Of a stretch of DNA of 64,000 bases, positions 1 through 64,000 are shown piece by piece. Source of the DNA: Gemmobacter serpentinus (lineage in GTDB: Bacteria; Pseudomonadota; Alphaproteobacteria; Rhodobacterales; Rhodobacteraceae); the NCBI RefSeq assembly GCF_008973825.1, contig NZ_WCHR01000019.1, positions 1-64,000 on the forward strand, given 5' to 3'. The notes below the pieces were generated by a model. That model had not been told where the DNA came from. It worked only from the letters and a program-made list of their open reading frames with translations, and made no database searches. Position 1 is the stretch's first letter, and the number at the start of each line of letters is the position of its first letter. A program made the position numbers and the translations under genes.

Positions 1-967
1 GGTCAGTCGCCCGCGCCGTGGTGACCGCCGTGCCGTTCTCCGCCACCCGGATCGCCGCCGCAGCCCCACCGCCATTCGAGGTGATGACCGGGGCCTTGTT
101 GCCGGTATCAGGGCGGGTCAGAACCACCGTTTGGTCGGAGAATTTCACATTCTCCACCGCGATCAGCAGATCGGTGCCCTCGGCGCTGTTGCCGCTGCGA
201 TTGTCGGCCACCGTCCAGCCAAGTGCGGTCTGGGTGATGGTGTATTGGCTGCGCGTGCCGCTATAGACGGCGGTATCGGTGCCCGCGCCGCCATCGATCG
301 TGTCATTGCCGGCACCGCCAGCCATGCTGTCATTGCCCGCTCCGCCCAGAATCCTGTCATTCCCGGCATTGCCCAGCAGCGTGTCATTGCCGCCATTGCC
401 GTTGATCGTATCGGCAAAGCGCGAGCCGGAATAGAAATCGGCCCCGGCTGAGCCATTCACCACATGCGCCTCGGCCCATAGGAACCGCTCCAGATTGGCG
501 GGTTTGGCGGTGCCGTCATCCTCATGGCTGCCCCCCATCAGTCCATAGACCGTGTCATGAAAATCGCCGCGATCGCGCTTGGCATTGTAGATGTTCAGCC
601 CGGTGATCTCGATGGGCGTGGTGACGCCGGTGATATGGCCGCTGCCATCCTGCTTGAACCCCTGGGTCGCGGGGTCATAGCTGTTGCCCAGCGTCGAAAG
701 CCGCACCGCGGTGAGCCGACCGCTCAGCGTATGGTCATTGAAATAATATTCGAAGGCGCTGCCATCCAGAATGATGGCCTTGGTCTGGCTTTCCTTGCCC
801 GCCTCGACCTCATCGAGCAGCACGATCTGGTCGCCCTCGAACATGCCCGAGCCGCCAAGGATATAGGGCCAGCCGGTCGGCACCAGATCCGCGAAGAAGC
901 TGGCGAAATCGGCATTGAAATTGACGCCTTGCGCCGCGGTGCCGGACAGATTGATCGTGATGGGCAT
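1..967 (-). CDS. HasA-like heme-binding protein with RTX repeats, C-terminus outside window
   Basis: The open frame starts at 967 (AAGGA 8 nt upstream) and runs off the left edge, so 322 codons are visible. The first ~150 residues resemble the HasA hemophore fold: a Tyr-Tyr-Phe-Asn-Asp-His segment at residues 74-79 sits where HasA has its heme ligand Tyr and neighbouring His, and a later TGLNIYNAK...DTVYGLMGG segment (around residues 118-140) matches the conserved HasA C-terminal half. Residues ~180-225 carry RTX nonapeptides (GGNGGNDTL, GGAGNDTID type), which bind calcium in type I-secreted proteins. After ~300 a NKAPVIT stretch looks like the start of a cadherin/VCBS-type repeat. Expected role: secreted or surface heme acquisition through type I secretion. 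The fusion of a HasA-like domain to RTX and cadherin-like repeats is unusual compared with the stand-alone hemophore of about 190 residues. No transporter or HasR gene is in view. Confidence 0.75.
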   Translation of the reverse strand, partial: MPITINLSGTAAQGVNFNADFASFFADLVPTGWPYILGGSGMFEGDQIVLLDEVEAGKESQTKAIILDGSAFEYYFNDHTLSGRLTAVRLSTLGNSYDPATQGFKQDGSGHITGVTTPIEITGLNIYNAKRDRGDFHDTVYGLMGGSHEDDGTAKPANLERFLWAEAHVVNGSAGADFYSGSRFADTINGNGGNDTLLGNAGNDRILGGAGNDSMAGGAGNDTIDGGAGTDTAVYSGTRSQYTITQTALGWTVADNRSGNSAEGTDLLIAVENVKFSDQTVVLTRPDTGNKAPVITSNGGGAAAAIRVAENGTAVTTARATD

Positions 968-1391
968 TCGTCAGGTCCTTGTGCCAGCGCCGGGATCGGC
1001 GGCGCGGTCTCGCATGGGATCCCGGCAGCGCCGGAACCTTCGGGGTCAGCTCTTGCGGCCCTCCGGGTCGCGGACCCTGGGCTACGGCCATGGCAAGAGC
1101 CTTGCCTGAGATCCGGCACGCCCTTGCGCGCGCGGGCAGGCGATGAAACAACGGCCACGGAATGCGGCCGCATCTGCGATGCGCGCAGAGCCAAGGGGCT
1201 GAAAATTCCGCCCATCGATACGCGCGATTTGTGCTGGGAACCGTGACGGCACCCTGGCCCGGCTTGACCGGGCAAGAGTGCTGGACGGATAAAGGGGATG
1301 AGCGGGCCTGCCCCTGGATGCGGGCGGGCCAGTCCCCTTCGCCGCCGGGAATGAACCTTGCGATCCTGCCTATAGGATTTCAGAGCGTTTT

Positions 1392-1441
1392 AGTCAACCA
1401 TGACTTCAACCAAAGCCCCAGCGACTTCCGCCAAAGCCCCA
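1392..1441. promoter_or_regulatory. Candidate operator region upstream of the HasA-like gene
   Basis: The 538-base gap 968-1505 lies upstream of the HasA-like gene and holds no convincing gene. Inside it, arms AGTCA (1392-1396) and TGACT (1401-1405) form a perfect palindrome with a 4-base spacer; the flanks TTTTAGTCA and TGACTTCAA extend it imperfectly. It overlaps two 19-base direct repeats (1402-1420 and 1423-1441, period 21) that differ at two positions. Placement 425 bp upstream of the start is long for a promoter, so this is only a candidate site for an iron- or heme-responsive regulator. Confidence 0.3.
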
Positions 1442-1505
1442 GACTCACCAGAAGGTGCAGCGCAAGCCGTGATGACAATCTGACCTGCAATGCCCGCGGG
1501 CGAGA

Positions 1506-2300
1506 TCAGCGCAGGCGCGGCGGCTTGTCGGGGTTCATGCCCGGACCCTGCGGGGCGGCGGGCGCGGGCGGTGCATCGGCCACCTGGACCGGCAGTTCAA
1601 ACCGTCGCCCGACCTGCGCCATTGCCTCGGCTGCGGGTTCCGATCCGGCAAGGAAGGTCACATCCATCTCGCCCGCCTCGATGCCCGAAAAGGTCAGCGC
1701 CTCAGCCGCTGCCCGCGCCAGGGCCTCCTGTGCGCCGGGGGTGGCATCGATGAAGGCCAGCATATGCCCCTGCCGCCCGTCGCGGTAGTGCACGGCAGCC
1801 AGCAGCGCATGGGCGGCTAGGCCGCCGGCACGGGCCAGCTTGGCCTCCAGCCCTGCAATCAGCGCGGCTGGCAAGGCGCGTGGTATCTCAAAACGTTCGG
1901 GCAGTGCCTCGGTCGCCTCGGGGCCATGCGCCAGCGTCTCGGCCAGCCAGTCCACCGCGAAAGGCGGCAGCAGCATCGACGACGGCGCGACGCCCAGATT
2001 GATGCCAAGGCCGATGCCCTGCCCGGCCAAGAGCCCGGCGATCACTCGCCCCGGCAACGCCGCATAGGGCACAGGAATGCCGGTAAAGGCACCAAGGCGT
2101 TCCTCATTGTCGAAGATCAGCACGACCGGCCCGTCTTCCAGATCGAAGACGCGCGGCGTCAGATTGCCGCCCTCGGCCTCGGTCTCCAGCATCAGGATCA
2201 TCTCGCCATCGGCCAGACGTTCATAGAATTGCAGGCGCGGGGTGTCATCGCCATCACGGGCTGCGGCCATGGCCTCATAGGCAAGATCAAGCGGTGTCAT
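1506..2300 (-). CDS. SseB-family protein
   Basis: The 264-residue product has an N-terminal SseB-type domain (residues ~5-125: substrates of the form QFYERLADGEMILML, VFDLEDGPVVLIFDNEERL and a YAALPGRVIAGLLAGQGIGLGINLG segment). SseB proteins are cytosolic and their role outside enhanced serine sensitivity is poorly defined. The C-terminal ~130 residues are less conserved and alanine-rich. Its start overlaps the stop of the upstream glycosylase-like gene by 4 nt (2297-2300), so the two are co-transcribed on the minus strand. The gene is common in Rhodobacterales, which supports the taxonomic guess. Family assignment is by recognition of the fold pattern, not by search. Confidence 0.75.
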   Translation of the reverse strand: MTPLDLAYEAMAAARDGDDTPRLQFYERLADGEMILMLETEAEGGNLTPRVFDLEDGPVVLIFDNEERLGAFTGIPVPYAALPGRVIAGLLAGQGIGLGINLGVAPSSMLLPPFAVDWLAETLAHGPEATEALPERFEIPRALPAALIAGLEAKLARAGGLAAHALLAAVHYRDGRQGHMLAFIDATPGAQEALARAAAEALTFSGIEAGEMDVTFLAGSEPAAEAMAQVGRRFELPVQVADAPPAPAAPQGPGMNPDKPPRLR

Positions 2301-2893
2301 CCCGGCATCTCCATCAGCGCGCGCACCCGCAAGCGCAGTTCGGGCAACAGTTCAGCCGCGAACCAAGGGTGGCGTTTCAGCCATCCGGTATTCCGCCACG
2401 ACGGATGCGGCAAGGGGATAATCCGCCGCTCCAGCGCCGTACGCCAATCGGCCACCACCTGCGCAACCGGGCGACGGTCGTTCAGATGCCAGCGGATTGC
2501 CGCCCCGCCAATGGCCAGCGTCAGCGCCAGATCGCGATGCTCCGCCAGAACCCGCGCCCGCCATGTCTGCGCGCAGACCGGCGGCGGCGGCATGTCTGCG
2601 CCCTTGGCATCATAACCCGGAAAGCAGAAGGCCATGGGCAGGATCGCGACGCGGTGCCGGTCATAGAACTCGGCCTGCGACAGCCCCAGCCAGTCGCGCA
2701 GCCGGTCGCCCGAGCGGTCGGTAAAGGGCCGCCCCGACAGATGCACCCGCATCCCCGGTGCCTGACCTGCGATCAAAATCCGCGCCTGCACCCCATGCCA
2801 CAGCACCGGGCGCGGACTGTGCGCACTGGCCGTCGCCGCAAAACGCGGCGCGCATATCCGGCAAGTGGCGATCTTTGCTTCCAGCGCATCCAT
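2297..2893 (-). CDS. Uracil-DNA glycosylase family protein
   Basis: The product from the ATG at 2893 is 198 residues. A longer frame reaches 3100, but its N-terminus runs antisense into nhaA and lacks family character, so the internal Met before DALEAK was chosen. A CRIC pair sits at residues 11-14. GQAPG (residues 43-47) matches motif A of the UDG superfamily and PHPSWRN near residue 160 matches the HPS motif that contacts DNA. RDW/LGLSQAEFY and ILPMAFCFPG resemble the uracil-DNA glycosylase-like (YcdL/DUF4743-neighbour) group often annotated simply as uracil-DNA glycosylase family. Expected role is base-excision repair, but activity on uracil is not established for this subgroup. It is divergent from nhaA (127 bp gap) and overlaps the SseB-like gene. 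Confidence 0.8.
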   Translation of the reverse strand: MDALEAKIATCRICAPRFAATASAHSPRPVLWHGVQARILIAGQAPGMRVHLSGRPFTDRSGDRLRDWLGLSQAEFYDRHRVAILPMAFCFPGYDAKGADMPPPPVCAQTWRARVLAEHRDLALTLAIGGAAIRWHLNDRRPVAQVVADWRTALERRIIPLPHPSWRNTGWLKRHPWFAAELLPELRLRVRALMEMPG

Positions 2894-3020
2894 CCCGCCA
2901 CCATCCCATCCCAGATGCGGCAGGGCAACACCCTGCCCCGCCCGCCGCCCGCCCGCATTGCCCCGGCAGGCACAGGCGGCTATGGCGAAGGCCAAGCCGG
3001 TCAGAATTGCAGGTGAGCCG

Positions 3021-4220
3021 ATGTATCGCGTCTCGAACTTCATCCGCCATTTCGCGCGCGCCCTGCTGCTTGGCGCGCTGATCGCGACGATCTGGGTCAA
3101 TCTCTCACCAGCCAGTTATTATGACACGATGGAGCGGCGGCTGTTCCCGCTGCCTTTCCCCGACTGGTTCGTGGCCGATCATGTCGCGGCCACGCTGATC
3201 TCGCTGACCTCCGACGGGCTGATGGCGCTGTTCTTCTTCCTGCTGGGGAAAGAGCTGTGGGAGGCCAATATGCTGGAACGCGGCGCCCTGCACGGGCGGC
3301 GCGGCGGCCTGCCCTTTCTGGCCACCCTTGGCGCGATCTGCGGCGCGGTGCTGGTTTGGCTGCTGGTTTCCAGCCTGATCGAGACCGCCGAGGAAGCCGC
3401 CTTCGGCACCGGCTGGGCGGTGCCCATCGGCGGCGATGTGGTGCTGAGCTACGTTGTGGGGCGCCATGTCTTCGGCAAGGGCAGCCCGGCGCTGCATCTG
3501 TTGTTGCTGATTGCCATCGGTGCCGATCTGGCGGGCCTGCTGGCCCTTGGCCTGGCCTGGCCCGAACAGCCCGCGCGGCTGATCTGGCTGACGCTGCCTG
3601 CCCTTGCCGTTGCGGGCGTGTGGCTGCTGTTCGGCCGGCACGCAAGGGGCGACAGCGAGCGCGAGCGGCAAGAGGCGCTGCATCTGTGGCCCTATATGCT
3701 GGCGGGCGTGCTCAGCTGGATCGGCGTTGCGGCCTCGGGTCTGCCGGGCGCACTTGGGCTTTTGCCGGTGATCCCGGTGATCCCGCACGCCCATCGCGCC
3801 TTCGGCCTGTTTGCCGAAGCGGAGGAGCTGCTGCATGATCCGCTGAACCGCCTTGCTCATCTGGCTGTGAAGCCGCTGGTGGTGGTGCTGTTCCTGTTCG
3901 GGCTGACGCGCGGCGGCGTGGATCTGCACGCCTTTGCCCCCACCACGCTGACCGTGCTGGCCGCCTTCTGGATCGGCAAGCCCTTGGGCCTGCTGATGGG
4001 GGTCATGCTGGCGCAGCGTCTGCTGGGTCTGCCGCTGCCTGCAGGCATCGGACGGCCCGAGATCCTGCGCCTTGCCGCCCTGCTTGGGCTTGGCTTCACC
4101 GTGCCGCTGGTCGCGTTGGAAACCGGCCTGCCCGGCGGTGCCATGACCGAGGCCGCGCGCATGGGCCTTGCCCTGACGCTGCTGCTTGGTCCGGCACTGT
4201 GGTTGCTTCACCGCCGCTGA
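3021..4220 (+). CDS. nhaA: Na+/H+ antiporter NhaA family, divergent
   Basis: Start taken at 3021 (AGGTGAGCCG before ATG); an upstream extension from 2865 has no membrane or family features. The 399-residue protein has about 11-12 hydrophobic segments and aligns with NhaA: LMALFFFLLGKELW early on, VPIGGDVVLSY (Asp139, the TM4 Asp133 equivalent), LLIAIGADLAGLL (Asp169, equivalent of Asp164) and FWIGKPLGLLMG (the Lys300 region). Where E. coli NhaA has an Asp-Asp pair (163-164) this protein has Ala168-Asp169, so one of the two ion-binding aspartates is missing. It therefore belongs to a divergent NhaA group whose stoichiometry or ion choice may differ. Inner membrane; role in sodium and pH homeostasis is inferred from the family. 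Confidence 0.8.
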   Translation: MYRVSNFIRHFARALLLGALIATIWVNLSPASYYDTMERRLFPLPFPDWFVADHVAATLISLTSDGLMALFFFLLGKELWEANMLERGALHGRRGGLPFLATLGAICGAVLVWLLVSSLIETAEEAAFGTGWAVPIGGDVVLSYVVGRHVFGKGSPALHLLLLIAIGADLAGLLALGLAWPEQPARLIWLTLPALAVAGVWLLFGRHARGDSERERQEALHLWPYMLAGVLSWIGVAASGLPGALGLLPVIPVIPHAHRAFGLFAEAEELLHDPLNRLAHLAVKPLVVVLFLFGLTRGGVDLHAFAPTTLTVLAAFWIGKPLGLLMGVMLAQRLLGLPLPAGIGRPEILRLAALLGLGFTVPLVALETGLPGGAMTEAARMGLALTLLLGPALWLLHRR

Positions 4221-4423
4221 GCATTCCCCGATCCCGTTTGCAGGGCTGCAAAACCCCGCAAAGGATGGACATTTCTGGCCCGGATTGAACATAATCGTGC
4301 CCTAATCGGGCAGTAATCTTGCTTATATAGTGCTATGGGTGACCATGTGTTAACAATCCTGTCCTATCCGGGGGCCACATCCGGAAGGTCAATCCGTATC
4401 CCGCTGGGTGCGATGGGGCGCAG

Positions 4424-5083
4424 ATGATCGAGTTCGAGAATGTCAGCAAGTCGTTCTGGACGGGCAAGCAGCGCAAGGTGATCCTTGACCGCGCCTCGTT
4501 CCGGATCGATCTGGGCAATTCCCTCGGGATCCTGGCCAAGAACGGCACCGGGAAGACCACGATCATCAACATGATGGCGGGTTTGGAAAAACCGGATGAG
4601 GGACGGATCCTGCGCAGCTCGCGCATCTCTTTCCCTCTGGGCTTCATGGGCGGTGTCATCAACAAGCACACCGCCACCGAAAACGCCCGCTATATCGCCC
4701 GGCTTTACGGGTTGGACCCCGATTATGTCGAAGGATTCTGTCGCTGGCTTTGCGGCCTTGACGAATATTTCGACATGCCGATCGGCACGTATTCCGCCGG
4801 GATGCGGGGGCGGTTTTCCTTCGCGTTGATGCTGGCGCTGGATTTCGACATCTATCTGATCGACGAGGGGATGCCCTCGACCACCGATGTGGAGTTCAAC
4901 CGCAAGGCGGGCTCCATCCTGAAGGAACGCCTGACCAAAGCCACGCTTGTCGTGGTCTCGCATCAGGCGGCGACGCTGGAGAAATTCTGCCGCTCGGCTG
5001 CCGTGCTCCGCAATGGCCAGCTTTACATGTTCGACACCCTCGAAGAAGCGAAACGTCTTTATGACTACGAAGCTCAAAGTTAA
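4424..5083 (+). CDS. kpsT: Capsule/polysaccharide export ABC transporter ATPase (KpsT-like)
   Basis: This 219-residue ATPase has Walker A GILAKNGTGKTT (residues ~36-47), the KpsT/Wzt-type signature YSAGMRGR (~128) and a Walker B segment DFDIYLIDEGMPS. The short length, absence of a C-terminal carbohydrate-binding domain and Ala-Lys-Asn in the P-loop fit the group-2 capsule KpsT/BexA/CtrD class. It powers export of a polysaccharide across the inner membrane together with a KpsM permease, which is not in this window. It overlaps the next gene by 23 bp, implying translational coupling with the KpsE-like protein. The 200-bp gap upstream is comparatively AT-rich, with a TATAGT element near 4325, and is the likely promoter region. 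Confidence 0.88.
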   Translation: MIEFENVSKSFWTGKQRKVILDRASFRIDLGNSLGILAKNGTGKTTIINMMAGLEKPDEGRILRSSRISFPLGFMGGVINKHTATENARYIARLYGLDPDYVEGFCRWLCGLDEYFDMPIGTYSAGMRGRFSFALMLALDFDIYLIDEGMPSTTDVEFNRKAGSILKERLTKATLVVVSHQAATLEKFCRSAAVLRNGQLYMFDTLEEAKRLYDYEAQS

Positions 5084-6752
5084 GCGGTTCCGCATCCGTC
5101 GTCCCGAGCCGGTGGCCCCCCTGCCACCGCGCGAGGCGCTGGTGAAGGAAGGGATGCTCTTCGCCCCCGAGCCGGGCGATGACGGCTTTGGCAATCAGAC
5201 CTTCCTGCCGCCGCCCAAACTGGATGCCGCCGAGCCTTCACCTGGACTTCCCGAGGGGTTGCAGCCCATGGGCGATCAAACCCCCGGCGAAGAGATGGAT
5301 ACCATCCGCCGCGAGGGGTTGACGGGGCGCCAATTGCGGCTTGCCCGACGGCTGGCACAAAAGCACAATCTGCCCGCCACCTCGGACTTCGATGCGGTGC
5401 GCCTGCTGCGGCAGGCGGGCCTTGATCCGTTTCAACGTTCCAGCCTGCTGGATCTGATCCCCGGACAGGATGGCCCGCCATCGGAACCGCCGGCCAATCG
5501 CGCCGTTGCAACCGCGCCGGGCGACGGGGTGCAACTGCCGCAGACCATCAAGCCTGCGCAGCTGCCCTCAACCCAGGTGCAGGCCGAACAGCACCACGCC
5601 GCTGATATCCTGCGCATCCAGCGTGACCTGAGCAAACGCCGCCGCCGCCGTTCGGCGCTACTGGCGGCACGGCTGTTCGTCTTTGTCGGCATTCCGACGC
5701 TGCTGACCGCCTTTTACTATTATGCGGTGGCCACGCCGCTTTATTCCACCAAGTCGGAATTCGTGATTCAGCAATCCGGCGGTGTGGGCGGCGGTGGCGG
5801 TGGCGGTGGTCTTGGCGGGCTGCTGCAAGGCACCGGCCTTGCCACTTCGCAGGATTCGATTGCGGTTCAAGGCTATCTGCAATCGCGTGACGCGATGATC
5901 CGGCTCGACCGCGATCATGGTTTCCGCAATCATTTCGAATCCGATCGGCTGGACCCGATCCAGCGGCTGGATCCCGGTGCCTCGCTGGAGAAGTCCTACA
6001 AGACCTATACCCGCAACATCCACATCTCCTATGATCCGTCCGAGGGCCTCATCAAGATGGAGGTGATCGCGGCCGATCCCGAGAAGAGCGTGGAATTTGC
6101 CAATGCGCTGATCGGCTATGCCGAGGAACAGGTCGACCAGCTGACGCAGCGCCTGCGCGAAGACCAGATGAAGGGCGCGCGCGAAAGCTATGAGAATGCC
6201 GAACGCGAGATGATCGCGGCGCAGCGCCGCGTTGTCGATCTGCAAGAAAAATTCAAGGTTCTCAGCTCCGAGGTCGAGGTGCAGCTGATCACCGCGCAAA
6301 TCGGCAATCTGGAGACGCAGCTTTCCGCCGACCGGCTGTCGCTGCAACAGATGGAAAGCAACGCCCAGCCCAATCAGGCGCGGATGGAGCCGCTGAAACG
6401 CCGCATCACCACGCTGGAAAGCGAAATCGGGCTGCTGCGCTCGCGCCTGACCGAGCAAAGCGCCGATGGGCAAAGCCTGGCCGTGGTACAAGGCGAATTG
6501 ATGGTGGCGCAATCGGATGTGGAAACCCGGCGGCTATTGCTGGCGCAATCGCTGCAGGCGCTGGAAACCTCGCGGATCGAAGCCAATCGTCAGGTGCGCT
6601 ACCTGTCGCTGTCAGTCAGCCCCGTGGCCCCCGATGAAGCCGCCTACCCGCGCGCTTTTGAATATACGGTTGTTGCACTTCTGATCTTCGGCGGTATCTA
6701 CCTTATGATCTCGATGACTGTCGCCATCCTGCGCGAACAGATCGCGGGCTAA
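5061..6752 (+). CDS. kpsE: Capsule export inner-membrane protein (KpsE/CtrB-like)
   Basis: Start at 5061, inside the 3' end of the ATPase gene; the frame continues upstream only as an antisense-like shadow. The 563-residue product has a long proline-rich cytosolic N-terminus (~190 residues), a transmembrane segment around ARLFVFVGIPTLLTAFYYY, a glycine tract (GGVGGGGGGGGLGG), a large periplasmic region with heptad-like coiled coil (YENAEREMIAAQRRVVDLQE onward) and a C-terminal transmembrane segment YTVVALLIFGGIYLMI. This topology is that of polysaccharide co-polymerase/KpsE, BexC and CtrB proteins, which link the ABC transporter to the outer-membrane channel. The cytosolic extension is long for the family and may be a regulatory or interaction region. 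Confidence 0.85.
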   Translation: MTTKLKVKRFRIRRPEPVAPLPPREALVKEGMLFAPEPGDDGFGNQTFLPPPKLDAAEPSPGLPEGLQPMGDQTPGEEMDTIRREGLTGRQLRLARRLAQKHNLPATSDFDAVRLLRQAGLDPFQRSSLLDLIPGQDGPPSEPPANRAVATAPGDGVQLPQTIKPAQLPSTQVQAEQHHAADILRIQRDLSKRRRRRSALLAARLFVFVGIPTLLTAFYYYAVATPLYSTKSEFVIQQSGGVGGGGGGGGLGGLLQGTGLATSQDSIAVQGYLQSRDAMIRLDRDHGFRNHFESDRLDPIQRLDPGASLEKSYKTYTRNIHISYDPSEGLIKMEVIAADPEKSVEFANALIGYAEEQVDQLTQRLREDQMKGARESYENAEREMIAAQRRVVDLQEKFKVLSSEVEVQLITAQIGNLETQLSADRLSLQQMESNAQPNQARMEPLKRRITTLESEIGLLRSRLTEQSADGQSLAVVQGELMVAQSDVETRRLLLAQSLQALETSRIEANRQVRYLSLSVSPVAPDEAAYPRAFEYTVVALLIFGGIYLMISMTVAILREQIAG

Positions 6753-6762
6753 GGAGAGACGC

Positions 6763-7593
6763 ATGAAGACTGTTGCGATTGGCGGGCTGACCGTCGGAAA
6801 TGACCGGCCTTTGCTGGTCATCGCGGGGCCCTGCCAACTGGAAAGCCTGGATCACGCCCAGATGATCGCGGGCAAGATGGCCGAGGCATGCAAGGCAGCC
6901 GGGGCGCAATATGTGTTCAAGGCCAGCTATGACAAGGCCAACCGCACCTCGCTGAAGGGCCGTCGCGGTCTTGGCATGGAAGAAGGCCTGAAAGTGCTGG
7001 AGGCCGTGCGCGCGACGGGCCTGCCCGTCCTGACCGATATCCATGACGAGGGCCAGGCGCGCGAGGCCGCCACGGTCGTTGACGTGATCCAGATCCCGGC
7101 CTTTCTGTGCCGTCAGACCGATCTGCTGCTGACCGCAGGCAGGACCGGCGCGGTCGTCAATGTGAAAAAGGGTCAGTTCCTTGCCCCCTGGGATATGGCC
7201 AATGTCGCCGACAAGGTGGCCTCGACCGGCAATGACAAGATCCTGCTGACCGAACGCGGGGTGAGCTTTGGCTACAACACGCTGGTTGCCGATATGCGCA
7301 GCCTGCCCACCATGGCCAGGACCGGCTGGCCGGTCATCATGGACGCCACCCATTCGGTGCAGCAACCGGGCGGCCAAGGCGGAAGTTCCGGCGGGCAACG
7401 CGAATTTGCACCGGTCATGGCGCGCTGCGCGGTGGCGATCGGAATTGCGGGCGTGTTCATCGAGACGCATGAAGACCCCGACAATGCGCCATCTGACGGG
7501 CCGAACATGATCCCGCTGGATCAGATGCCCGCGCTGATCGACAGCCTGATGCAGTTCGACCGCCTCGCCAAAGCCGATCCGCTGCGGGTGTGA
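6763..7593 (+). CDS. kdsA: 3-deoxy-D-manno-octulosonate 8-phosphate synthase
   Basis: KdsA condenses phosphoenolpyruvate and arabinose 5-phosphate to Kdo-8-P, the precursor of Kdo in lipid A core and in capsule lipid linkers. The 276-residue protein begins after a strong AAGGAGA site and shows the KdsA/DAHPS-I barrel: VIAGPCQLES, FKASYDKANRTS (substrate-binding Lys-Ala-Ser and Arg), LTDIHDE, IPAFLCRQTDLL, NVKKGQFLAPWDM, ERGVSFGYN, DATHSVQQPGG and GVFIETHEDP. The length equals that of the family. It lies 10 bp after the KpsE-like gene, so Kdo production is coupled with capsule export genes, consistent with Kdo serving as a capsule primer. A rho-independent terminator follows. Confidence 0.96.
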   Translation: MKTVAIGGLTVGNDRPLLVIAGPCQLESLDHAQMIAGKMAEACKAAGAQYVFKASYDKANRTSLKGRRGLGMEEGLKVLEAVRATGLPVLTDIHDEGQAREAATVVDVIQIPAFLCRQTDLLLTAGRTGAVVNVKKGQFLAPWDMANVADKVASTGNDKILLTERGVSFGYNTLVADMRSLPTMARTGWPVIMDATHSVQQPGGQGGSSGGQREFAPVMARCAVAIGIAGVFIETHEDPDNAPSDGPNMIPLDQMPALIDSLMQFDRLAKADPLRV

Positions 7594-7601
7594 CCTGAAA
7601 C

Positions 7602-7630
7602 AAAAGCCGCCCCTCGGGGCGGCTTTTCTG
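7602..7630 (+). terminator. Rho-independent terminator after kdsA
   Basis: Arms AAAAGCCGCCCC (7602-7613) and GGGGCGGCTTTT (7616-7627) are perfectly complementary, and the hairpin ends in a T run. It begins 8 bases after the kdsA stop and closes the capsule operon. Confidence 0.9.
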
Positions 7631-7724
7631 TTCTGGTCGACAGGATTCGACAGAAAACTTATGCGCCATCCGGTAGCCACGCGAAATACTGCGTGAACAT
7701 CTTGCCGTAACCACTTGGAATGAT

Positions 7725-7770
7725 TGGCGCACCCAGCACGATTCGAACGTGCGACCTTTGCCTTCGGAGG
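7725..7770 (-). other. attL: 3' fragment of tRNA-Arg(CCG), left end of the ICE
   Basis: Read on the minus strand, this stretch is the 3' half of a tRNA: anticodon loop CTCCGAA (CCG anticodon after T33), the 3' anticodon strand, a perfect T-arm (GCACG, TTCGAAT loop, CGTGC), the acceptor strand TGGGTGC, discriminator G and CCA. The 5' half is absent: bases just beyond 7770 cannot pair with the anticodon stem or form a D-arm. This is what remains when an element integrates into the 3' end of a tRNA gene and restores the intact gene at its other end. The integrase gene begins 180 bp to the right, so the element extends rightward and the repaired tRNA-Arg should lie at attR beyond this window. Confidence 0.85.
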
Positions 7771-7949
7771 GATTACGACTAGCTCCGTCGATTACCGAAA
7801 GGGGCACGCCATGATGCGCTATGTTACTGTAAATAAAAAGGAATTTGATTTCCTTCGCCGACAAGCCTATCCTTCTGTTCGCCACGGTTTTCGCCCTGCT
7901 GCTTACGTGGTGCTTACGCGGGTTTTCGGGCATGTGACGGAGGAAGTCC

Positions 7950-9308
7950 ATGGCTAAACTTACAAAACGCGTCGTCGATGCGGCGGAAAGCCGTCGCAGT
8001 GATTACGTGATCTGGGACGATGAGCTACCCGGTTTCGGGCTTCGTGTCTTCACATCAGGCAAGCGCAGCTATGTGATCCAGTATCGCCAGGGAGGACGGT
8101 CGCGGCGCTACACCATCGGCCTGCATGGTATCTGGACGCCAGAACTGGCCCGCCAGGAGGCCAAGGTCCAACTTGGCAGGATCGCGCGCGGCGAAGACCC
8201 GGCCGAGGAAAAGCAGCTCGATCGCAAGTCCATGTCGGTCAAGGAACTCTGCACTCTTTATCTGAATGACATGAACGCCGGTCTCATCATGGGGAAAGGC
8301 GGCCGTCCAAAGAAGCACAGCACGATTGTGACCGATACCGGGCGGATCAACCGGCACATCATCCCGCTCTTGGGCAGTCGGCGGGTGCGTGACTTGACCA
8401 AATCCGACGTCAACAAGCTCCTCAAAGACGTCATGGCGGGTAAAACTCGGATTTCGGTCAAGACCGATAAGCTTAGAGGCAGGGCCATTGTCCGCGGCGG
8501 TCCTGGGACTGCCGCTCGAACCGTCAGCCTTCTCGGCGGTATTCTTACCTATGCCGTCGATGCTGGGATCATCGAGCGGAACCCGGCGCATGGCATCAAG
8601 AAACCGAAGGATAACGTCCGCAAGCGTCGGCTGTCCGAGGCGGAGTATCGCCTACTTGGTGTCTTGCTGCGCAAAGCAGCGCAGAACGAGAATTATGCCA
8701 TGACCGTCGAGATCATCCGCCAGATCACCATGACGGGTTGCCGCCGATCGGAAATGATCGGGCTAAGCTGGAGCGAAGTTGACGCCCAAGCCAGTTGCCT
8801 GCGCCTTGAAGACAGCAAGGAAGGCTATTCCATTCGGCCCATCGGGCTGCCTGTCGTGGAGTATCTGGAAGAGCGCGCCAAGTCGCGTATCGGCACTTAT
8901 GTGTTTCCCGGCCGTGATGAGGACAGAGCGTTCGGCAGCTTCCCCAATCACTGGAAGAAGATCTTCACGGACTCCCCGCTTGCCGATGTCACTCCCCACG
9001 TTCTTCGCCATAGCTTCGCGAGCATAGCGAATGATCTCGGGTTCACGGAGATCACCATCGCCGCTCTCGTCGGTCACGCCAAGGGGTCTGTCACGAGCAA
9101 TTACATCCACACCGTCGACACGGCCCTCATCATGGCGGCCGACACGATTGCTGGCTACATTCAGGGCCTGCTCGATGGCATCGAGTTCAAGCAGACCGCC
9201 TACGCGCTGGATCGGGACTCCCGGAAGACGTCGCTCGCGCGCTTCCTTCAGAAGGCAGCAGGCAACGACGACAGAACCGCCGACGTGGCGCAGCCTCTGG
9301 CGGCTTGA
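7950..9308 (+). CDS. int: Tyrosine integrase, P4-type with arm-binding domain
   Basis: Site-specific recombinase that would catalyse integration and excision at tRNA-Arg. The 452-residue product has an N-terminal arm-type DNA-binding domain (residues ~1-95, LPGFGLRVFTSGKRSYVIQY), a core-binding SAM-like region (~100-210) and a catalytic domain with Arg in TGCRRSE, HVLRHSFAS (His-x-x-Arg), GHAKGSVTSNYIH with the final Tyr nucleophile. The start has GGAGG upstream at normal distance. The length and the DUF4102-type N-terminus are typical of ICE and genomic island integrases. It reads away from attL into the element. Confidence 0.95.
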   Translation: MAKLTKRVVDAAESRRSDYVIWDDELPGFGLRVFTSGKRSYVIQYRQGGRSRRYTIGLHGIWTPELARQEAKVQLGRIARGEDPAEEKQLDRKSMSVKELCTLYLNDMNAGLIMGKGGRPKKHSTIVTDTGRINRHIIPLLGSRRVRDLTKSDVNKLLKDVMAGKTRISVKTDKLRGRAIVRGGPGTAARTVSLLGGILTYAVDAGIIERNPAHGIKKPKDNVRKRRLSEAEYRLLGVLLRKAAQNENYAMTVEIIRQITMTGCRRSEMIGLSWSEVDAQASCLRLEDSKEGYSIRPIGLPVVEYLEERAKSRIGTYVFPGRDEDRAFGSFPNHWKKIFTDSPLADVTPHVLRHSFASIANDLGFTEITIAALVGHAKGSVTSNYIHTVDTALIMAADTIAGYIQGLLDGIEFKQTAYALDRDSRKTSLARFLQKAAGNDDRTADVAQPLAA

Positions 9309-9344
9309 GGATGGCGGAAACGGCTGGCGGATCGTGGGTCAGCC

Positions 9345-9387
9345 TTGAAATTGGGGCGCCTCCAATATATATTCCGACACATCGGAA
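9345..9387 (+). promoter_or_regulatory. Promoter and operator of the toxin-antitoxin pair
   Basis: TTGAAA (9345-9350) and TATATT (9368-9373) are separated by exactly 17 bp, a near-consensus sigma-70 promoter. A perfect palindrome, arms TTCCGA and TCGGAA around CACA (9372-9387), overlaps the -10 box and the likely start point. It lies 22 bp upstream of the antitoxin start, as expected for an autoregulated toxin-antitoxin operon. Confidence 0.75.
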
Positions 9388-9409
9388 GATTTATTGGTTG
9401 GAGGCGTCC

Positions 9410-10060
9410 ATGCCCGCGACTGAAATGCTGAAGGCCACGGAGGCGGCCGTGGTCGCCCGCGTCAGCCTGCGCGATGTCAATCGCGTCATCGACGAGCGCA
9501 TCCTGCCCGAAACGCTGGTCTCGGTCGAAAACGGACGTTTCGTGCTAGGGGCCGCCTGCACCCTGATCGCCTTCTATTTCGAGAGCGCCAAACGGCTGAC
9601 CTCGGAGGAACGCCTGTTCGCCATCCGCTCCGCCGAGCCACGGTTGCGGCGCTGGAACCGCGCAGCCACCGAGGCCATGCTGAAAGCCGACTGGACCGTT
9701 CGCCACGACTTCCTGACCATCGACCTTCTGCCCTTCTTCGAGCGTTCCGTCGCACGGCTGGAACGGCTGGACGCCGCGCGCGAGGTGGTCACCATCTCCG
9801 ATGACATCATGGGCGGCACCCCGGTCATCAGCGGCACGCGCGTTCCGGTTCACGACGTCGCGGCCGCATTGGCGGCGGGCGTCCCCGCCAAGGAGATCCT
9901 TGAGGATTATCCGTCTCTGACCGAGGACAGGCTGGAATTGGCCGCGCTCTATGCGGAGGCCAACCCCCTTCGCGGACGGCCGAAGCCGCTCATCGCCAGA
10001 CTGCCCGAAGGTGCGCGCATCCTCTCGGATCATCGCGTGCCGCGCAGGCGAGCCGGATGA
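9410..10060 (+). CDS. DUF433 antitoxin (VapB-type)
   Basis: The start at 9410 is chosen for its GGAGG site 6 bases upstream; the frame reaches 9305 but would overlap the promoter. The 216-residue product has an N-terminal ~120-residue region with HTH-like character (ATEAAVVARVSLRDVNRVIDE) and a C-terminal DUF433 domain (residues ~128-190: ISDDIMGGTPVISGTRVPVHDVA, EILEDYPSLTEDRLE). DUF433 proteins are predicted antitoxins paired with DUF5615 PIN-like nucleases, and here the toxin start overlaps its stop by 4 nt (10057-10060). Because the toxin gene is broken by IS66, this antitoxin is now probably an orphan that could still repress its own promoter. Confidence 0.8.
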   Translation: MPATEMLKATEAAVVARVSLRDVNRVIDERILPETLVSVENGRFVLGAACTLIAFYFESAKRLTSEERLFAIRSAEPRLRRWNRAATEAMLKADWTVRHDFLTIDLLPFFERSVARLERLDAAREVVTISDDIMGGTPVISGTRVPVHDVAAALAAGVPAKEILEDYPSLTEDRLELAALYAEANPLRGRPKPLIARLPEGARILSDHRVPRRRAG

Positions 10061-10211
10061 AGTTCCTGATCGACGAATGCCTCAGCCCGAAGCTGACCGA
10101 GCTGGCTCACCAGAGGGGGCATGGGGAATCGTCCCATGTCGTCTGGCTGGGCCGCTCGGGCGCGAAGGACTGGGATCTCATCCCCCTCATCGTAACCGTC
10201 CGGCGTGACCG

Positions 10212-11711
10212 CTATCCGTTCCAGCGCCACGGCATCAGGTCATCGACCTTGGTGATCTTGTAGTCGGGAATGCGGGCGAGAGTGTCAGCGAGCCAGGCGT
10301 GGGGATCGACGGCGTTGAGCTTGGCCGTTTCGATCAGGGTGTAGGCGATGGCAGCGGCGTTGCCGCCCGCCTCGGAGCCGACGAAGAGGTAGTTCTTCCG
10401 CCCGAGGGCGATGGCGCGCATGCCGCGTTCGGCGGTGTTGTTGTCCAACTCCAGGATGCCGTGGTCGAGGTAGGGGCGCAGGCGGTCCATTCGGGTCAGG
10501 GCATAGCGGATGGCGGCCGCGAGCGGGGATTTGCCCGAGATTTCCGTCAGTCTCATGGCCAGCCATCGCTGCAGATCGTCGAAGACCGGGGCGGCGTGAG
10601 CTTTGCGGAGTTCCGTGCGGCGGTCTGGCGGCGACCCTCGGGCTTCTTTCTCGACGGCGTAGAGCTGTGCGATCCGGCCGATGGCCTCTCCGGCGATCGG
10701 GGAGCCCTGCGACCGATGGATATCGACGAACTTTCGCCGGACATGGGCCATGCAGGCGACCTCGCGGATGGTGCCGGAGCGGTAGAGATCCTCGAACCCG
10801 GCATAACCGTCGGCGTGCATCCAGCCGCGGAAGCGGGCGAGGTGGTCCTTGGGATGCTGGCCCTTGCGGTCACCGGAGAAGCGATACCATGCCGCCGGTG
10901 GGGCCTGCCCGCCCCAAGGGCGTTCGTCGCGCGCATAGGTCCAGAGCCGGGCGGTCTGGGTCTTGCCGGTGCCGGGCGCCAGCATGCTGATCGGCGTGTC
11001 GTCGGCGAAGATCGCCTCGGCTGAGAAGACATGGCGCCCGATGGCGTCGGCCAGCGGCTCCAACAGGGCCGTGCTCTTGCCCACCCAGTCGGCCAGGGTG
11101 GACCGGTCCAGGTCGAGACCTTCGCGCTCGAAGATCTGGCTCTGGCGGTAGAGCGGAAGGTGGTCGGCATACTTGCTCACCAAGACATGGGCGAGGAGGC
11201 CCGGCCCCGGGCGACCGCGCTCGATCGGGCGCGAGGGCAGTGGGGACTGCACGAAGCGTTCACAGCACGAGCAGGTCAGCCGAGGGCGGACAAGCCGGTT
11301 CACGATGAACCGCCCGGGAACGTATTCCAGCTCTTCCGTCACATCTTCCCCGATCCGGCGCAGGCGCCCGCCGCAATCGGCACAGGCATCTGTGCTCGGT
11401 GTCAGCTCCACCTCCATTCGCGGGATGTGGTCCGGGATCGGACGACGCTTGGGTTTGTCCTTCTCCTCGATGTCCGGCAGCTTCATCCGCGCGGTCATCG
11501 CGGCGGCGGCGATCTCGCTGGTCTCAAGGGCCAGCTGCAACTGTTCCGCCGTCTCGGACGACGCACCAAACCGGTGCGCCCGGTGCCCGGCCAGCTGATG
11601 CCGGAGCTTCTCGATCAGGATCGCCTGGGCCTTCACCTCGGCCAGAAGCCGCGCGGTGAAGCTGCGCAGCTCCTCGGGGTCTTCCGGCAATGTCAGGGCC
11701 TGGGTGAGCAT
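10212..11711 (-). CDS. tnpC: IS66 transposase TnpC
   Basis: The 499-residue protein is a DDE transposase. It has a N-terminal leucine-rich coiled region (ILIEKLRHQLAGHRAHRFG), a zinc-finger-like CADCGG...CSCC segment (residues ~110-150), and catalytic acidic residues in AEAIFADDTPISML, MHADGYAGF and LDNNTAERGMRAI, followed by the IS66 C-terminal segment KNYLFVGSEAGGNAAAIAYT. Length is normal for TnpC. It ends 20 bp from the left terminal repeat. Confidence 0.97.
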   Translation of the reverse strand: MLTQALTLPEDPEELRSFTARLLAEVKAQAILIEKLRHQLAGHRAHRFGASSETAEQLQLALETSEIAAAAMTARMKLPDIEEKDKPKRRPIPDHIPRMEVELTPSTDACADCGGRLRRIGEDVTEELEYVPGRFIVNRLVRPRLTCSCCERFVQSPLPSRPIERGRPGPGLLAHVLVSKYADHLPLYRQSQIFEREGLDLDRSTLADWVGKSTALLEPLADAIGRHVFSAEAIFADDTPISMLAPGTGKTQTARLWTYARDERPWGGQAPPAAWYRFSGDRKGQHPKDHLARFRGWMHADGYAGFEDLYRSGTIREVACMAHVRRKFVDIHRSQGSPIAGEAIGRIAQLYAVEKEARGSPPDRRTELRKAHAAPVFDDLQRWLAMRLTEISGKSPLAAAIRYALTRMDRLRPYLDHGILELDNNTAERGMRAIALGRKNYLFVGSEAGGNAAAIAYTLIETAKLNAVDPHAWLADTLARIPDYKITKVDDLMPWRWNG

Positions 11712-11769
11712 GCGGAAAGTTTATCCCACTGTATTACTTGTGGGAATCACTGATTGCAGGCGCCGTGGA

Positions 11770-12117
11770 CTATCCCGCCGCCAGAGGCCGCCACGTCCGT
11801 TCCGGTGCCCGCCAGTCGATGCCTTCCAGCAGCATCGACAGTTGCGCAGGCGACAAAGCCACCTTGCCCTCCTTGGCCGAGGGCCAGACGAACCGACCCT
11901 TCTCCAGCCGCTTCATGAACATGCACGCGCCTTGGCCATCCCACCAGATCACCTTCACCAGATCGCCCCGACGGCCACGGAAGACGAACAGATGCCCGGC
12001 GAACGGGTCCTGCTTCAGCACCGCCTCGGCCTGCGCCGCCAGTGCCGTGAACCCCTTGCGCATGTCGGTGGCGCCCGCCGCCAGCCAGACCCGCGTGTTC
12101 GCCGGAACCGGGATCAC
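11770..12117 (-). CDS. tnpB: IS66 accessory protein TnpB (Orf2)
   Basis: This 115-residue protein has the classic IS66 Orf2 pattern: [50 protein letters not shown] and [11 protein letters not shown]. It is needed with TnpA and TnpC for transposition although its molecular action is unknown. The start overlaps the tnpA stop by 4 nt, indicating translational coupling. Confidence 0.96.
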
Positions 12118-12509
12118 GCCGTCACGCCCCGGATCAGCCGCGCCAGAGCCTCGGGATCATAGCTCCCGCTGATGCGCATCCGGTGCCCGCCCGCCAATTC
12201 GATCTCGATGTGGTTGTGGGCGGCAGGTGTTGCCCGGGCAGACCTGGTCTCCGCGACAATCTCCACAGGCAGAAAGCGCGCCTCCTCTGACGGGGGAAGA
12301 GCCGAGGCGGGGTCCGGCGCGTAACGGCGATCGCGCAGCCACTTGAAGATCAAGTTCGCATTCACCGCGTAGCGCCGCGCCACCTGGGCGACCGATACCC
12401 CCGGCGCCGCCGTCTGGAAGCAGATCGACCGCTTCTCCTCATCCGTCCAAAGCCGCTTCGTCCGACGCGCCACGTCATCACCACAGTGTCCACTATCAAT
12501 GGTGGACAC
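12114..12509 (-). CDS. tnpA: IS66 accessory protein TnpA, HTH
   Basis: The 131-residue protein carries a helix-turn-helix of the transposase_8/IS3 OrfA type (residues ~18-65, [39 protein letters not shown]), as in other IS66 TnpA proteins. It likely binds the terminal repeats. First gene of the transposase operon, with its start about 48 bp inside the right end. Confidence 0.94.
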
Positions 12510-12873
12510 TATCCCGCACTCTCACACCGCGGCAGAGCGGTTAGACCGGACGGTTACCCCTCATCATCGAGGACGACTGGACCTTCGTGACCCGCAATTC
12601 CGTCGATTTCCGGGGCGCAGCCTCGCGCCCCGGCGAGAAAGGGCAATATGCCCGTGTCGATCTGCATGCCGGGCTGGTCTGCCTCAATGGCCCCGAGGGT
12701 ATGACGCGAGCCCTCCAGTTGGAGTTGTTCGAGCAAGCCCTGCTCGAACTTGACGCCGATCCAGACCTTGTGAACCAGGTGCTTGAAGTCACGCTGGAGG
12801 ACGATGACCATCTGCGTGTTATCCGATATGCGCTCCCCTCGGAGCCGGACCAGAGAACCTGACGGGAGCGCGA

Positions 12874-14190
12874 TCAGCGCTCACGCGGCCAAGCCGCGTG
12901 CATGTCGTCGATCACATAGGCATGGGCATGGCGTCGACCATGCCCAGCTTCTGCGAGATGCGGATGGTCGGCCGACAGATCGGCATGACCGTGTTCAAGC
13001 ACCTCTGGATCGTCGGCAGGCCAGACGGCGAAGCCGATGCCGATCGCGACAGCGGCCAGCGCGGCCAGAATGATCGCCGTCATCGGCAGGCCGAGCGTCG
13101 CGCCGGCCCACCCGGCAAGCGGATAGGCGATCAGCCAGCAGGCATGGGAAAGCGCGAACTGCGCGGCGAACAGCGCCGGCCGGTCTTCGGGATTGGCCGA
13201 GCGCCGGAGCAGCCGGCCGGATGGCGTCTGTGCCGTGGAATAGCCGACACCGAGCAGGAACCACAGCGGCAACAGCCAGCCGTAGCCCGGCAGCGCCGCC
13301 GCCGCCAGTGTTCCCACCGCCAGCAGCGATGCGCCACCGAGCATCGCCGTTCGATCTGGAATCGAGTCCAGCAGCTTCGGCAGCGCAAGCGCCGCGACCA
13401 TCGAGCCGCCACCGAACGCCGCGAGGGCCAGGGCCATCGCCTGGTTGTCGAGGCCATAGACAGCCTGCACGTAAACGACCGTATTCACGATCACCAGCGC
13501 GCCCGCCGAGGCGACTGCGAGGTTGATCGCCAGCAGCCCGCGCAGGCGCGGCGTCGCCAGATAGATGCGGATGCCGCGCGTCGTGCGGTCGTAGATACCA
13601 CGAGGTTTCGACGGTTTCGGACTCGGCAGGACGACCGAGATCACCAGAGCCGCCGAGACGAGGAAGCCGATCACCGTGCCGGCGAATAGGCTATGGAACG
13701 AGATGAAGGCGAGAAGTGCCGCCGCCAGCATCGGACTGACGACGCTTTCCAGATCGTAGGCCAGCCGGGAGAGCGACAGCGCGCGCGTGTATTCCTTCTC
13801 GTCCGGCAGGATGTCGGGGATCGTCGCCTGGAAGGTCGGCGTGAAGGCGGCCGAGGCCGATTGCAGCACGAAGATCAGAACATAGACCTGCCAAATCTCG
13901 GTGACGAAAGGCAGGAAAACGGCAACGGCGGCGCGGACGAGATCGAGCGCCACCAGCATGGCGCGCCGCGGCACACGCTCGGCGAATGCCGATGCGACCG
14001 GCGCGACACCGACATAGGCGATCATCTTGATGGCGAGCGCGGTCCCCAGCACCGCGCCGGCCTCCGCCCCCGCCAGTTCGAAAGCCAGCAGGCCCAGCGC
14101 CACCGTCGCAAGGCCGGTTCCCACCAGTGCGATGACCTGTGCCAGAAAGAGGTGGCGATAGGTCCGGTTTTCGAGGATCGCCAACATCAC
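12874..14190 (-). CDS. MFS efflux transporter with His-rich tail, probable nickel/cobalt exporter
   Basis: The 438-residue protein has about 12 hydrophobic segments and an MFS_3-like pattern (FLAQVIALVGTGLATVALGLLAFEL; SRLAYDLESVVSPMLAAALL). Its last ~40 residues are loaded with histidine (EHGHADLSADHPHLAEAGH, RRHAHAY), a feature of nickel exporters such as NrsD and NreB, which use the tail to bind metal. It is translated with the upstream metal-sensing repressor (4-nt overlap 14187-14190). Inner membrane; proton-driven export of Ni2+ or Co2+ is the likely role. Substrate is inferred from the tail and the regulator type rather than from identity to a characterised protein. Confidence 0.8.
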   Translation of the reverse strand: MMLAILENRTYRHLFLAQVIALVGTGLATVALGLLAFELAGAEAGAVLGTALAIKMIAYVGVAPVASAFAERVPRRAMLVALDLVRAAVAVFLPFVTEIWQVYVLIFVLQSASAAFTPTFQATIPDILPDEKEYTRALSLSRLAYDLESVVSPMLAAALLAFISFHSLFAGTVIGFLVSAALVISVVLPSPKPSKPRGIYDRTTRGIRIYLATPRLRGLLAINLAVASAGALVIVNTVVYVQAVYGLDNQAMALALAAFGGGSMVAALALPKLLDSIPDRTAMLGGASLLAVGTLAAAALPGYGWLLPLWFLLGVGYSTAQTPSGRLLRRSANPEDRPALFAAQFALSHACWLIAYPLAGWAGATLGLPMTAIILAALAAVAIGIGFAVWPADDPEVLEHGHADLSADHPHLAEAGHGRRHAHAYVIDDMHAAWPRER

Positions 14191-14474
14191 AGATACTTCG
14201 CTATTTCCTTGAACTCGTCGATCGACTGCCGCCGATCACGCCCGAGCGGCCCGACCACTTCTTCGAGGCAATGGTCGAGGTGATCCTGAATCAGTGTCTT
14301 CTTGGCCTGGGCGATAGCCTTCTCGACGGCATGGAGCTGCTGGGCGATGTCGAGGCACGGCCGCCCGCCCTCGATCATCTCGATGACGCCGCGAAGATGA
14401 CCATCGGCGCGCTTCAGCCGCTTGACGATCTCCGGGTGGGATTGGTGAGTTTGGGATGGCTTGGTCATCGTCAT
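14187..14474 (-). CDS. CsoR/RcnR-family metal-sensing repressor (InrS-like)
   Basis: The 95-residue protein is all-helical with the DUF156 pattern EIVKRLKRADGHLRGVIEMIEGGRPCLDIAQQL. Metal ligands Cys40, His65 and Cys69 keep the 25- and 29-residue spacing of the CsoR Cys-His-Cys site, while His10 and His13 add N-terminal ligands as in nickel sensors such as InrS. The combination favours a nickel (or cobalt) sensor over a copper or formaldehyde sensor. It is the first gene of the operon and is preceded by a palindromic G/C-tract operator that overlaps its ribosome binding site region. Release of DNA upon metal binding would induce the downstream exporter. Confidence 0.88.
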   Translation of the reverse strand: MTMTKPSQTHQSHPEIVKRLKRADGHLRGVIEMIEGGRPCLDIAQQLHAVEKAIAQAKKTLIQDHLDHCLEEVVGPLGRDRRQSIDEFKEIAKYL

Positions 14475-14478
14475 ATCC

Positions 14479-14497
14479 TATCCCCCTGTAGGGGATA
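14479..14497. promoter_or_regulatory. Operator of the metal efflux operon
   Basis: Arms TATCCCC (14479-14485) and GGGGATA (14491-14497) form a perfect 7-bp palindrome with a 5-base spacer, located 5-23 bases upstream of the repressor start. RcnR, FrmR and InrS operators are A/T-flanked runs of G or C with exactly this look. A TATATC element on the minus strand overlaps its distal arm and may be the -10 box. Confidence 0.8.
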
Positions 14498-14747
14498 TAC
14501 CAAGATGGTCGAACGTCGAAAGCAGGTTGCTCGTTTGGCTATAGCGGCAGGTGAAGTCAGGTATTGCTTACTTGCACTTCTACGCTTTTGCGGTTGTCGG
14601 TTCTTGCGGGGGAAAGCCTTCCCCCTGGCCGGCACTGCGTTGCCGGCACACCCCCTTCTGCGGGGAGACCCCGCAACGCCCCCTGGGTAGGTCTCAGCCG
14701 GACTCAGTGATGTGGTGGACGCGCTCGCCTCGCGATACACTGTCCCA

Positions 14748-15215
14748 ATGCCTATACTTCATCTCATCTGTGGGCTTCCCGGCTCGGGCAAGACCACATT
14801 GGCACGGCAGCTTGAGAATCAGGGAAAGGGGCTTCGCCTCTCTCCCGATGAATGGATGTCCACGCTCGGATTCCAGCTCTACGACGAGGGCGGCCGCGCG
14901 CGTGTCGAGCAGTTGCAATGGCGTCTGGCCCAACGCCTTCTGGCCGCCGGAAACGACGTCATTCTGGAGAACGGCTTCTGGTCAAGAGAGGAGCGCGATT
15001 CCTACCGGGCGGTTGCGCAGTCGCTCGGCTGCGAGACCCGGCTTCACTATCTCGACGTCCCCGTCGAGGAGTTGCAGCGTCGGATCATCGCCCGCAACCG
15101 CGATGCGCCTGCCGATGCGGCTGTCGATCCGAACGATCTTCTCGCTTGGTCGAAGATGTTCGAACCGCCGACCACGGACGAACTTGCGGTTGGGCACGGC
15201 ACCGCGCCGCCGTGA
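14748..15215 (+). CDS. AAA-family P-loop kinase, zeta/Cpt-like
   Basis: The start is the ATG at 14748, just before the Rossmann-type beta strand; an upstream in-frame start at 14712 would add 12 residues with no family features. The 155-residue protein opens with ILHLICGLPGSGKTTLARQLE, a canonical Walker A, followed by LRLSPDEWM (typical D/E-W lid of small-molecule kinases), DVILENGFW and LDVPVEELQRRIIARNR. This is the AAA_33 group that includes polynucleotide kinase-like, chloramphenicol phosphotransferase-like and zeta-like proteins. The substrate is unknown. It stands alone between the metal operon and the ardC block. The 250 bp to its left hold no gene I can support. Confidence 0.7.
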   Translation: MPILHLICGLPGSGKTTLARQLENQGKGLRLSPDEWMSTLGFQLYDEGGRARVEQLQWRLAQRLLAAGNDVILENGFWSREERDSYRAVAQSLGCETRLHYLDVPVEELQRRIIARNRDAPADAAVDPNDLLAWSKMFEPPTTDELAVGHGTAPP

Positions 15216-15316
15216 TCGGCGGCAGCGCCGCTTTAGAGTGAGAGTGCAGACGGGGTTTGCCGTGACGGGTTGAGGGCTGGAGAAGAGGTCTCCGGCGCCC
15301 GTCGCGGAGAACCGCG
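15208..15316 (+). ncRNA. Structured leader A (AGAGG-loop type) before ardC
   Basis: One of four closely matching leaders in this element. The outer stem pairs GTGACGGG (15262-15269) with CCCGTCGC (15298-15305); the inner stem pairs GCTGGAGA (15276-15283) with TCTCCGGC (15289-15296) and closes the pentaloop AGAGG (15284-15288). GGAG (15306-15309) follows the outer stem directly, 7 bases before the start codon. Upstream is a GCCGCC/GGCGGC hairpin and a purine-rich AGAGTGAGAG box. The other copies have different stem sequences that still pair, which is evidence for RNA function. Function unknown; the position suggests control of translation. Confidence 0.8.
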
Positions 15317-16270
15317 ATGTCCAGATACGACCATACCCCCCGTTCCGGCGCGGATCGGGCGAACCTTTACGACGAGATCACCGACAAGATCATCGCCGAG
15401 CTTGAGGCCGGGCGCTTTCCTTGGGTCCAGCCCTGGGGCAAGGCCACGGCCCAGGCCCCGCTCGGCCTGCCGCAGAACGCCAGCACCGGCCGCGCCTATA
15501 GCGGCATCAATATCCTCATCCTGTGGGGCGCCGTCGTCCAGCACGGCTTCCCCGGACAGGGCTGGCTCACCTTCCGCCAGGCGCTTTCGCTCGGCGGCAA
15601 TGTCCGCAAGGGCGAGTGCGGCACAACCGTCGTCTATGCCGATCGCTTCACGCCCGAGGACGAGAAGCGGCGGGCGCGAGAGACCGGCGAGGAACCGGGG
15701 AAGATCCCGTTCCTGAAGCGGTTCACGGTGTTCAACACCGCGCAGTGCGAGGGCCTGCCCGAGGACATTGCCGTGGCCATGCCGCCTCCGCCATCCGGAC
15801 TGGTCGAGCCGAGGGTCGAGGCGCTCATCAAGGCGACCGGCATCGACTTCCGCATCGGCGGCGACCGCGCCTACTACGTCCCGGCCCTCGACCATGTGGT
15901 CGTTCCGCCGCCGCAAGCCTATTTCGAGCCGATCAACTGGCACCGGACGGCCCTGCATGAGCTGGGTCATGCGACAGGCCATGCGTCCCGGCTGAACCGC
16001 GATTTTTCCGGTTCCTTCGGCACCAGGAAATACGCTTTCGAGGAGCTGGTGGCGGAAATCTCGGCCGCCTTCTGCTGTGCCTCCCTCGGCATTGTGCCGA
16101 CCGTCCGCCATGCGGATTACATCGCCTCCTGGCTCGAAGTGCTGCGCGAGGACAACCGGGCCGTCGTCCGCGCTGCCTCGCAGGCGAGCAAAGCGGCCGA
16201 CTGGATTTTGTCCTTCCTGCCAGATGCGGACGGGCTCGGTGCGGCCGACGATGAGCGGGAGGCAGCATGA
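15317..16270 (+). CDS. ardC: ArdC-like antirestriction protein
   Basis: The 317-residue protein has an N-terminal ssDNA-binding domain (residues ~15-150: LYDEITDKIIAELEAGRFPWVQPW, YSGINILILWG, WLTFRQALSLGGNVRKGE) and a C-terminal zinc metallopeptidase-like domain with HELGH at 214-218 and a downstream FEELVAEISAAF segment holding the third ligand. ArdC of plasmid pSA protects incoming DNA in the recipient from type I restriction by binding single strands. In this ICE it is one of several probable anti-restriction genes, along with the methylase-helicase and the DNA methyltransferase. It is preceded by structured leader A and overlaps the next gene (ATGATG). Confidence 0.92.
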   Translation: MSRYDHTPRSGADRANLYDEITDKIIAELEAGRFPWVQPWGKATAQAPLGLPQNASTGRAYSGINILILWGAVVQHGFPGQGWLTFRQALSLGGNVRKGECGTTVVYADRFTPEDEKRRARETGEEPGKIPFLKRFTVFNTAQCEGLPEDIAVAMPPPPSGLVEPRVEALIKATGIDFRIGGDRAYYVPALDHVVVPPPQAYFEPINWHRTALHELGHATGHASRLNRDFSGSFGTRKYAFEELVAEISAAFCCASLGIVPTVRHADYIASWLEVLREDNRAVVRAASQASKAADWILSFLPDADGLGAADDEREAA

Positions 16271-17217
16271 TGAACGCGCTCGCCTTTCCCGGCTCGATCC
16301 CCGATCCTGCGCAGGCGGCCGAGATCCGCCTGCGTGTCCTCAGCCTCGGCGCCGGCGTCCAGTCGACCACGCTCGCCCTCATGGCTGCCCATGGCGAGAT
16401 CGGCCCGATGCCGGATTGCGCGATCTTCGCGGACACCGGCTGGGAGCCGAACGCGGTCTATGAGCATCTTGCCTGGCTGGGATCGCCGAATGTCCTGCCA
16501 TTCCCCATCCATATCGTCTCGGCCGGGGATATCCGCGCCGATCTGCTCACCGGCGCACGCGGCGAGCGGTGGGCCTCGATCCCCGCCTTCACACGCACGG
16601 TCGCGCCCGCTGGGACTGAACTACCCGTCTATGATGAAGACGAGAACGGCGAACCCGTCATTGTCGGTTCCCGCGTCCTGGCAGGTGAGCGGATCAGCAT
16701 TGGCATGATCCGCCGCCAATGCACCAAGGACTACAAGATCACCCCAATCCGGCGGAAGGTGCGCGAACTCCTTGGCATTGCGGGGCGCCGCTCGCCCGGA
16801 TCGCCAGTCGCCGAGCAATGGATCGGGATTTCTCTCGACGAGGCGTTGCGCATGAAGCCCTCGTTTGAGGACTGGCAGGTCAACCGCTGGCCCCTGATCG
16901 AACGGGGCATGACCCGCCAGGACTGCCTGCGCTGGCTGGAGCGGCATGGCTATCCTCTCCTGCCCAAGAGCGCCTGCATCGGCTGCCCGTTCCATTCCAA
17001 TGCCTATTGGCGGCATATGCGTGACCACGATCCCGAAGGGTGGACCGATGCCGTGTCGGTCGATGCCGCCATCCGCACGGGCTTCCGGGGCATTCGCGGC
17101 GAGGTCTATCTTCACCGTTCCGCCGTCCCGCTCGATCTGGCCGATCTTTCGACAGCCGCCGATCATGGCCAGCTCGACCTCTGGCCGAACGAATGCGAGG
17201 GCATGTGCGGGGTGTGA
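16267..17217 (+). CDS. PP-loop ATPase, PAPS-reductase-like
   Basis: The 316-residue protein carries the adenine nucleotide alpha-hydrolase P-loop SLGAGVQSTT at residues ~26-35 and downstream segments FADTGWEPNAVYEHL and IRRQCTKDYKI typical of PAPS-reductase/3'-phosphoadenylylsulfate reductase relatives. Cysteines in RRQC, SACIGCPFHS and CEGMC near the C-terminus could bind a Fe-S cluster or zinc. True sulfate assimilation is unlikely in a mobile element: DndC, which installs phosphorothioate in DNA, and tRNA thiolases share this fold, so nucleic-acid modification is an attractive but unproven idea. The start overlaps the ardC stop by 4 nt, so both proteins come from one mRNA under leader A. 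Confidence 0.75.
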   Translation: MMNALAFPGSIPDPAQAAEIRLRVLSLGAGVQSTTLALMAAHGEIGPMPDCAIFADTGWEPNAVYEHLAWLGSPNVLPFPIHIVSAGDIRADLLTGARGERWASIPAFTRTVAPAGTELPVYDEDENGEPVIVGSRVLAGERISIGMIRRQCTKDYKITPIRRKVRELLGIAGRRSPGSPVAEQWIGISLDEALRMKPSFEDWQVNRWPLIERGMTRQDCLRWLERHGYPLLPKSACIGCPFHSNAYWRHMRDHDPEGWTDAVSVDAAIRTGFRGIRGEVYLHRSAVPLDLADLSTAADHGQLDLWPNECEGMCGV

Positions 17218-17241
17218 CTGCTGAAACTCGCCGATGCACAT

Positions 17242-17266
17242 AGCCGGATTTCCGGCTTTGCGATTT
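17242..17266 (+). terminator. Terminator-like hairpin after the PP-loop gene
   Basis: Arms AGCCGG and CCGGCT (17242-17257) around an ATTT loop, followed by TTGCGATTTT. It lies 25 bp after the stop and just before leader B. Confidence 0.55.
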
Positions 17267-17276
17267 TCCGGCTCGC

Positions 17277-17372
17277 AGCGCCGCCCTTCTGGAGACAGAG
17301 GGCGGCGCTTTGGGTCGTGGCGGGTTGGGTGCCGGGAGAGAGGCTCCCGGCGGCCCGCCACGGAGAACGCAG
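17277..17372 (+). ncRNA. Structured leader B (AGAGG-loop type)
   Basis: First hairpin: AGCGCCGCCCT (17277-17287) with AGGGCGGCGCT (17299-17309), perfect 11 bp. Second hairpin: outer stem GTGGCGGG (17317-17324) with CCCGCCAC (17354-17361), perfect 8 bp; inner stem GCCGGGAG (17331-17338) with CTCCCGGC (17344-17351), perfect 8 bp, closing AGAGG. GGAG follows immediately at 17362-17365, 7 bases before the ATG. This is the best-paired copy; several positions differ from leader A on both strands of the stem, i.e. compensatory changes. Confidence 0.85.
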
Positions 17373-17759
17373 ATGCCTGCTATTCAGTCACCCACGCCCC
17401 TGAAAACCTTCCTCATCTGCCATGGCGCCGAGAACGAGTTCTGGCTGTGCAAGGCCGCGGACCGGAATCATGCCGTCGAGCAGTTTGAAGCCGCCGCGAC
17501 GGACGGCGACATCAACGAGGTATTCGAGTGCGTCCCCGCCATGAACCGCTACTTCGTCCGCCAGCGGCGGGCGATGTGGGTCTGCTTCGTCCAGGAGGTC
17601 GAAGCAGAGGATGAGGATGCCGCGGTCGATGCCTTCTACCAAGGGTTCGATCCGCAGCACTTCTTCATAGAGGGCGCCCTTCAACACGCTGATCATGGCC
17701 CCGCCACGGTCTTCGACCGGCGGGAATACCCGAACGCGAATGTTGCCGAGGCCGACTGA
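17373..17759 (+). CDS. Conserved-looking hypothetical protein
   Basis: The 128-residue product is acidic, with an AADRNHAVEQFEAAATDGDINEVFECVP segment and a later EVEAEDEDAAVDAFYQGF repeat of similar design, possibly two alpha/beta half-domains. I do not recognise the family. The start at 17373 is fixed by the GGAG of leader B; an earlier in-frame start at 17310 lies inside the leader hairpin. It has its own structured leader and is followed by another (leader C), so it appears to be an independently controlled unit. Confidence 0.75.
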   Translation: MPAIQSPTPLKTFLICHGAENEFWLCKAADRNHAVEQFEAAATDGDINEVFECVPAMNRYFVRQRRAMWVCFVQEVEAEDEDAAVDAFYQGFDPQHFFIEGALQHADHGPATVFDRREYPNANVAEAD

Positions 17760-17798
17760 CGAGCTGTTCCAAAGCTGAATAGCCCGTGTCCTTGCGAC

Positions 17799-17896
17799 AG
17801 CGCTGCCCTCTTAGAGTAAGAGGGCGGCGCTTCGCTTCGTGACGGGTTGGAGGTCGAGAGAGAGGCTCACGACCGCCCGTCGCGGAGATGACCACC
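17799..17896 (+). ncRNA. Structured leader C (AGAGG-loop type) before the ParB-like gene
   Basis: First hairpin: AGCGCTGCCCTCTTA (17799-17813) pairs with TAAGAGGGCGGCGCT (17817-17831), 15 bp with one G-T pair. Second: outer stem GTGACGGG (17839-17846) with CCCGTCGC (17876-17883), inner stem GGTCG (17852-17856) with CGACC (17870-17874), one A-A mismatch, then GAG/CTC closing AGAGG. GGAG at 17884-17887. Aligning the leaders places the start codon at 17897 (9 bases after GGAG) rather than the ATG touching GGAG at 17888. Confidence 0.85.
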
Positions 17897-20050
17897 ATGG
17901 CCCGAGCTGCCAAGAAAAAGAAGCCCGCCCTTCAGATGATCGAGTTCTCGCGGGCGCGCGATATTCCGTTCAACCGCATCCGACTGTCGGATAGCAACGT
18001 CCGCGAGATCGACGTGGAGGCCGGCCTGGACGACCTGACCCATGACATCGACCGGCGGGAAGATCTCGTGCAAGGTCTCAATGTCCGCGCCGTATTCGAC
18101 GAGGACGGCAATGAGACCGGCGATTTCGAGACACCCGCAGGCGGCCGCCGCTACAGGTCCATCGCGCGCCTTGTGGAAGCCGGTCGCTTCCCGGCCGAAG
18201 GGCTTGTGCCTTGCATCGTCAAGAAGGCCGACGCCAAGACCTCGGCCGTCGACGACTCGCTGGCCGAGAACCTGCTGCGCCTCGCCCTGCATCCGCTCGA
18301 CCAGTTCAAGGCGTTCAAGCGGATGTTCGACATGGGCATGTCGAAGGAGGAGATCGCCGACGCCTGGCGGACCACGCCGCGCTACATCATGCAGCGTCTG
18401 CGCCTCGCCACCGTCGCGCCGACACTACACGATGCCTATGCGCGCAACGAGATGACGCTGGCGATGCTGGAAGCCTTCACCGTCAACCCCGACCACGAGC
18501 GCCAGCATCAGGTCTGGGAGCGCATCAGCACGTCGTGGCAGAAGGAGCCCTGGCAGATCCGCAATATGCTGACCGAGACCACGGTTCCGGCCGCCGATAA
18601 GCGCGCCCGCTTTATCGGCGTCGAAGCCTATGAGACAGCGGGCGGCCCGGTGCTGCGCGACCTCTTCTCCGAGGAAAACGGCGGCTGGTTGCAGGACGTC
18701 ACGCTCCTCGACCGCCTGGTCGACGAGAAGCTGCGCGCCATTGCCGACGAGATCGCCGGTCAAGGCTGGAAGTGGATCGACGCGGCGGTCGAGCTGCCCT
18801 ACGGCCACACCAACGGCCTGCGCAAGCTGGCCGGTGTGACCCAGGAACTGACCGAAGAGGAGCGCGCCACGCGCGAGGCGCTGCGCGACGAGTATGACGA
18901 ACTCGAAGCCAAGTATGCCGAAGCCGACGACCTCCCCGATGAGGCCGATCAGCGTCTCGGGGAGATCGAGGCCGAGCTGGAAGCCTTCGAGAACCGGCCC
19001 GTCACCTTCGCGCCGGAAGACATCGCCCGTGCCGGTGTTTTCGTCAGTATCGGCCGCGAGGGCGAGTTGATCGTCAGCAGCGGCTACGTCCGCCGCGAGG
19101 ATGAGCAACCCGAGACGGTCGATGGCGAGGATGCCGGAGAGGGCGCGGACCCGTCCGACCCTGATGCCGTGCAGCGCGCCGTCATCACTGTCGGCGGCGA
19201 GCCGGTCCCGGACGCCGACGAGGAAGAGGACGATGCTGTCAAACCGCTGCCCGAGCGGCTGGTGACGGACCTGACCGCATGGCGGACGCTGGCGCTGCGC
19301 AATGCGCTCGCCGAGAATCCGCACGTCGCCATGACGGCCCTGCTGCACAAGCTGGTTCTCGATACCTTCGAGCGCACGTCCACCTCGGGAACGAGCCTTT
19401 ATGCCGCCGTGCGTCACATCTATCTCCCGGCCGATGCGACCGGGCTCGCGGACAGTGCCGCCGCGAAGATGATCGACGAACGCGCGGACGCCTGGCGGGG
19501 CGACATTCCCTCCGGTGATGACGACAGGCTCTGGGGCTGGATCGACGGCCTCGACGATGCCAGCCGCCTGGCGCTGCTCGCCCATGGCGTCAGCTTCGGC
19601 GTCAACGCGCTCTATGAGCGGCCGAACCCCTATTCGGGGAATGGCATCTCGCAGCACGGTCTCGACCGCCGCATGGCCGAGGCCGAACGGCTGGCGCAGG
19701 CCACCGGCCTCGATCTTGTCGAAGCCGGCTGGAAACCCACGGTCGAGAACTACCTCGGCCGCGTGACCAAGACTCGCATCCTCGAAGCGGTGCGTGAAGG
19801 CGCCGGCGATCGCGCGGCCGATCTCATCGCGCATCTCAAGAAGGGCGACATGGCGAAGGAGGCCGAGCGGCTTCTGGCCGATACCGGCTGGCTGCCGGAG
19901 CCGCTGCGCCCCACCGTGGACGCGCAGGCCGTGGATGGCTCAGCCGATCAGGACGAGAATGGCATGGCGTTGCCCGATTTCCTCGCCGGTGACGATGAGA
20001 ACGCGGCCGATGCCGCCGACGATCCGGTGGCCTTGGTCGCCGCCGAGTGA
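17897..20050 (+). CDS. ParB/Spo0J-domain protein
   Basis: The 717-residue protein starts at 17897, chosen by leader alignment. Residues ~15-100 form the ParB N-terminal domain (IPFNRIRLSDSNVREI, ETPAGGRRYRSIARLVEAG, LVPCIVKK), followed by an HTH-like DNA-binding region (LAENLLRLALHPLDQFKAFKRMFDMGMSKEEIADAWRTTPRYIMQRLRLA). The remaining ~500 residues are acidic and not typical of a partition ParB, which is only about 300 residues. Such long ParB-like proteins are common in alphaproteobacterial ICEs. It could take part in element stability or act as a regulator; there is no adjacent parA, since the ParA gene lies 19 kb away near repA. A strong terminator follows. Confidence 0.85.
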   Translation: MARAAKKKKPALQMIEFSRARDIPFNRIRLSDSNVREIDVEAGLDDLTHDIDRREDLVQGLNVRAVFDEDGNETGDFETPAGGRRYRSIARLVEAGRFPAEGLVPCIVKKADAKTSAVDDSLAENLLRLALHPLDQFKAFKRMFDMGMSKEEIADAWRTTPRYIMQRLRLATVAPTLHDAYARNEMTLAMLEAFTVNPDHERQHQVWERISTSWQKEPWQIRNMLTETTVPAADKRARFIGVEAYETAGGPVLRDLFSEENGGWLQDVTLLDRLVDEKLRAIADEIAGQGWKWIDAAVELPYGHTNGLRKLAGVTQELTEEERATREALRDEYDELEAKYAEADDLPDEADQRLGEIEAELEAFENRPVTFAPEDIARAGVFVSIGREGELIVSSGYVRREDEQPETVDGEDAGEGADPSDPDAVQRAVITVGGEPVPDADEEEDDAVKPLPERLVTDLTAWRTLALRNALAENPHVAMTALLHKLVLDTFERTSTSGTSLYAAVRHIYLPADATGLADSAAAKMIDERADAWRGDIPSGDDDRLWGWIDGLDDASRLALLAHGVSFGVNALYERPNPYSGNGISQHGLDRRMAEAERLAQATGLDLVEAGWKPTVENYLGRVTKTRILEAVREGAGDRAADLIAHLKKGDMAKEAERLLADTGWLPEPLRPTVDAQAVDGSADQDENGMALPDFLAGDDENAADAADDPVALVAAE

Positions 20051-20102
20051 CGCGCACCAGCGGGGCGGTCTCGGTCGCCCCGCTTACTCCCCACCCCATA
20101 TA

Positions 20103-20130
20103 GGCTCGGCCCCGGCCGGGCCTTTTTTTT
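20103..20130 (+). terminator. Strong rho-independent terminator directly before a ribosome binding site
   Basis: GGCTCGGC pairs with GCCGGGCC (stem of about 8-9 bp with one G-T), followed by eight T residues (20123-20130). CAGGAG, the ribosome binding site of the next gene, follows at once. The gene at 20145 can therefore only be expressed by read-through, or from RNA that starts in the hairpin region. Confidence 0.85.
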
Positions 20131-20144
20131 CAGGAGACAGGATC

Positions 20145-20474
20145 ATGCCATCCGACAACCATCCCAACCCCGGCCAGCCCATTCCTCAGACTGTTCATGT
20201 CGCCCTTTATGAACATCGCTATGGAACCGATGTGCGCGCTTTTCTCGACAGCGAAGAGGCGATGCACTGGCGCACAGAGATCGCCAAAGAATGGTGGACT
20301 GACGCCTTCGATGACGATCTGCCGCCCGACGACCAGATCGGCGACGTGTATTTCGAGCGCATGTTGGAGCGCGACGAGTTCTTTTGGACGAAGGCGTGTG
20401 AAATCAAACGCGATCCTCCTGATTCCACCGATCCGGACAGCCCCGTTCCAAGCGCCGATGGTGGTGGCGCATGA
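20145..20474 (+). CDS. Hypothetical acidic protein
   Basis: The 109-residue product starts after CAGGAGACAGGATC. It is acidic, with no signal peptide or membrane segment. Notable segments are VALYEHRYGTDVRAFLDSEEA and DDDLPPDDQIGDVYFERMLERDEFFW. I do not recognise the family. It overlaps the next gene by 4 nt and sits immediately behind a strong terminator. Confidence 0.7.
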   Translation: MPSDNHPNPGQPIPQTVHVALYEHRYGTDVRAFLDSEEAMHWRTEIAKEWWTDAFDDDLPPDDQIGDVYFERMLERDEFFWTKACEIKRDPPDSTDPDSPVPSADGGGA

Positions 20475-20770
20475 TCATGACGGTTGATGAAATCTTCGCT
20501 GACGACCGCCGCAACCCTCCCATGGAGCGATCGCTTCCGTGGGAGGAAACGCGCGGCGGCGTCACCGTCTTCGTGGAGCCGAAGCCTCATTGGGCCGAGG
20601 ACATGCGCGCCTTCCGGCTCGATAGGTGCGAATATTGCCGCTATGCGGACTGGAGCGCGCACGGCGCCCGGACACGGTTCTACGGTCATATCGACACGTC
20701 CGGCGACGACGTGATGATGGAGGCTCGGGCAATTATCGCCCGCGAGATCGCCGATGGGCTATGGGACTGA
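20471..20770 (+). CDS. Hypothetical protein with Cys pair
   Basis: The 99-residue product has a CEYCRYADWSAHGARTRFYGH segment; the C-x-x-C pair and following His could bind a metal, but no named family is evident. Translation is coupled to the upstream gene through ATGA overlap. MIM start could alternatively be the Met two codons on. Confidence 0.65.
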   Translation: MIMTVDEIFADDRRNPPMERSLPWEETRGGVTVFVEPKPHWAEDMRAFRLDRCEYCRYADWSAHGARTRFYGHIDTSGDDVMMEARAIIAREIADGLWD

Positions 20771-21197
20771 GCAGCCCTTACGCCTGTGCCTGGCGCAGAC
20801 CGGGCCATCGGGGTATCGCCGCGCAGCCAGCGACGGATCGAGGTCCAGCGTCACCATTGCGCCGTCAGCTTCTCGCAGCGGGACAGCGGATTCCATCTCC
20901 AGCCTGAAACACATCCTGAAGATCAGCCCGGCAACGAGGCTGGCGCGGCGGGGCATCTATGACGGGATTCCCGGCATCCTGTCAGAGGCGAAGCACCACC
21001 CCCGCTTCCATTCGCGAACCTTGGTCCGACCGTCTCTTTGTCAATCAACCCACGAGGGGTCGGCTTACGCGAGCGTGCCGCCCTCGCGGATTCGGACGAG
21101 CCGAACGCGCGAGGGTGATTGCAGATCCGGTCGGACACTTCGGGCGCCTGTCGCGCGGGGGATGGTCCCCCGCCTCCCAAGACAGGAGCCGGAACCC
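20771..21197 (+). promoter_or_regulatory. Noncoding stretch with ATGGT-loop leader hairpin
   Basis: This 427-base gap has no gene I can support: open frames on both strands lack initiation signals. Its right part is a structured leader. CGCGAG and CTCGCG arms pair near 21071-21096 after a GTCGGCTTACGCGA motif that recurs in the leader at 34180-34220. Then GCGGGGG (21155-21161) and CCCCCGC (21167-21173) close an ATGGT pentaloop, 25 bases before the next start codon. The same ATGGT hairpin occurs before ssb (33263-33283). Confidence 0.6.
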
Positions 21198-21362
21198 ATG
21201 TCCTATGCAGATGCCACCGCCTTCGCCGCCAGCCTCGCCACCACGCTGATGGTTTCCATCGTCGTGTTTCAGGCCGGAGATGGAACCCACTCCGCCATGC
21301 CGGCCGACGAGTTCGACGGCGACGAGGAGATGGTGAAGCTGGAACTCGATCCGTGGAGCTGA
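21198..21362 (+). CDS. Small hypothetical protein, 54 residues
   Basis: Starts with AGGAG 9 bases upstream and is preceded by a structured leader like that of ssb, which argues it is real. The N-terminal half (ATAFAASLATTLMVSIVVFQ) is hydrophobic enough for one membrane helix; the C-terminal half is acidic (ADEFDGDEEMVKLELDPWS). No family recognised. Confidence 0.55.
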   Translation: MSYADATAFAASLATTLMVSIVVFQAGDGTHSAMPADEFDGDEEMVKLELDPWS

Positions 21363-21537
21363 GGCGCGAAAGCGCCTCACTCCCAAGGCCCGGTGCCCAA
21401 GCGCAGTCGGGCCTTCTCCCGACAATCGCCGCCGATTGCCGCTTGCGTGCCGGACGGCATTGCGATCTCGACCCGCATCGGAAAGAACCGTCGGCGATCA
21501 CGCCGATTTCGCTCCATCAAGATGAAAGCCATTCGCC

Positions 21538-21906
21538 ATGCTCAGCCATATTGTCGTTTCCATTCTGCTCTGCACGGCGTCATGCGAACCGGCCGAAATC
21601 CGCGTCTGGGACGGCGATTCCATTCGCTTGGGCACGACGCGGCAATCTGAGGCCGTCCGGATCTTCAACATCGACGCCCCCGAGATCGAGGGGCAATGCG
21701 CGTATGAAACCGACCTCGCGCTGCAATCGAAGATCAGGCTGGCCGAGCTTCTGAAAGGCCAGCGGATCGAAATCCTGCACCAGGGAACCGACCGCTATGG
21801 CCGGACCCTGGCGGCGATCCGCGTCGAGGGACGAGACGTCGGAGACATTCTCGTCAGCGAGGGACTGGCCCGAACCTGGGCGGGACGCCGCGAACCGTGG
21901 TGCTGA
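21538..21906 (+). CDS. Secreted thermonuclease-like (SNase) protein
   Basis: The 122-residue product starts with a short signal peptide (MLSHIVVSILLCTASCEPA). It then shows the staphylococcal nuclease core: VWDGDSIRL (metal-binding Asp), VRIFNIDAPEIEGQC (catalytic Arg and Glu region), and TDRYGRTLAAI with the second catalytic Arg, ending SEGLARTW. Length is short but typical of SNase domains on mobile elements. A Cys in SCEPA after the hydrophobic stretch could make it a lipoprotein. A periplasmic or secreted nuclease on an ICE may degrade DNA or assist mating, but its role is not known. Confidence 0.85.
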   Translation: MLSHIVVSILLCTASCEPAEIRVWDGDSIRLGTTRQSEAVRIFNIDAPEIEGQCAYETDLALQSKIRLAELLKGQRIEILHQGTDRYGRTLAAIRVEGRDVGDILVSEGLARTWAGRREPWC

Positions 21907-22004
21907 TCCACCCCGACAACAGGAGAGTGAGAGGGTGGGTCGGTTGGCCGTGACGGGTTGCAGGTGGAAGAGAGGCTTCCGCCGCCCGTCGTGGAGCAAA
22001 CCCC
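21905..22004 (+). ncRNA. Structured leader D (AGAGG-loop type)
   Basis: First hairpin: GATCCACCC (21905-21913) with GGGTGGGTC (21933-21941), one G-T. Second: outer stem GTGACGGG (21950-21957) with CCCGTCGT (21985-21992), two G-T pairs; inner stem GGTGGAAG (21963-21970) with CTTCCGCC (21976-21983), one G-T, closing AGAGG (21971-21975). GGAG follows at 21993-21996, 8 bases before the start. Stem sequences differ from leaders A-C yet still pair. Confidence 0.85.
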
Positions 22005-22562
22005 ATGACCCTTTCCCACCACCCCGGTTTTACCCTGGTCGGCGACGTCATCACGCGCGAGGTGTTGCCCCGGCTGCGCTACGCCCAAAAGCTGCCGTTG
22101 CGCCTCTCCTGCATGGGCACGGCCGGTTACGAGGGCCTCGACGAGGCCGATGAATTCGACCGCACGGTCGTCATCGGTCAATCCGCATCCGCCGAAGAAG
22201 CCATGATCCTTGCCAGCCAGCGCGTCGCGCGCGGCGACATTCGTGTCAGCGCGGACGACACGCTGCGCTTTCACCCGCGTATCGTCGTCATTCAGGACGG
22301 CGATCTCGGCCTGGTTCTCGGTGGCGAGATCCGGGCAGGAATCGTCCTCTGGCAGCAGCCCGTCGTCTCCGACGTGGAGGCCCGCCGCATCATCACCGAA
22401 GCCAGCCGCTTGCGCGGGCTGGCCTTCGCCGCCTCCGGTCGGGTCGATCACAGCGCAGCCCGCGATCATCGTTATCGCGCCAGCCTGCTCGAGGCCCGAC
22501 TGGTCGATCCCTACTGGCGCGAGACCGCGGCGGAGCTTCTCCATCTGCCCCAGGCCGCCTGA
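22005..22562 (+). CDS. Conserved-looking hypothetical protein
   Basis: The 185-residue product has no recognised family. Segments such as MGTAGYEGLDEADEFDRTVVIGQSASAEEAM, VVIQDGDLGLVLGGEIRAGIVLWQQPVVSDVEARRI and a basic C-terminal half suggest a cytosolic alpha/beta protein. It is led by structured leader D and followed by a terminator-like hairpin, so it looks like a single-gene unit. Confidence 0.7.
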   Translation: MTLSHHPGFTLVGDVITREVLPRLRYAQKLPLRLSCMGTAGYEGLDEADEFDRTVVIGQSASAEEAMILASQRVARGDIRVSADDTLRFHPRIVVIQDGDLGLVLGGEIRAGIVLWQQPVVSDVEARRIITEASRLRGLAFAASGRVDHSAARDHRYRASLLEARLVDPYWRETAAELLHLPQAA

Positions 22563-22581
22563 CACCTTCTTCCACATCTTC

Positions 22582-22610
22582 GCCCGGCCGCGCGCCGGGC
22601 TTTCTCGTTT
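22582..22610 (+). terminator. Terminator-like hairpin directly before a ribosome binding site
   Basis: GCCCGGC (22582-22588) and GCCGGGC (22594-22600) form a perfect 7-bp stem followed by TTTCTCGTTT, then CAGGAG of the next gene. The design is the same as at 20103-20136. Confidence 0.75.
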
Positions 22611-22622
22611 CAGGAGTCCGAC

Positions 22623-23069
22623 ATGGCTAACTATTTCACCCATTTCTCCTGCCTGCTCGACGTAGGCACCCCGGAAAACGCCGCCCGCGCGCTCGACCTC
22701 TACAACGCACTTTCAGAGGAAAACGCTGCCGAAGACCCTCCCTCGGAAGGATTCATTCTGTCGATCCAGCCTGAGCATGGCGGCACCCAGCTCTGGATGC
22801 GCGACGATGAGACCGGCGATCCCGAGCATGTGATCCAGTTCGTAAAACGCTGCGCGGCCGCGTTCGGCCTGTCGGGCCTCTGGGGCTTCCAGTATGCGAC
22901 CGCCTGCTCGCAAGCCAGGGTCAACGCCTTCGGTGGTGGCGCGCATGCCCTCGATCTCGCCACCGGCGAGACCGTGGACTGGATCTATAGCGGCAGCTGG
23001 CTGGAGATCGTCCTGGACGGAGGTGATCCCTATGCCTTCTGTAATGGGGCCAGTGCAGTCAATGGGTAA
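22623..23069 (+). CDS. Conserved-looking hypothetical protein
   Basis: The 148-residue product (starts ANYFTHFSCLLDVGTPENAARAL) has no recognised family. FILSIQPEHGGTQLWMRDDETGDPEHVIQFVKRCAAAFGLSGLWGFQYATACS is a well-formed alpha/beta segment. Its last ~10 residues (FCNGASAVNG) lie at the left border of the IS110-type element, so the natural C-terminus may have been replaced by IS sequence. Confidence 0.7.
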   Translation: MANYFTHFSCLLDVGTPENAARALDLYNALSEENAAEDPPSEGFILSIQPEHGGTQLWMRDDETGDPEHVIQFVKRCAAAFGLSGLWGFQYATACSQARVNAFGGGAHALDLATGETVDWIYSGSWLEIVLDGGDPYAFCNGASAVNG

Positions 23070-23410
23070 TATTCAACAAAAGGCCCCCTCGAGGCTGAGC
23101 GCTTCGAGGGCATGGCTAGGCGGAACGGATAAGTCCTGGCGGTCACCCCCTCTGGCGCTTTCGATACCGTTCCATCGATTGTGATCCTACACCGGTTCGC
23201 GCTTCTGTCCGTGGTCGACGCAGTGGTCGCCAACTTGATGCTGGTTCAAAGCGGTCTCCGCGCGCCTATCTGAGATACGTGCTCGGAGCAGAAGCTTCGG
23301 CTACAAGGCATCGGGCGGCGTCGTCGGAAACCGCGTCCTGGTGAGGACCTCGATGGCCGGTTTTCAGGTCGGCCAGTTCGTTGTTTTCAGTCGCGGCAAC
23401 TTGGCTGGCT
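23070..23410 (-). ncRNA. Candidate bridge RNA region of the IS110-type element
   Basis: This gene-free 3' end of the element should hold the bridge (seeker) RNA if the element behaves like characterised IS110/IS1111 recombinases, whose noncoding ends specify donor and target DNA. A stem CCCTCGA (around 23087) with TCGAGGG (around 23102) is visible, but I cannot fold the whole region or define target-binding loops. Call rests on family knowledge and position. Confidence 0.45.
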
Positions 23411-24433
23411 TTAAGCCATCCTGGCAGCCTGGAATTCGGTGTTGTCGACCCACATGCGATGCAGAATCACACCCATCCTGCGGGCCAGAGCGACCGCGGC
23501 CCGCTTAACGCCACGCCGACGAACAACCCGCTCCGCCCATGCGCGCAACCAAGTCGGCTTTTTCGAGCGATGGATCACCACGGTGGCAGCTTGATACAGT
23601 GCGGTCCGCATATCCAGATCGCCAGCTTTGGTGACACCGCCGATGATATCCGTCTCTCCGGATTGGTAGCGACGAGGTGTCAATCCAATTGATGGGCCAA
23701 CATCTTTCGACCGCCGAAACCTGCCGGGGTCATCGATGGTTGAGCGGACAGTCAATGCGACGACCGGACCAATTCCGGGCATCGTCATCATCAAGCGACA
23801 AACTGGATCCTCGCGGGTGATGTCTCGTGCCAGGCGTTCAAGGCGCACAAGCTCGCTGCGCAACGCAGCTCGAGCCCTGAGCATCGGTTCGATTGAAAGC
23901 TGGATGAGCTTGTTGCCATCGGTCAATTCGCGAACACGGTCTTCAAAGCTGACTTTGCCAATCCGACCAAGTCGAAGTCCGAAATTGCGCAGCATGCCCC
24001 GAATAGACATCTCGATGTTGATAGCGGCGTCTTGCACGGATCGGCGTGCACCGAGAAGCACCCTAAGCTCCTGCGCGGAAAGCGACTTGCAATGGACTGG
24101 CCGGAACCAACCCATCTGCAGCAAGCGGGCCAGGCCAGCAGCATCGCGGCGATCGGTCTTTACCGGCGCAGCTTTCAAGGCGGCTTTTACTTGCCGGGTC
24201 TCCATCAGCACCACCGGCAGTCCAAGGTCGGTCAAAGATTTATGAAGCCACTGGGACAAGGGTCCGGCTTCGATACCGATCGCTTCTACCACTCCCGGCA
24301 TATTCCTGATGCAGGCGTTCAATGCCCCGGGGTCACTCGCGACTTTCGTTTCCTTCACAAGCTTGCCGTGTTCGTCCACGGCGCAAACCGCAGAACTTTC
24401 GAGAGATACGTCAATGCCAACGAAAACACCCAT
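23411..24433 (-). CDS. tnp: IS110-family DEDD recombinase
   Basis: The 340-residue protein has the N-terminal RuvC-like DEDD domain (FVGIDVSLESS with the first Asp, IGIEAGPLSQWL with Glu, VKTDRRDAAGLARLL with the Asp pair) and a C-terminal transposase_20 domain (MMTMPGIGPVVALTVRSTIDDPGRFRRSKDVGPSIGLTPRRYQSG) carrying the catalytic Ser region GVTKAGD. Length is normal. Appears intact. Confidence 0.95.
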   Translation of the reverse strand: MGVFVGIDVSLESSAVCAVDEHGKLVKETKVASDPGALNACIRNMPGVVEAIGIEAGPLSQWLHKSLTDLGLPVVLMETRQVKAALKAAPVKTDRRDAAGLARLLQMGWFRPVHCKSLSAQELRVLLGARRSVQDAAINIEMSIRGMLRNFGLRLGRIGKVSFEDRVRELTDGNKLIQLSIEPMLRARAALRSELVRLERLARDITREDPVCRLMMTMPGIGPVVALTVRSTIDDPGRFRRSKDVGPSIGLTPRRYQSGETDIIGGVTKAGDLDMRTALYQAATVVIHRSKKPTWLRAWAERVVRRRGVKRAAVALARRMGVILHRMWVDNTEFQAARMA

Positions 24434-25196
24434 AGATCACTCCCCTCTTGATCCCAATGACAGGCAGCCTGAATCAAGCAACGAAGCGCCCGAATTTCCC
24501 AGCGGGAAAAGTTCTGGATCCGCTTCAGCCCCGGGCAGCCACCCCATTACGGCATCTGAGATCATCGAAACCACGGTCTATCGGCTCGACGAGCTTTCCG
24601 ACACGGCGAAGGACAAGGCCCGCGCCTGGTATCGCGAAGGCGGGTTCGACTACGACTGGTATGATGCGGTCTATGAGGATTTCCAGCGGATCGCGGAAAT
24701 CCTCGGCATCCGCTTCAAGACCCGCACCGTGCGCCTGTATGGCGGCGGCTCGCGGCGGGAGCCGCGCATCTTCTTCTCAGGCTTCTGGTCACAAGGCGAT
24801 GGCGCTTGTTGGGAAGGGTTCTACTCCTATGGGAAGAACGCCTCGGCCGAGATTCGATCCCATGCACCGCAGGATACGGCCCTGCACGGTATCGCCGATG
24901 CCCTTCAGGCAATCCAGCGACGCAATTTCTACCAGCTTCGCGCCGAGGCCAGCCATCGTGGTCGCTACTACCATGAGTATTGCATGGCGATTTCCGTCGA
25001 ACGCGACAGCCAGACATATCAGGACATGACCGCCGATGCCGAGGAGATCGTGATTGAGGCGCTGCGCGATCTGGCCCGTTGGCTCTACCGCCAGCTTGAG
25101 CGCGAATACGACTACCTCTCCTCGGGTGAGGCGGTGGATGAGACCATCACCGCCAACGAATATACCTTCACCAAAGCCGGACGCCGTTTTGGCTGA
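24414..25196 (+). CDS. Hypothetical ICE protein, 5' end altered by IS110
   Basis: From ETTVYRLDELSDTAKDKARAWYREGGFDYDWYDAVYEDF onward the ~215-residue product is a well-formed conserved-looking protein; later segments include RIFFSGFWSQGDGACWEGFYSYG and YYHEYCMAISVERDS. It resembles proteins often found in ICEs and plasmids next to DarB-like genes, without known function. The frame has no start codon between that segment and the ATG at 24414, which lies inside the antisense transposase gene. The original start was probably lost on insertion, so the gene may be silent or use the IS-provided start. Confidence 0.6.
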   Translation: MPTKTPIDHSPLDPNDRQPESSNEAPEFPSGKSSGSASAPGSHPITASEIIETTVYRLDELSDTAKDKARAWYREGGFDYDWYDAVYEDFQRIAEILGIRFKTRTVRLYGGGSRREPRIFFSGFWSQGDGACWEGFYSYGKNASAEIRSHAPQDTALHGIADALQAIQRRNFYQLRAEASHRGRYYHEYCMAISVERDSQTYQDMTADAEEIVIEALRDLARWLYRQLEREYDYLSSGEAVDETITANEYTFTKAGRRFG

Positions 25197-25229
25197 CCCC
25201 GACAAGCGCTCCGCCTCTCGGCCGGGCGC

Positions 25230-25354
25230 TTGTTTCATGCCTGCTTACGCCACGGCTTGAGAGGGAGAGAGCGACCGGAAGGGATTTGAGCCGGTGCGGT
25301 CGAGAGAGAGCGCCGTGCGGCTCGGTCCTATTCCGCTCTCCCAAGGAATCTCCG
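25230..25354 (+). promoter_or_regulatory. Leader E, related to the AGAGG leaders, before the methylase-helicase gene
   Basis: The stretch carries the same purine box (TTGAGAGGGAGAGAG near 25256), ACCGG/CCGGT arms, and a second hairpin with GAGCCG/CGGCTC outer arms enclosing a GAGAGAG loop, then AAGGA before the start. It is clearly a relative but too diverged for a base-by-base match with leaders A-D. Just upstream, AAGCGC/GCGCTT arms followed by GTTT (25203-25227) may terminate the preceding gene. Confidence 0.55.
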
Positions 25355-28300
25355 ATGAACATGATCTCTGCTTCCGCGGCGGCCTCCGCCGCCGCGCCGC
25401 TTCCACTCGACCATGACGCCGAGACGGCTGCTTCCACCTTCACCGCTGCCGGTTTCCTGCTGCCGCATCTCGAACGCGGTCAGCGTGTCGATGCCGCAAC
25501 CCTGCGCGGCGCCATGGAAGCGGCCTTCGGCGCTTCCGATGCCACCGGCGCCTGGAACTGGAAGACCGCCTATGATGCCTGCGAGGCGGCGACCGTCCTC
25601 TTCCTGCGCAAATACGGCGCTGCGCTTTTCCGCAGAGCCGGGTCATCGGCGGCTATCCTGCCGCAGCTCGGCAAGATCGCCGGGCTCCTGCCGACGCATA
25701 CACGCCGGTCGGAGGAAGCCCAGACCTTCCAGCAGTTCTCCACCCCGATCCCGCTTGGCTTTGCGGCGGTGACGGCGGCGGCGATCACTCCTGCCGACCG
25801 GGTGCTGGAGCCCTCGGCCGGCACCGGGCTCCTCGCCATTCTGGCCGAGATCGCCGGCGGCACGCTGCTCCTCAACGAACTCGCCGAGATGCGCGCCGGC
25901 CTGCTTTCCTCTCTCTTTCCGGCCCTCTCCGTGACCCGCTTCGACGCCGCCCAGATCGACGATCACCTCGATCCCGGCCTGGTCCCGACCGTCGTGCTGA
26001 TGAACCCGCCGTTCTCGGTCATGGTGAATGTCGAGGGCCGCATGGCCGATGCCGCCTTCCGCCATGTCGCCTCGGCGCTGGCGCGCCTTGCGCCCGGCGG
26101 GCGGCTTGTGACCATCACCGGGGCGAGCTTCGCCGCCGACAATCCGGCATGGACCGCCTCCTGGACCCGGCTGCAGGAGCGCGGCCGCGTCACCTTTTCC
26201 GCCGCAGTCGATGGGTCGGTCTATGCCAAGCATGGCACCACGATCCCAACCCGGCTGACCGTCATCGACAAGCTGCCCGCCGACGACCCTGCGGTGTTTC
26301 CGACAGCAATCGGAGTCGCGCCGGACGTGGCGACGCTGATGGGCTGGCTGGCGGATCAGTTGCCCGCGCGGCTGCCGGTCGATCCCGGCGTTGCCGTGCC
26401 GATCGCGCGGCCTGCCGTCCCCCGCACCGTGCGCGGCTATGTCAACCGAACGGCGAGGGCTGCGCCCGCCGCGCCGCTGGCCGAGCCGGAGGGGGTGCCG
26501 CTCGCCTATGAGACCGTCGATTGGGCACCGGCCGAAGACGGCCGCCTCTCCGATGCGATCTATGAGGAATACGGTCTCCAGACCATCCGCATCGCCGGCG
26601 CGCAGGCGCATCCGACCCAGCTCGTGCAATCGGCGTCGATGGCGAGCATCGCGCCGCCGAAGCCGAGCTACCGGCCGATGCTGCCAGCCGACATTCTCGG
26701 CAAGCTGTCCGAGGCGCAACTGGAAACCGTGATCTATGCCGGCGAGGCCCATACGGGCTTCCTCGCCGGGGCCTGGACGGTCGATGACACGCTCGACAGC
26801 CTGTCCGCCGCGCCGGAGGAGGCCGAGGGTGCCATCCGTTTCCGCCAAGGGTTCATGGTCGGCGACGGCACTGGTGTCGGCAAGGGCCGGGAATCCGCTG
26901 CCATCATCCTCGACAACTGGATGCAAGGGCGGCGTAAGGCGGTCTGGATATCGAAGTCGGACAAGCTGCTGGAGGACGCACAAAGGGACTGGAGCGCCCT
27001 CGGCATGGAGCGGCTGCTGGTCACGCCGCTGTCGCGCTTCCTACAAGGCAAGCCGATCACTCTGGGCGAAGGCGTCCTATTTTTAACCTATGCCACGCTG
27101 CGCTCCGACGACCGCGGCGAAAGGGTTTCGCGCGTCAAACAGATCGTCGAATGGTTGGGCTCCGACTTCGATGGGGTCATCATCTTCGACGAGGCGCATG
27201 CCATGGCCAACGCCGCCGGCGGCAAGGGAGAACGCGGTGATGTCGCCGCCAGCCAGCAGGGTCGCGCCGGGCTGCGCCTCCAGCATGCCCTGCCGCAGGC
27301 CCGCGTCGTCTATGTCTCGGCCACCGGCGCCACCACCGTCCACAACCTCGCCTATGCGCAGCGCCTGGGCCTCTGGGGCGGCGAGGATTTCCCGTTCTCG
27401 ACCAGGGCGGAATTCGTCGAGGCGATCGAGGCCGGTGGCGTCGCGGCAATGGAGGTGCTGGCCCGCGACCTGCGCGCCCTCGGCCTCTACACCGCCCGTT
27501 CGCTGTCATTCAAAGGCGTGGAATACGAGCTGCTCGACCATGAGCTGACCCCGGAGCAGATCCGCATCTACGACAGCTACGCCGATGCCTTCGCCATCAT
27601 CCACAACAACCTGGATGCCGCGATGCAGGCCGCCAACATCACCGGCGGCGACGGCGGCTCCGGCACGCTGAACCGGCAGGCCAAATCCGCCGCCCGCTCG
27701 GCCTTCGAGAGCGCCAAGCAGCGCTTTTTCGGGCACCTGCTCACGTCGATGAAAACCCCGACGCTGATCCGCTCGATCACCAGCGATCTGGAGGCGGGCC
27801 ATTCCTCCGTCATCCAGATCGTTTCGACCGGCGAGGCGCTGATGGAACGGAGGCTCGCCGAGATCCCCACCGAGGAATGGGGCGACCTGAAAATGGACCT
27901 GTCGCCGCGCGAATATGTCCTCGACTACCTCGCCCATTCCTTCCCGGTCCAGCTCTACGAGCCGTTCACGGATTCGGAGGGCAACCTGTCGTCTCGCCCG
28001 GTCTATCGCGACGGCCAGCCAGTCGAAAGCCGGGAGGCCGTGGCGCGGCGCGACGAGATGATCGCAAGCCTCGCCAGCCTGCCGCCGGTCCCCGGCGCGC
28101 TCGACCAGATCATCCAGCATTTCGGCACTGACACCGTGGCCGAGGTCACTGGCCGCTCGCGCCGGATCGTTCGCAAGCGCAGCGTGACCATCGACCGGCT
28201 GGTCGTGGAGAATCGCGCCGGTTCGGCCAATCTCGCCGAGACCCAGGCGTTCATGGATGATGGCAAGCGTGTGCTGGTGTTCAGCGACGCCGGCGGCACC

Positions 28301-29704
28301 GGGCGCAGCTACCACGCCGAACTCTCGGCGAAGAACACCCGGCTGCGCGTCCACTATCTCCTCGAAGCGGGCTGGAAGGCCGATGCCGCCATCCAAGGGC
28401 TTGGCCGCACGCACCGCACCAATCAGGCGCAACCGCCGCTGTTCCGGCCGATCTCGACCAATGTGAAAGCCGAGAAGCGATTTCTCTCGACCATCGCCCG
28501 CCGCCTCGACACCTTGGGTGCGATCACGCGCGGCCAGCGCCAGACCGGCGGTCAGGGCCTGTTCCGCCCGGAAGACAATCTGGAGAGCCACTACGCCCGC
28601 GACGCGCTGCGCCAGCTCTATCTCCTGCTGGTGCGGGGCAAGGTCGAGGGATGCAGCTTGGAGCGGTTCGAGGCCGCAACGGGGCTGAAGCTGATGGACT
28701 CGAACGGCATCAAGGATGATTTGCCGGCGATCACCACGTTTCTCAACCGTTTGCTCGCCCTGACCATTGAGCTTCAGGGCGTGCTGTTCACCGCCTTCGA
28801 GCAGCTTCTGACCGCGCGGATTGAGGGCGCCATCGCCTCGGGCACCTATGATGCCGGACTGGAGACGCTGCGCGCCGAAAGCTTCGTGGTGGCGGACCGG
28901 CAGGTGATCTACACCCATCCGCGCACCGGGGCCGAGACCAGCCTGCTGACTATCACCGAACGCAAGCGCAACCGGCCGGTGACGCTCGACGCCGCCTTGG
29001 CCGAACTCGATGATCCGCGTGCGAAGCTGCTGATCAACGAGCGCTCGGGTCGCGCGGCGGTGCAGATCCCCAGCACGAGCGTCATGCTGGATGATGGCGA
29101 GATCGAGCGCCGCGTCCGCCTGATCCGGCCGATGGAGGCCCATAACGTCCCGGTCAGAATGATGGGCGAAACCCATTGGGTCGAGGCCGACCGGGACGTC
29201 TTCGCATCGGCTTGGGAGGCCGAGGTTGCAGAAGTGCCGGAGTTTGCCGACAGCACCCTGCATATGGTCACGGGCTTGTTGCTGCCGATCTGGAAGCGGT
29301 TGCCCAATGACTCCACCCGCGTCTATCGGCTCCAGTCTGACGCCGGCGAGCGCATCATCGGCCGGAAGGTCTCTCCAGCCTGGGCCGCGAACGCGACCAA
29401 GACCGGAACCGCATCGGTCACGCCGGATGATGCCTTTGCGGCGCTGATGGAAGGTCGGACGATCCTCGATCTCGCCGAGGGCCTTCAGCTTCGGCGGGTC
29501 CGCGTCATGGGCGCGAACCGGATCGAACTCTCCGGCTTTACCGACATGATGCGTCAGCGCCTCTCGGCCTATGGCCTCTTCCACGAAATCATCTCATGGA
29601 AGCTGCGCATGTTCGTTCCGGTCGATGGGACTGGCCCTGCCGTTCTCGGCAAGGTTCTCGACCGCTGGCCGGTCGAGCGCATCGGCGAGCGGGAGGCAGC
29701 ATGA
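25355..29704 (+). CDS. DarB-like DNA methylase / strawberry-notch helicase fusion
   Basis: The 1449-residue protein joins two parts. Residues ~100-330 are a DNA methyltransferase: motif I LEPSAGTGLL (151-160) and catalytic NPPF (217-220, adenine-N6 type). Residues ~480-1100 are a superfamily 2 helicase of the strawberry notch group: GDGTGVGKGRES (Walker A, ~503-514), IIFDEAHAM (DEAH, ~609-617), VYVSATGATT, FSDAGGTGRSYHAEL and QGLGRTHRTNQAQ (motif VI). Phage P1 DarB has the same methylase-helicase build and protects DNA entering a new host from type I restriction. In this ICE it is the best candidate for a transferred or expressed anti-restriction protein. It overlaps the downstream Toprim gene (ATGATG), giving one operon under leader E. 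Confidence 0.85.
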   Translation: MNMISASAAASAAAPLPLDHDAETAASTFTAAGFLLPHLERGQRVDAATLRGAMEAAFGASDATGAWNWKTAYDACEAATVLFLRKYGAALFRRAGSSAAILPQLGKIAGLLPTHTRRSEEAQTFQQFSTPIPLGFAAVTAAAITPADRVLEPSAGTGLLAILAEIAGGTLLLNELAEMRAGLLSSLFPALSVTRFDAAQIDDHLDPGLVPTVVLMNPPFSVMVNVEGRMADAAFRHVASALARLAPGGRLVTITGASFAADNPAWTASWTRLQERGRVTFSAAVDGSVYAKHGTTIPTRLTVIDKLPADDPAVFPTAIGVAPDVATLMGWLADQLPARLPVDPGVAVPIARPAVPRTVRGYVNRTARAAPAAPLAEPEGVPLAYETVDWAPAEDGRLSDAIYEEYGLQTIRIAGAQAHPTQLVQSASMASIAPPKPSYRPMLPADILGKLSEAQLETVIYAGEAHTGFLAGAWTVDDTLDSLSAAPEEAEGAIRFRQGFMVGDGTGVGKGRESAAIILDNWMQGRRKAVWISKSDKLLEDAQRDWSALGMERLLVTPLSRFLQGKPITLGEGVLFLTYATLRSDDRGERVSRVKQIVEWLGSDFDGVIIFDEAHAMANAAGGKGERGDVAASQQGRAGLRLQHALPQARVVYVSATGATTVHNLAYAQRLGLWGGEDFPFSTRAEFVEAIEAGGVAAMEVLARDLRALGLYTARSLSFKGVEYELLDHELTPEQIRIYDSYADAFAIIHNNLDAAMQAANITGGDGGSGTLNRQAKSAARSAFESAKQRFFGHLLTSMKTPTLIRSITSDLEAGHSSVIQIVSTGEALMERRLAEIPTEEWGDLKMDLSPREYVLDYLAHSFPVQLYEPFTDSEGNLSSRPVYRDGQPVESREAVARRDEMIASLASLPPVPGALDQIIQHFGTDTVAEVTGRSRRIVRKRSVTIDRLVVENRAGSANLAETQAFMDDGKRVLVFSDAGGTGRSYHAELSAKNTRLRVHYLLEAGWKADAAIQGLGRTHRTNQAQPPLFRPISTNVKAEKRFLSTIARRLDTLGAITRGQRQTGGQGLFRPEDNLESHYARDALRQLYLLLVRGKVEGCSLERFEAATGLKLMDSNGIKDDLPAITTFLNRLLALTIELQGVLFTAFEQLLTARIEGAIASGTYDAGLETLRAESFVVADRQVIYTHPRTGAETSLLTITERKRNRPVTLDAALAELDDPRAKLLINERSGRAAVQIPSTSVMLDDGEIERRVRLIRPMEAHNVPVRMMGETHWVEADRDVFASAWEAEVAEVPEFADSTLHMVTGLLLPIWKRLPNDSTRVYRLQSDAGERIIGRKVSPAWAANATKTGTASVTPDDAFAALMEGRTILDLAEGLQLRRVRVMGANRIELSGFTDMMRQRLSAYGLFHEIISWKLRMFVPVDGTGPAVLGKVLDRWPVERIGEREAA

Positions 29705-30747
29705 TGCCCCGTCACGATGTCTCGGAACTGGCGATCCGTCTCGGTCGGGAGGCCGAGGCGGTCTGCCGCCATTATCTGTCGTCCGGCCAGCGCGCCGGAC
29801 GATACTGGCTGGTCGGCGATGTGCAAAACACGCCTGGGCGATCCATGTTTGTCCGCCTCACCGGGCCTGAATCCGGCAAGGGCGCGGCGGGGAAGTGGAC
29901 CGACATGGCCACTGGGGAGCATGGCGATCTGCTCGACATCATCCGGCAATCGCTTGGCCTCGTCGACTTCAAGGACGTGGCCGAGGAAGCGCGCCGTTTC
30001 CTCGCTCTCCCGCATCCCGAACCGGAGAAGACGAAGACGCCGACCGGCAGCACGTCCAGCGTGGCGTCCGGTTCGCCTGAAGCGTCTCGCCGCCTCTTCG
30101 CCATGGCGCAGCCGATCGGCGGCACGCTTGCGGAGATCTACCTGCGCGGGCGGGCGATCACCCGCCTCTCGGGCACCGCCGCGCTGCGCTACCATCCCCG
30201 GTGCTATTACAGGCCCGATGAGCATTCGCCCACCGAGATCAGGCCGGCACTCGTCGCCGCCGTCACCGATCTCTCCGGCCACCAGACCGGCGCGCATCGC
30301 ACCTGGCTCGCCCCGGACGGTTCCGGCAAGGCACCTGTCGAAACACCGCGGCGGGCGATGGGCGACCTTCTCGGCCACGCAGTCCGCTTCGACACTGCCG
30401 CTGAGGTTCTCGTAGCCGGCGAGGGCATCGAGACCGTGCTGTCGCCCCGTCAGGTTCTGCCCCACATGCCGATGCTGGCGGCGCTTTCAGCCGCTCACCT
30501 CGCTGCCATCCTGTTCCCGCCGTCCCTGCGCCGGCTCTATGTCCTGCGCGATCGCGACCCGGCCGGGGACGGCGCAAGAGACAGCCTCGCCTCCAGAGCA
30601 GCGAGCTTCGGGATCGAGGCGGTCACGCTCACGCCGGTCGAGGGCGACTTCAACGATGATCTGCGACGCCGTGGCGCCGATGCCCTCAGGGCGGCCCTGA
30701 AGGATCAGCTTCATCCCGAGGACATCCGCCGTTTCATGGAGCGGTGA
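29701..30747 (+). CDS. Toprim-domain protein (DUF7146 type)
   Basis: The 348-residue protein starts on the ATG overlapping the previous stop. The N-terminal half (LGREAEAVCRHYLSSGQRAGRYWLVGDV, GKWTDMATGEHGDLLDIIR) is like the CHC2/primase-helper region of mobile-element Toprim proteins; the C-terminal half is a Toprim domain with EVLVAGEGIETVLS (Glu) and VLRDRDPAGDGAR (Asp-x-Asp). Such proteins are predicted primase-like or nuclease-like enzymes. A zinc-finger is not obvious. A role in priming complementary-strand synthesis after transfer is plausible. Coupled to the methylase-helicase. Confidence 0.85.
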   Translation: MMPRHDVSELAIRLGREAEAVCRHYLSSGQRAGRYWLVGDVQNTPGRSMFVRLTGPESGKGAAGKWTDMATGEHGDLLDIIRQSLGLVDFKDVAEEARRFLALPHPEPEKTKTPTGSTSSVASGSPEASRRLFAMAQPIGGTLAEIYLRGRAITRLSGTAALRYHPRCYYRPDEHSPTEIRPALVAAVTDLSGHQTGAHRTWLAPDGSGKAPVETPRRAMGDLLGHAVRFDTAAEVLVAGEGIETVLSPRQVLPHMPMLAALSAAHLAAILFPPSLRRLYVLRDRDPAGDGARDSLASRAASFGIEAVTLTPVEGDFNDDLRRRGADALRAALKDQLHPEDIRRFMER

Positions 30748-30902
30748 GGATGTAATCGTTCTCGGAGGCGCGGCCCAACTCGTCGCCTGCCGGTTTCGTT
30801 CGCTGGCCATCGGCAGGCGCATCCTTCGTCGGAGAGGCCCGCACCCACGGCCTTCTGAGAGGGCGATCGGCGCACAAACGGGCCGGGCAGGCAATGGCCG
30901 CT

Positions 30903-30969
30903 TTCGGACTATTTTCCGCCGGCGGGGACGAGCCCCGCCTTTGCATCGCGAAAGTCAAAATAGTCCGAA
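30903..30969. repeat. Nested inverted repeat in a gene-free gap
   Basis: Arms TTCGGACTATTTT (30903-30915) and AAAATAGTCCGAA (30957-30969) are perfectly complementary over 13 bp. Inside the 41-base loop lies another perfect 7-bp hairpin, GGCGGGG (30921-30927) with CCCCGCC (30933-30939). The 336-base gap 30748-31084 holds no supported gene. The structure has no T tract on either strand and could be an operator, promoter cruciform or attenuator for the DUF2493 gene downstream. Confidence 0.8.
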
Positions 30970-31084
30970 CCCGGCCATCGAGGCCCTCGCGGAGTGGGCG
31001 AGGGCTGCCAACCCGTCCCGCCCGTGCGCGTCGACGCCTGCGAAGGCCGCGATGGGCGCGGTCTCCAGACAAAGGACGCTCCCG

Positions 31085-32020
31085 ATGACGAACGAAACCT
31101 ATTCCGCAGGCGACGAGCCGGTCCACACCTCCTCCCAGACCGATCACGCCCTCACCGAACTCCAGCTCTACGGCTGGCGTCCTTTCCAGGACGAACCCGA
31201 TCCCAGGCCGCTGCCCGAAGGCAATACCGTCGCCAGTGCCGTCACCGACATCTTCGACGCCCTCGTCGCGACGCTCGGCGACACCCGCTTAGAGCCCGAT
31301 CTCGAAGAGCTGCTCTGGGGGACGGTCAATCTCTTTCACCGCGCCGCCAGCCGGGTGGAACGCGATCTCGACGACAACGAGCAGGCGCAGCGCCGGATGC
31401 AGCGGGAACAGGACGGCAGCGAGGTGAAGTCGGTCGAACTCGAACGCCTCACGGCAGAGGGACAGACCCTCATCGAACGGCGCAACAGCATGGAACTCTT
31501 CCGCGATCTCGCCGCCGAGGCTTTCGAACACCACACCGGCAGCGCCTGGCGGCCGCGCAGCGGCTCGATGGTCAACCATCGCAACCTGACCGCCGCGATG
31601 ATCGACAGCCGCGACTTCCTTGCCGCGAAACGCCGCGCCGAGACCGAGGTGATGCTGCCTGCCGGTCCCAAGGTGGCCGTGACCGGCGGCGCCGGTTTCA
31701 ACGATCACCGGCTGATCTGGGGGCGGCTCGATCAGGTCCATGCCAAGCACCCGGAGATGGTCTTGCTGCACGGCGGCACCCCGAAAGGCGCGGAACTGAT
31801 CGCCTCCCGCTGGGCAGACCACCGCAAGGTGCCGCAGGTCGCCTTCCGGCCCGACTGGACGAAGCACGGCAAGGCCGCACCCTTCAAGCGCAACGACGCG
31901 ATGCTGGATGTGCTGCCGGTCGGCATCCTCGTCTTCCCCGGCACCGGGATTCAGGAGAATCTCGCCGACAAGGCCCGCAAGCTCGGCATCCCGGTCATGA
32001 AGTTCGACGGCGGCGCGTAA
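31085..32020 (+). CDS. DUF2493 (SLOG-like) protein
   Basis: The 311-residue protein has an N-terminal ~180-residue helical region (LYGWRPFQDEPDPRPLP, HRAASRVERDLDDNEQAQRRMQREQ) and a C-terminal DUF2493/YspA domain: KVAVTGGAGFNDHRLIWGRLD and VLLHGGTPKGAELIASRWADH, the glycine-rich nucleotide-binding motifs of SLOG-fold proteins. SLOG proteins bind nucleotide-derived ligands and are linked with defence and stress, but the role of DUF2493 in ICEs is not known. Start at 31085 has only a weak ribosome binding site. A terminator follows. Confidence 0.8.
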   Translation: MTNETYSAGDEPVHTSSQTDHALTELQLYGWRPFQDEPDPRPLPEGNTVASAVTDIFDALVATLGDTRLEPDLEELLWGTVNLFHRAASRVERDLDDNEQAQRRMQREQDGSEVKSVELERLTAEGQTLIERRNSMELFRDLAAEAFEHHTGSAWRPRSGSMVNHRNLTAAMIDSRDFLAAKRRAETEVMLPAGPKVAVTGGAGFNDHRLIWGRLDQVHAKHPEMVLLHGGTPKGAELIASRWADHRKVPQVAFRPDWTKHGKAAPFKRNDAMLDVLPVGILVFPGTGIQENLADKARKLGIPVMKFDGGA

Positions 32021-32022
32021 GC

Positions 32023-32042
32023 GCCGCCGTTCGGCGGCTTTC
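32023..32042 (+). terminator. Terminator after the DUF2493 gene
   Basis: GCCGCC (32023-32028) pairs with GGCGGC (32033-32038) around a GTTC loop, followed by TTTC. It begins 3 bases past the stop codon. Confidence 0.6.
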
Positions 32043-32054
32043 AGCCGCCAAACC

Positions 32055-32083
32055 TTGACAGGAAGCGAGGTCGAGCCTCTATT
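32055..32083 (+). promoter_or_regulatory. Sigma-70-type promoter for the membrane protein gene
   Basis: TTGACA (32055-32060), 17-bp spacer, TCTATT (32078-32083). The gene starts about 98 bp further on. An ATAGTC half-site, as in the XRE operator at 36020, occurs in the leader near 32113. Confidence 0.6.
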
Positions 32084-32180
32084 GGAGCATCCTTGTAGAA
32101 CCGGCGAAGCAGAATAGTCGCAGGCGGAGCGCATCTCCCGGCAGCCTGTCGTGATCCTCAACCGTTCGCTGGAGGTTTCC

Positions 32181-32597
32181 ATGACGTTGATCCTGCTCGC
32201 CATCTCTTTGACCATCACGGCCTGCGTGATCGCCTACAATCTCGCGATCTACGCTTTGCCCGTCATGTCGGCCATTACTGCCGCGCAATACGCGTGGGGC
32301 GCGGGAGCCGGCGTCCTGATGTCCGGTTTCGCTGCGCTCGGTGCGGCCCTGCTGTCCATCGTCTTGGTGATCGCGGTCCTGGGCTTTGCCAAGAACCCTG
32401 TTCTTCGCCTCATCGCGCTTGCCCTCTTCGCGGTGCCCGCCGTCATAGCTGGCTACGCGCTCGTCTATGGCGTCACGAAGAACGCCATAGACTCGACCCT
32501 CGCGCTCAACCTTCTGGGCGGCGTGGGCGGCCTGGTCATCGGCGTCTCGGCCATCATCAATCTGAACGCGCTCGGCGAGTCGGTGTTCTCGCGCTGA
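32181..32597 (+). CDS. Small membrane protein, four predicted helices
   Basis: The start at 32181 has GGAGG at good spacing. The 138-residue product is almost all hydrophobic: LILLAISLTITACVIAYNLAIYAL, YAWGAGAGVLMSGFAALGAALLSIVLVIAVLGF, LIALALFAVPAVIAGYALVYG and LNLLGGVGGLVIGVSAIINL. I do not recognise a family. Inner membrane is certain from composition; function, for example entry exclusion or signalling, is unknown. It has its own promoter. Confidence 0.7.
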   Translation: MTLILLAISLTITACVIAYNLAIYALPVMSAITAAQYAWGAGAGVLMSGFAALGAALLSIVLVIAVLGFAKNPVLRLIALALFAVPAVIAGYALVYGVTKNAIDSTLALNLLGGVGGLVIGVSAIINLNALGESVFSR

Positions 32598-32666
32598 GCC
32601 GGCGCGCGCGATCCCGCAGTCTCATGGAAACCCGACGGCTGGACCACCGGGCTCCGGGCTTCCTGC

Positions 32667-33062
32667 TCAGAATAGGAAATCATGTCATCGCGGTCACGCT
32701 GCCGTCTTTCTCGACCTGCTTTGCCCGGCTCTGGAAGCCGGTCATCGGCGTGAATCCCGCTGACGCCGTGCAGTCGATGGCCAGCCGCATCCTTCCACTT
32801 CATTTCGTGAACACAGCCGCAATCACCTTCAAACCCTTGCCGCAATACTGCCGGACCTGACCTCGTGCCATTGATGCAGGTGATGCGATGCCGGTTCCGC
32901 GCTCCAGACCCGATAGCCCTTCTCGTCACGGGCCACACAGCCTTCCAGCGGGGCGTGAACATGACGGGGAAGTGGGTTAGATCGGGATGCCCGGTGGCAT
33001 GGATACGGGTTCCAAGGGCCAGCACGCTGCTGCTACCGGCAGGGATGCCAGTTCTGCTGCGC
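32667..33062 (-). pseudogene. Decayed, inverted copy of ssb
   Basis: Read on the minus strand, this region aligns with the intact ssb at 33303 from its first codons (CAGAAC...ATCC...GCCGG) through the GAGAAGGGCTATCGGGT and AAGTGGAAGGATGCGG blocks to the stop and 15 bases beyond. The start codon is gone, several insertions and deletions break the frame, and the DDDIPF tail is lost. Only fragments of SSB sequence (CHRITCINGT, MKWKDA, TRRAIG) remain in different frames. The copy is head to head with the functional gene, pointing to an old inverted duplication. Confidence 0.85.
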
Positions 33063-33189
33063 GTCCCCGATTGGCTCTCGAAGGCACCAATCCCTCCGAC
33101 TGACTGATCCCCTAAGTCCGTTCGGTTTCCACCAGCAACCCCGGCGGCTCCGGACCGTGTTGCCGCGCGAGCGCGGCTGCCCGCCCCAC

Positions 33190-33302
33190 TCCGGGCCTTA
33201 GGGGCGAGCTGCCGCAAGGGCGGCAGTTGCGGGAGTCTCCCGACGGCCTTGGCCGGGTCTCGTCGGAGGGATGGTCCCTCCGAGGAGCAACGGAGACTTA
33301 CA
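33190..33302 (+). promoter_or_regulatory. Structured leader of ssb with ATGGT loop
   Basis: CTGCCGC pairs with GCGGCAG near 33209-33226; CGGGAG with CTCCCG near 33228-33241; then TCGGAGGG (33263-33270) pairs with CCCTCCGA (33276-33283) around an ATGGT loop. CGGAG lies 7 bases before the ssb start. The ATGGT hairpin recurs at 21155-21173. Confidence 0.65.
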
Positions 33303-33704
33303 ATGCAGAACATCGTCATCCTCGCCGGCAACATCGGTCAGGCCCCCGAAACCCGCACCACCCAGGGCGGCACCTCGATCACCCACTTCAGCCTCGCCAC
33401 GTCGCGCCCCAAATACTCGGAAGGCCGCGTGGTCCGTGACGAGAAGGGCTATCGGGTTCAGGACACGGAATGGCACCGCATCACCTGCTTCAACGGCCTC
33501 GGCAAGACGGTCCAGCAGTATTGCGACACGGGCATGAAGGTTCTGGTTCGCGGCCGCATCCACTACACGAAGTGGAAGGATGCGGAGGGCAACGACCGCT
33601 ACGGCTGCGAGATCATCGCCGAGACCGTCGATTTCCTGAGCCGGGCGAAGCAGACCGAGAACGACGACGGCAAGTTCATCGACGACGATGACATCCCGTT
33701 CTGA
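33303..33704 (+). CDS. ssb: Single-stranded DNA-binding protein
   Basis: The 133-residue protein has the OB-fold pattern of SSB: NIVILAGNIGQAPETRTTQGGTSITHFSLATS, DTEWHRITCFNGLGKTVQQY, MKVLVRGRIHYTKWKDAEGNDRYGCEIIAETVDFLSR, and the acidic tip FIDDDDIPF that docks partner proteins. It is shorter than chromosomal SSB because the linker is reduced, as in many plasmid SSBs. It would coat the transferred strand and help avoid SOS induction in the recipient. Start fixed by CGGAG of the leader. A decayed copy lies upstream in inverse orientation. Confidence 0.96.
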   Translation: MQNIVILAGNIGQAPETRTTQGGTSITHFSLATSRPKYSEGRVVRDEKGYRVQDTEWHRITCFNGLGKTVQQYCDTGMKVLVRGRIHYTKWKDAEGNDRYGCEIIAETVDFLSRAKQTENDDGKFIDDDDIPF

Positions 33705-33903
33705 GCGGGAAGCCAGAGGCCCGGCGGCGCAAGCCGCCGGGCCTTCCATGTTTACGGTGGGTCGCGCCCGCCGGCTCAGCGCAAGATTCCCCACCGGAAC
33801 GCCATGCGCCTTCGCGCCCGGCGCTCCGATTTCCTTGCCGGAGAATCGGATCATTTCCAAAAACAGGAAACCACTTTTTGGTCCGATGCTCCCCGAATGA
33901 GTA

Positions 33904-34257
33904 GGGGGCAAGCCGCCCCTCTCAAACTCGCCCCATGAAGGTGCAGGGCTACGCCCCGCCCCCTCCAACTCCCTACCCATGGAGGGGAGACCCCTCCAAA
34001 CCTCCCCTTTGGCGTTGCGCTGAATAATGTCGCGACCCCTGGTCGGGGCCGCGGGCTCCTCTCTCTCTGACTTCGGATCATGCACCAGCCACTCCGGCGT
34101 CAAGGACTTCGCGGTCCCCCAATTTTCAGCCGACGCCCAAGAACATCGTCAGAAAATCGGCTCCACCACTCGCCGCCGCTGGCGGTCGGCTTACGCGATC
34201 CCTGACCCCTCGCGGCAACAGTGCAGGCTCCTCCCGTCAGAACGAAAGGAGAAACAA
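33904..34257 (+). repeat. 350-bp leader repeat, copy 1
   Basis: This segment and 34905-35259 are near-identical over about 350 bases: both begin with GGGGGCAAGCCGCCCC, share GACTTCGGATCATGCACCAG and the CAGAAAATCGGCTCC block, and end at the ribosome binding site of a small gene. GC-rich hairpins are frequent, including CGCGA/TCGCG arms near 34195-34217 after GTCGGCTTACGCGA. Reading frames across it are not conserved between the copies, so it is noncoding. The 200 bases before it (33705-33903) show no gene. Confidence 0.85.
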
Positions 34258-34812
34258 ATGTCTGATCTCGATTTCCTCAATCTCTCAAGAAAGCTTGGCC
34301 GCATCAGAACCAGGGTGCGCAAGAACTACTTCAGGTGCGACACTCGCTTTTCGCAGTCCCTCCATGAAAAGCTGCTTCTTGCCCTCAACGGCCATCTCAA
34401 GACTTGCCGCGAGGGCGCAAAGGTCCAGCGGCGGCTACGGAACGAAAGCGATCCGACGGTGCGCGAGTCCCTTGAACAGACCCTCGGCGACTGCATGGGC
34501 GATCTCGAATCCGGCGGCCGGGGGTTCTATCCTTGGCATCTGCTGGATGCCGTCGATGGTGACCCGGACTTCGGCGGATACCACCACCCCGTTGCGGCCA
34601 TGTGGTGCAATGGCCCGATCCCGGAATGGATGACCGTCGAGGACAAGCATCTGTCCGGCCTTGGTCCCATCCTCCGGCAGATCGCTGCCCAGACAGGTAT
34701 CCGCTTCACCACCTATCTCTGCGATGCCAGCATTGGCCCCGATGGCGCGGGGCAACTCGACCCCGAGATCTACGAGCGCCCGGTCAGCAACTTCCGATAC
34801 CGATACCGATAG
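34258..34812 (+). CDS. Hypothetical protein
   Basis: The 184-residue product (SDLDFLNLSRKLGRIRTRVRK) begins after AAAGGAG. The N-terminal 90 residues are basic and helical; the C-terminal half contains MWCNGPIPEWMTVEDKHLSGLGPILRQIAAQTGIRF. No family recognised. It is translated from an mRNA whose 5' part is leader repeat copy 1. Confidence 0.7.
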   Translation: MSDLDFLNLSRKLGRIRTRVRKNYFRCDTRFSQSLHEKLLLALNGHLKTCREGAKVQRRLRNESDPTVRESLEQTLGDCMGDLESGGRGFYPWHLLDAVDGDPDFGGYHHPVAAMWCNGPIPEWMTVEDKHLSGLGPILRQIAAQTGIRFTTYLCDASIGPDGAGQLDPEIYERPVSNFRYRYR

Positions 34813-34904
34813 CGAGGTGGCGGGCGGCGGAAGCCGCTCGCCACCTTTTCCCCTGTCGTAATAGCCATACCGACCGGATCGACCGCTCGGCAGGGCTTAT
34901 GAAA

Positions 34905-35259
34905 GGGGGGCAAGCCGCCCCTCTCAAACTCACCCCATGAAGGTGCAGGGCAAAGCCCCGCCCCCTCAAACTCCCCCACCCATGGAGGGGAAACCCCTCC
35001 AAACCTCCCCTTCGGTTCCACCGAATATTGTCGCGGCCCCTAGTCGGGGCCGCGGGCTCTTCTCTCTCTGACTTCGGATCATGCACCAGCCACTCCGGCG
35101 TCAAGGACTTCACGGTCCCCCCAATTTTCAGCCGATACCCAAGGGCATCGTCAGAAAATCGGCTCCCCCGCTCGCCGCCGCTGGCGGTCGCTGCGCGATC
35201 CCTGACCCCTCGCGGCTACGGTGCCCGACCCTCCCGTCAGCGAGAGAAAGGAGCATGAC
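34905..35259 (+). repeat. 350-bp leader repeat, copy 2
   Basis: Second copy of the leader segment, matching 33904-34257 nearly throughout with scattered substitutions and 1-2 base indels. It ends at the ribosome binding site (AAAGGAG) of the gene at 35260. The gap upstream (34813-34904) includes CCGGATCGACCG...CAGGGCTTATGAAAG, which is repeated again at 35698. Confidence 0.85.
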
Positions 35260-35634
35260 ATGACCGAACAAAAGATCATCCGTATCGACGGGGGCAGCGC
35301 CGAATACTGGCGCGATCGCAAGCAGGCTTTCGGGCTTATCCGCGATGCCGAGCTTGCCGCAAAGCGTCTGGCCGAGGCGCCGATGTATCTGCACGGCGGC
35401 TACGACGAGGATGGCGACGTTATCCCCATCGAAAACCTCGGTCCCCACGACGATATGGAGGACGCGATCTGGGCCATCGAGGCCGATCCGACTGCGGTGA
35501 GCATCCTCGTTGCGCAGGGGCGCACGAGCATCGGCGGTCACGAGATCGGGGCTGTGGTTCGCGGTTTCGAACCGGACTACGGGCACATCGAGGACCCGGA
35601 GAGCAATCCGCTCTGGGGACCGGATACCGACTGA
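35260..35634 (+). CDS. Hypothetical acidic protein
   Basis: The 124-residue product (TEQKIIRIDGGSAEYWRDRKQAFGLIRDAELAAKRLAEAPMYLHGGYDEDGDV, in parts) is acidic, soluble and unlike families I know. The start at 35260 follows AAAGGAG. It shares the duplicated leader with the preceding gene, but the two proteins are not similar, so the leader was duplicated without the coding part. Confidence 0.7.
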   Translation: MTEQKIIRIDGGSAEYWRDRKQAFGLIRDAELAAKRLAEAPMYLHGGYDEDGDVIPIENLGPHDDMEDAIWAIEADPTAVSILVAQGRTSIGGHEIGAVVRGFEPDYGHIEDPESNPLWGPDTD

Positions 35635-35697
35635 CCCTTCGACGAGAGGCGGCGAAAGCCGCCTCTCGTCTTTGCTTCGTCGTCAAAGCCCTGCCGG

Positions 35698-35830
35698 CCG
35701 GATCGACCGGCCCGCAGGGCTGATGAAAGGGGCACGCCCCTCTCAACGCTCTCCCATGAAGGAAGGGGCAAGCCCCCTCCTTCAAACATCCTCCCCAAGG
35801 GAAGGGCTGAAGCCCCTCCCTTGAACCCTC
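35698..35830 (+). repeat. Leader repeat, partial third copy
   Basis: CCGGATCGACCG...GCAGGGCT.ATGAAAGGGG.CACGCCCCTCTCAA matches the beginning of copy 2, then the sequence diverges into GC-rich hairpin arms such as AAGGGGCAAGCCCC and AAGGGCTGAAGCCC. The gene-free gap 35635-36077 otherwise contains only the palindrome at 36020. Confidence 0.65.
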
Positions 35831-36019
35831 CCATGGGAAGGAGGCGACGGTTCCCTCGCCCTCCTTCCCAAACCCATCCTCCTCTCCCTGGGCCAGGCCA
35901 TTCTGGCCGCGCCGATACGCTGTCGTATGTCCGACCGAATCAGATGGCTGCCTATCCCGCCACTGCGAGGTTGATCACGACGATTCCAGCCGAATTTCGA
36001 GTGGAATTTGAAGGCAGAG

Positions 36020-36034
36020 CGACTATTATAGTCG
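36020..36034. promoter_or_regulatory. Operator-like palindrome before the XRE gene
   Basis: CGACTAT and ATAGTCG are perfect 7-bp arms around one T. It lies 44 bp upstream of the XRE start. The GACTAT half-site recurs in the inverted repeat at 30903-30969. Confidence 0.65.
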
Positions 36035-36077
36035 TAGTTCTGGAGTGCGTGCAGGTCTCGGTGGGAGGTGATCATGT

Positions 36078-36326
36078 ATGATCACCGCTCGCCAATCACG
36101 GGCCGCACGCGCGTTGCTGGGTTGGACACAGGAGACGCTCGCTGACAAGGCCCAGGTCGCATTGACCGCACTCAAACGCCTCGAATCCCAAAATGGGCTT
36201 GAGGTGTTCGAGACGACTCGCGATCAGGTTCGCCGCGCTCTCGAAGCGGCCGGCATCGTTTTCCTGTCAACGGATAAGGGCGAAGGCGTCTTGCTCCTGC
36301 ACGAGCGGAGCCCGACGCCGGGTTAG
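36078..36326 (+). CDS. XRE-family HTH regulator
   Basis: The 82-residue protein is a single HTH domain: RAARALLGWTQETLADKAQVALTALKRLESQ, with the XRE pattern of a W-T-Q turn and recognition helix, followed by a C-terminal extension GIVFLSTDKGEGVLLLHE common to short XRE regulators in alphaproteobacterial ICEs. It probably controls transfer or maintenance genes and its own promoter through the palindrome at 36020. The start at 36078 overlaps GGAGG.TGATC upstream. Confidence 0.88.
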   Translation: MITARQSRAARALLGWTQETLADKAQVALTALKRLESQNGLEVFETTRDQVRRALEAAGIVFLSTDKGEGVLLLHERSPTPG

Positions 36327-36422
36327 CGTCGTGGCCTGCGCATTGACCCGTTGCCCATAAAAAGAATGGCTATCTCCCGCCGGAGATGGTTAACAAATAC
36401 GTTATCCGATCGTGAGCGACTG

Positions 36423-36701
36423 ATGGGACAAGCGACACAGACATTTCTTGACGAACCACCGTCCAGCCAAACGCTGACACCATATGATCGAGAACACATG
36501 AAGCTCTATATGCGCCTGCTCGACGCAGCGCGCGATGGCGCCGACTGGCGCGAAGCGGTTCGAATCCTCTTCAATCTCGATCCAGAGCGTGATCCCGAGC
36601 GTAGCCGCCGCGTTCATGACGCGCATCTCGCACGAGCGCGTTGGATGACCGAGCGCGGCTATCGCGAACTGGTCCGCGAAAGTCAGCACCGAACATCATA
36701 G
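36423..36701 (+). CDS. DUF2285-like small DNA-binding-type protein
   Basis: The 92-residue product contains LTPYDREHMKLYMRLLDAARDGADWREAVRILFNLDPERDPERSRRVHDAHLARARWMTERGYRELV, a helical unit similar in design to DUF2285 domains (LLDA.EGA.WREIA..LF, ...RA.WM...GYR.LL). The start is uncertain: ATG at 36366 and TTG at 36351 would extend it; 36423 is chosen because family relatives begin close to it. It belongs to a cluster of regulators common in these ICEs. Confidence 0.6.
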   Translation: MGQATQTFLDEPPSSQTLTPYDREHMKLYMRLLDAARDGADWREAVRILFNLDPERDPERSRRVHDAHLARARWMTERGYRELVRESQHRTS

Positions 36702-36811
36702 CGATGCGCGGGACGCATCACCTGTTGATCCCGACCCAGCTTCCTCAATTCAACCCGAACGGGAATCGTAGAGTCTCTCCAACTTCCTGAGCTGTGACGT
36801 GGGAGGCTCCG

Positions 36812-37586
36812 ATGACACCCAACGCATCTACCTGGCGTTCTTCGGCAGACTACGAGCATCTGGATGTGCTGACGCCATCCGATCTGGCTTGGGAGTGGCT
36901 CCGCCGCAACGATGCCTATGACGCTGATTTTGAGGCATCGGCCTCTGGCCAGGGAGATCCCGAACCGCTGACCGAACGAATCCGGCAGCGGTGGGGACTC
37001 CGATTTCCCCGTCGATCCGCTGGCTGCGCCACCTGACGCCAAGGTATTATGGCTTCCGCAGGAGGACACGAGCGTCGTCATACTGGCGAACGCGCCATCG
37101 GAATTTGACGAGCAAATCGGTCTCGCAGCTACCGTGATCTGGCGCGCCCATCCTCGCTCGCAACCTACGGATGAGGACTACCGGCTCGATATTGGCAACG
37201 GACAGCATCTGCAGATCCTCGACTGCACGGCCGGCGACGACAGGATCGCCGTCGCCATCGTTCCGCTCGGCCTGGACGGCTTCGACCGGATCGAAGCCGT
37301 CCGCCGCTTCCTCTCCGCCCTACATGGCCGCGCCATTCCTCCCGATACGCGGCTGACCCGGCAGCAGCGCATACGCCTGCGACGGATGCTTCGCGCCTTT
37401 GACGGACACAGGGCGGGCGCCACACAGCAGGAAATCGCGCAAGTCATCCTGAAGATCGGGCCGCTCGACCGCGATGAATGGCAGGCGTCTTCGGCCCGCC
37501 ACACGATCAAGGCGCTTCTGCGCGACGCCCATTCCATGGTCGCGGGCGGCTATCGAAAACTCCTGCGTCATCGTCGCCAACGCTAG
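36812..37586 (+). pseudogene. DUF6499-DUF2285 regulator gene with one-base frameshift
   Basis: The first part (start ATG at 36812) encodes the DUF6499-type N-terminus STWRSSADYEHLDVLTPSDLAWEWLRRNDAYDADF and reads RQRWGLRFP up to about 37009. The second part continues in another frame as VDPLAAPPDAKVLWLPQEDTSVVIL and ends in a DUF2285 domain (LRRMLRAFDGHRAGATQQEIAQVIL, AHSMVAGGYRKLLRHR). Removing one C from the CCCC run at 37007-37010 joins the two without gap. The damage could be natural, programmed slippage, or a sequencing error; the intact protein would be about 257 residues and is a common ICE regulator. Confidence 0.85.
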
Positions 37587-37727
37587 CGTAGTTCGACGCC
37601 TGGGCTGGTGGGCGATTTCGATACCCATCAACTTCGCCCTGCAACTCGCCGGCCTCCCTCCGCCACCGTGGTCGTTGTCCCGCCGCTGACTCGCAGTGGC
37701 CGTTCCCAACAGCCCGGAGGCCCGATC

Positions 37728-38009
37728 ATGCCACATGAACCCGTCGTTTTGCCGCCGCGCTTCCTGCGCACCAAGGAGGCTGCGGATTTTCTCAGCCTTT
37801 CGGCCCGGACGCTCGAAAAACACCGCACCTACGGGACCGGCCCTGCCTATCGCAAGCTCGGCGGCCGGGTTGTCTATGCCATCGACGATCTCGAAGCCTG
37901 GACCGAGCGCGGTGCGGTAACCTCCACCTCCGATCCCCGTGGCTCCGTGCTGCCCGCCAAGCGCCACGCCCTTCCGACCGGCCCGCAGGTCGGGCGCTCC
38001 GCCCGCTGA
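37728..38009 (+). CDS. Excisionase/AlpA-like HTH protein
   Basis: The 93-residue protein is a winged-helix/MerR-like DNA-binding domain of the HTH_17 group: RFLRTKEAADFLSLSARTLEKHRTYGTGPAYRKLGGRVVYAIDDLEAWTER. In ICEs and plasmids such genes commonly stand directly before repA. It may act as recombination directionality factor or as regulator of repA. GGAGG upstream at 8 bases supports the start. Confidence 0.85.
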   Translation: MPHEPVVLPPRFLRTKEAADFLSLSARTLEKHRTYGTGPAYRKLGGRVVYAIDDLEAWTERGAVTSTSDPRGSVLPAKRHALPTGPQVGRSAR

Positions 38010-38027
38010 TCGCACCCAGTTCCCTTC

Positions 38028-39203
38028 ATGGTGGCGCGACGTCGATCCCTTTCCGAGCGCGGGCAGCTCGACCTGTTCAGGGCGCTCCCCGGCGACTTCG
38101 CGCCACGAGACGCGCAGGATCTCATGGCCTATCCCTTCTTCTCCCTCGGCAAGTCAAAACGTGTCGCGCCCATCGACTTCGCCGCCGGCAATGTGACGAT
38201 CCGGGTCGAGGCGGTCCCCGATCATGGCATGGCGACGATCTGGGATGCGGACATCCTGATCTGGGCCGCCAGCCAGATCGTCGAAGCCCGTGATACCGGG
38301 CTTCGGACGTCCCGGCTGATGGCCGCCACGCCTTACGAAATCCTCACCTATGTCGGGCGCGGCACGTCGCTGCGCGACTACCAGCGCCTGAAGGCCGCAC
38401 TCGACCGGCTGCAATCGACCACCATTTCCACCTCGATCCGGCAACCAGCTGAAGGCCGCCGGCATCGCTTCTCCTGGATCAACGAATGGCAGGAGCGCAC
38501 CGACCGCAACGGCCGCCCCGATGGTATCGAGATGATCGTGCCGGACTGGTTCTATCAGGCCGTCCTCGACGACGCGCTCGTGCTGACCATCGACCGGACC
38601 TATTTCGACCTGACCGGCGGACTCGACCGATGGCTCTACCGCCTAGTGCGTAAGCACGGCGGCCGCCAGCGTGAGGGTTGGCGCTTCGACTTCCGCCACC
38701 TCCATCAGAAGTCCGGCAGCATGTCGCCATTCAAACGCTTCGCTTTTGAGTTGCGCGACATCATCCGACGCCAGCCCTTGCCGGGCTACCGGCTCTTTCT
38801 GGAAGCCGAGATCGGCGGGCGCATGCTGCTCGCCTTCGAGCCGACACCGGCCTGTGGAAAACCTGTGAATGGCCTCGTGCTATCGGGAACCCGGACTATC
38901 GTGCTATCGGGAACCCAAGGCTCGTGCTATCGGGAACCGAAATCGGGCTTAACGCCCGAAGACCACTCGCAAAATCGCGCCCTTAACTTAGAGTCTAACA
39001 AAGACTCTAACCTTGAAGAGCGCGTGCGCGATGTGGAAAACCTCATCCGCGACACCGCCAGAAGCCTCAGCAGAGCCGCTAGGAACGGCGCATCTGCCAC
39101 GCCACGCGCTTCCCAGCCGGCCCCTCAGCCCGGCGGAACCGAGGCTTCCGAAGGTTCCGACACACCCCGCCTTCCTCTCGACTTGCCGGGAGGCGGCCAA
39201 TGA
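38028..39203 (+). CDS. repA: Replication initiator RepA (RPA family)
   Basis: The 391-residue protein matches plasmid RepA of the pfam10134 group: MAYPFFSLGKSKRVAPIDF, MATIWDADILIWAASQIVEA, ATPYEILTYVGRGTSLRDYQRLKAALDRLQSTTI, PDWFYQAVLDDALVLTIDRTYFDLTGGLDRWLYRLVRKHGG, and SMSPFKRFAFELRDIIRRQPLPGY. The conserved domain ends near residue 275. The C-terminal ~115 residues are low in conservation, and the DNA of this part contains three iteron-like repeats (38875-38938). Presence of RepA and ParA in an ICE suggests plasmid-like replication after excision. The start follows the HTH gene by 18 bases; parA overlaps its stop. Confidence 0.92.
   Translation: MVARRRSLSERGQLDLFRALPGDFAPRDAQDLMAYPFFSLGKSKRVAPIDFAAGNVTIRVEAVPDHGMATIWDADILIWAASQIVEARDTGLRTSRLMAATPYEILTYVGRGTSLRDYQRLKAALDRLQSTTISTSIRQPAEGRRHRFSWINEWQERTDRNGRPDGIEMIVPDWFYQAVLDDALVLTIDRTYFDLTGGLDRWLYRLVRKHGGRQREGWRFDFRHLHQKSGSMSPFKRFAFELRDIIRRQPLPGYRLFLEAEIGGRMLLAFEPTPACGKPVNGLVLSGTRTIVLSGTQGSCYREPKSGLTPEDHSQNRALNLESNKDSNLEERVRDVENLIRDTARSLSRAARNGASATPRASQPAPQPGGTEASEGSDTPRLPLDLPGGGQ
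38853..39010. repeat. Iteron-like repeats and candidate origin inside repA
   Basis: TCGTGCTATCGGGAACC occurs three times at 38875, 38899 and 38922, i.e. spaced 24 and 23 bp. Copies 1 and 2 are in the same codon frame (VLSGT, VLSGT) but copy 3 is in another (SCYRE), so the DNA, not the protein, is conserved. TGTGGAAAA at 38853-38861 is one base from a DnaA box. Downstream CGGGC/GCCCG arms (38944-38958) and TTAGAGTC/GACTCTAA arms (38988-38995, 39003-39010) lie in the least GC-rich part of the gene. This is the layout of an iteron oriV, here embedded in the 3' end of the initiator gene. Confidence 0.75.
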
Positions 39204-39853
39204 TCATCGCACTCCTCAACCAGAAGGGCGGTGTCGGCAAGACCACGCTGGCGCTGCATCTCGCCGGAGAACTGGCGCAGGGCGGAAAGCGCGTCACACT
39301 TCTCGATGCCGACCCGCAGGGTTCGGCGCTCGACTGGTCACAGCAACGCGCACGCGAGGGCCTGCCTCGACTGTTCGGCACCGTCGGCCTCGCACGGGAC
39401 ACACTGCACCGCGAGGCACCGGAGATCGCCCGCGATGTCGATCACGTCGTCATCGACGGACCGCCGCGTGTCGCCAGCCTCATGCGCTCCGCGCTCCTCG
39501 CCGCCGACCTGGTGCTGATCCCGGTGCAGCCGTCGCCCCTCGATGGCTGGGCCTCGGCCGAAATGCTGGCCCTCCTCGCAGAGGCCCGCATCTATCGGCC
39601 CCAACTCGTCGCCCGCTTCGCGCTCAACCGCTGCGGCGCGCGCACCGTCATCGCCCGCGAAACGGCCGAAAGCCTTGCAGATCACGACCCGCCCGTCCTT
39701 GCCACCACTGTCGGGCAGCGCGTCGTCTTCGCCGACGCTGCACAGTCAGGTCGTCTCGCAGGCGAGATCGACCGCCAATCTCCTGCCGCGCGTGAAGTCG
39801 CAGCGCTCACCGATGAGATTGCGCGGCTGGGCATCGGGAGGGTCGGCCAATGA
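39200..39853 (+). CDS. parA: ParA-family partition ATPase
   Basis: The 217-residue protein has the deviant Walker A NQKGGVGKTTLALHL at residues 7-21, Walker A' LLDADPQGSALDW, and VVIDGPPRVASLM in place of Walker B. The short length without HTH is typical of ParA/Soj-like proteins of type Ib plasmids and ICEs. It overlaps repA by 4 nt and the methyltransferase gene by 4 nt. No adjacent ParB/ParG is certain, although the RHH gene at 40590 could be its partner. Confidence 0.95.
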   Translation: MIIALLNQKGGVGKTTLALHLAGELAQGGKRVTLLDADPQGSALDWSQQRAREGLPRLFGTVGLARDTLHREAPEIARDVDHVVIDGPPRVASLMRSALLAADLVLIPVQPSPLDGWASAEMLALLAEARIYRPQLVARFALNRCGARTVIARETAESLADHDPPVLATTVGQRVVFADAAQSGRLAGEIDRQSPAAREVAALTDEIARLGIGRVGQ

Positions 39854-40593
39854 CCATCCTGACCGGCGACTGCCGCGAAGAAATGCCCTGGCACGCTCCC
39901 TACGACATGATCCTCGCCGATCCGCCCTATGGCGACACCTCGCTCGCCTGGGACCGGCGCGTCGAGGGCTGGGTCGCGCTGGCGCGCGCCGCCCTCAAGC
40001 CGACCGGCTCGCTCTGGGTTTTCGGTTCACTTCGTTCCTTCATGGCGACCGCCGACCACTTCGCCAATGCGGGTCTGCGCATCGCGCAGGAGGTGATCTG
40101 GGAGAAGCAGAACGGCACCGGCTTTCACAATGATCGCTTCAAGCGGGTGCATGAGCTGGCCGTCCAGTTCTATCCGGCAGAGACCGCCTGGCGCGACATC
40201 TACAACGACGTCCAGACCACGCCCGACGCAACGGCCCGCACGGTGCGGCGCAAGCAGCGTCCACCCCATACCGGCCAGATCGACGCCGGCCATTACATTA
40301 GCCATGACGGCGGACCGCGCCTCATGCGCTCGGTCATCTACCTGCGCAACTGCCACGGCCGCGCCATCCATCCGACCGAGAAACCGTCGGCGCTCCTGGA
40401 AATCCTGATCCGCACGAGCTGCCCGGAAGGCGGACTTGTCGGTGACTGGTTCGCCGGTTCCGGCGCAGCCGGGGAAGCCTGTCGGCTTTCCGGCCGGAGC
40501 TATCTCGGCTGCGAGATCGACGCCGACATGGCCGATCTCGCCCGCGCCCGCATCGCCACCGTGCTGCCGTTCCATGACGGAGCCCCGTCATGA
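39850..40593 (+). CDS. DNA methyltransferase, adenine/cytosine-N type
   Basis: The 247-residue protein has catalytic DPPY (residues 24-27, LADPPYGDTSLAWD), a central GSLWVFGSLRSFM strand and C-terminal motif I DWFAGSGAAGEAC with HPTEKP before it: the beta-class order of N6-adenine/N4-cytosine methylases. No restriction enzyme is encoded nearby, so it is an orphan methylase. Likely roles are protection of ICE DNA from restriction or regulation of replication from the adjacent origin. Part of a tight run of 4-nt overlaps (parA, methylase, RHH, DUF2840, traF). Confidence 0.92.
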   Translation: MTILTGDCREEMPWHAPYDMILADPPYGDTSLAWDRRVEGWVALARAALKPTGSLWVFGSLRSFMATADHFANAGLRIAQEVIWEKQNGTGFHNDRFKRVHELAVQFYPAETAWRDIYNDVQTTPDATARTVRRKQRPPHTGQIDAGHYISHDGGPRLMRSVIYLRNCHGRAIHPTEKPSALLEILIRTSCPEGGLVGDWFAGSGAAGEACRLSGRSYLGCEIDADMADLARARIATVLPFHDGAPS

Positions 40594-40844
40594 CGGCCGG
40601 CACGGACAAGCGCGGCTTCGCTACGCGCCCAGCCGATCCCGATGGCTGGATCAAGGCTGGCGATGGACGGCCAGCGCGCGATGGCGCCGCAGCCGCCCAT
40701 TCCGCCCGGCTGACGATCGACATCACGCCCGAGCTTCGCGGGCGGATCAAGATCGCCGCGTTCGGGCGCGGCACCACCGTCGCGGACATGCTGCGTGACC
40801 TGCTTGCGCGCGAGTTTCCCGACACAGCGGGAGACCGCCCATGA
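40590..40844 (+). CDS. Ribbon-helix-helix protein
   Basis: The 84-residue protein has a disordered N-terminus and a C-terminal RHH unit RLTIDITPELRGRIKIAAFGRGTTVADMLRDLLAREF. Similar short proteins accompany ParA in alphaproteobacterial plasmids, which would make it a ParG-like centromere-binding or regulatory protein. Overlaps both neighbours by 4 nt. Confidence 0.75.
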   Translation: MTAGTDKRGFATRPADPDGWIKAGDGRPARDGAAAAHSARLTIDITPELRGRIKIAAFGRGTTVADMLRDLLAREFPDTAGDRP

Positions 40845-41326
40845 TCGGTATCGATGCCCATGATGGCGATCTGACCCGCGTGGAACTGACCTGGGTGGAG
40901 GGCAGGACCGAATACTGGATCAGGTTCGGCCATGAGGCGGGAACGCAGATCCTCGACCGCAACCGGCGCGTCGTTTCTTTCGGTCCTGGTTCGGTGTTCG
41001 CGTTCGTCCGCTGGGCGGCGAACGACCACGGCACGATCATTTCGCGCCTCGACATCCTGCGCGCGGTTGCGCCGGGCGAATCCTATCAGACGCTGCCCTT
41101 CGTCCGTCCGGGCGGCGAAATCCTGCTGAAGATCGAAGGCTGGCCGAAGGTTGAGGCCGTCCTTCGCCATGTCGACGGGATCGAGGCCATTGGCGTCGAT
41201 CCCGCCCAGGTCGATCCCGATCACTGGCGGCATGTCGCCCACTGGATGAACGCAGGCGAAGCGCCGCGTCCTTACACCGCCGAGCGCCATCAGGCATGGC
41301 TCCGGCGCCGGGAGATCGCCCCATGA
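40841..41326 (+). CDS. DUF2840 protein
   Basis: The 161-residue protein fits DUF2840: LTRVELTWVEGRTEYWIRFGHEAGTQILDRNRRVVSF, WAANDHGTIISRLDILRA, and a His-rich C-terminal DPDHWRHVAHWMNAGEAPRPYTAERH. The family is found only in conjugative modules between parA and traF; its function is not known. Coupled to both neighbours by 4-nt overlaps. Confidence 0.85.
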   Translation: MIGIDAHDGDLTRVELTWVEGRTEYWIRFGHEAGTQILDRNRRVVSFGPGSVFAFVRWAANDHGTIISRLDILRAVAPGESYQTLPFVRPGGEILLKIEGWPKVEAVLRHVDGIEAIGVDPAQVDPDHWRHVAHWMNAGEAPRPYTAERHQAWLRRREIAP

Positions 41327-41868
41327 CGCGCTTTCGCTATGTCATGGTGACGGCGGCGGCCACGCTGGGGATCGCCATCGCCGGATTCGTTCCGACCGCG
41401 CCAAGGCTGCTCTGGAACGCATCGGCCAGCGTGCCGATCGGGTTCTACACCGTCGCGCCCGCTGATCGGATCGAGATGCCCGATCTGGTCGCCGTCATGC
41501 CACCTGAGCCGTTCGCGTCCTACATGGTGGACCGCGGCTACGTCGCGCGCGACGTGCCGCTTCTGAAGCGCGTGATCGGCCTGCCCGGACAGCGCGTCTG
41601 CCGCGCCGGCCGCGCCATCGCCGTCGATGGTGTTCCGCTCGGCGAAGCACGCGACCGCGACAGCCTCGGCCGAGACCTGCCGGTCTGGCAGGGCTGCCGC
41701 GTCATCGCCGAGGGCGAAGTCTTCCTGATGAACCCGGACGTCGGCGACAGCCTCGACGGCCGCTATTTCGGCCCGTTCCCCGCCTCGGCGGTGATCGGCC
41801 GCGCGATCCCGCTTTTCACCGACGAAGACGGCGATGGCCGCTTTGTCTGGCGCGCGCCGATGCGGTGA
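41323..41868 (+). CDS. traF: Conjugative S26 signal peptidase TraF
   Basis: The 181-residue protein has an N-terminal membrane anchor (VMVTAAATLGIAIAGFVP), the catalytic Ser in ASASVPIGFY and the general-base Lys in LLKRVIGLPGQRVC, as in RP4 TraF. TraF trims and cyclises the TrbC pilin, so it works with the trb operon further right. Start overlaps the DUF2840 stop. Confidence 0.93.
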   Translation: MTRFRYVMVTAAATLGIAIAGFVPTAPRLLWNASASVPIGFYTVAPADRIEMPDLVAVMPPEPFASYMVDRGYVARDVPLLKRVIGLPGQRVCRAGRAIAVDGVPLGEARDRDSLGRDLPVWQGCRVIAEGEVFLMNPDVGDSLDGRYFGPFPASAVIGRAIPLFTDEDGDGRFVWRAPMR

Positions 41869-41936
41869 CGGCGCGTCCGCTGCGGGGCGTGCGAACGGCC
41901 CGCGTCTTCTCCACCGCATAGCAAAGGAAACCTCCC

Positions 41937-42272
41937 ATGGCACAGATCGGCCAATTTACCCGCACCCCGTCCGGCTATTCCGGGCATGTCCGCACCCTCA
42001 CGCTCGACGCGGAGTTGACCTTCGTTCCAGCAGAGAACGCCGAGGCGGAGAATGCGCCCGCCTACCGCATCCACCTCGGCGACGAGGACGGACCGGAAGT
42101 CGGCGCGGGCTGGAAACATTCCGGGGAACGCGCCGGGCCGTTCGTTTCGGTCCTGCTCGACGATCCCGTCTTCCAGCAGCCGATCCGCGCCCGCCTGTTC
42201 CAGGCGGACGAGGACGGACGCGACTGGGGCTTGCACTGGACCCGCCAAAAGAAGCGCGACGAGCAGGAATGA
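41937..42272 (+). CDS. DUF736 protein
   Basis: The 111-residue protein is a clear DUF736 member: MAQIGQFTRTPSGYSGHVRTL, ELTFVPAE, APAYRIHLGDEDGPEVGAGW, VSVLLDDPVFQQPIRARLFQ. DUF736 proteins are small, soluble and restricted to conjugative elements; some have been proposed as DNA-binding. Preceded by AAAGGAAAC. The next gene overlaps its stop. Confidence 0.9.
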   Translation: MAQIGQFTRTPSGYSGHVRTLTLDAELTFVPAENAEAENAPAYRIHLGDEDGPEVGAGWKHSGERAGPFVSVLLDDPVFQQPIRARLFQADEDGRDWGLHWTRQKKRDEQE

Positions 42273-43039
42273 CCATGCTCATCTCCTGCATTCGTCTCGC
42301 CTCCGGGAGATACGGCGTCCGCCGCCGCATCATCCTCTCTCTTCTTTCCGGCCTGTTCGTTTCAGCCATCACCACGCCGCCCGTCCTAGCCCAAGCTGCG
42401 ATGCCCGGTCATGTGGTTGCCGCGCATCCGCACGACGCCCACATTGCGGAAGCCTCGCAACGCTTCGGCATCCCGACGACATGGATCATCGCCGTGATGC
42501 GCACTGAGAGCGCGGGCGACGTGCGCGCAATTTCGTCCGCCGGTGCGATGGGACTGATGCAGGTCATGCCCGACACCTGGGCGGATCTGCGCATCCGCCA
42601 TGCTCTCGGCCGCGACCCCTTCGAGCCGCGCGACAACATCCTCGCGGGCACGGCCTATCTCCGCGAGATGTGGGATCGCTACGGCAATGTGGCCGCGATG
42701 CTCGCGGCCTACAATGCCGGTCCCGGCCGTTACGACGAATACCGCGCGACGGCTCGTCCGCTTCCGGCCGAGACACGCGCCTACGTCGCCGCGCTGACAC
42801 CGATCCTGCTCGGCGAGCGACCGTCGGGGGGCAGCTCGTCGGTTGTTCCACCGCTCGATTGGCGCGAGGCGGCGATCTTCGTGGCGGGAGAAATCGGCGC
42901 TACCGCTTCCGATCCGGCTTCACCCGACCCCACGCCTCGCGACGCCCCTTCATTCGTCCCGGCAGCACCGGAAACGCTCACGGCCTTGCAGCCGGAGGGG
43001 CTGTTCGTCGCTCGCAGTGCCGGTGAGGACCAGCCATGA
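42269..43039 (+). CDS. Conjugation lytic transglycosylase
   Basis: The 256-residue protein has an N-terminal signal sequence (LSLLSGLFVSAITTPPVLAQA) and an SLT domain: ASQRFGIPTTWIIAVMRTESAGDVRAISSAGAMGLMQVMPDTW with catalytic Glu in RTES, and AAYNAGPGRYDEY. It cleaves peptidoglycan to let the secretion channel assemble, as VirB1 does. C-terminal 80 residues are low-complexity. The start at 42269 (or the Met two codons on) overlaps the DUF736 stop. Confidence 0.92.
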   Translation: MTMLISCIRLASGRYGVRRRIILSLLSGLFVSAITTPPVLAQAAMPGHVVAAHPHDAHIAEASQRFGIPTTWIIAVMRTESAGDVRAISSAGAMGLMQVMPDTWADLRIRHALGRDPFEPRDNILAGTAYLREMWDRYGNVAAMLAAYNAGPGRYDEYRATARPLPAETRAYVAALTPILLGERPSGGSSSVVPPLDWREAAIFVAGEIGATASDPASPDPTPRDAPSFVPAAPETLTALQPEGLFVARSAGEDQP

Positions 43040-43282
43040 GCGGCTCCGTGCGGTTTCGCATCCTGTCGACCGCTGGCGTGTCATGGAGGGCGCGGGGGGT
43101 GGCGGCAGGCACCACGACCGGAAGATGGCAGGATAAAAGCGCGCACGGTGCGGCTCGGTCGGTCGGTTGTTTTTGTTCATGTTTTCGGCGCGTTCCGCAC
43201 CGTGCCGCGCATTCGCGCACCGTGCGCCTCGCGCCCATCCTCCTGAATTTCCTTACTGTCTTGCACCGTGCGGGGCTGTGTC
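43040..43282 (+). other. oriT: Candidate oriT with GCACCGTGC boxes
   Basis: The 243-base gap directly before the relaxase gene contains four copies of GCACCGTGC: one inverted (43143-43151) and three direct (43197-43205, 43217-43225, 43263-43271). The first two sit in 11-bp inverted arms GCACGGTGCGG and CCGCACCGTGC around a T-rich loop (TTGTTTTTGTTCATGTTTTC). CATCCTG at 43059-43065 matches the MOBP-type nic consensus ATCCTG. An 85-residue frame over the region has no family character and is rejected. Confidence 0.6.
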
Positions 43283-45022
43283 ATGTCCGATGAACACGAG
43301 TTCCGCATAAGGCCGGGGCGCATCCGCTCGACCCGCGCTCAGCAGACCCGGCCCTTCATCGCGCAGGCGCTCGCCGCCGCGAAGAAGGCCGGCGGTGGCG
43401 TCTCTCGATCCGGCCGCGTGACTTCCGGCAATCGCTCCCGCTTCGGGCGCGGCCAGCGCGCCAGCGTCCAGGCCAATCGTCTCATCACCACCCGCACACG
43501 CGGCGCCGTCGTCAAGGCGCGCGTGGTGCGCAACATGGCATGGTCCGCGCCGCTCGGAACGCATCTCGATTATCTCCGCCGTGACGGCGTGACCCGAGAT
43601 GGCGAGAAGGCACGGCTGTTCGGGCCGGGAACGGAGGATGCCGATGGTCGCGCCTTCGCGGAGCGGTGCGGCGATGACCGGCATCATTTCCGGTTCATCG
43701 TCTCGCCCGACGACGCGCCGGATATTTCCGACCTCCGATCATTCACGCGCGATCTTGTCGGCCAGATGGAAAAGGATCTCGGGACGCGCCTCGACTGGGT
43801 GGCGGTCGATCACTGGAACACCGCGCATCCGCATGTCCATCTGATCGTGCGCGGTGTTCGCGACGATGGGCAGGACCTCGTGATCTCCCGCGACTACATC
43901 AAGGAGGGGATGCGGGACCGGGCGCGCGATCTCATCACCCAGGAGCTGGGGCCGCGCACCGATCTCGACATTCACCGTGCGCTAGAGGCCCAGATCGAGG
44001 CGGAACGCTGGACCCAGCTCGACCGGCAGCTTGTCCGTGATGCGGGAAAATCCGGCATCGTCGATCTTGCCCCGCTCGCCAGCCGACCGCAGGACGAGTT
44101 CCATACGCTGAAGGTCGGGCGGCTGCGCACCCTCGAAATCCTCGGCGTCGCCGGGCAGATCGGCCATTCGCAATGGTTCATCAAGCCCGAGGCCGAGACG
44201 GTCTTGCGCGAACTCGGCGAGCGCGGCGACATCATCAAGCGCATGCACCGTGCCCTGATCGCGCGCGGCATCGAACGCGGCTCGGCCAGCTATGTCCTCG
44301 CCGGCGAAAGCCTCGACGTTCCCGTCATCGGCCGCCTGGTCGAGCGCGGCCTTGACGACGAGTTGAAGGGCACGGCCTATGCCGTCGTCGATGGCGTCGA
44401 CGGACGCACCCACCACATCAAGCTCCCTCATCTCGATGCCGCCGGTGACAGCCCGCCCGGCTCAATCGTCGAGTTGCGCGCCTATGAAGATGCGCAAGGT
44501 GCGCGCCGCGTCGCGCTCGCTGTCCGCTCCGATCTTGATCTCGGTGCGCAGGTGGGGGCCTCGGGCGCGACCTGGCTCGACCGCCAGGCCATCGCCCGCG
44601 AGCCGGTTCCTCTCTCGGATAGCGGCTTCGGCGCCGAGGTCCGTCAGGCACTGGACGAGCGGGCGGAGCATCTGATCGGCGAGGATCTCGCGGAGCGGCA
44701 AGGCGGGCGCGTCGTCTTCGCTCGCCGGCTATTGAACACGCTGCGCAGGCGCGAACTCGACAGTCTCGGCGAGAAGCTCGCGGCCGAGACCGGCATGTCC
44801 TTCGAGCGCGCCGCCAGCGGCGAATATGTCGCCGGCTCCTATCGCCAGCGCTTCGCGCTCGCCTCAGGCCGCTTCGCCATGATCGACGATGGCCTCGGCT
44901 TCCAGCTCGTGCCCTGGTCGCCCTCCATTGAGAAGCAGATCGGCCGTCACGTCTCCGGCATCGCCCGCGACGACGGCGGTGTCGATTGGGACTTCGGGCG
45001 CAAGCGCGGCCTCGGCCTCTGA
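43283..45022 (+). CDS. VirD2-like relaxase with DUF3363
   Basis: The 579-residue protein is the conjugative relaxase. A basic N-terminus (RRGRVTSGNRSRFGRGQ type) precedes the relaxase core: MAWSAPLGTHLDYLRRDGV, FIVSPDDAPDISDLRSFTRDLVGQMEKDLGTRLDWVAVDHWN and the metal-binding HPHVHLIVRG near residue 183. The rest is DUF3363, as in the relaxases of related ICEs. It nicks oriT and is transferred covalently bound to DNA. Start at 43283 taken; an upstream GTG at 43268 would overlap a GCACCGTGC box. Confidence 0.95.
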   Translation: MSDEHEFRIRPGRIRSTRAQQTRPFIAQALAAAKKAGGGVSRSGRVTSGNRSRFGRGQRASVQANRLITTRTRGAVVKARVVRNMAWSAPLGTHLDYLRRDGVTRDGEKARLFGPGTEDADGRAFAERCGDDRHHFRFIVSPDDAPDISDLRSFTRDLVGQMEKDLGTRLDWVAVDHWNTAHPHVHLIVRGVRDDGQDLVISRDYIKEGMRDRARDLITQELGPRTDLDIHRALEAQIEAERWTQLDRQLVRDAGKSGIVDLAPLASRPQDEFHTLKVGRLRTLEILGVAGQIGHSQWFIKPEAETVLRELGERGDIIKRMHRALIARGIERGSASYVLAGESLDVPVIGRLVERGLDDELKGTAYAVVDGVDGRTHHIKLPHLDAAGDSPPGSIVELRAYEDAQGARRVALAVRSDLDLGAQVGASGATWLDRQAIAREPVPLSDSGFGAEVRQALDERAEHLIGEDLAERQGGRVVFARRLLNTLRRRELDSLGEKLAAETGMSFERAASGEYVAGSYRQRFALASGRFAMIDDGLGFQLVPWSPSIEKQIGRHVSGIARDDGGVDWDFGRKRGLGL

Positions 45023-45047
45023 CCTCAATCGGAAAGGAACCAACCCC

Positions 45048-47033
45048 ATGTCCGCCACCAAGATCCTCTGGGGACAGATCAGCGTCGTCTTCCTCATCAT
45101 CCTCGCCACCACCTGGGGCGCCACCCAATATGTCGCCTGGAGCCTTGCCTATCAGGCGCAACTCGGGCCGCCCTGGTTCGAGCTGTTCGGCACCCCGATC
45201 TACTATCCGCCCGCACTCTTCTGGTGGTGGTATTTCTATGAAGCCTATGCGCCGCCGATCTTCGCCAAGGGCGGGATCATCGCGGCCTCGGGCGGCTTCA
45301 TCGCCATCGCGGTCGCCATCGGCATGTCAGTCTGGCGCGCGCGCGAGGCGAAGAACGTCGCCACCTATGGCTCGGCGCGATGGGCGGAGAAACCCGAGGT
45401 GAAGGCGGCCGGCCTGCTCGATCCCGATGGTGTCGTCCTTGGCCGGTATGATCGCGAGTATCTGCGCCATGATGGACCGGAGCATGTGCTGTGCTTTGCC
45501 CCGACACGTTCGGGCAAGGGCGTCGGCCTGGTGGTGCCGACGCTGTTGACCTGGCCCGGCTCGGCCATCGTCCACGACATCAAGGGCGAGAACTGGCAGC
45601 TTACCTCGGGTTTCCGGGCACGCCATGGCCGCGTGCTGCTCTTCGACCCAACCAACCCAAAGTCCTCGGCCTACAATCCGCTGCTCGAGGTGCGCCGCGG
45701 CGAGTGGGAGGTGCGCGACGTCCAGAACATTGCCGACATCCTCGTCGACCCCGAAGGCTCGTTGGACAAAAGGAATCACTGGGAAAAAACCAGCCATTCG
45801 CTCCTCGTCGGCGCCATCCTTCATGTCCTCTATGCGGAGCCCGACAAGACCCTCGCCGGCGTGGCACGATTCCTCTCCGATCCGAAGCGCCCGGTGGATT
45901 CCACCCTGCGCGCCATGATGGAAACCGCGCATCTCGGTGACGCAGGACCGCACCCCGTCATCGCCAGCGCCGCGCGGGAGCTGCGCAACAAATCCGAGAA
46001 CGAGCGGTCCGGCGTGTTGTCGACGGCGATGTCGTTTCTCGGCCTCTATCGAGATCCGGTCGTGGCCGAGGTCACGCGCCGCTCAGACTGGCGCATCAGC
46101 GACATTGTGGGAGGCGATCAGCCGACCACGCTCTACCTCGTCGTGCCGCCCTCCGACATCAACCGCACCAAGCCCTTGATGCGACTGCTGCTGAATCAGG
46201 TCGGCCGCCGCCTGACCGAGGATCTGCAGGCGAACACGGGGCGGCATCGGCTGCTCTTGATGCTCGACGAGTTTCCGGCGTTGGGCAGGCTCGACTTCTT
46301 CGAGACGGCCCTGGCCTTCATGGCGGGCTATGGTCTCAAGAGCTTCCTGATCGCGCAGTCGCTGAACCAGATCGAGAAAGCCTATGGCCCGAACAACTCT
46401 ATCCTCGACAACTGCCATGTGCGGGTGAGCTTTGCGACGAATGACGAACGCACCGCCAAGCGAGTCTCGGACGCGCTCGGCACTGCTACCGAGATGAAGG
46501 CGATGAAGAACTACGCCGGGCACCGGCTGTCGCCCTGGCTCGGGCACCTCATGGTTTCGCGCTCGGAAACCGCCCGCCAGTTGCTGACGCCGGGCGAGAT
46601 CATGCAGCTTCCCCCGCATGAGGAGATCGTCATGGTGGCGGGCATCCCCCCGATCCGGGCGACGAAGGCGCGCTACTACGAGGACGCCCGGTTTCGCGAG
46701 CGTGTTCTGTCACCACCTGAATTGCAGCGCCCTGAGGGAGCCCGGCCCGACGACTGGACCACGCTTCCGCTCCCGGCGCGGCCGGAAGCCGCCGTGGATG
46801 AGGACAACCCCACGACGGATGACGAGGATACGACCGAATCCGAACGCCGCTTGCAGCCAGAACTCAGCCGGGTGAAGCCGGTGGAGAAGAAAAAGCCCAT
46901 CGAGAACGAGTTTGAGTTCGCCCCGCCCGATGATGTCGACGAGGAGGCTGTCCAGAACCGGCGGATGATCCGGCAGGTCCAGGGGATTGCCCGGCAGGTT
47001 GCCATGGACCCGAACGACGGCATGGACCTATAG
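45048..47033 (+). CDS. traG: Type IV coupling protein TraG/VirD4
   Basis: The 661-residue protein has two N-terminal membrane helices (QISVVFLIILATTWGATQYVAW; ASGGFIAIAVAIGMSVW), Walker A FAPTRSGKGVGLVVPT near residue 150, and Walker B LLMLDEFPALGRL near residue 402 with the following GLKSFLIAQSLNQIEKAYG. It links the relaxosome to the Trb channel. Start follows AAAGGAACC. It is followed within 5 bp by copG. Confidence 0.97.
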   Translation: MSATKILWGQISVVFLIILATTWGATQYVAWSLAYQAQLGPPWFELFGTPIYYPPALFWWWYFYEAYAPPIFAKGGIIAASGGFIAIAVAIGMSVWRAREAKNVATYGSARWAEKPEVKAAGLLDPDGVVLGRYDREYLRHDGPEHVLCFAPTRSGKGVGLVVPTLLTWPGSAIVHDIKGENWQLTSGFRARHGRVLLFDPTNPKSSAYNPLLEVRRGEWEVRDVQNIADILVDPEGSLDKRNHWEKTSHSLLVGAILHVLYAEPDKTLAGVARFLSDPKRPVDSTLRAMMETAHLGDAGPHPVIASAARELRNKSENERSGVLSTAMSFLGLYRDPVVAEVTRRSDWRISDIVGGDQPTTLYLVVPPSDINRTKPLMRLLLNQVGRRLTEDLQANTGRHRLLLMLDEFPALGRLDFFETALAFMAGYGLKSFLIAQSLNQIEKAYGPNNSILDNCHVRVSFATNDERTAKRVSDALGTATEMKAMKNYAGHRLSPWLGHLMVSRSETARQLLTPGEIMQLPPHEEIVMVAGIPPIRATKARYYEDARFRERVLSPPELQRPEGARPDDWTTLPLPARPEAAVDEDNPTTDDEDTTESERRLQPELSRVKPVEKKKPIENEFEFAPPDDVDEEAVQNRRMIRQVQGIARQVAMDPNDGMDL

Positions 47034-47037
47034 GACC

Positions 47038-47466
47038 ATGATGCAACGCAAGAAGAAATCAAAGGTCACGATCTATCTCGATCCAGACCTCACTGCGGCG
47101 CTGGCCGACTTCGCCGCACGCCGGGATCGGTCGCAATCCATGATCGCCGAGGCTGCCATCGCATCCTTCGTGTCGCCGGATGATGCTGAGCGCCGCGAGG
47201 CGATCGTCGCCAAGCGACTCGACCAGATCGACCGCCGCATGACGCGGGTAGAGCGTGATGTCGGCATCGCCGTCGAGAGCCTGGCGGTATTCATTCGTTT
47301 CTGGCTGATGACGACGCCAGCCTTGCCCGAGCCGGCGGCAAAGGCGGCAAAGGCCAAATCGGCCGAGCGATACGAGGCGTTCATCACTGCGCTCGGCCGA
47401 CGCCTCGCACAGGGACCGAAGCTGCGGCAGGAGATTACCGAGGATGTAGCGGCAGCGGACGAATAG
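47038..47466 (+). CDS. CopG-family RHH regulator
   Basis: The 142-residue protein starts with a ribbon-helix-helix (KKKSKVTIYLDPDLTAALADFAARRDRSQSMIAEAAIASF) and continues with a helical C-terminal part. In this ICE family a copG gene normally lies between traG and trbB and is thought to regulate transfer genes. Here a 3.5-kb cargo separates it from trbB. Confidence 0.88.
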   Translation: MMQRKKKSKVTIYLDPDLTAALADFAARRDRSQSMIAEAAIASFVSPDDAERREAIVAKRLDQIDRRMTRVERDVGIAVESLAVFIRFWLMTTPALPEPAAKAAKAKSAERYEAFITALGRRLAQGPKLRQEITEDVAAADE

Positions 47467-47567
47467 ATCGTCAGGCGGAGTGCTTGCATTAATGCCGATC
47501 CCGTAAACTGCTTTTTCGCGGCGATGGCGCGACGGAGGCGAACGCTACAACTATCGCAAAACCGTTC

Positions 47568-48128
47568 TTAGGGCACGATCCAGCGTCCTTCCCAGCCGTG
47601 GAGCCCTTGCCTAAAGCTGCATCGCCTGTGCGGCTCCGAGGAAAGATCCAATCGTTCCACATGGCTTATGACGATCTCGACCAGGCAGAACCGCGCATAG
47701 GCGGTCGCCGGATCGCTATCGTCGGTTTCCATTTCATTCGGCGAGGCCAGCACTGTCCCCGGCGGCAGTGCCGACCGAAAGAGGATATGTGTATGCGGGC
47801 GCAGCGCGTTCCAGAAGTCCCGCCGCCTCGTCTCGTCTTCGATGATCTCCGCCCGACCGTCGATGCGCAGTTGAACGACCCTCTCATTGTCGAAGCCGGC
47901 AAGCGATACGCACGGATTGGCCGTGATCTCCCGAACCTTGGGCGAACGCAGGTCGGTGATGAAGGACAGACTCGTAGATGCCTCGTTGAAGCTGCGCAGC
48001 ACGATGGTTCGGATCTTCGGCGCACCGTCCTCGCCGACGGTCGCGAGTTGCATCAGCGTAAAGGGCGTTCGCTGTTTGACCGCATCGGCCAGCACCAGCC
48101 AGACATCATGGAGCAATGCCTGCTTCAT
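47568..48128 (-). CDS. PNPOx-like flavin-binding protein
   Basis: The 186-residue protein starts at 48128; upstream in-frame sequence is antisense to the transporter gene. It shows the split-barrel pattern of pyridoxamine-phosphate-oxidase-like proteins (MQLATVGEDGAPKIRTIVLRSFNEASTSLSFITDLRSPKVREITANP and RVVQLRIDGRAEIIED). It matches the Alr4036-type group with FMN or B6-related binding. Co-transcribed with the EamA transporter (4-nt overlap). Substrate unknown. Confidence 0.75.
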   Translation of the reverse strand: MKQALLHDVWLVLADAVKQRTPFTLMQLATVGEDGAPKIRTIVLRSFNEASTSLSFITDLRSPKVREITANPCVSLAGFDNERVVQLRIDGRAEIIEDETRRRDFWNALRPHTHILFRSALPPGTVLASPNEMETDDSDPATAYARFCLVEIVISHVERLDLSSEPHRRCSFRQGLHGWEGRWIVP

Positions 48129-49063
48129 GGTGCTTTTCCGGCAGGAGCAAGGCCGACACCGGCATCTGGCTCGACCTCCGGTGCCACCTTCCGCGACCCG
48201 AACTGAAGCAGAGCGACCCCCGCGAGGATGAGGCACATCGCCAGGTAGCCGATCAGCTGGATCGCCTCGCCGACGAACACGACGCCGATCACCAGGGCCA
48301 CGACCGGAGGAATGTAGGTAACGCTCGAAGCCGCCAGCGCACCGAGGTTTTCGACGATGTGATAATAGGCGACATAGGCAAGGCCGGTTCCGCAGAGGCC
48401 AAGACCGATGACAAGGCCGATCCAGGCCCGGTCGTCGGCGAAGACCGCGCCAATCCCCTCGACCGGGATCACCATGAACAGCAGAAGCATTGCGATGCCG
48501 ATCTGGTAGGTCGTCAAGGCGGCGGCTGGCAGCTTCAGCGGGCTGACGAATTTTCTGGCATAGACGAAGGAGCAACCGACGCTGAAGGTGCCCGCGATCA
48601 TCCAGGCGACCCCTGCCATCTCGATGTCGCCACCGACCGACCACGGCTGCGCGATCAGCAACACGCCGAGAAAGCCGAGGGCGACGCCGACCGCCTTTGT
48701 CGCCGTGATGCGTTCCTCGCGCAGGAAAAGGAAAGCGCAGACGAAGGTGAAGAGCGGGATCGCCCCGCTCAGCATTCCGGCGATGCTCGACGGCAGCAAG
48801 GCCGTGCCCTTGGCGAAGGCGAAATAGTAAAGCGCGGTCGCCACCAGCGCCATGACCGCGAAATGATGCACATGACGGGCATGGCTCCATCGCAGTTCGC
48901 CCCGAGACAGCGCGAACAGAAAAACAGGGAGGAAGCCGAAGACCACGCGCAGCAGCGTGATCTGAGCCGGCGTGATGTATTCCGCTGCCCATTTGACGAA
49001 GATGAAATTGCTTCCCCAGATGAATCCGAGGAAGCAGAAGGCAAGCCAGGCGGTTTTCTTCAT
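48125..49063 (-). CDS. EamA/DMT-family transporter
   Basis: The 312-residue protein starts at Met 49063 (an extension to 49150 overlaps the SDR gene). It has ten hydrophobic segments in two repeats, e.g. WLAFCFLGFIWGSNFIFVKWA and GVAWMIAGTFSVGCSFVYARKFV, typical of the drug/metabolite transporter family. Together with the PNPOx-like and SDR proteins it forms a three-gene minus-strand operon. A role in export of a metabolite, perhaps vitamin B6- or amino-acid-like, is possible given the GcvA/PdxR-like neighbours, but unproven. Confidence 0.88.
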   Translation of the reverse strand: MKKTAWLAFCFLGFIWGSNFIFVKWAAEYITPAQITLLRVVFGFLPVFLFALSRGELRWSHARHVHHFAVMALVATALYYFAFAKGTALLPSSIAGMLSGAIPLFTFVCAFLFLREERITATKAVGVALGFLGVLLIAQPWSVGGDIEMAGVAWMIAGTFSVGCSFVYARKFVSPLKLPAAALTTYQIGIAMLLLFMVIPVEGIGAVFADDRAWIGLVIGLGLCGTGLAYVAYYHIVENLGALAASSVTYIPPVVALVIGVVFVGEAIQLIGYLAMCLILAGVALLQFGSRKVAPEVEPDAGVGLAPAGKAP

Positions 49064-49067
49064 GGGC

Positions 49068-49772
49068 TTACACGGCGCGGGTGACGCCGCCGTCGACCCG
49101 GATATTCTGGCCAGTGATATAGGCCGCGCCATCGGAAGCGAGGAAGGCAACCGTCGCCGCGATTTCCTCGGAGGTGCCGTAACGCTTCAAAGGCACGCCG
49201 TCGCGGCGCTCCTCGGTCGCGGGGAGACTGTCGATCCAGCCGGGCAGCACGTTGTTCATGCGGATGTTGTCGGCCGCATAGGTATCGGCGAAGATCTTGG
49301 TGAAAGATGCGAGCCCGGCACGAGCAACGGCCGAGGTCGGGAACATCGCACTCGGCTCGAAGGCCCAGGCCGTCGAGATGTTGATAATGACGCCGCCCTT
49401 CTGCTTCTGCATGGTCGGAGCGACGAGCCGAGCCGGCCGCACGACGTTCAGGAAATAGGTGTCGAACCCTGCGTGCCAGTCCTCGTCGGTGATTTCGAGG
49501 ATCTGCTTGCGCGGGCCGTGGCCGGCGCTGTTGACCAGCACGTCGATACGTCCCCAACGCTCAAGGGTGCCGTCGACGAGGCGCTTCAAGTCGTCATTCG
49601 ACTGGTTCGAGCCCGTGACGCCGAAGCCCCCGAGTTCCTGTGCCAGTGCCTCACCCTTGCCAGAGGACGAGAGAACCGCGACCTTGAACCCATCTGCCGC
49701 CAGCCGGCGCGCAGCAGCCGCGCCCATTCCACTACCGCCAGCCGTGATGATTGCGATTTTTTCTACTGTCAT
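49068..49772 (-). CDS. Short-chain dehydrogenase-like protein with altered active site
   Basis: The 234-residue protein has the SDR Rossmann motif TAGGSGMGAAAARRL, VLVNSAGHG (NNAG-like) and the C-terminal GQNIRVDGGVTRAV. The catalytic Tyr-x-x-x-Lys is absent: the aligned stretch reads TSAVARAGLASFTK, with Ser at the Tyr and Arg at the Lys position. It may therefore bind NAD(P) without classic activity or use another mechanism. First gene of the operon that continues with the EamA transporter 4 bp away. Confidence 0.85.
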   Translation of the reverse strand: MTVEKIAIITAGGSGMGAAAARRLAADGFKVAVLSSSGKGEALAQELGGFGVTGSNQSNDDLKRLVDGTLERWGRIDVLVNSAGHGPRKQILEITDEDWHAGFDTYFLNVVRPARLVAPTMQKQKGGVIINISTAWAFEPSAMFPTSAVARAGLASFTKIFADTYAADNIRMNNVLPGWIDSLPATEERRDGVPLKRYGTSEEIAATVAFLASDGAAYITGQNIRVDGGVTRAV

Positions 49773-49899
49773 ATCCGTGGCCTCTGAAAGAGAATTGATC
49801 GTGGAAGCCGCCTATACGGAGGCACTATGGATTGGTATCATCCTTTGAAACGGGATACGAACCAGTTCCACTCCCATCACTCTGTAGAAAATCTATCCT

Positions 49900-50787
49900 A
49901 TGCCGGAAGGTTTCCCTCGACTCCCCTCGCTCAACGGCCTGCGCGTATTCGAGGTCGTGACGCGGCATCTCAACTTCCGGCTCGCGGCCGAGGAGCTGGG
50001 CGTCACGCAAGGGGCGGTCGCGCAGCAGATTCGCGGGCTGGAAGCCGAACTCGGGCTGAAGCTGTTTGAGCGCCAGCCACGCACGCTGGCCTTGACGGAG
50101 GCGGGCCGCAGCTACGTTGCCAATATCCGCCGGGCGTTCGAGTTGATCGCCGAGGCGACCGAAATGCTGAAGCCGGAACCCAGGCACCTGACCATCAGCG
50201 TCACGCCGACCTTCGCATCACGCTGGCTGATCCCGCGCCTGCCAGATTTTACCGCCACACACCCGGATATAGACCTTCGTATCCTTGCCACGGATCGGCT
50301 TTCCAGCTTCCAGACGGATGCGGTCGACATCGCCGTGCGCTATGGGCGGCCACCCTTCGGGGCGGGCCTCAACACCGAACTCCTGTTCGAGCAGGTGATC
50401 GTCGCAGTTGCCAGCCCGCTTCTCCTCGAAAAGCTCGGTCCGCCCGACGAGGACGACAATCTCACGCGCTATGCGCTCCTACACGACGCACATAATTTCT
50501 GGCCACAGTTCCTCGAACGAGCCTATCCGGGTGGCGTGACCGCCTCAGCCAAGAACATTCGCTTCAACCAGACATCGCTCGCCGTTGACGCGGCTGTCGC
50601 CGGTCAGGGTCTGGCGTTAGCGAGCCTGTTCTTCGTGCAGGACGATATTGATGCAGGCCGCCTCGCGCGCCCCTTCGCGACGGAATTGCGCGTCGGTTCG
50701 GACTTCTACCTGGTTTCGCCGCGCAAGCCGCGCCACCCTGAACCGACAGCGGATGTGCGGAGCTGGCTCCTGACCGCCGCGCGATGA
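49900..50787 (+). CDS. LysR-family regulator, GcvA-like
   Basis: The 295-residue protein has an N-terminal winged HTH (LNGLRVFEVVTRHLNFRLAAEELGVTQGAVAQQIRGLEAELGLKLFER) and a C-terminal substrate-binding domain of the GcvA group (TPTFASRWLIPRLPDFTATHPDIDLRIL). It is divergent from the SDR-EamA-PNPOx operon with a 127-bp gap that should hold the shared promoter region; LysR regulators usually control such divergent operons. AAG.G ribosome binding site is weak. Confidence 0.9.
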   Translation: MPEGFPRLPSLNGLRVFEVVTRHLNFRLAAEELGVTQGAVAQQIRGLEAELGLKLFERQPRTLALTEAGRSYVANIRRAFELIAEATEMLKPEPRHLTISVTPTFASRWLIPRLPDFTATHPDIDLRILATDRLSSFQTDAVDIAVRYGRPPFGAGLNTELLFEQVIVAVASPLLLEKLGPPDEDDNLTRYALLHDAHNFWPQFLERAYPGGVTASAKNIRFNQTSLAVDAAVAGQGLALASLFFVQDDIDAGRLARPFATELRVGSDFYLVSPRKPRHPEPTADVRSWLLTAAR

Positions 50788-50802
50788 ACCGAATCACCTG
50801 AC

Positions 50803-50835
50803 AAGGACCAAGGCGCTGCTTTCAGGCTTGGTCCT
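50803..50835 (+). terminator. Hairpin after the LysR gene
   Basis: AGGACCAAG (50804-50812) and CTTGGTCCT (50827-50835) pair perfectly. No T tract follows, so it may act as a weak terminator or mRNA 3' stabiliser at the cargo border. Confidence 0.45.
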
Positions 50836-50904
50836 AGATGGGGTCACCGCCGTTCTCCTGTATTTGCGCGCTACGCTACTACGACGGTCGAAACTTGTTG
50901 AAAC

Positions 50905-50978
50905 GACCCGATTTGGGTCTCTTTTAGTCATCCCCATCCGGGGATCGTCTCTCGCCTCCCCGGTGGAACGGGGACGAG
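50905..50978 (+). promoter_or_regulatory. trbB leader with three hairpins
   Basis: GACCC/GGGTC arms (50905-50919) followed by TCTTTT look like an attenuator; ATCCCC/GGGGAT arms (50930-50945) follow; then TCTCG...CCCC pairs with GGGG-A-CGAGA so that the trbB start codon region is closed and the ribosome binding site lies in the loop. The trb operon may thus be held back until its leader is opened. Confidence 0.4.
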
Positions 50979-51977
50979 ATGGCAGGCATCAACCACAAAC
51001 AGGCAACGGTGGACCGCGGCGCGCGTATGCTCCGGACGGCGCTCGGGCCTGCCATCTCAACCTTGCTGCAAGACCCGTCTGTCGTCGAGGTCATGCTGAA
51101 TCCCGACGGGCGCATCTGGGTCGACCGGCTGTCCGAAGGGCTGGCCGATACCGGCGAGATCCTGTCCGCCGCCGATGGCGAGCGCATCGTGCGGCTGGTG
51201 GCCCACCATGTCGGCGTCGAAGTGCATGCGCGCAGCCCACGGGTCTCGGCGGAGCTGCCGGAATCGGGAGAGCGCTTCGAGGGGTTGCTGCCCCCGGTGG
51301 TGTCCTCGCCTGCCTTCGCCATCCGCAAACCCGCCGTCGCGGTGTTCACCCTCGATGACTATGTGGCGGCCGGCATCATGTCCGAGGATCAGGCAGAAGC
51401 ACTCCGCGCCGCCGTCCAGTCGCGCGCGAACATCCTGGTCGCGGGCGGCACGTCCACCGGCAAGACCACGCTGACCAATGCGCTGCTCGCCGAGGTGGCG
51501 AATACGCAGGATCGGGTCGTAATCATCGAGGATACCCGCGAGTTGCAATGCGCGGCGCCCAATCTGGTCGCCATGCGGACCAAGGATGGTGTCGCCACTC
51601 TGTCCGATCTGGTGCGCTCGTCCTTGCGCCTGCGCCCCGACCGTATCCCGATCGGTGAGGTCCGTGGGGCCGAAGCTCTGGACCTGCTCAAAGCCTGGGG
51701 CACCGGCCACCCCGGAGGGATCGGAACGATCCATGCCGGTTCCGGCATCGGCGCGCTGCGCCGCCTCGAACAACTCATCCAGGAAGCGGTCGTCACCGTG
51801 CCGCGCGCGATGATCGCGGAAACCATCGACCTTGTTGCCGTCCTCTCCGGGCGCGGTTCCGCCCGCCGCCTTGCCGAGCTTGCCCGCGTCGAGGGGCTCG
51901 GGCCGGACGGAGACTACCGAATTTCCTCAGCCTTTTCAGAACCCGACACCACTCACAACACTGGAGAACCTGCATGA
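50979..51977 (+). CDS. trbB: Conjugal transfer ATPase TrbB (VirB11-like)
   Basis: The 332-residue secretion ATPase has Walker [11 protein letters not shown] at 154-163, [10 protein letters not shown] (Walker B-like Asp box) and [13 protein letters not shown] near the C-terminal His box. Forms a hexamer at the base of the channel. First gene of the trb operon. Start as given; a later Met (LRTALGPAI) could also serve, since the spacing to a ribosome binding site is poor. Confidence 0.97.
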
Positions 51978-52303
51978 TCCGTCGTGCCTTCCGTATCCGC
52001 CACCATATCGCAACCGCATCGGCCTTCGCCTGGGTGAGCCTGATGACGTCCCCGGCCTGGGCCTCCGGCTCCTCCATGCCCTGGGAGGCGCCGCTGCAAT
52101 CCATCCTCGAATCCGTCGAAGGTCCAGTGGCGAAAATCGTGGCGGTGATCATCATCATCGTCACGGGCCTGACACTGGCCTTCGGCGATACCGGCGGCGG
52201 TTTCCGGCGGCTGATCCAGATCGTCTTCGGCATCTCCATCGCCTTCGCGGCATCGAGCTTCTTCCTGTCGTTCTTCAGCTTCGGCGGGGGGGCGCTGGTC
52301 TGA
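51974..52303 (+). CDS. trbC: Conjugal pilin TrbC (VirB2-like)
   Basis: The 109-residue prepilin has a long signal peptide (ATASAFAWVSLMTSPAWA) and two hydrophobic segments (IVAVIIIIVTGLTLAFG; IVFGISIAFAASSFFLSFFSF). TraF would process it to the mature pilin. Overlaps trbB by 4 nt and trbD by 1 nt. Confidence 0.95.
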   Translation: MIRRAFRIRHHIATASAFAWVSLMTSPAWASGSSMPWEAPLQSILESVEGPVAKIVAVIIIIVTGLTLAFGDTGGGFRRLIQIVFGISIAFAASSFFLSFFSFGGGALV

Positions 52304-52584
52304 TGGCCGTGAGCTTCGAGGCCCTCGATACCGTGCCGGGCTTCGCGGTGCCGGTTCACCGCGCCCTGACCGAGCCGATCCTGCTCGGCGGGGCGCCCCG
52401 ATCCGTCGCGATCCTCAACGGCACGCTGGCTGGCGCCGTCGGCCTCGGCCTTCAGCTATGGCTTGCAGGCATCCTGATCTGGGCCGTCGGTCACATCGCC
52501 GCCGTCTGGGCCGCCAAACGCGATCCGCTCTTCGTCGAGGTCGCGCGCCGCCATCTTCGCATCCCCGGCCATCTTTCGGTGTGA
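52303..52584 (+). CDS. trbD: Conjugal transfer protein TrbD (VirB3-like)
   Basis: The 93-residue protein has PGFAVPVHRALTEPILLGGAPRSVAILNGTLAGAVGLGL and one long hydrophobic stretch, as in TrbD/VirB3. Its start overlaps the trbC stop (TGATG). Inner-membrane component associated with the TrbE ATPase. Confidence 0.95.
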   Translation: MAVSFEALDTVPGFAVPVHRALTEPILLGGAPRSVAILNGTLAGAVGLGLQLWLAGILIWAVGHIAAVWAAKRDPLFVEVARRHLRIPGHLSV

Positions 52585-52594
52585 GGCACGAGCC

Positions 52595-55105
52595 ATGATG
52601 AATCTCGCAGAATACCGTCGCACCGCCTCACGCCTTGCCGACTACCTTCCCTGGGTGGCGCTGGTCGGCTCCGGCGTCGTGCTGAACAAGGACGGCTCGT
52701 TCCAGCGCACGGCGAAGTTCCGTGGTCCCGATCTGGATTCCGCCGTCGCGGCCGAGCTGGTCGCGGTGGCCGGGCGGCTGAACAACGCCTTCCGCCGTCT
52801 CGGCTCCGGCTGGGCCATCTTTGTCGAAGCACAGCGGTCGGAAGCCGCAAGCTATCCCGCAAGCCGCTTCCCCGATCCGGCCTCGGCGCTGGTCGATGCC
52901 GAGCGGAAGGCCGATTTCGAGGAGGAGGGCAGCCATTTCGTCTCTGGCTACTTCCTGACCTTCCTGTGGCTCCCGCCCGCCGAAGATGCCGCACGTTCCG
53001 AGTCCTGGCTGTATGAAGGGCGCGAGACCTCGGGCGTGAACCCCTGGGAACTGGTGCGCGGCTTCATCGACCGCACCGACCGCGTGCTGGCGCTGCTCGA
53101 CGGCTTCATGCCCGAGTGCCGATGGCTCGATGACGCCGGCACGCTGACCTACCTCCACTCGACGATTTCGACCAACCGGCATCGCGTCCGCGTGCCCGAA
53201 ACTCCGGTCTATCTCGATGCGCTGCTGGCCGATCAGCCGCTGACCGGCGGCCTGGAACCCCGACTGGGCAATCAACATCTCCGGCTTCTGACGATCACCG
53301 GCTTTCCGGGCACCACCACACCCGGCCTGCTCGACGAGATGAACCGGCTGGCCTTTCCCTACCGATGGTCCACCCGCGCCATCCTTATGGACAAGACCGA
53401 CGCGACCCGGCTGCTGACGAAGATCAGGCGGCAATGGTTCGCCAAGCGCAAGAGCATCGCGGCGATCATCAAGGAGGTGATGACCAACGAGCAATCTGCG
53501 CTCGTGGATACCGATGCGGCGAACAAGGCCGCCGACGCGGACATGGCCTTGCAGGAACTCGGCGCCGACATGGCCGGGATGGCCTATGTCACGGCGACCG
53601 TCACCGTCTGGGACGAGGACGCCCGCCGCGCCGACGAAAAGCTGCGGCTGGTCGAAAAGATCATCCAGTCCCGCGATTTCAGCGTCATGGTCGAGACGGT
53701 CAATGCCGTCGACGCCTGGCTCGGCAGCCTGCCCGGACATGCCTATGCCAATGTCCGGCAGCCGCCGGTCTCGACGCTCAACCTTGCCCACATGGTCCCT
53801 TCGTCCGCCGTGTGGGCGGGGCCGGAACGCGACGATCATCTCGGCGCACCCCCACTGCTTTACGGCAGGACCGAGGGATCGACGCCGTTCCGGCTTTCCC
53901 TGCATGTGGGCGACGTGGGCCATACCCTCGTCGTCGGACCGACCGGCGCGGGCAAATCCGTGCTGCTGGCGCTGATGGCCTTGCAGTTTCGCCGCTATCC
54001 GCGCGCTCAGGTCTTTGCCTTCGATTTCGGGGGGTCCATCCGCGCCTGCGCCCTCGCCATGCAAGGGGACTGGCACGATCTTGGCGGCGAGCTGACCGAT
54101 GCGGCCGATGCTTCCGTCTCGCTGCAACCGCTGGCTCGTATTCACCAGACCTCCGAGCGCGCCTGGGCTGCGGACTGGATCGTCGCGATCCTGATGCGCG
54201 AGAACATCCAGATCACCCCGGACGTCAAGGAACATATTTGGACGGCGCTGACTTCGCTTGCTTCCGCCCCGGTCGGCGAACGCACCATCACCGGCCTTGC
54301 CGTGCTGCTCCAGTCCAACGACCTGAAACAGGCGCTACGGCCTTATTGCGTCGGCGGCCCGTATGGTCGGCTGCTCGACGCCGAGAGCGAACATCTCGGT
54401 TCGGCCGATGTCCAGGCATTTGAAATCGAGGGCCTCGTCGGCACCGGCGCAGCGCCCGCCGTCCTCTCCTATCTCTTCCACCGCATCGGCGATCGGTTGG
54501 GTGGGCAACCTACGCTGCTGATCATCGACGAGGGCTGGCTTGCGCTGGACGACGAAGGGTTCGCGGACCAACTCAGAGAATGGCTCAAGACCCTGCGCAA
54601 GAAGAACGCCAGCGTCATCTTCGCCACGCAGTCGCTGTCCGACATCGACAATTCCGCCATTGCTCCGGCCATCATTGAAAGCTGCCCGACGCGACTCCTC
54701 TTGCCGAACGAGCGCGCCATCGAACCCCAGATCACCGCGATCTATCGCCGCTTTGGCCTCAATGATCGCCAGATCGAAATCCTGGCCAGGGCGACTCCGA
54801 AGCGGGACTACTACTGCCAGTCGCGGCGTGGCAACCGCCTGTTCGATCTTGGATTGTCGGAGGTCGGTCTGGCGCTCTGCGCCGCCTCGGCCAAATCCGA
54901 TCAGGCCCTGATCACCGAAATCCTCGCTGAACACGGTGGCGACGGGTTCCTCTCGGCCTGGCTCCGGGCACGCGACGTCGATTGGGCCGCCGATCTCATC
55001 CCGGACCTCACCAATCTCGCGACCGAAAGCGAGACCCTGCCGCCGACGGTCGCTGACCTCGGCGAAATCGAACTCATCCTGGAAGAAGAGGAGATTACCC
55101 CATGA
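52595..55105 (+). CDS. trbE: Conjugal transfer ATPase TrbE (VirB4-like)
   Basis: The 836-residue protein has the CagE/TrbE N-terminal domain, Walker A VVGPTGAGKSVLL near residue 450 and Walker B LLIIDEGWLALDD near residue 640, followed by RLLLPNERAIEPQ. Largest ATPase of the channel, needed for pilus assembly and substrate transfer. Length is normal. Preceded by GAGGC, overlaps trbJ by 4 nt. Confidence 0.97.
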   Translation: MMNLAEYRRTASRLADYLPWVALVGSGVVLNKDGSFQRTAKFRGPDLDSAVAAELVAVAGRLNNAFRRLGSGWAIFVEAQRSEAASYPASRFPDPASALVDAERKADFEEEGSHFVSGYFLTFLWLPPAEDAARSESWLYEGRETSGVNPWELVRGFIDRTDRVLALLDGFMPECRWLDDAGTLTYLHSTISTNRHRVRVPETPVYLDALLADQPLTGGLEPRLGNQHLRLLTITGFPGTTTPGLLDEMNRLAFPYRWSTRAILMDKTDATRLLTKIRRQWFAKRKSIAAIIKEVMTNEQSALVDTDAANKAADADMALQELGADMAGMAYVTATVTVWDEDARRADEKLRLVEKIIQSRDFSVMVETVNAVDAWLGSLPGHAYANVRQPPVSTLNLAHMVPSSAVWAGPERDDHLGAPPLLYGRTEGSTPFRLSLHVGDVGHTLVVGPTGAGKSVLLALMALQFRRYPRAQVFAFDFGGSIRACALAMQGDWHDLGGELTDAADASVSLQPLARIHQTSERAWAADWIVAILMRENIQITPDVKEHIWTALTSLASAPVGERTITGLAVLLQSNDLKQALRPYCVGGPYGRLLDAESEHLGSADVQAFEIEGLVGTGAAPAVLSYLFHRIGDRLGGQPTLLIIDEGWLALDDEGFADQLREWLKTLRKKNASVIFATQSLSDIDNSAIAPAIIESCPTRLLLPNERAIEPQITAIYRRFGLNDRQIEILARATPKRDYYCQSRRGNRLFDLGLSEVGLALCAASAKSDQALITEILAEHGGDGFLSAWLRARDVDWAADLIPDLTNLATESETLPPTVADLGEIELILEEEEITP

Positions 55106-55881
55106 CGCGCACAATTCCCCGGCTCACCCGCATCGCCAGCGCTTCGGCGCTCGCCCTTGCGCTCACCGCACCGCTGGCGCTGACCCCGATGTTCACGACA
55201 CCGGCCCACGCCTTCTTCGGCATTGGGCGGATCGTCTATGACCCGACCAACCACGCGGAGAACCTGCTGACCGCCGCCCGCACTCTGGAACAGATCAACA
55301 ACCAGATCACCTCGCTCCAGAACGAGGCGCAGATGCTGATCAACCAGGCCCGCAACCTCGCGAGCCTGCCCTACAGTTCGCTTCAGGCGCTTCAGCAGAA
55401 CGTCCAACGCACCCAGCAGCTTCTCGGGCAGGCCCAGAACATCGCCTTCGATGTGCAGAACATCGACCAGATGTTCCAGCAGGATTATGGCAACCTTTCC
55501 CTCACGGCCACCGACCAGCAGCTCATTGCGGATGCCCGAACCCGCTGGGAAAATACCGTCGGGGGTCTTCAGGACGCGATGCGGGTGCAGGCGGGTGTCG
55601 TCGGCAATATCGACAGCAACCGCGCGGAGATGTCCGCGCTCGTCGGCGAAAGCCAAGGGGCGACCGGCGCGCTTCAGGCCACCCAAGCCGGCAATCAGCT
55701 TCTCGCCCTCCAGTCGCAGCAGCTTTCCGACCTGATCGCGGTCATCTCGGCCAACGGCCGGGCCGACGCCCTGATGGAAGCCGAACGCGCGACCGCCGCC
55801 GAACAGGGCCGCATCCAGCGCGAACGCTTCCTGACACCGGGCTCGGGCTACCAGCCCGGCAACGCCCAGATGTTCAACTGA
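55102..55881 (+). CDS. trbJ: Conjugal transfer protein TrbJ (VirB5-like)
   Basis: The 259-residue protein has a signal peptide (ASALALALTAPLALTPMFTTPAHA) and a long coiled-coil region rich in Gln and Asn (TLEQINNQITSLQNEAQMLINQARN; LQALQQNVQRTQQLLGQAQN). It is the minor pilus-tip component. TrbJ of P-type systems has this build and length. Confidence 0.94.
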   Translation: MTRTIPRLTRIASASALALALTAPLALTPMFTTPAHAFFGIGRIVYDPTNHAENLLTAARTLEQINNQITSLQNEAQMLINQARNLASLPYSSLQALQQNVQRTQQLLGQAQNIAFDVQNIDQMFQQDYGNLSLTATDQQLIADARTRWENTVGGLQDAMRVQAGVVGNIDSNRAEMSALVGESQGATGALQATQAGNQLLALQSQQLSDLIAVISANGRADALMEAERATAAEQGRIQRERFLTPGSGYQPGNAQMFN

Positions 55882-55898
55882 CGCCGGGGAGGCCCATC

Positions 55899-56186
55899 AT
55901 GGAGGGGAAGGTGCTGGCCCGGATCGCAGCCATCGTATTCGTAGCCGTCGCCATCACGGCGGCGATCATCGAGATGAACCGCGAGGATGTAGCCGGTCCG
56001 GCCCCTTCCGTTCCTTTGCAGACGCGACAGGTCGATCTCCTGCGCGAGGGGCAGCGTCTCTGTCAGGAAATGGGCGAGGCGGCGGCCAATGACGCCGAAT
56101 GCTTGGCGATCTGGGCCGAAACCCGCGACCGCTTCCTCGGACGGTCGCCCGCGCAGTCGACGCCTGGCCCGGATGGGGAGCGATAA
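55899..56186 (+). CDS. trbK: Entry-exclusion-type protein TrbK-alt
   Basis: The 95-residue protein has one N-terminal membrane helix (IAAIVFVAVAITAAIIE) and a short periplasmic tail with CQEMGEAAANDAECLAIW, two conserved Cys. This is the TrbK-alt pattern found between trbJ and trbL in alphaproteobacterial ICEs. Exclusion of further mating with cells that already carry the element is the predicted role. Confidence 0.85.
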   Translation: MEGKVLARIAAIVFVAVAITAAIIEMNREDVAGPAPSVPLQTRQVDLLREGQRLCQEMGEAAANDAECLAIWAETRDRFLGRSPAQSTPGPDGER

Positions 56187-56188
56187 TC

Positions 56189-57547
56189 ATGGGCGGAACG
56201 GGGGTCATCGACAATTTTCTCGGTATCTTCACCAGCTACATCGACTCGGGCTTTGGCCTGCTCGGCGGTGAAGTTGCCTTCATCGCGACGACGCTGATCG
56301 TCATAGACGTCACGCTCGCCGCCCTGTTTTGGGCCTGGGGCGCCGACGACGACATTCTCGCGCGCCTGGTGAAGAAGACGATCTTTGTCGGTGTCTTCGC
56401 CTATATCATTGGCAATTGGAACAGCCTCGCACGCATCGTCTTCGAGAGCTTCGCCGGGCTGGGCCTCATGGCTTCCGGCACAGGCTTTTCGGCCGCAGAT
56501 CTCCTGCGCCCCGGCCGCGTTGCCCAGATCGGTCTCGACGCCGGGCGGCCGCTGCTCGAATCCATCTCCAGTCTCATGGGCTGGATCGCCGTCTTTGAAA
56601 ACCTGGTGCAGATCCTCTGCCTGTTCTTCGCCTGGGCACTGGTTATCCTCGCCTTCTTTATTTTGGCAATCCAGCTCTTCGTCACCCTGATCGAGTTCAA
56701 GCTGACCACGCTTGCGGGCTTCGTGCTGATCCCCTTCGGCCTGTTCGGCAAGACCGCCTTCATGGCGGAACGGGTTCTGGGGAACGTCATCTCTTCCGGC
56801 ATCAAGGTGTTGGTCCTCGCCGTCATCATCGGCATCGGCTCGACACTCTTCGGCCAGTTCACCGCCGGCTTCGGCGGCGCGACCCCGACCATCGACGACG
56901 CCATGGCGATCGTGCTGGCAGCCCTTTCCCTTCTCGGCCTCGGCATCTTCGGCCCCGGCATCGCCACCGGCCTCGTCTCCGGCGGCCCGCAACTCAGTGC
57001 TGGCGCTGCCGTCGGGACTGGCCTCGCTGTCGGCGGTGCCGCGATCGCTGCCGGTGGTGCGACCATGCTCGCCGCGCGGGGGGGCGGTGCCACACTCTCG
57101 GGCGGTGCTGCACTTGCACGCGGCGGGGCCTCAGCCGCCGGCGCAGCATCGTCTGCCTATTCCCTCGGCTCCATGGGTGGGTCAGGCGCGGCGGGGGTCG
57201 CTTCCGGCCTTGGCGGTGTGGCGCGCGCCGCAGGCTCGGCTGCCATCTCGCCTTTGAAGCGCGCAGCCTCCCATGCCGCCGACAGCATGAAGTCCAGCTA
57301 TTCCGATGGCGCAAGGGCCGGATTTGCGGCGTCCGGCGGCAGTTCGTCCATGGGCACGGTCGGGGGCGCCCCGTCGCCCGAGCAATCACCTCCTTCAGCC
57401 GCTGATGGTCCACCGGCCTGGGCGCAGCAGATGCGCCGCAGCCGGGCGATGAGCCACGGCGTCACCGCTGCCGCCCATGCCGTCCGGTCCGGCGACAGCC
57501 ACGGTGGCGGCTCCTCAGTCAGCCTTTCCGAAAGTGACCGCACATGA
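56189..57547 (+). CDS. trbL: Conjugal transfer membrane protein TrbL (VirB6-like)
   Basis: Start at 56189, two bases after the trbK stop; a longer frame from 56099 overlaps trbK without support. The 452-residue protein has about six hydrophobic segments up to residue ~280 and then a Gly/Ala/Ser-rich tail (GAAVGTGLAVGGAAIAAGGATM onward) ending in a charged region, as usual for TrbL. Core of the inner-membrane channel. Confidence 0.95.
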   Translation: MGGTGVIDNFLGIFTSYIDSGFGLLGGEVAFIATTLIVIDVTLAALFWAWGADDDILARLVKKTIFVGVFAYIIGNWNSLARIVFESFAGLGLMASGTGFSAADLLRPGRVAQIGLDAGRPLLESISSLMGWIAVFENLVQILCLFFAWALVILAFFILAIQLFVTLIEFKLTTLAGFVLIPFGLFGKTAFMAERVLGNVISSGIKVLVLAVIIGIGSTLFGQFTAGFGGATPTIDDAMAIVLAALSLLGLGIFGPGIATGLVSGGPQLSAGAAVGTGLAVGGAAIAAGGATMLAARGGGATLSGGAALARGGASAAGAASSAYSLGSMGGSGAAGVASGLGGVARAAGSAAISPLKRAASHAADSMKSSYSDGARAGFAASGGSSSMGTVGGAPSPEQSPPSAADGPPAWAQQMRRSRAMSHGVTAAAHAVRSGDSHGGGSSVSLSESDRT

Positions 57548-58233
57548 ACACCTTCAAACGACCGACGACCCATTACGGCAAGGTGCCGGAACCCGAAACG
57601 CCCTATCAGCGCGCCGCGCAAGTCTGGGACGACCGCATCGGCTCGGCCCGCGTGCAGGCGAGGAACTGGCGCTACATGGCGTTCGGTTCGCTGATCCTCT
57701 CGGTCGGGTTCGCCGGCGCTCTTGTCTGGCAATCTGCGCGCGGAACCGTCGTGCCCTGGGTCGTTCAAGTCGACAATCTCGGCCAGGCGCAGACCGTTGC
57801 CCCCGCTACCGCCGATTATCGGCCGACCGATCCGCAGATCGCATTCCATCTCGGCCGCTTCATCGAACAGGTCCGCTCGCTTCCGGCTGACCCGATCATT
57901 GTCCGTCAGAACTGGCTCAGGGCCTATGACTGGACCACGGATCGCGGCGCCGTGGCGCTCAACGACTACGCCCGCGCCAACGACCCGTTCACGCGCGTCG
58001 GCCGCCAGCAGGTCGCCGTCGAGGTGTCGAGCATCATCCGGGCGTCCCCGGACAGTTTCCGCGTAGCCTGGACCGAACGCCACTACGAAAACGGCCAGCT
58101 CTCCACCACCGAGCGATGGACCGCGATCCTCACCATCGTCATCCAGCCGCCGCGTGACGCCGAGCGCCTGCGCGCCAATCCCTTGGGAATCTATGTCAAC
58201 GCAATCAACTGGTCGCGGGAGATGAGTCAATGA
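57544..58233 (+). CDS. trbF: Conjugal transfer protein TrbF (VirB8-like)
   Basis: The 229-residue protein has a cytosolic N-terminus, one membrane helix (MAFGSLILSVGFAGALVW) and a periplasmic VirB8 fold (FIEQVRSLPADPIIVRQNWLRAYDWTTDRGA). Overlaps trbL and trbG by 4 nt each. Confidence 0.96.
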   Translation: MNTFKRPTTHYGKVPEPETPYQRAAQVWDDRIGSARVQARNWRYMAFGSLILSVGFAGALVWQSARGTVVPWVVQVDNLGQAQTVAPATADYRPTDPQIAFHLGRFIEQVRSLPADPIIVRQNWLRAYDWTTDRGAVALNDYARANDPFTRVGRQQVAVEVSSIIRASPDSFRVAWTERHYENGQLSTTERWTAILTIVIQPPRDAERLRANPLGIYVNAINWSREMSQ

Positions 58234-59258
58234 TCCGCACGTCTTTGAGTGAACCCGCTTTTCCGGTTTTCCGTAAACTCGGTTTTCCGGCTTTGTTGCT
58301 TGCCGCGACCATGCTCGCTGGCTGCGCCACCAACCGGACACCGCAATTCAGCTACGACGCCGATGTCCCGCCTCTTCCGTCCGCGCAGGCTCCCATCACC
58401 GATGCACGCCCAAGGCCGCTGCATGTGCCGCCCACCTGGAATGTGGCGCGGGGCGGCGAGGCTGCCGGCACGGCCACCGGCCGCGTTGAGAACGCCAATG
58501 CCGCCGCCCGTGTCGAGCCGCGTCGCGAAGGCTATTACAATGCCATACAGATCTATCCCTGGTCGGAAGGTGCGCTCTACCAAGTCTATGCCGCCGTCGG
58601 ACAGATCACCACCATCGCGCTGGAGCCGGGCGAGAACCTGACCGGCGCGGGACCGATCGCCGCCGGCGACACGGCCAGGTGGGTGATCGGCGACACAGAG
58701 AGCGGAAGCGGTCCGACGCGCCGAGTGCATGTGCTGGTGAAGCCAACCCGGCCGGACATCTCGACCAACCTCGTCATCACCACCGACCGGCGCATCTACA
58801 TGATCGAACTTCGCGCCCGCGAAGCGCTCTATATGCCTGCCGTGGCATGGGCGTATCCGGCACCGCCGCCGGGCAGCCGAGCGACCGCGCCGTCGGTCCC
58901 CGTCATCCCGGCCGAGGCCGCGCGGAACTATCGCTACGCCTTGCAGCTGCAAGGCGACAGCCCGCCATGGCGTCCAGTCTCCGTCTTCGATGACGGCAGG
59001 CGCGTCTATGTCGTCTTCCCACGCGGCATCGTGCAGGGCGAGATGCCGCCCCTGTTCGTTCTCGGTTCCGACGGCGAACCGCAGATCGTCAATTCGCGCA
59101 TCCACCAAAATGTCCTGATCGTCGACAGGCTGTTCGGCGCGGCGGAACTGCGCCTTGGCAGCGGTGACCGCCAGCAGGTGGTCAGAATCGTCCGTATCGA
59201 GCAGAGACAGGCCGCTACCCAGTCGGCCGACGCGACCACGGGAGGATCGCCTTCATGA
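58230..59258 (+). CDS. trbG: Conjugal transfer lipoprotein TrbG (VirB9-like)
   Basis: The 342-residue protein has a lipobox MLAGC at the end of its signal peptide (residues ~28-32) and the VirB9/CagX domain, e.g. NAIQIYPWSEGALYQVYAAVGQITTIALEPGE and a C-terminal WRPVSVFDDGRRVYVVFP. Outer-membrane-associated ring component together with TrbI. Confidence 0.96.
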   Translation: MIRTSLSEPAFPVFRKLGFPALLLAATMLAGCATNRTPQFSYDADVPPLPSAQAPITDARPRPLHVPPTWNVARGGEAAGTATGRVENANAAARVEPRREGYYNAIQIYPWSEGALYQVYAAVGQITTIALEPGENLTGAGPIAAGDTARWVIGDTESGSGPTRRVHVLVKPTRPDISTNLVITTDRRIYMIELRAREALYMPAVAWAYPAPPPGSRATAPSVPVIPAEAARNYRYALQLQGDSPPWRPVSVFDDGRRVYVVFPRGIVQGEMPPLFVLGSDGEPQIVNSRIHQNVLIVDRLFGAAELRLGSGDRQQVVRIVRIEQRQAATQSADATTGGSPS

Positions 59259-60385
59259 GCGATACCAACACCGCCGCGCCCATGCGGTTGCGCGCCGAGC
59301 CGCCCCGCGTCACCCGCTTGTCCCGCAAGGTGCTGGCAGGCGTCGGCGCCGCCGCGCTTCTCGGCGTCGGGGGAGCGCTGATCTATGCGCTCCAGACCCG
59401 CGAGGCGGGGCCGGGAGGAGGCGAACTCTACTCAACCGAGAACCGTCCCACTGCGGATGGCCTCGCCGGTCTCCCGCGCGATTATACTGGCCCGATCCTG
59501 GGGCCGGCATTGCCGGGCGACCTTGGCCGGCCAATCCTCGATGCACAAAATCGGGGACAGCCGATCGTTCCGCCTGCCATCACAACCCCTGCCGTCGATC
59601 CCGAGGAGCAACGCCGCCTCGCGGAAGAAGAAGCCGCACGGTTGAGCAACGTATTTTTCCAGTCAGGCCCACGCACGGGAGGTCCGGCCGGAACAGCCAT
59701 GCCCGGACTGGCTGGGCTCACAGGACAACCGGACGGAACGGCGGGCCAGAATCGCCATACCGCTTTCCTCAACGGGCCGGTGGACCGGCAGACCGTCGCT
59801 CCGGATCGCGTCGCACCGCCGGCCTCGCCCTACATCCTTCAAGCCGGAGCCGTGATCCCGGCCGCGCTCATCACCGGCATCCGTTCCGACCTTCCGGGCC
59901 AGATCACCGCACAGGTGACGGAGAACGTCTATGACAGCCCCACCGGCTCGCTGCTCCTGATCCCGCAGGGAACGCGCATCATCGGCCAATATGATGATGG
60001 CGTGACCTTCGGCCAGCGCAGGGTGCTCTTGGTGTGGAATCGCCTGATCCTGCCGGGCGGACGCTCCATCGTGCTTGAGCGCCTGCCGGGCGCGGACGCC
60101 AGCGGCTATGCCGGCCTTGAGGACGGGATCGACTACCACTGGTGGGATCTGATGAAAGCGGCTGGCCTCTCCACGCTGCTCGCGGTCGGCGCGGAGCTGG
60201 CGACCAGCGACGAGGACCGGCTTATCCGGGCCATCCGCGACGGCGCACAGGATACCGTCAATCAGGCGGGCCAACAGATCGTGCAACGTCAGTTGCAGGT
60301 TGCCCCCACGCTGACCATCCGGCCGGGCTTCCCGGTCAGGATCATCGTGACCCGCGACCTTGTATTCGAGCCGGCAGGAGGTTGA
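59255..60385 (+). CDS. trbI: Conjugal transfer protein TrbI (VirB10-like)
   Basis: The 376-residue protein has an N-terminal membrane helix (VLAGVGAAALLGVGGALIYAL), a proline-rich periplasmic linker and the VirB10 domain (ILQAGAVIPAALITGIRSDLPGQITAQVTENVYDS, LLIPQGTRIIGQYDDGV). Spans the envelope and connects the inner-membrane complex to TrbG. Confidence 0.97.
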   Translation: MSDTNTAAPMRLRAEPPRVTRLSRKVLAGVGAAALLGVGGALIYALQTREAGPGGGELYSTENRPTADGLAGLPRDYTGPILGPALPGDLGRPILDAQNRGQPIVPPAITTPAVDPEEQRRLAEEEAARLSNVFFQSGPRTGGPAGTAMPGLAGLTGQPDGTAGQNRHTAFLNGPVDRQTVAPDRVAPPASPYILQAGAVIPAALITGIRSDLPGQITAQVTENVYDSPTGSLLLIPQGTRIIGQYDDGVTFGQRRVLLVWNRLILPGGRSIVLERLPGADASGYAGLEDGIDYHWWDLMKAAGLSTLLAVGAELATSDEDRLIRAIRDGAQDTVNQAGQQIVQRQLQVAPTLTIRPGFPVRIIVTRDLVFEPAGG

Positions 60386-60387
60386 TC

Positions 60388-60627
60388 ATGACCAAGCTGA
60401 GACTCGGCCCGCTGCCCGACGACAAGCCCGTCAAGGTGACGGTGGAGCTGCCCGCGCCGCTTCACCGCGATCTGGTCGCCTATGCCGAGGTGCTGGCCCG
60501 CGAGAGCGGCCAGCCCGTCGCCGATCCCGTCAGGCTCATTGTGCCGATGCTGGAGCGATTTATTGCGACAGATCGCGGCTTCGCAAAAGCACGTCGCTCG
60601 CCCCAATCTGCGAAGCCGCTTGCTTGA
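60388..60627 (+). CDS. DUF2274 protein
   Basis: The 79-residue protein begins LRLGPLPDDKPVKVTVELPAPLHRDLVAYAEVLARESG, an RHH-like fold, and is the regular last gene of trb operons in this ICE family. Function not known, possibly a regulator. It follows trbI by 2 bases and overlaps the convergent LysR gene by 68 bases at its 3' end. Confidence 0.9.
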   Translation: MTKLRLGPLPDDKPVKVTVELPAPLHRDLVAYAEVLARESGQPVADPVRLIVPMLERFIATDRGFAKARRSPQSAKPLA

Positions 60628-61543
60628 GCCTCATAGCCTTGGCAGACGCCGCCTTTGCCATGGAGAGCAACCTGCGGAACGCGGGATTGTCGTTCGCCGG
60701 GGACCAGACCGCCGAAAATGGAAGCACCTCGGCGGCGATGGGTCGGTATGTGATGCCTGGAAGCGCGGCCACCGTCATGGCCTCGCTCACTAGCGTCAGA
60801 CCCTGGCCGATCGCCACCAGCGGCAGCAGGTTATCCCGACCGACCGATTGAACCTGGATCTCGGGATGCCGGCCGAGGTCCGCCAACTCCCGCACCAGAT
60901 GGTCATGGATCTCCTGGCCCGGCGCGGCTTCGCTGACGATGAAGGGCTCATCGGCGAGATCTCCCCACATCACCTCGTCCAAAGCCGCCAGGGGGTGGAG
61001 ATCGGGCAGCACAACGAAAACCCGCTCGGACCACAGAGGCGCCCGGTCGCATCCAGGCCATTCCCGGTCGCCGGTCAGGAAGGCGACGTCGAGGCGGAAC
61101 TGGCGGATGGCCGCGACGTGTTCGGCAGGATCGCCGTCGATCAGTTCGATCCTGACGTCTTTATGAGACCGACCATAGCTTGCCAGCAGCTTTGTCAAAA
61201 AGCCCGAAGCGATGGACGAATAGATGCCGATCCGCACTCGTCCCTGCTCGGATCGTCCTGCGGCGGCAACTTCGTGAGCGCCTTCGTCTATCGTCTTGAT
61301 AGCCCGACGCGCGCGATGAAGGAAACGCTGCCCCGCAAAGGTCTGCGACACGCCCCATGCGTGCCGGTGAAAAAGGGACGCGCCCATCCTGTCTTCGAGA
61401 TCGGCGATGCAACGGCTGATTGCCGATTGCGATAGTCCTAACGAACTCCCTGCCTTTCGGAAGCTGCCATGTTCGGCAGCGGCTATGAAGTAGCGAAGGT
61501 GACGAAGCTCGATGGAGTCAGGGAACTTGGCGGTCTCCTTCAT
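60560..61543 (-). CDS. LysR-family regulator at the end of the trb operon
   Basis: Start taken at 61543 (327 residues); an upstream Met at 61621 would add 26 residues. N-terminal HTH: IELRHLRYFIAAAEHGSFRKAGSSLGLSQSAISRCIADLEDRMGASLFHR; C-terminal effector domain with GIYSSIASGFLTKLLASYGRSHKDVRIELIDG. A LysR gene facing the trb operon is common in these ICEs, suggesting it regulates transfer, but its effector is unknown. Convergent overlap with DUF2274 could make antisense RNA. Confidence 0.9.
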   Translation of the reverse strand: MKETAKFPDSIELRHLRYFIAAAEHGSFRKAGSSLGLSQSAISRCIADLEDRMGASLFHRHAWGVSQTFAGQRFLHRARRAIKTIDEGAHEVAAAGRSEQGRVRIGIYSSIASGFLTKLLASYGRSHKDVRIELIDGDPAEHVAAIRQFRLDVAFLTGDREWPGCDRAPLWSERVFVVLPDLHPLAALDEVMWGDLADEPFIVSEAAPGQEIHDHLVRELADLGRHPEIQVQSVGRDNLLPLVAIGQGLTLVSEAMTVAALPGITYRPIAAEVLPFSAVWSPANDNPAFRRLLSMAKAASAKAMRLKQAASQIGASDVLLRSRDLSQ

Positions 61544-61663
61544 CCGAGGGCCGCCGTCCGGATCATATGCTCTCGGACCATAGGCAAGCCAACTGTCCCT
61601 CTCCGATTGTCGAGCATTCACGCGATGACGAGACGTATCGCGCGTAGCGGGTCATAGCCAGAT

Positions 61664-61707
61664 CATACAACATTTGAACACATAAACAACTGTTCAATAT
61701 TTGTATG
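61664..61707. promoter_or_regulatory. Inverted repeat with ArsR/SmtB-type half-sites
   Basis: CATACAACATTTGAACA (61664-61680) is matched by TGTTCAATATTTGTATG (61691-61707), 14 of 17 positions pairing around a 10-base spacer. The AACAACTGTTCAA core is nearly identical to AACAACTATTCAA in the operator at 62367. The small frame at 61705 begins in its right arm. Confidence 0.65.
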
Positions 61708-61872
61708 AAAGAGGAAGATAATCGAGAGAGGCGATGCCACCGCCAGGTCAAGATGCCGAAGTCTCAAAACGAGCCCGTGGCGCTTGAGGATTGCGGTCGT
61801 GGCATGACGGATGCTTGCGGCTTACAACGGTGGCAAGGTCAAGCAGAAAGTTTTCTGAATTTTGCCCCTTGA
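61705..61872 (+). pseudogene. Short frame, possible truncated metal-regulator gene
   Basis: A 55-codon frame (KEEDNRERRCHRQVKMPKSQ at its start) directly after an ArsR-type operator. The N-terminus with a Cys-His pair could be the beginning of an ArsR/SmtB protein whose remainder is deleted; the rest (MTDACGLQRWQGQAESFLN) shows no HTH. Weak evidence; it may be noncoding. Confidence 0.3.
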
Positions 61873-61899
61873 CCTTCCAACGGTGGAAAGCCCCATTTT
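61869..61899 (+). promoter_or_regulatory. CueR-type (MerR family) promoter
   Basis: TTGACC at 61869 is followed by CTTCC...GGAAAG arms around AACGGT in a 19-bp spacer and CATTTT as -10. The long spacer with ACCTTCC-type arms is the hallmark of CueR-regulated copA promoters. The HMA chaperone gene starts 28 bp downstream. No cueR gene is in the window. Confidence 0.7.
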
Positions 61900-61927
61900 C
61901 CAGAGGACTCAAATCAAGGAGCCCTCC

Positions 61928-62137
61928 ATGTATCTCTTCACCGTTCCCAACATGACATGCGGCGGTTGCGCCAAGTCGGTAACCAAGGCGCTGCAAATCG
62001 TCGATGCCGCCGCGAAGATCGAGACTGATCCGCCCAAGCGTGAGGTCCGTGTTGAATCATCCGCGACCGAGGCGGACCTGCGTGCCGTTCTCACCGAGGC
62101 GGGCTATCCGGCCGAAGGCGCCCCGGCAGCCGCCTGA
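61928..62137 (+). CDS. HMA-domain copper chaperone (CopZ-like)
   Basis: The 69-residue protein is one heavy-metal-associated domain: YLFTVPNMTCGGCAKSVTKAL with Cys11 and Cys14 as metal ligands. Start at 61928, AAGGAG upstream; a longer frame from 61862 would cover the promoter. It likely passes Cu(I) to the P-type ATPase encoded on the minus strand at the right edge. Confidence 0.92.
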   Translation: MYLFTVPNMTCGGCAKSVTKALQIVDAAAKIETDPPKREVRVESSATEADLRAVLTEAGYPAEGAPAAA

Positions 62138-62206
62138 TGCTACCTCCTGCCCACTGATCATGAGCGTCAAGCTGCTCCCGTAGGTGTCCCCCGGTTCATT
62201 GCAGTG

Positions 62207-62245
62207 TCAAAATGGGCAGTCCTCGGGCTGCCCATTTTGATTTCT
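62207..62245 (+). terminator. Terminator after the copper chaperone gene
   Basis: TCAAAATGGGCAG (62207-62219) pairs perfectly with CTGCCCATTTTGA (62228-62240), 13 bp, followed by TTTCT. Strong intrinsic terminator, possibly bidirectional. Confidence 0.85.
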
Positions 62246-62355
62246 AGGATCAGCCAGATCTTCAACGTCGAAGGCGTCGGCATTGCCCTGTGCGCCGTCA
62301 CGACCCGTCGGTCCTAGAGGCTTCGGGCAGATGGCAAAAAAATTCGCACGGCTGG

Positions 62356-62390
62356 TTGACAAGCATACACTTGAACAACTATTCAAGTGT
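62356..62390 (+). promoter_or_regulatory. Promoter and ArsR/SmtB operator of the CDF gene
   Basis: TTGACA (62356-62361) and TATTCA (62380-62385) form a promoter with an 18-bp spacer. Arms ACACTTGAA (62367-62375) and TTCAAGTGT (62382-62390) are a perfect 9-bp inverted repeat overlapping the -10 box, the usual TGAA-N6-TTCA layout of SmtB/CzrA/CadC operators. Confidence 0.88.
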
Positions 62391-62416
62391 TGACTTGATG
62401 CAACCGGAAACGAGCA

Positions 62417-63451
62417 ATGGCAAACTCATCACACTCCCACAGCGACCATGACGGTCACGACCACTCCAAGCACGACCATAACCACGGCGGCGGCCACGAT
62501 CATGGTCACGATCACGATCATGACCACTCGCATGTCCCGACAGTCACGAAGGACAACGAGCGCAAAATCCTCATTTCCTTTTTCATCATCTTCACCTTCA
62601 TGATCGTGGAGGCCGTCGGCGGCGTGATCTCGGGCTCGCTCGCGCTGCTTGCCGATGCCGGCCACATGCTGACCGACGCAATCGCGCTCGGCCTCGCCTA
62701 TGTCGCCTTCCGCCTCGGTCGGCGGGCCGCGGACGGCCAGCGCACCTTCGGCTATGCCCGCTTCGAGGTGATCGCCGGCCTGGTCAACGCTCTTACGTTG
62801 TTCGGCATCGTCGGCTTTATCGTCTATGAGGCTATCGAACGGTTCCAGGAGCCCCAGCCGGTCCTCGCTGGTTCGATGTTCGTCGTAGCCATCATCGGCA
62901 TGCTCGTGAACCTCTTCGTGCTTTGGTATCTGACGCGCGGAGATTCCGAACACGTCAACGTCAAGGGCGCTGTCCTGCACGTCATGGGCGACCTGCTCGG
63001 CTCGGTGGGTGCGATCGTCGCCGCTGTCGTCATCTGGTATACGGGTTGGACTCCTATCGACCCCATCCTGTCGGTATTCGTGTCTCTGCTGATCCTGCGC
63101 AGTGCATGGAGCCTGCTCAAGAACACTCTGCATATCCTGCTCGAAGGCGCACCTGACAACGCCGGCGCCGACAAGATCTCCGAGCATCTTCTCAAGACTG
63201 TTCCTGGTATCCAGAGCGTCAACCATATCCATGTCTGGTCGCTGACCTCCGGTCGTGTGCTGGCGACGCTTCAGGTGCAGCCGATGGAAGGCGTCGATGT
63301 TCGCAGCGTCATGAAACAGGTCGAGGCCGAACTGAAAACGAAGTTCAAAATCGAACACCCGACGATCGGCATCGACTGGGACGGAGTAGCCAGTTGCACC
63401 TTGGAGGAGCCGAACACCGCGGCGCTATCCCATGCGGGTCATTCGCACTGA
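62417..63451 (+). CDS. czcD: Cation diffusion facilitator, Zn/Co/Cd efflux (CzcD-like)
   Basis: The 344-residue protein has a His/Asp-rich N-terminus (residues 5-40, e.g. HDHGHDHDHDHSH), six membrane helices, and the metal-site motifs LLADAGHMLTDAIALG (His-x-x-x-Asp) and LHVMGDLLGSVG in helices 2 and 5. The C-terminal domain is cytosolic and ends in HAGHSH. Exports divalent metal in exchange for protons. It lies behind an ArsR-type operator and before the arsR gene that probably controls it. Confidence 0.95.
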   Translation: MANSSHSHSDHDGHDHSKHDHNHGGGHDHGHDHDHDHSHVPTVTKDNERKILISFFIIFTFMIVEAVGGVISGSLALLADAGHMLTDAIALGLAYVAFRLGRRAADGQRTFGYARFEVIAGLVNALTLFGIVGFIVYEAIERFQEPQPVLAGSMFVVAIIGMLVNLFVLWYLTRGDSEHVNVKGAVLHVMGDLLGSVGAIVAAVVIWYTGWTPIDPILSVFVSLLILRSAWSLLKNTLHILLEGAPDNAGADKISEHLLKTVPGIQSVNHIHVWSLTSGRVLATLQVQPMEGVDVRSVMKQVEAELKTKFKIEHPTIGIDWDGVASCTLEEPNTAALSHAGHSH

Positions 63452-63496
63452 TCGGTCGCGCCTGATGGTTCACTCAGTTGATCGGGAAGGTTCGAC

Positions 63497-63841
63497 ATGA
63501 ATATCGCAGAAGCCCCTTCGTCCCAAGAGTTGAACTTTCTCGCTGAAACCTTCCGCCTGCTGGGTGATCCCAGCAGGCTGAAGATTCTCCTGCACTGCGA
63601 AGACGGTCCGAAATCCGTGACCGATATTTCCGAGGCGCTGGAGCTTTCGCAGTCGCTCGTCAGCCATCACCTGCGTCTTCTTCGTGGCGCGCGCCTGGTG
63701 ACCCGTGTTCGCCACTCGAAGCAAATGTTCTACGAGGTCACCGACAGGCATGTCGGTGACGTTCTGCTCGACATGCTCTCGCATGCGCGTGAGGAAAGGG
63801 AAGGCGACCCAAAACGCGACATCATCGGTCCTCGTTCTTGA
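63497..63841 (+). CDS. ArsR/SmtB-family repressor, CzrA-like zinc sensor
   Basis: The 114-residue protein has the winged HTH SVTDISEALELSQSLVSHHLRLLRGARLVTRVR and a helix-5 metal site Asp83, His85, His96, Glu99, the spacing used by CzrA/SmtB for zinc or cobalt. No Cys site in helix 3. It likely binds the operator at 62367-62390 and releases it with zinc. Start has GGAAGG upstream. Confidence 0.93.
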   Translation: MNIAEAPSSQELNFLAETFRLLGDPSRLKILLHCEDGPKSVTDISEALELSQSLVSHHLRLLRGARLVTRVRHSKQMFYEVTDRHVGDVLLDMLSHAREEREGDPKRDIIGPRS

Positions 63842-63865
63842 GCAGCCCTTCGCTGGCCTGTGACA

Positions 63866-64000
63866 CTAAATGTCGATCTTGGTAGTTCTCAATCGCAAAG
63901 CGTTGGCAATGACGCTGACCGAAGAGAGCGCCATGGCCAGTGCGGCAAGCGCCGGTGACAACAGCAGCCCCATCACGGGATACAGTAACCCGGCCGCCAC
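63866..64000 (-). CDS. copA: Copper-type P-ATPase, C-terminal end only
   Basis: Minus-strand frame open to the right edge; 44 codons are visible, ending at 63866. The sequence [20 protein letters not shown] followed by [17 protein letters not shown] is the conserved last membrane pair of CopA-type copper ATPases ([13 protein letters not shown]). Convergent with the arsR gene. Works with the HMA chaperone at 61928. Confidence 0.92.

Follow-up and report, generated by a model that had tools for sequence, protein, structure and literature searches.

A sense-strand hairpin leader with a conserved purine box precedes unrelated ICE and plasmid genes in Alphaproteobacteria

The window analysed here is a 64-kb stretch (64,000 nucleotides) of contig NZ_WCHR01000019.1 of Gemmobacter serpentinus. 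It carries an element encoding a PF10074 protein (a family that we take to be the former DUF2285), DUF736, a DUF3363 relaxase, TraG and a T2SSE (TrbB-like) ATPase. An HTH_17 protein of the element is perhaps RdfS, because the gene for an S26 (TraF-like) peptidase lies downstream of its own. With this set the element resembles the ICEMlSymR7A-type backbone, for which FseA/DUF2285, RdfS, DUF736, RlxS and Trb are named in those parts of the source papers that we consulted (PMC10359603, PMC8627217, PMC11963761). Five leaders, designated A to E, and the genes behind them are located as follows.

15208-15316, plus strand: leader A
15235..15244, plus strand: purine box of leader A (AGAGTGAGAG)
15260..15307, plus strand: hairpin of leader A, with outer stem CCGTGACGGGT/GCCCGTCGCGG, a 5' bulge, inner stem GCTGGAGA/TCTCCGGC and loop AGAGG
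15306..15309, plus strand: GGAG Shine-Dalgarno sequence of ardC, its GG forming the last two predicted stem pairs
15317..16270, plus strand: ArdC-like protein (ArdcN and MPTase-PolyVal), behind leader A
16267..17217, plus strand: 316-aa protein overlapping the end of ardC, without a leader of its own; no Pfam match, weak SspD similarity
17277-17372, plus strand: leader B
17291..17300, plus strand: variant purine box of leader B (GGAGACAGAG, one-base change; the same sequence occurs in leader row L035)
17315..17363, plus strand: hairpin of leader B (fold, double-stem scan, covariance model)
17373..17759, plus strand: 128-aa protein, family not recognised, behind leader B
17799-17896, plus strand: leader C
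17813..17822, plus strand: purine box of leader C (AGAGTAAGAG)
17837..17885, plus strand: hairpin of leader C (fold, double-stem scan, covariance model)
17897..20050, plus strand: 717-aa ParB-like protein, behind leader C
21905-22004, plus strand: leader D
21924..21933, plus strand: purine box of leader D (AGAGTGAGAG)
21948..21994, plus strand: hairpin of leader D (fold, double-stem scan, covariance model)
22005..22562, plus strand: 185-aa protein, family not recognised, behind leader D
25230-25354, plus strand: leader E
25260..25269, plus strand: purine box of leader E (AGAGGGAGAG), type II
25275..25340, plus strand: type II hairpin of leader E, inner hairpin 25288-25323, loop region with AGAGAGAGC
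25355..29704, plus strand: strawberry-notch-type helicase (AAA_34, Helicase_C_4), 1449 aa, behind leader E

The 717-aa protein contains an HTH_ParB-like stretch that scores slightly under the Pfam cut-off, and its leader holds an alternative ATG at 17888, immediately 3' of the GGAG. The 316-aa protein had been read as PP-loop-like in a first-pass annotation of this DNA, and the helicase as a methylase-helicase.

That annotation had also described leaders A-D as copies of one architecture with an outer stem, an inner stem closing an AGAGG loop, and GGAG shortly before the ATG. Folding, a stem scan and a covariance model agree with it in coordinates, both stems, loop and spacing. When both strands of the 64 kb were scanned for double stems that contain a bulge and close an AGAGG loop, exactly four sites came out, leaders A, B, C and D. 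The same four were the only strong covariance-model matches (72.3, 71.3, 66.4 and 66.0 bits, scores that are partly so by construction because the model was built with them), the next-best being the antisense of leader C at 15.7 bits. Each leader folded better than all of its 200 dinucleotide shuffles (z -4.40, -6.46, -7.51 and -4.68 for A, B, C and D), and GGAG precedes the ATG by 7, 7, 9 and 8 nt, respectively. One further pattern match in the same genome (L005 on contig C58) was set aside as a chance hit, because it is crossed by open reading frames and its surroundings form no comparable hairpin.

The annotation's claim that the stems covary was borne out in two alignments and on a tree. 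In alignment A3, 96.2% of 741 cells were paired, a value reached by none of 500 shuffles, and slid partners gave 38-47%. Double changes occurred in 10 of the 19 pairs, including 7 of the 8 inner-stem pairs. Alignment A4, fitted like alignment A8 to the structure of the covariance model, was 96.1% paired with double changes in 11 of 19 pairs; its loci were picked by protein, by model or in the own genome and not by DNA pattern, some of them being contigs that the DNA pattern had also found. A FastTree tree of 142 distinct leaders, drawn from 74 columns only, carried 30 concurrent changes, 27 of which kept the pair, against a mean of 7.8 and a largest value of 16 in 1000 replicates of a null that places changes on branches simply. 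Slid partners kept 0-2 pairs, and 8 of the 19 pairs were individually below p = 0.05. Wobble pairs point to the mRNA strand, where G-U exceeded A-C by 132 to 11, and by 480 to 30 cells in the analysis that gave the tree.

The loop is mostly AGAGG, with the variants AGNGG and AGAGT and a closing base C or T. Other leader copies in the own genome have AGTGG or AGCGG loops. A concerted change of the loop within an element was considered and rejected, since other elements mix AGAGG at one gene with AGAGT at the other. Likewise dropped was a reading frame of three codons within the stem (GTG ACG GGT TGA), whose stop is absent from many copies.

Upstream of this hairpin, the first-pass annotation had placed a second, GC-rich one. 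The double hairpin stood only in part: the second hairpin is conserved, but the upstream one is not a consistent feature of the family. It is strong in leaders B (11 of 11 paired bases) and C (14 of 15), and in 69 of 83 non-redundant leaders the expected number of pairs around the purine box is 2.5 or more. We nevertheless rejected it as a part of the motif, because all columns upstream of the purine box carry no more than 0.42 bit (88 sequences) and the stretch upstream of the hairpin has a mean folding z of -0.69 in the 83 leaders, 18% lying under -2. The conserved upstream feature is instead a 10-nt purine box, AGAG[TG][AG]AGAG, 17-19 nt from the GACGG of the stem. The sequence AGAGNNAGAG was present in 115 of 137 leaders and ended 17-19 nt before GACGG in 114 of these 115. 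In the window the box occurs four times on the plus strand (A, C, D and E) and once more on the minus strand. The conserved architecture therefore consists of a purine box at a fixed distance, a bulged hairpin, an AGNG(G/T) pentaloop and a GGAG end.

This end is tied to the start codon. Among 153 leader instances a start was identified in 148, always ATG, and in 143 of the 148 it lay 7-9 nt after GGAG. In the predicted folds (n = 141) the mean probability of being unpaired is 0.02 and 0.05 for the GG of GGAG, and the AG and the AUG are about one-third unpaired on average (0.34, 0.30 and 0.39), so the hairpin alone need not turn translation off. In the two stem pairs covering the GG, the only changes are from C to U on the 5' side, and double changes are absent; a hidden Shine-Dalgarno sequence is thus a prediction from folding. 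A conserved sense-strand structure directly before the start codon, the general hallmark of a cis-regulatory translational leader, is present here.

The covariance model found the RNA element in 20 of 289 sampled Alphaproteobacteria genomes, before unrelated ICE and plasmid genes. In a phylum sample of 349 genomes, which shares genomes with the class sample, 29 had it, all of them Alphaproteobacteria; no match fell outside the class, whose share of that sample is not given. Leader records include Mesorhizobium, Rhizobium, Bradyrhizobium, Paracoccus, Sphingobium and Methylobacterium, and phage records searched with leader C gave no match. Sinorhizobium medicae WSM419 and Paracoccus versutus are among the carriers of a relative of leader A. 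When loci were fetched by the ParB-like protein and not by the motif, a leader stood directly upstream in 20 of 30 (36 matches), and in all 18 at E <= 5e-153, the window's own included. Leaders before the same genes in other elements, proposed in the first-pass annotation as a check, were hence found at ParB-like as well as at helicase-methylase loci. In ten leader-bearing elements (34-60 kb) leaders of the A-D type, here type I, were confined to the ParB-like gene and the positions just before it, and the genes for the relaxase, TraG and the TrbB-like protein had none. Type I leaders were also absent from six stretches of relatives that lack the leader, two of which encode ArdC homologues. 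Presence or absence by element could be due to shared ancestry alone, since these relatives are distant (ParB-like identity 29-41%).

A second leader type, type II, is represented in the window by leader E. Its description as a relative of A-D held in so far as it carries the purine box; the A-D hairpin had no match in it by double-stem scan or covariance model. A CTCTCCC near the 3' end of its hairpin is predicted to pair with the purine box. Type II leaders stand before helicase-methylase, RadC, DUF6878 and nuclease genes and were present at 17 of the 24 helicase-methylase loci examined (27 matches). Six readable loci without one come from five genomes in which the ParB-like loci are also leaderless. 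Among ten type II folds, one was barely better than its shuffles (z -0.92). The type II alignment, A5, comprises 20 sequences.

The first-pass annotation had proposed a search of Rfam. No Rfam 15 family reached its gathering score in the window or in 16 loci with relatives, and a permissive search of 14500-30200 and eight loci gave no match on the leader sense strand. A literature search over titles and the openings of abstracts retrieved no description of the element. A word search of PMC10359603 and PMC8627217 for hairpin and ParB gave no hits, which means that neither describes the leader in these terms. ParB is likewise absent from the main text of PMC11109978, PMC8632094, PMC6429828 and PMC2864571, and ArdC from the main text of the three among them that were queried for it.

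Taken together, the comparison of leader sequences demonstrates an RNA structure under selection on the sense strand, before unrelated genes, and present or absent by element. This supports the earlier view of unrelated ICE genes held together by one RNA element. We think it rather probable that a single cis-acting mRNA element, of which these leaders are copies, governs how translation starts on the genes by which this ICE and plasmid family establishes itself. Translation is the probable level of control, as suggested by the tie to the start codon, the separate copies at several neighbouring genes and the predicted GG pairing. An ICE-encoded protein that binds the leader and blocks translation, as the first-pass annotation had suggested, would fit the predicted GG pairing, the shared recognition sequences and the presence or absence by element.

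The AGAG sequences in the box and in the loop may be read by a single trans-acting factor, most likely an element-encoded protein, which may recognise type II leaders, E among them, as well. Such a factor would hold the hairpin closed or sit on it and so keep the 30S subunit out. In a cell that already has the element, ArdC, the ParB-like, the DUF932-like and the helicase-methylase proteins would be kept low; in a fresh recipient without the factor they would be translated at once, amounting to zygotic induction at the level of translation. Here the leader-bearing genes are assumed to lie in the region transferred first. According to the consulted part of PMC7213743, ArdC of R388 is required in the recipient and not in the donor. 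The full version, in which an element-encoded RNA-binding repressor reads the box and the AGNG(G/T) loop of two leader types so that donors are silent and recipients burst-translate, is put forward tentatively, as a possibility that we rate well short of even. DUF736 remains a lead for the factor and was not upheld as an RNA-binding protein: it occurs in all ten long leader-bearing elements and also in leaderless n093, and its structure model, built from two sequences (pLDDT 73.5), is too weak and had no PDB match at E <= 0.001. Viral contigs scanned for DUF736 yielded no relative.

To our knowledge, little is known outside F-like plasmids about how ICEs silence and release genes that protect incoming DNA. 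Across Alphaproteobacteria, one RNA element that Rfam 15 did not recognise in the sequences searched marks such genes, so that a leader in front of a gene makes it a candidate establishment or anti-defence gene. Selection on one RNA structure in front of many mobile-element genes that are not related to each other probably reflects a common switch for proteins that help the element to settle in a new cell. If the repressor proposal is true, a large alphaproteobacterial ICE and plasmid family would use post-transcriptional zygotic induction, an RNA-level counterpart of enterobacterial Frpo promoters.

A less probable account, but one to be taken seriously, does without an element-encoded regulator: the RNA would be a riboswitch or a thermometer, it would be targeted by an sRNA or an RNA-binding protein of the host, or it would serve constitutively for ribosome standby or mRNA stability. 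No regulator was found when the DUF736 candidate was examined, the spread over many alphaproteobacterial genera suits a class-wide host factor, and the SD-like GAGG/GAG in loop and box could attract 30S subunits. Yet the downstream proteins have no common metabolic theme, and the leaders are tied to one mobile-element family and absent where other elements of this class carry related genes. Processive antitermination, in which box and purine-pentaloop hairpin in the nascent RNA would modify RNA polymerase and thereby carry transcription of long ICE operons past terminators, appears unlikely. In lambda nut, boxA (CGCTCTTA) lies upstream of the boxB hairpin, and a linear box at a fixed distance from a purine-loop hairpin recalls this arrangement; a terminator-like site at 20102-20123, between leaders C and D, would also suit it. 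However, such a site needs no Shine-Dalgarno end 7-9 nt from ATG, one copy would serve an operon whereas B and C lie about 520 nt apart, and the conserved purine box is unlike boxA. Leaders A-D do not qualify as intrinsic terminators, defined by a GC stem with a T run behind it: none of the 12 terminator-like sites in 14500-26000 lies within them.

Two readings at the DNA level seem highly improbable. The gene set of the window (ArdC, SSB, ParB-like) looks to us like a leading-region set, and a Frpo/ssi-like single-stranded promoter or priming site in the transferred strand could allow genes to be expressed early in the recipient. In F-like and other plasmids, genes of the leading region, including SSB genes, have Frpo promoters in front of them (PMC11541004). 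The fold would then sit in the template strand, where the G-U pairs of the leaders become A-C mismatches; moreover, no conserved -35/-10 was found in or upstream of the leader, the sole promoter-like match in 14500-26000 lies outside the leaders, and leader position is set by the start codon. Marginally less credible still is a DNA operator in which the ParB-like or another HTH protein of the element binds the inverted repeat GTGACGGG...CCCGTCRY as duplex. The repeat is long, and the ParB-like protein, with its sub-cut-off HTH stretch, has a leader at its own gene in all 18 close loci. Duplex binding needs no inner-stem pairing, though, and the inner-stem double changes, the strong wobble asymmetry, arms 28-29 nt apart and fixed to the start codon, and the lack of a conserved promoter all speak against it.

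Translational control of several mRNAs by one protein has precedents in the phage MS2/R17 coat operator and in CsrA and T4 RegA targets. As in these, the motif lies at the Shine-Dalgarno region, with a conserved loop and a stem free to covary; the leaders differ in architecture (purine box, bulged hairpin, AGNG[G/T]) and precede unrelated ICE genes. Like Frpo/ssi sites (PMC11541004), they are folded and stand in front of putative leading-region genes of conjugative elements, but they fold in the mRNA strand, lack conserved promoter boxes and end on the Shine-Dalgarno sequence. The likeness to nut (linear box and purine-rich pentaloop hairpin) and HK022 put (leader hairpins) is limited, since the leaders are anchored at the start codon, occur several times within a few kb and have a different box. 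CsrA/RsmA sites present GGA in a hairpin loop; in the leaders it is not in the loop but at the Shine-Dalgarno sequence.

The first-pass annotation had assigned leaders A-D a common architecture of outer stem, inner stem and AGAGG loop, with leader E as a relative. The leaders and the ICE genes they precede are:

15208-15316, leader A, upstream of ardC
17277-17372, leader B, upstream of the gene for a 128-aa protein
17799-17896, leader C, upstream of the gene for a 717-aa ParB-like protein
21905-22004, leader D, upstream of the gene for a 185-aa protein
25230-25354, leader E, upstream of the gene for a strawberry-notch-type helicase (helicase-methylase)

We read and folded leaders A-D and aligned them to one another. 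In all four the outer stem is YCGTGRCGGGT/GCCCGYCRYGG, with a 5'-side bulge of 4 or 5 nt (3-6 nt in relatives), and the inner stem of 8-10 positions, with a single A.A mismatch in C, is closed by the pentaloop AGAGG. The first two bases of GGAG are the final two bases of the predicted stem, and folding energies lie 4.4 to 7.5 SD below those of dinucleotide shuffles. The common architecture held: a structural scan of both strands of the window for a bulged double stem with an AGAGG loop returned exactly A-D. The covariance model R1, built from 39 non-redundant leaders (alignment A3) including the four from the window, scored these at 66-72 bits, the next-best match in the window being the antisense of C at 15.7 bits. 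The pentaloop tolerates changes at two positions: the third may also be T or C, the fifth T.

A purine box, AGAG[TG][AG]A(G/A)AG, lies 5' of the hairpin in leaders of this kind (type I). AGAGNNAGAG occurs within 80 nt upstream in 115 of 137 distinct leaders (mononucleotide shuffles, mean 0.08) and is placed 17-19 nt before GACGG in 114 of these 115; by eye, 21 of the remaining 22 carry a box with one or two changed bases and one (L032) a box with an inserted base. On the plus strand of the window AGAGNNAGAG is confined to A, C, D and E, and it occurs once on the minus strand. Among 88 sequences, leader conservation starts at the box, no column upstream of it exceeds 0.42 bit and no conserved promoter is found. 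The GC-rich upstream hairpin described for A-D is not a consistent feature of the family: it is strong in B and C, but across the family the region of the box is only a little more stable than its shuffles (mean z -0.69; 18% of 83 leaders below -2), with at least 2.5 expected pairs enclosing the box in 69 of the 83.

Covariation, proposed earlier for the stem pairs of the window, is borne out across the family. Standard pairs fill 96.2% of the 741 cells of A3, and both sides are changed in 10 of 19 pairs; none of 500 shuffles reaches any measure, and sliding the partner lowers pairing to 38-47%. Alignment A4, fitted to the covariance model, takes 53 matches (42 distinct) from loci reached through a protein, through the model or in the own genome; it has 96.1% standard pairs and changes on both sides in 11 of 19. 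Alignment A8, likewise fitted to the model, holds 150 of 159 matches; a branch-by-branch parsimony count on its tree (142 distinct leaders, 74 columns) gave 30 concurrent changes, of which 27 keep a standard pair; the null has a mean of 7.8 and, among 1000, a maximum of 16. Slid partners gave 0-2 pair-keeping changes. Taken singly, 8 of the 19 pairs reach p < 0.05 and 10 show no concurrent change. No double change is seen in either pair formed by the GG of GGAG, where the 5' partner switches between C and U. Wobbles read on the mRNA strand are 132 G-U versus 11 A-C in A4, and the cells of A8 comprise 2138 Watson-Crick pairs, 480 G-U, 30 A-C and 44 other mismatches. Folding of the other strand would give the reverse ratio, so the G-U excess speaks for the mRNA strand.

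An exact DNA pattern of outer stem and loop matched at least 118 stretches in the genome collection. By title, all but one of the matches listed belong to Alphaproteobacteria, spread over many genera, or to unplaced Proteobacteria MAGs. The 118 loci listed hold at least 216 bulged double stems with any loop (score >= 40), at least 150 of them with the AGAGG loop, in 103 loci. R1 matched (E <= 1e-4) in 20 of 289 alphaproteobacterial genomes and in 29 of 349 genomes of a phylum sample that shares some genomes with the first, all 29 being Alphaproteobacteria. Leader A matched 74 plasmid records; leader C matched none of the phage records searched. Five further copies, with AGTGG or AGCGG loops, lie on contigs C6, C57 and C25 of the Gemmobacter serpentinus assembly itself (loci L184, L185 and L186); at least one or two other related elements seem to reside in that genome. 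The genes behind these copies are DUF932-like, leader-D-like and ParB-like. The exceptional title, Verrucomicrobia bacterium LP2A, belongs to a typical leader before the start of an ArdC-like reading frame (L114:3013-3069), which would mean either that the leader has spread beyond the class or that the assembly is contaminated or carries a wrong label.

Because the DNA pattern selects for its own letters, we also chose loci by the ParB-like protein encoded behind leader C, which matched in 27 of the 289 genomes (E <= 1e-20; 36 matches, 30 obtained as loci). This set is unselected by motif, yet not disjoint from the pattern loci (G004:C2/L079 and G060:C60/L062, for example, were apparently found by both). 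R1 matched directly 5' of the ParB-like gene in 20 of the 30 loci: all 18 at E <= 5e-153, the window's own among them, and two more distant ones (L141, L144). No such match was found at L139, L140, L142, L143 and L145-L150. The only match at E <= 5e-153 outside the fetched loci (G175:C2) also has one directly upstream. In these loci the outer stem changes with pairing kept (GACGAG/CTCGTC, GACGGA/TCCGTC, GACGGC/GCCGTC).

The pattern loci listed contain at least 153 type I instances (score >= 38). A start codon, always ATG, was identified for 148 of those listed, 7, 8 or 9 nt from GGAG in 143; the outliers lie at 0 nt (three), 5 nt and 10 nt. The 0-nt cases resemble leader C, where an ATG abuts GGAG and a second follows 9 nt further. 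In the other five no start was identified; one of them, L058 on the minus strand, probably formed by chance. As had been claimed, the genes behind the leader are unrelated; they also recur elsewhere. The proteins encoded behind the listed instances, 146 with a length of 30 aa or more, comprise 55 ParB-like, 51 ArdC, 22 DUF932-like (below the Pfam cut-off for DUF932 in the one relative scanned) and 16 of the leader D family, besides one leader B protein and one fragment.

The window element encodes SSB, PF10074/RovC, an HTH_17 protein, RPA, ParA, DUF2840 and an S26 peptidase, together with DUF736, a DUF3363 relaxase, TraG and a T2SSE (TrbB-like) ATPase, which agrees with the ICEMlSymR7A-like backbone as presented in PMC8627217, PMC10359603 and PMC11963761. 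Many of these genes are kept in ten other leader-bearing elements (34-60 kb of each; TraG and TrbB-like homologues in eight). Every one of the ten has a strong R1 match at the ParB-like gene, and seven have another at the gene just 5' of it; at the latter gene the match is weak in G082 and G236 (26-27 bits) and absent in G280. R1 matched nowhere in six stretches taken from leaderless relatives, two of these stretches containing ArdC homologues.

Leader E proved to be a relative of A-D, as suggested: it carries AGAGNNAGAG, and a box plus a predicted hairpin with GAGAG in the apical loop (type II) is present at 17 of 24 helicase-methylase loci. The homologue search matched 27 times, across 20 of the 289 genomes; the 24 loci are these matches less the fragments L248, L251 and L254. 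The box was recognised by regular expression in 14 loci and by eye, as variants, in L238, L239 and L247 (for L247 only part of the box was visible). L242-L246 and L252 lack a type II leader, and L255 is too short to tell; in the genomes of the type II-less loci (G105, G279, G185, G288, G252) the ParB-like loci examined are leaderless too. Type II leaders also precede DUF6878, RadC and nuclease (SNase) genes, and in G236 a reading frame that resembles the SNase gene. Twenty were aligned (A5), and folds of ten gave z-scores of -0.92 to -6.40.

A hairpin ending on the Shine-Dalgarno sequence, a conserved loop with a linear box and a free inner-stem sequence characterise protein-controlled translational operators. 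Folding predictions for 141 leaders nearly always place the GG of GGAG in pairs, with mean unpaired probabilities of 0.34 for its A, 0.30 for its last G and 0.39 for the AUG. The leader may thus be an operator through which a putative protein factor would control translation. If the leader genes sit in the leading region, as we assume, it could act as a switch that keeps these genes off in donors and turns them on in recipients; this is plausible because ArdC works in the recipient, according to PMC7213743. Cis-acting translational leaders are a known kind; judged by the databases and literature searched, this leader family appears to be new, as do the set of genes it precedes and the two-part recognition sequence. 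Neither the window nor 16 loci carrying relatives gave a match at or above the threshold of any Rfam 15 model; permissive Rfam searches of 14500-30200 and of 8 loci returned nothing on the sense strand of any leader, and the literature searches listed no title or abstract opening that describes it.

A possible third leader type, a related hairpin at another gene 5' of the ParB-like gene (for example GCTGACGGGT...GCCCGTCGCGGGAG) with GGAACGG replacing the AGAGG loop, was seen in G095, G082 and G236 (L137:4072-4130, L136:3998-4057, L153:965-1023). Behind the ParB-like gene of the window, 20060-20130 holds a terminator-like stem and T run with weak, sub-threshold Rfam scores to Yfr1 and SorY. A 340-aa reading frame at 23411-24433 (minus strand) amid plus-strand ICE genes, weakly matched in 2 of 16 compared stretches, is perhaps an inserted transposase gene. 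The protein encoded at 16267-17217 weakly resembles SspD of phosphorothioation defence (PADLOC); its gene overlaps the ardC stop and may be coupled to ardC, the gene behind leader A.
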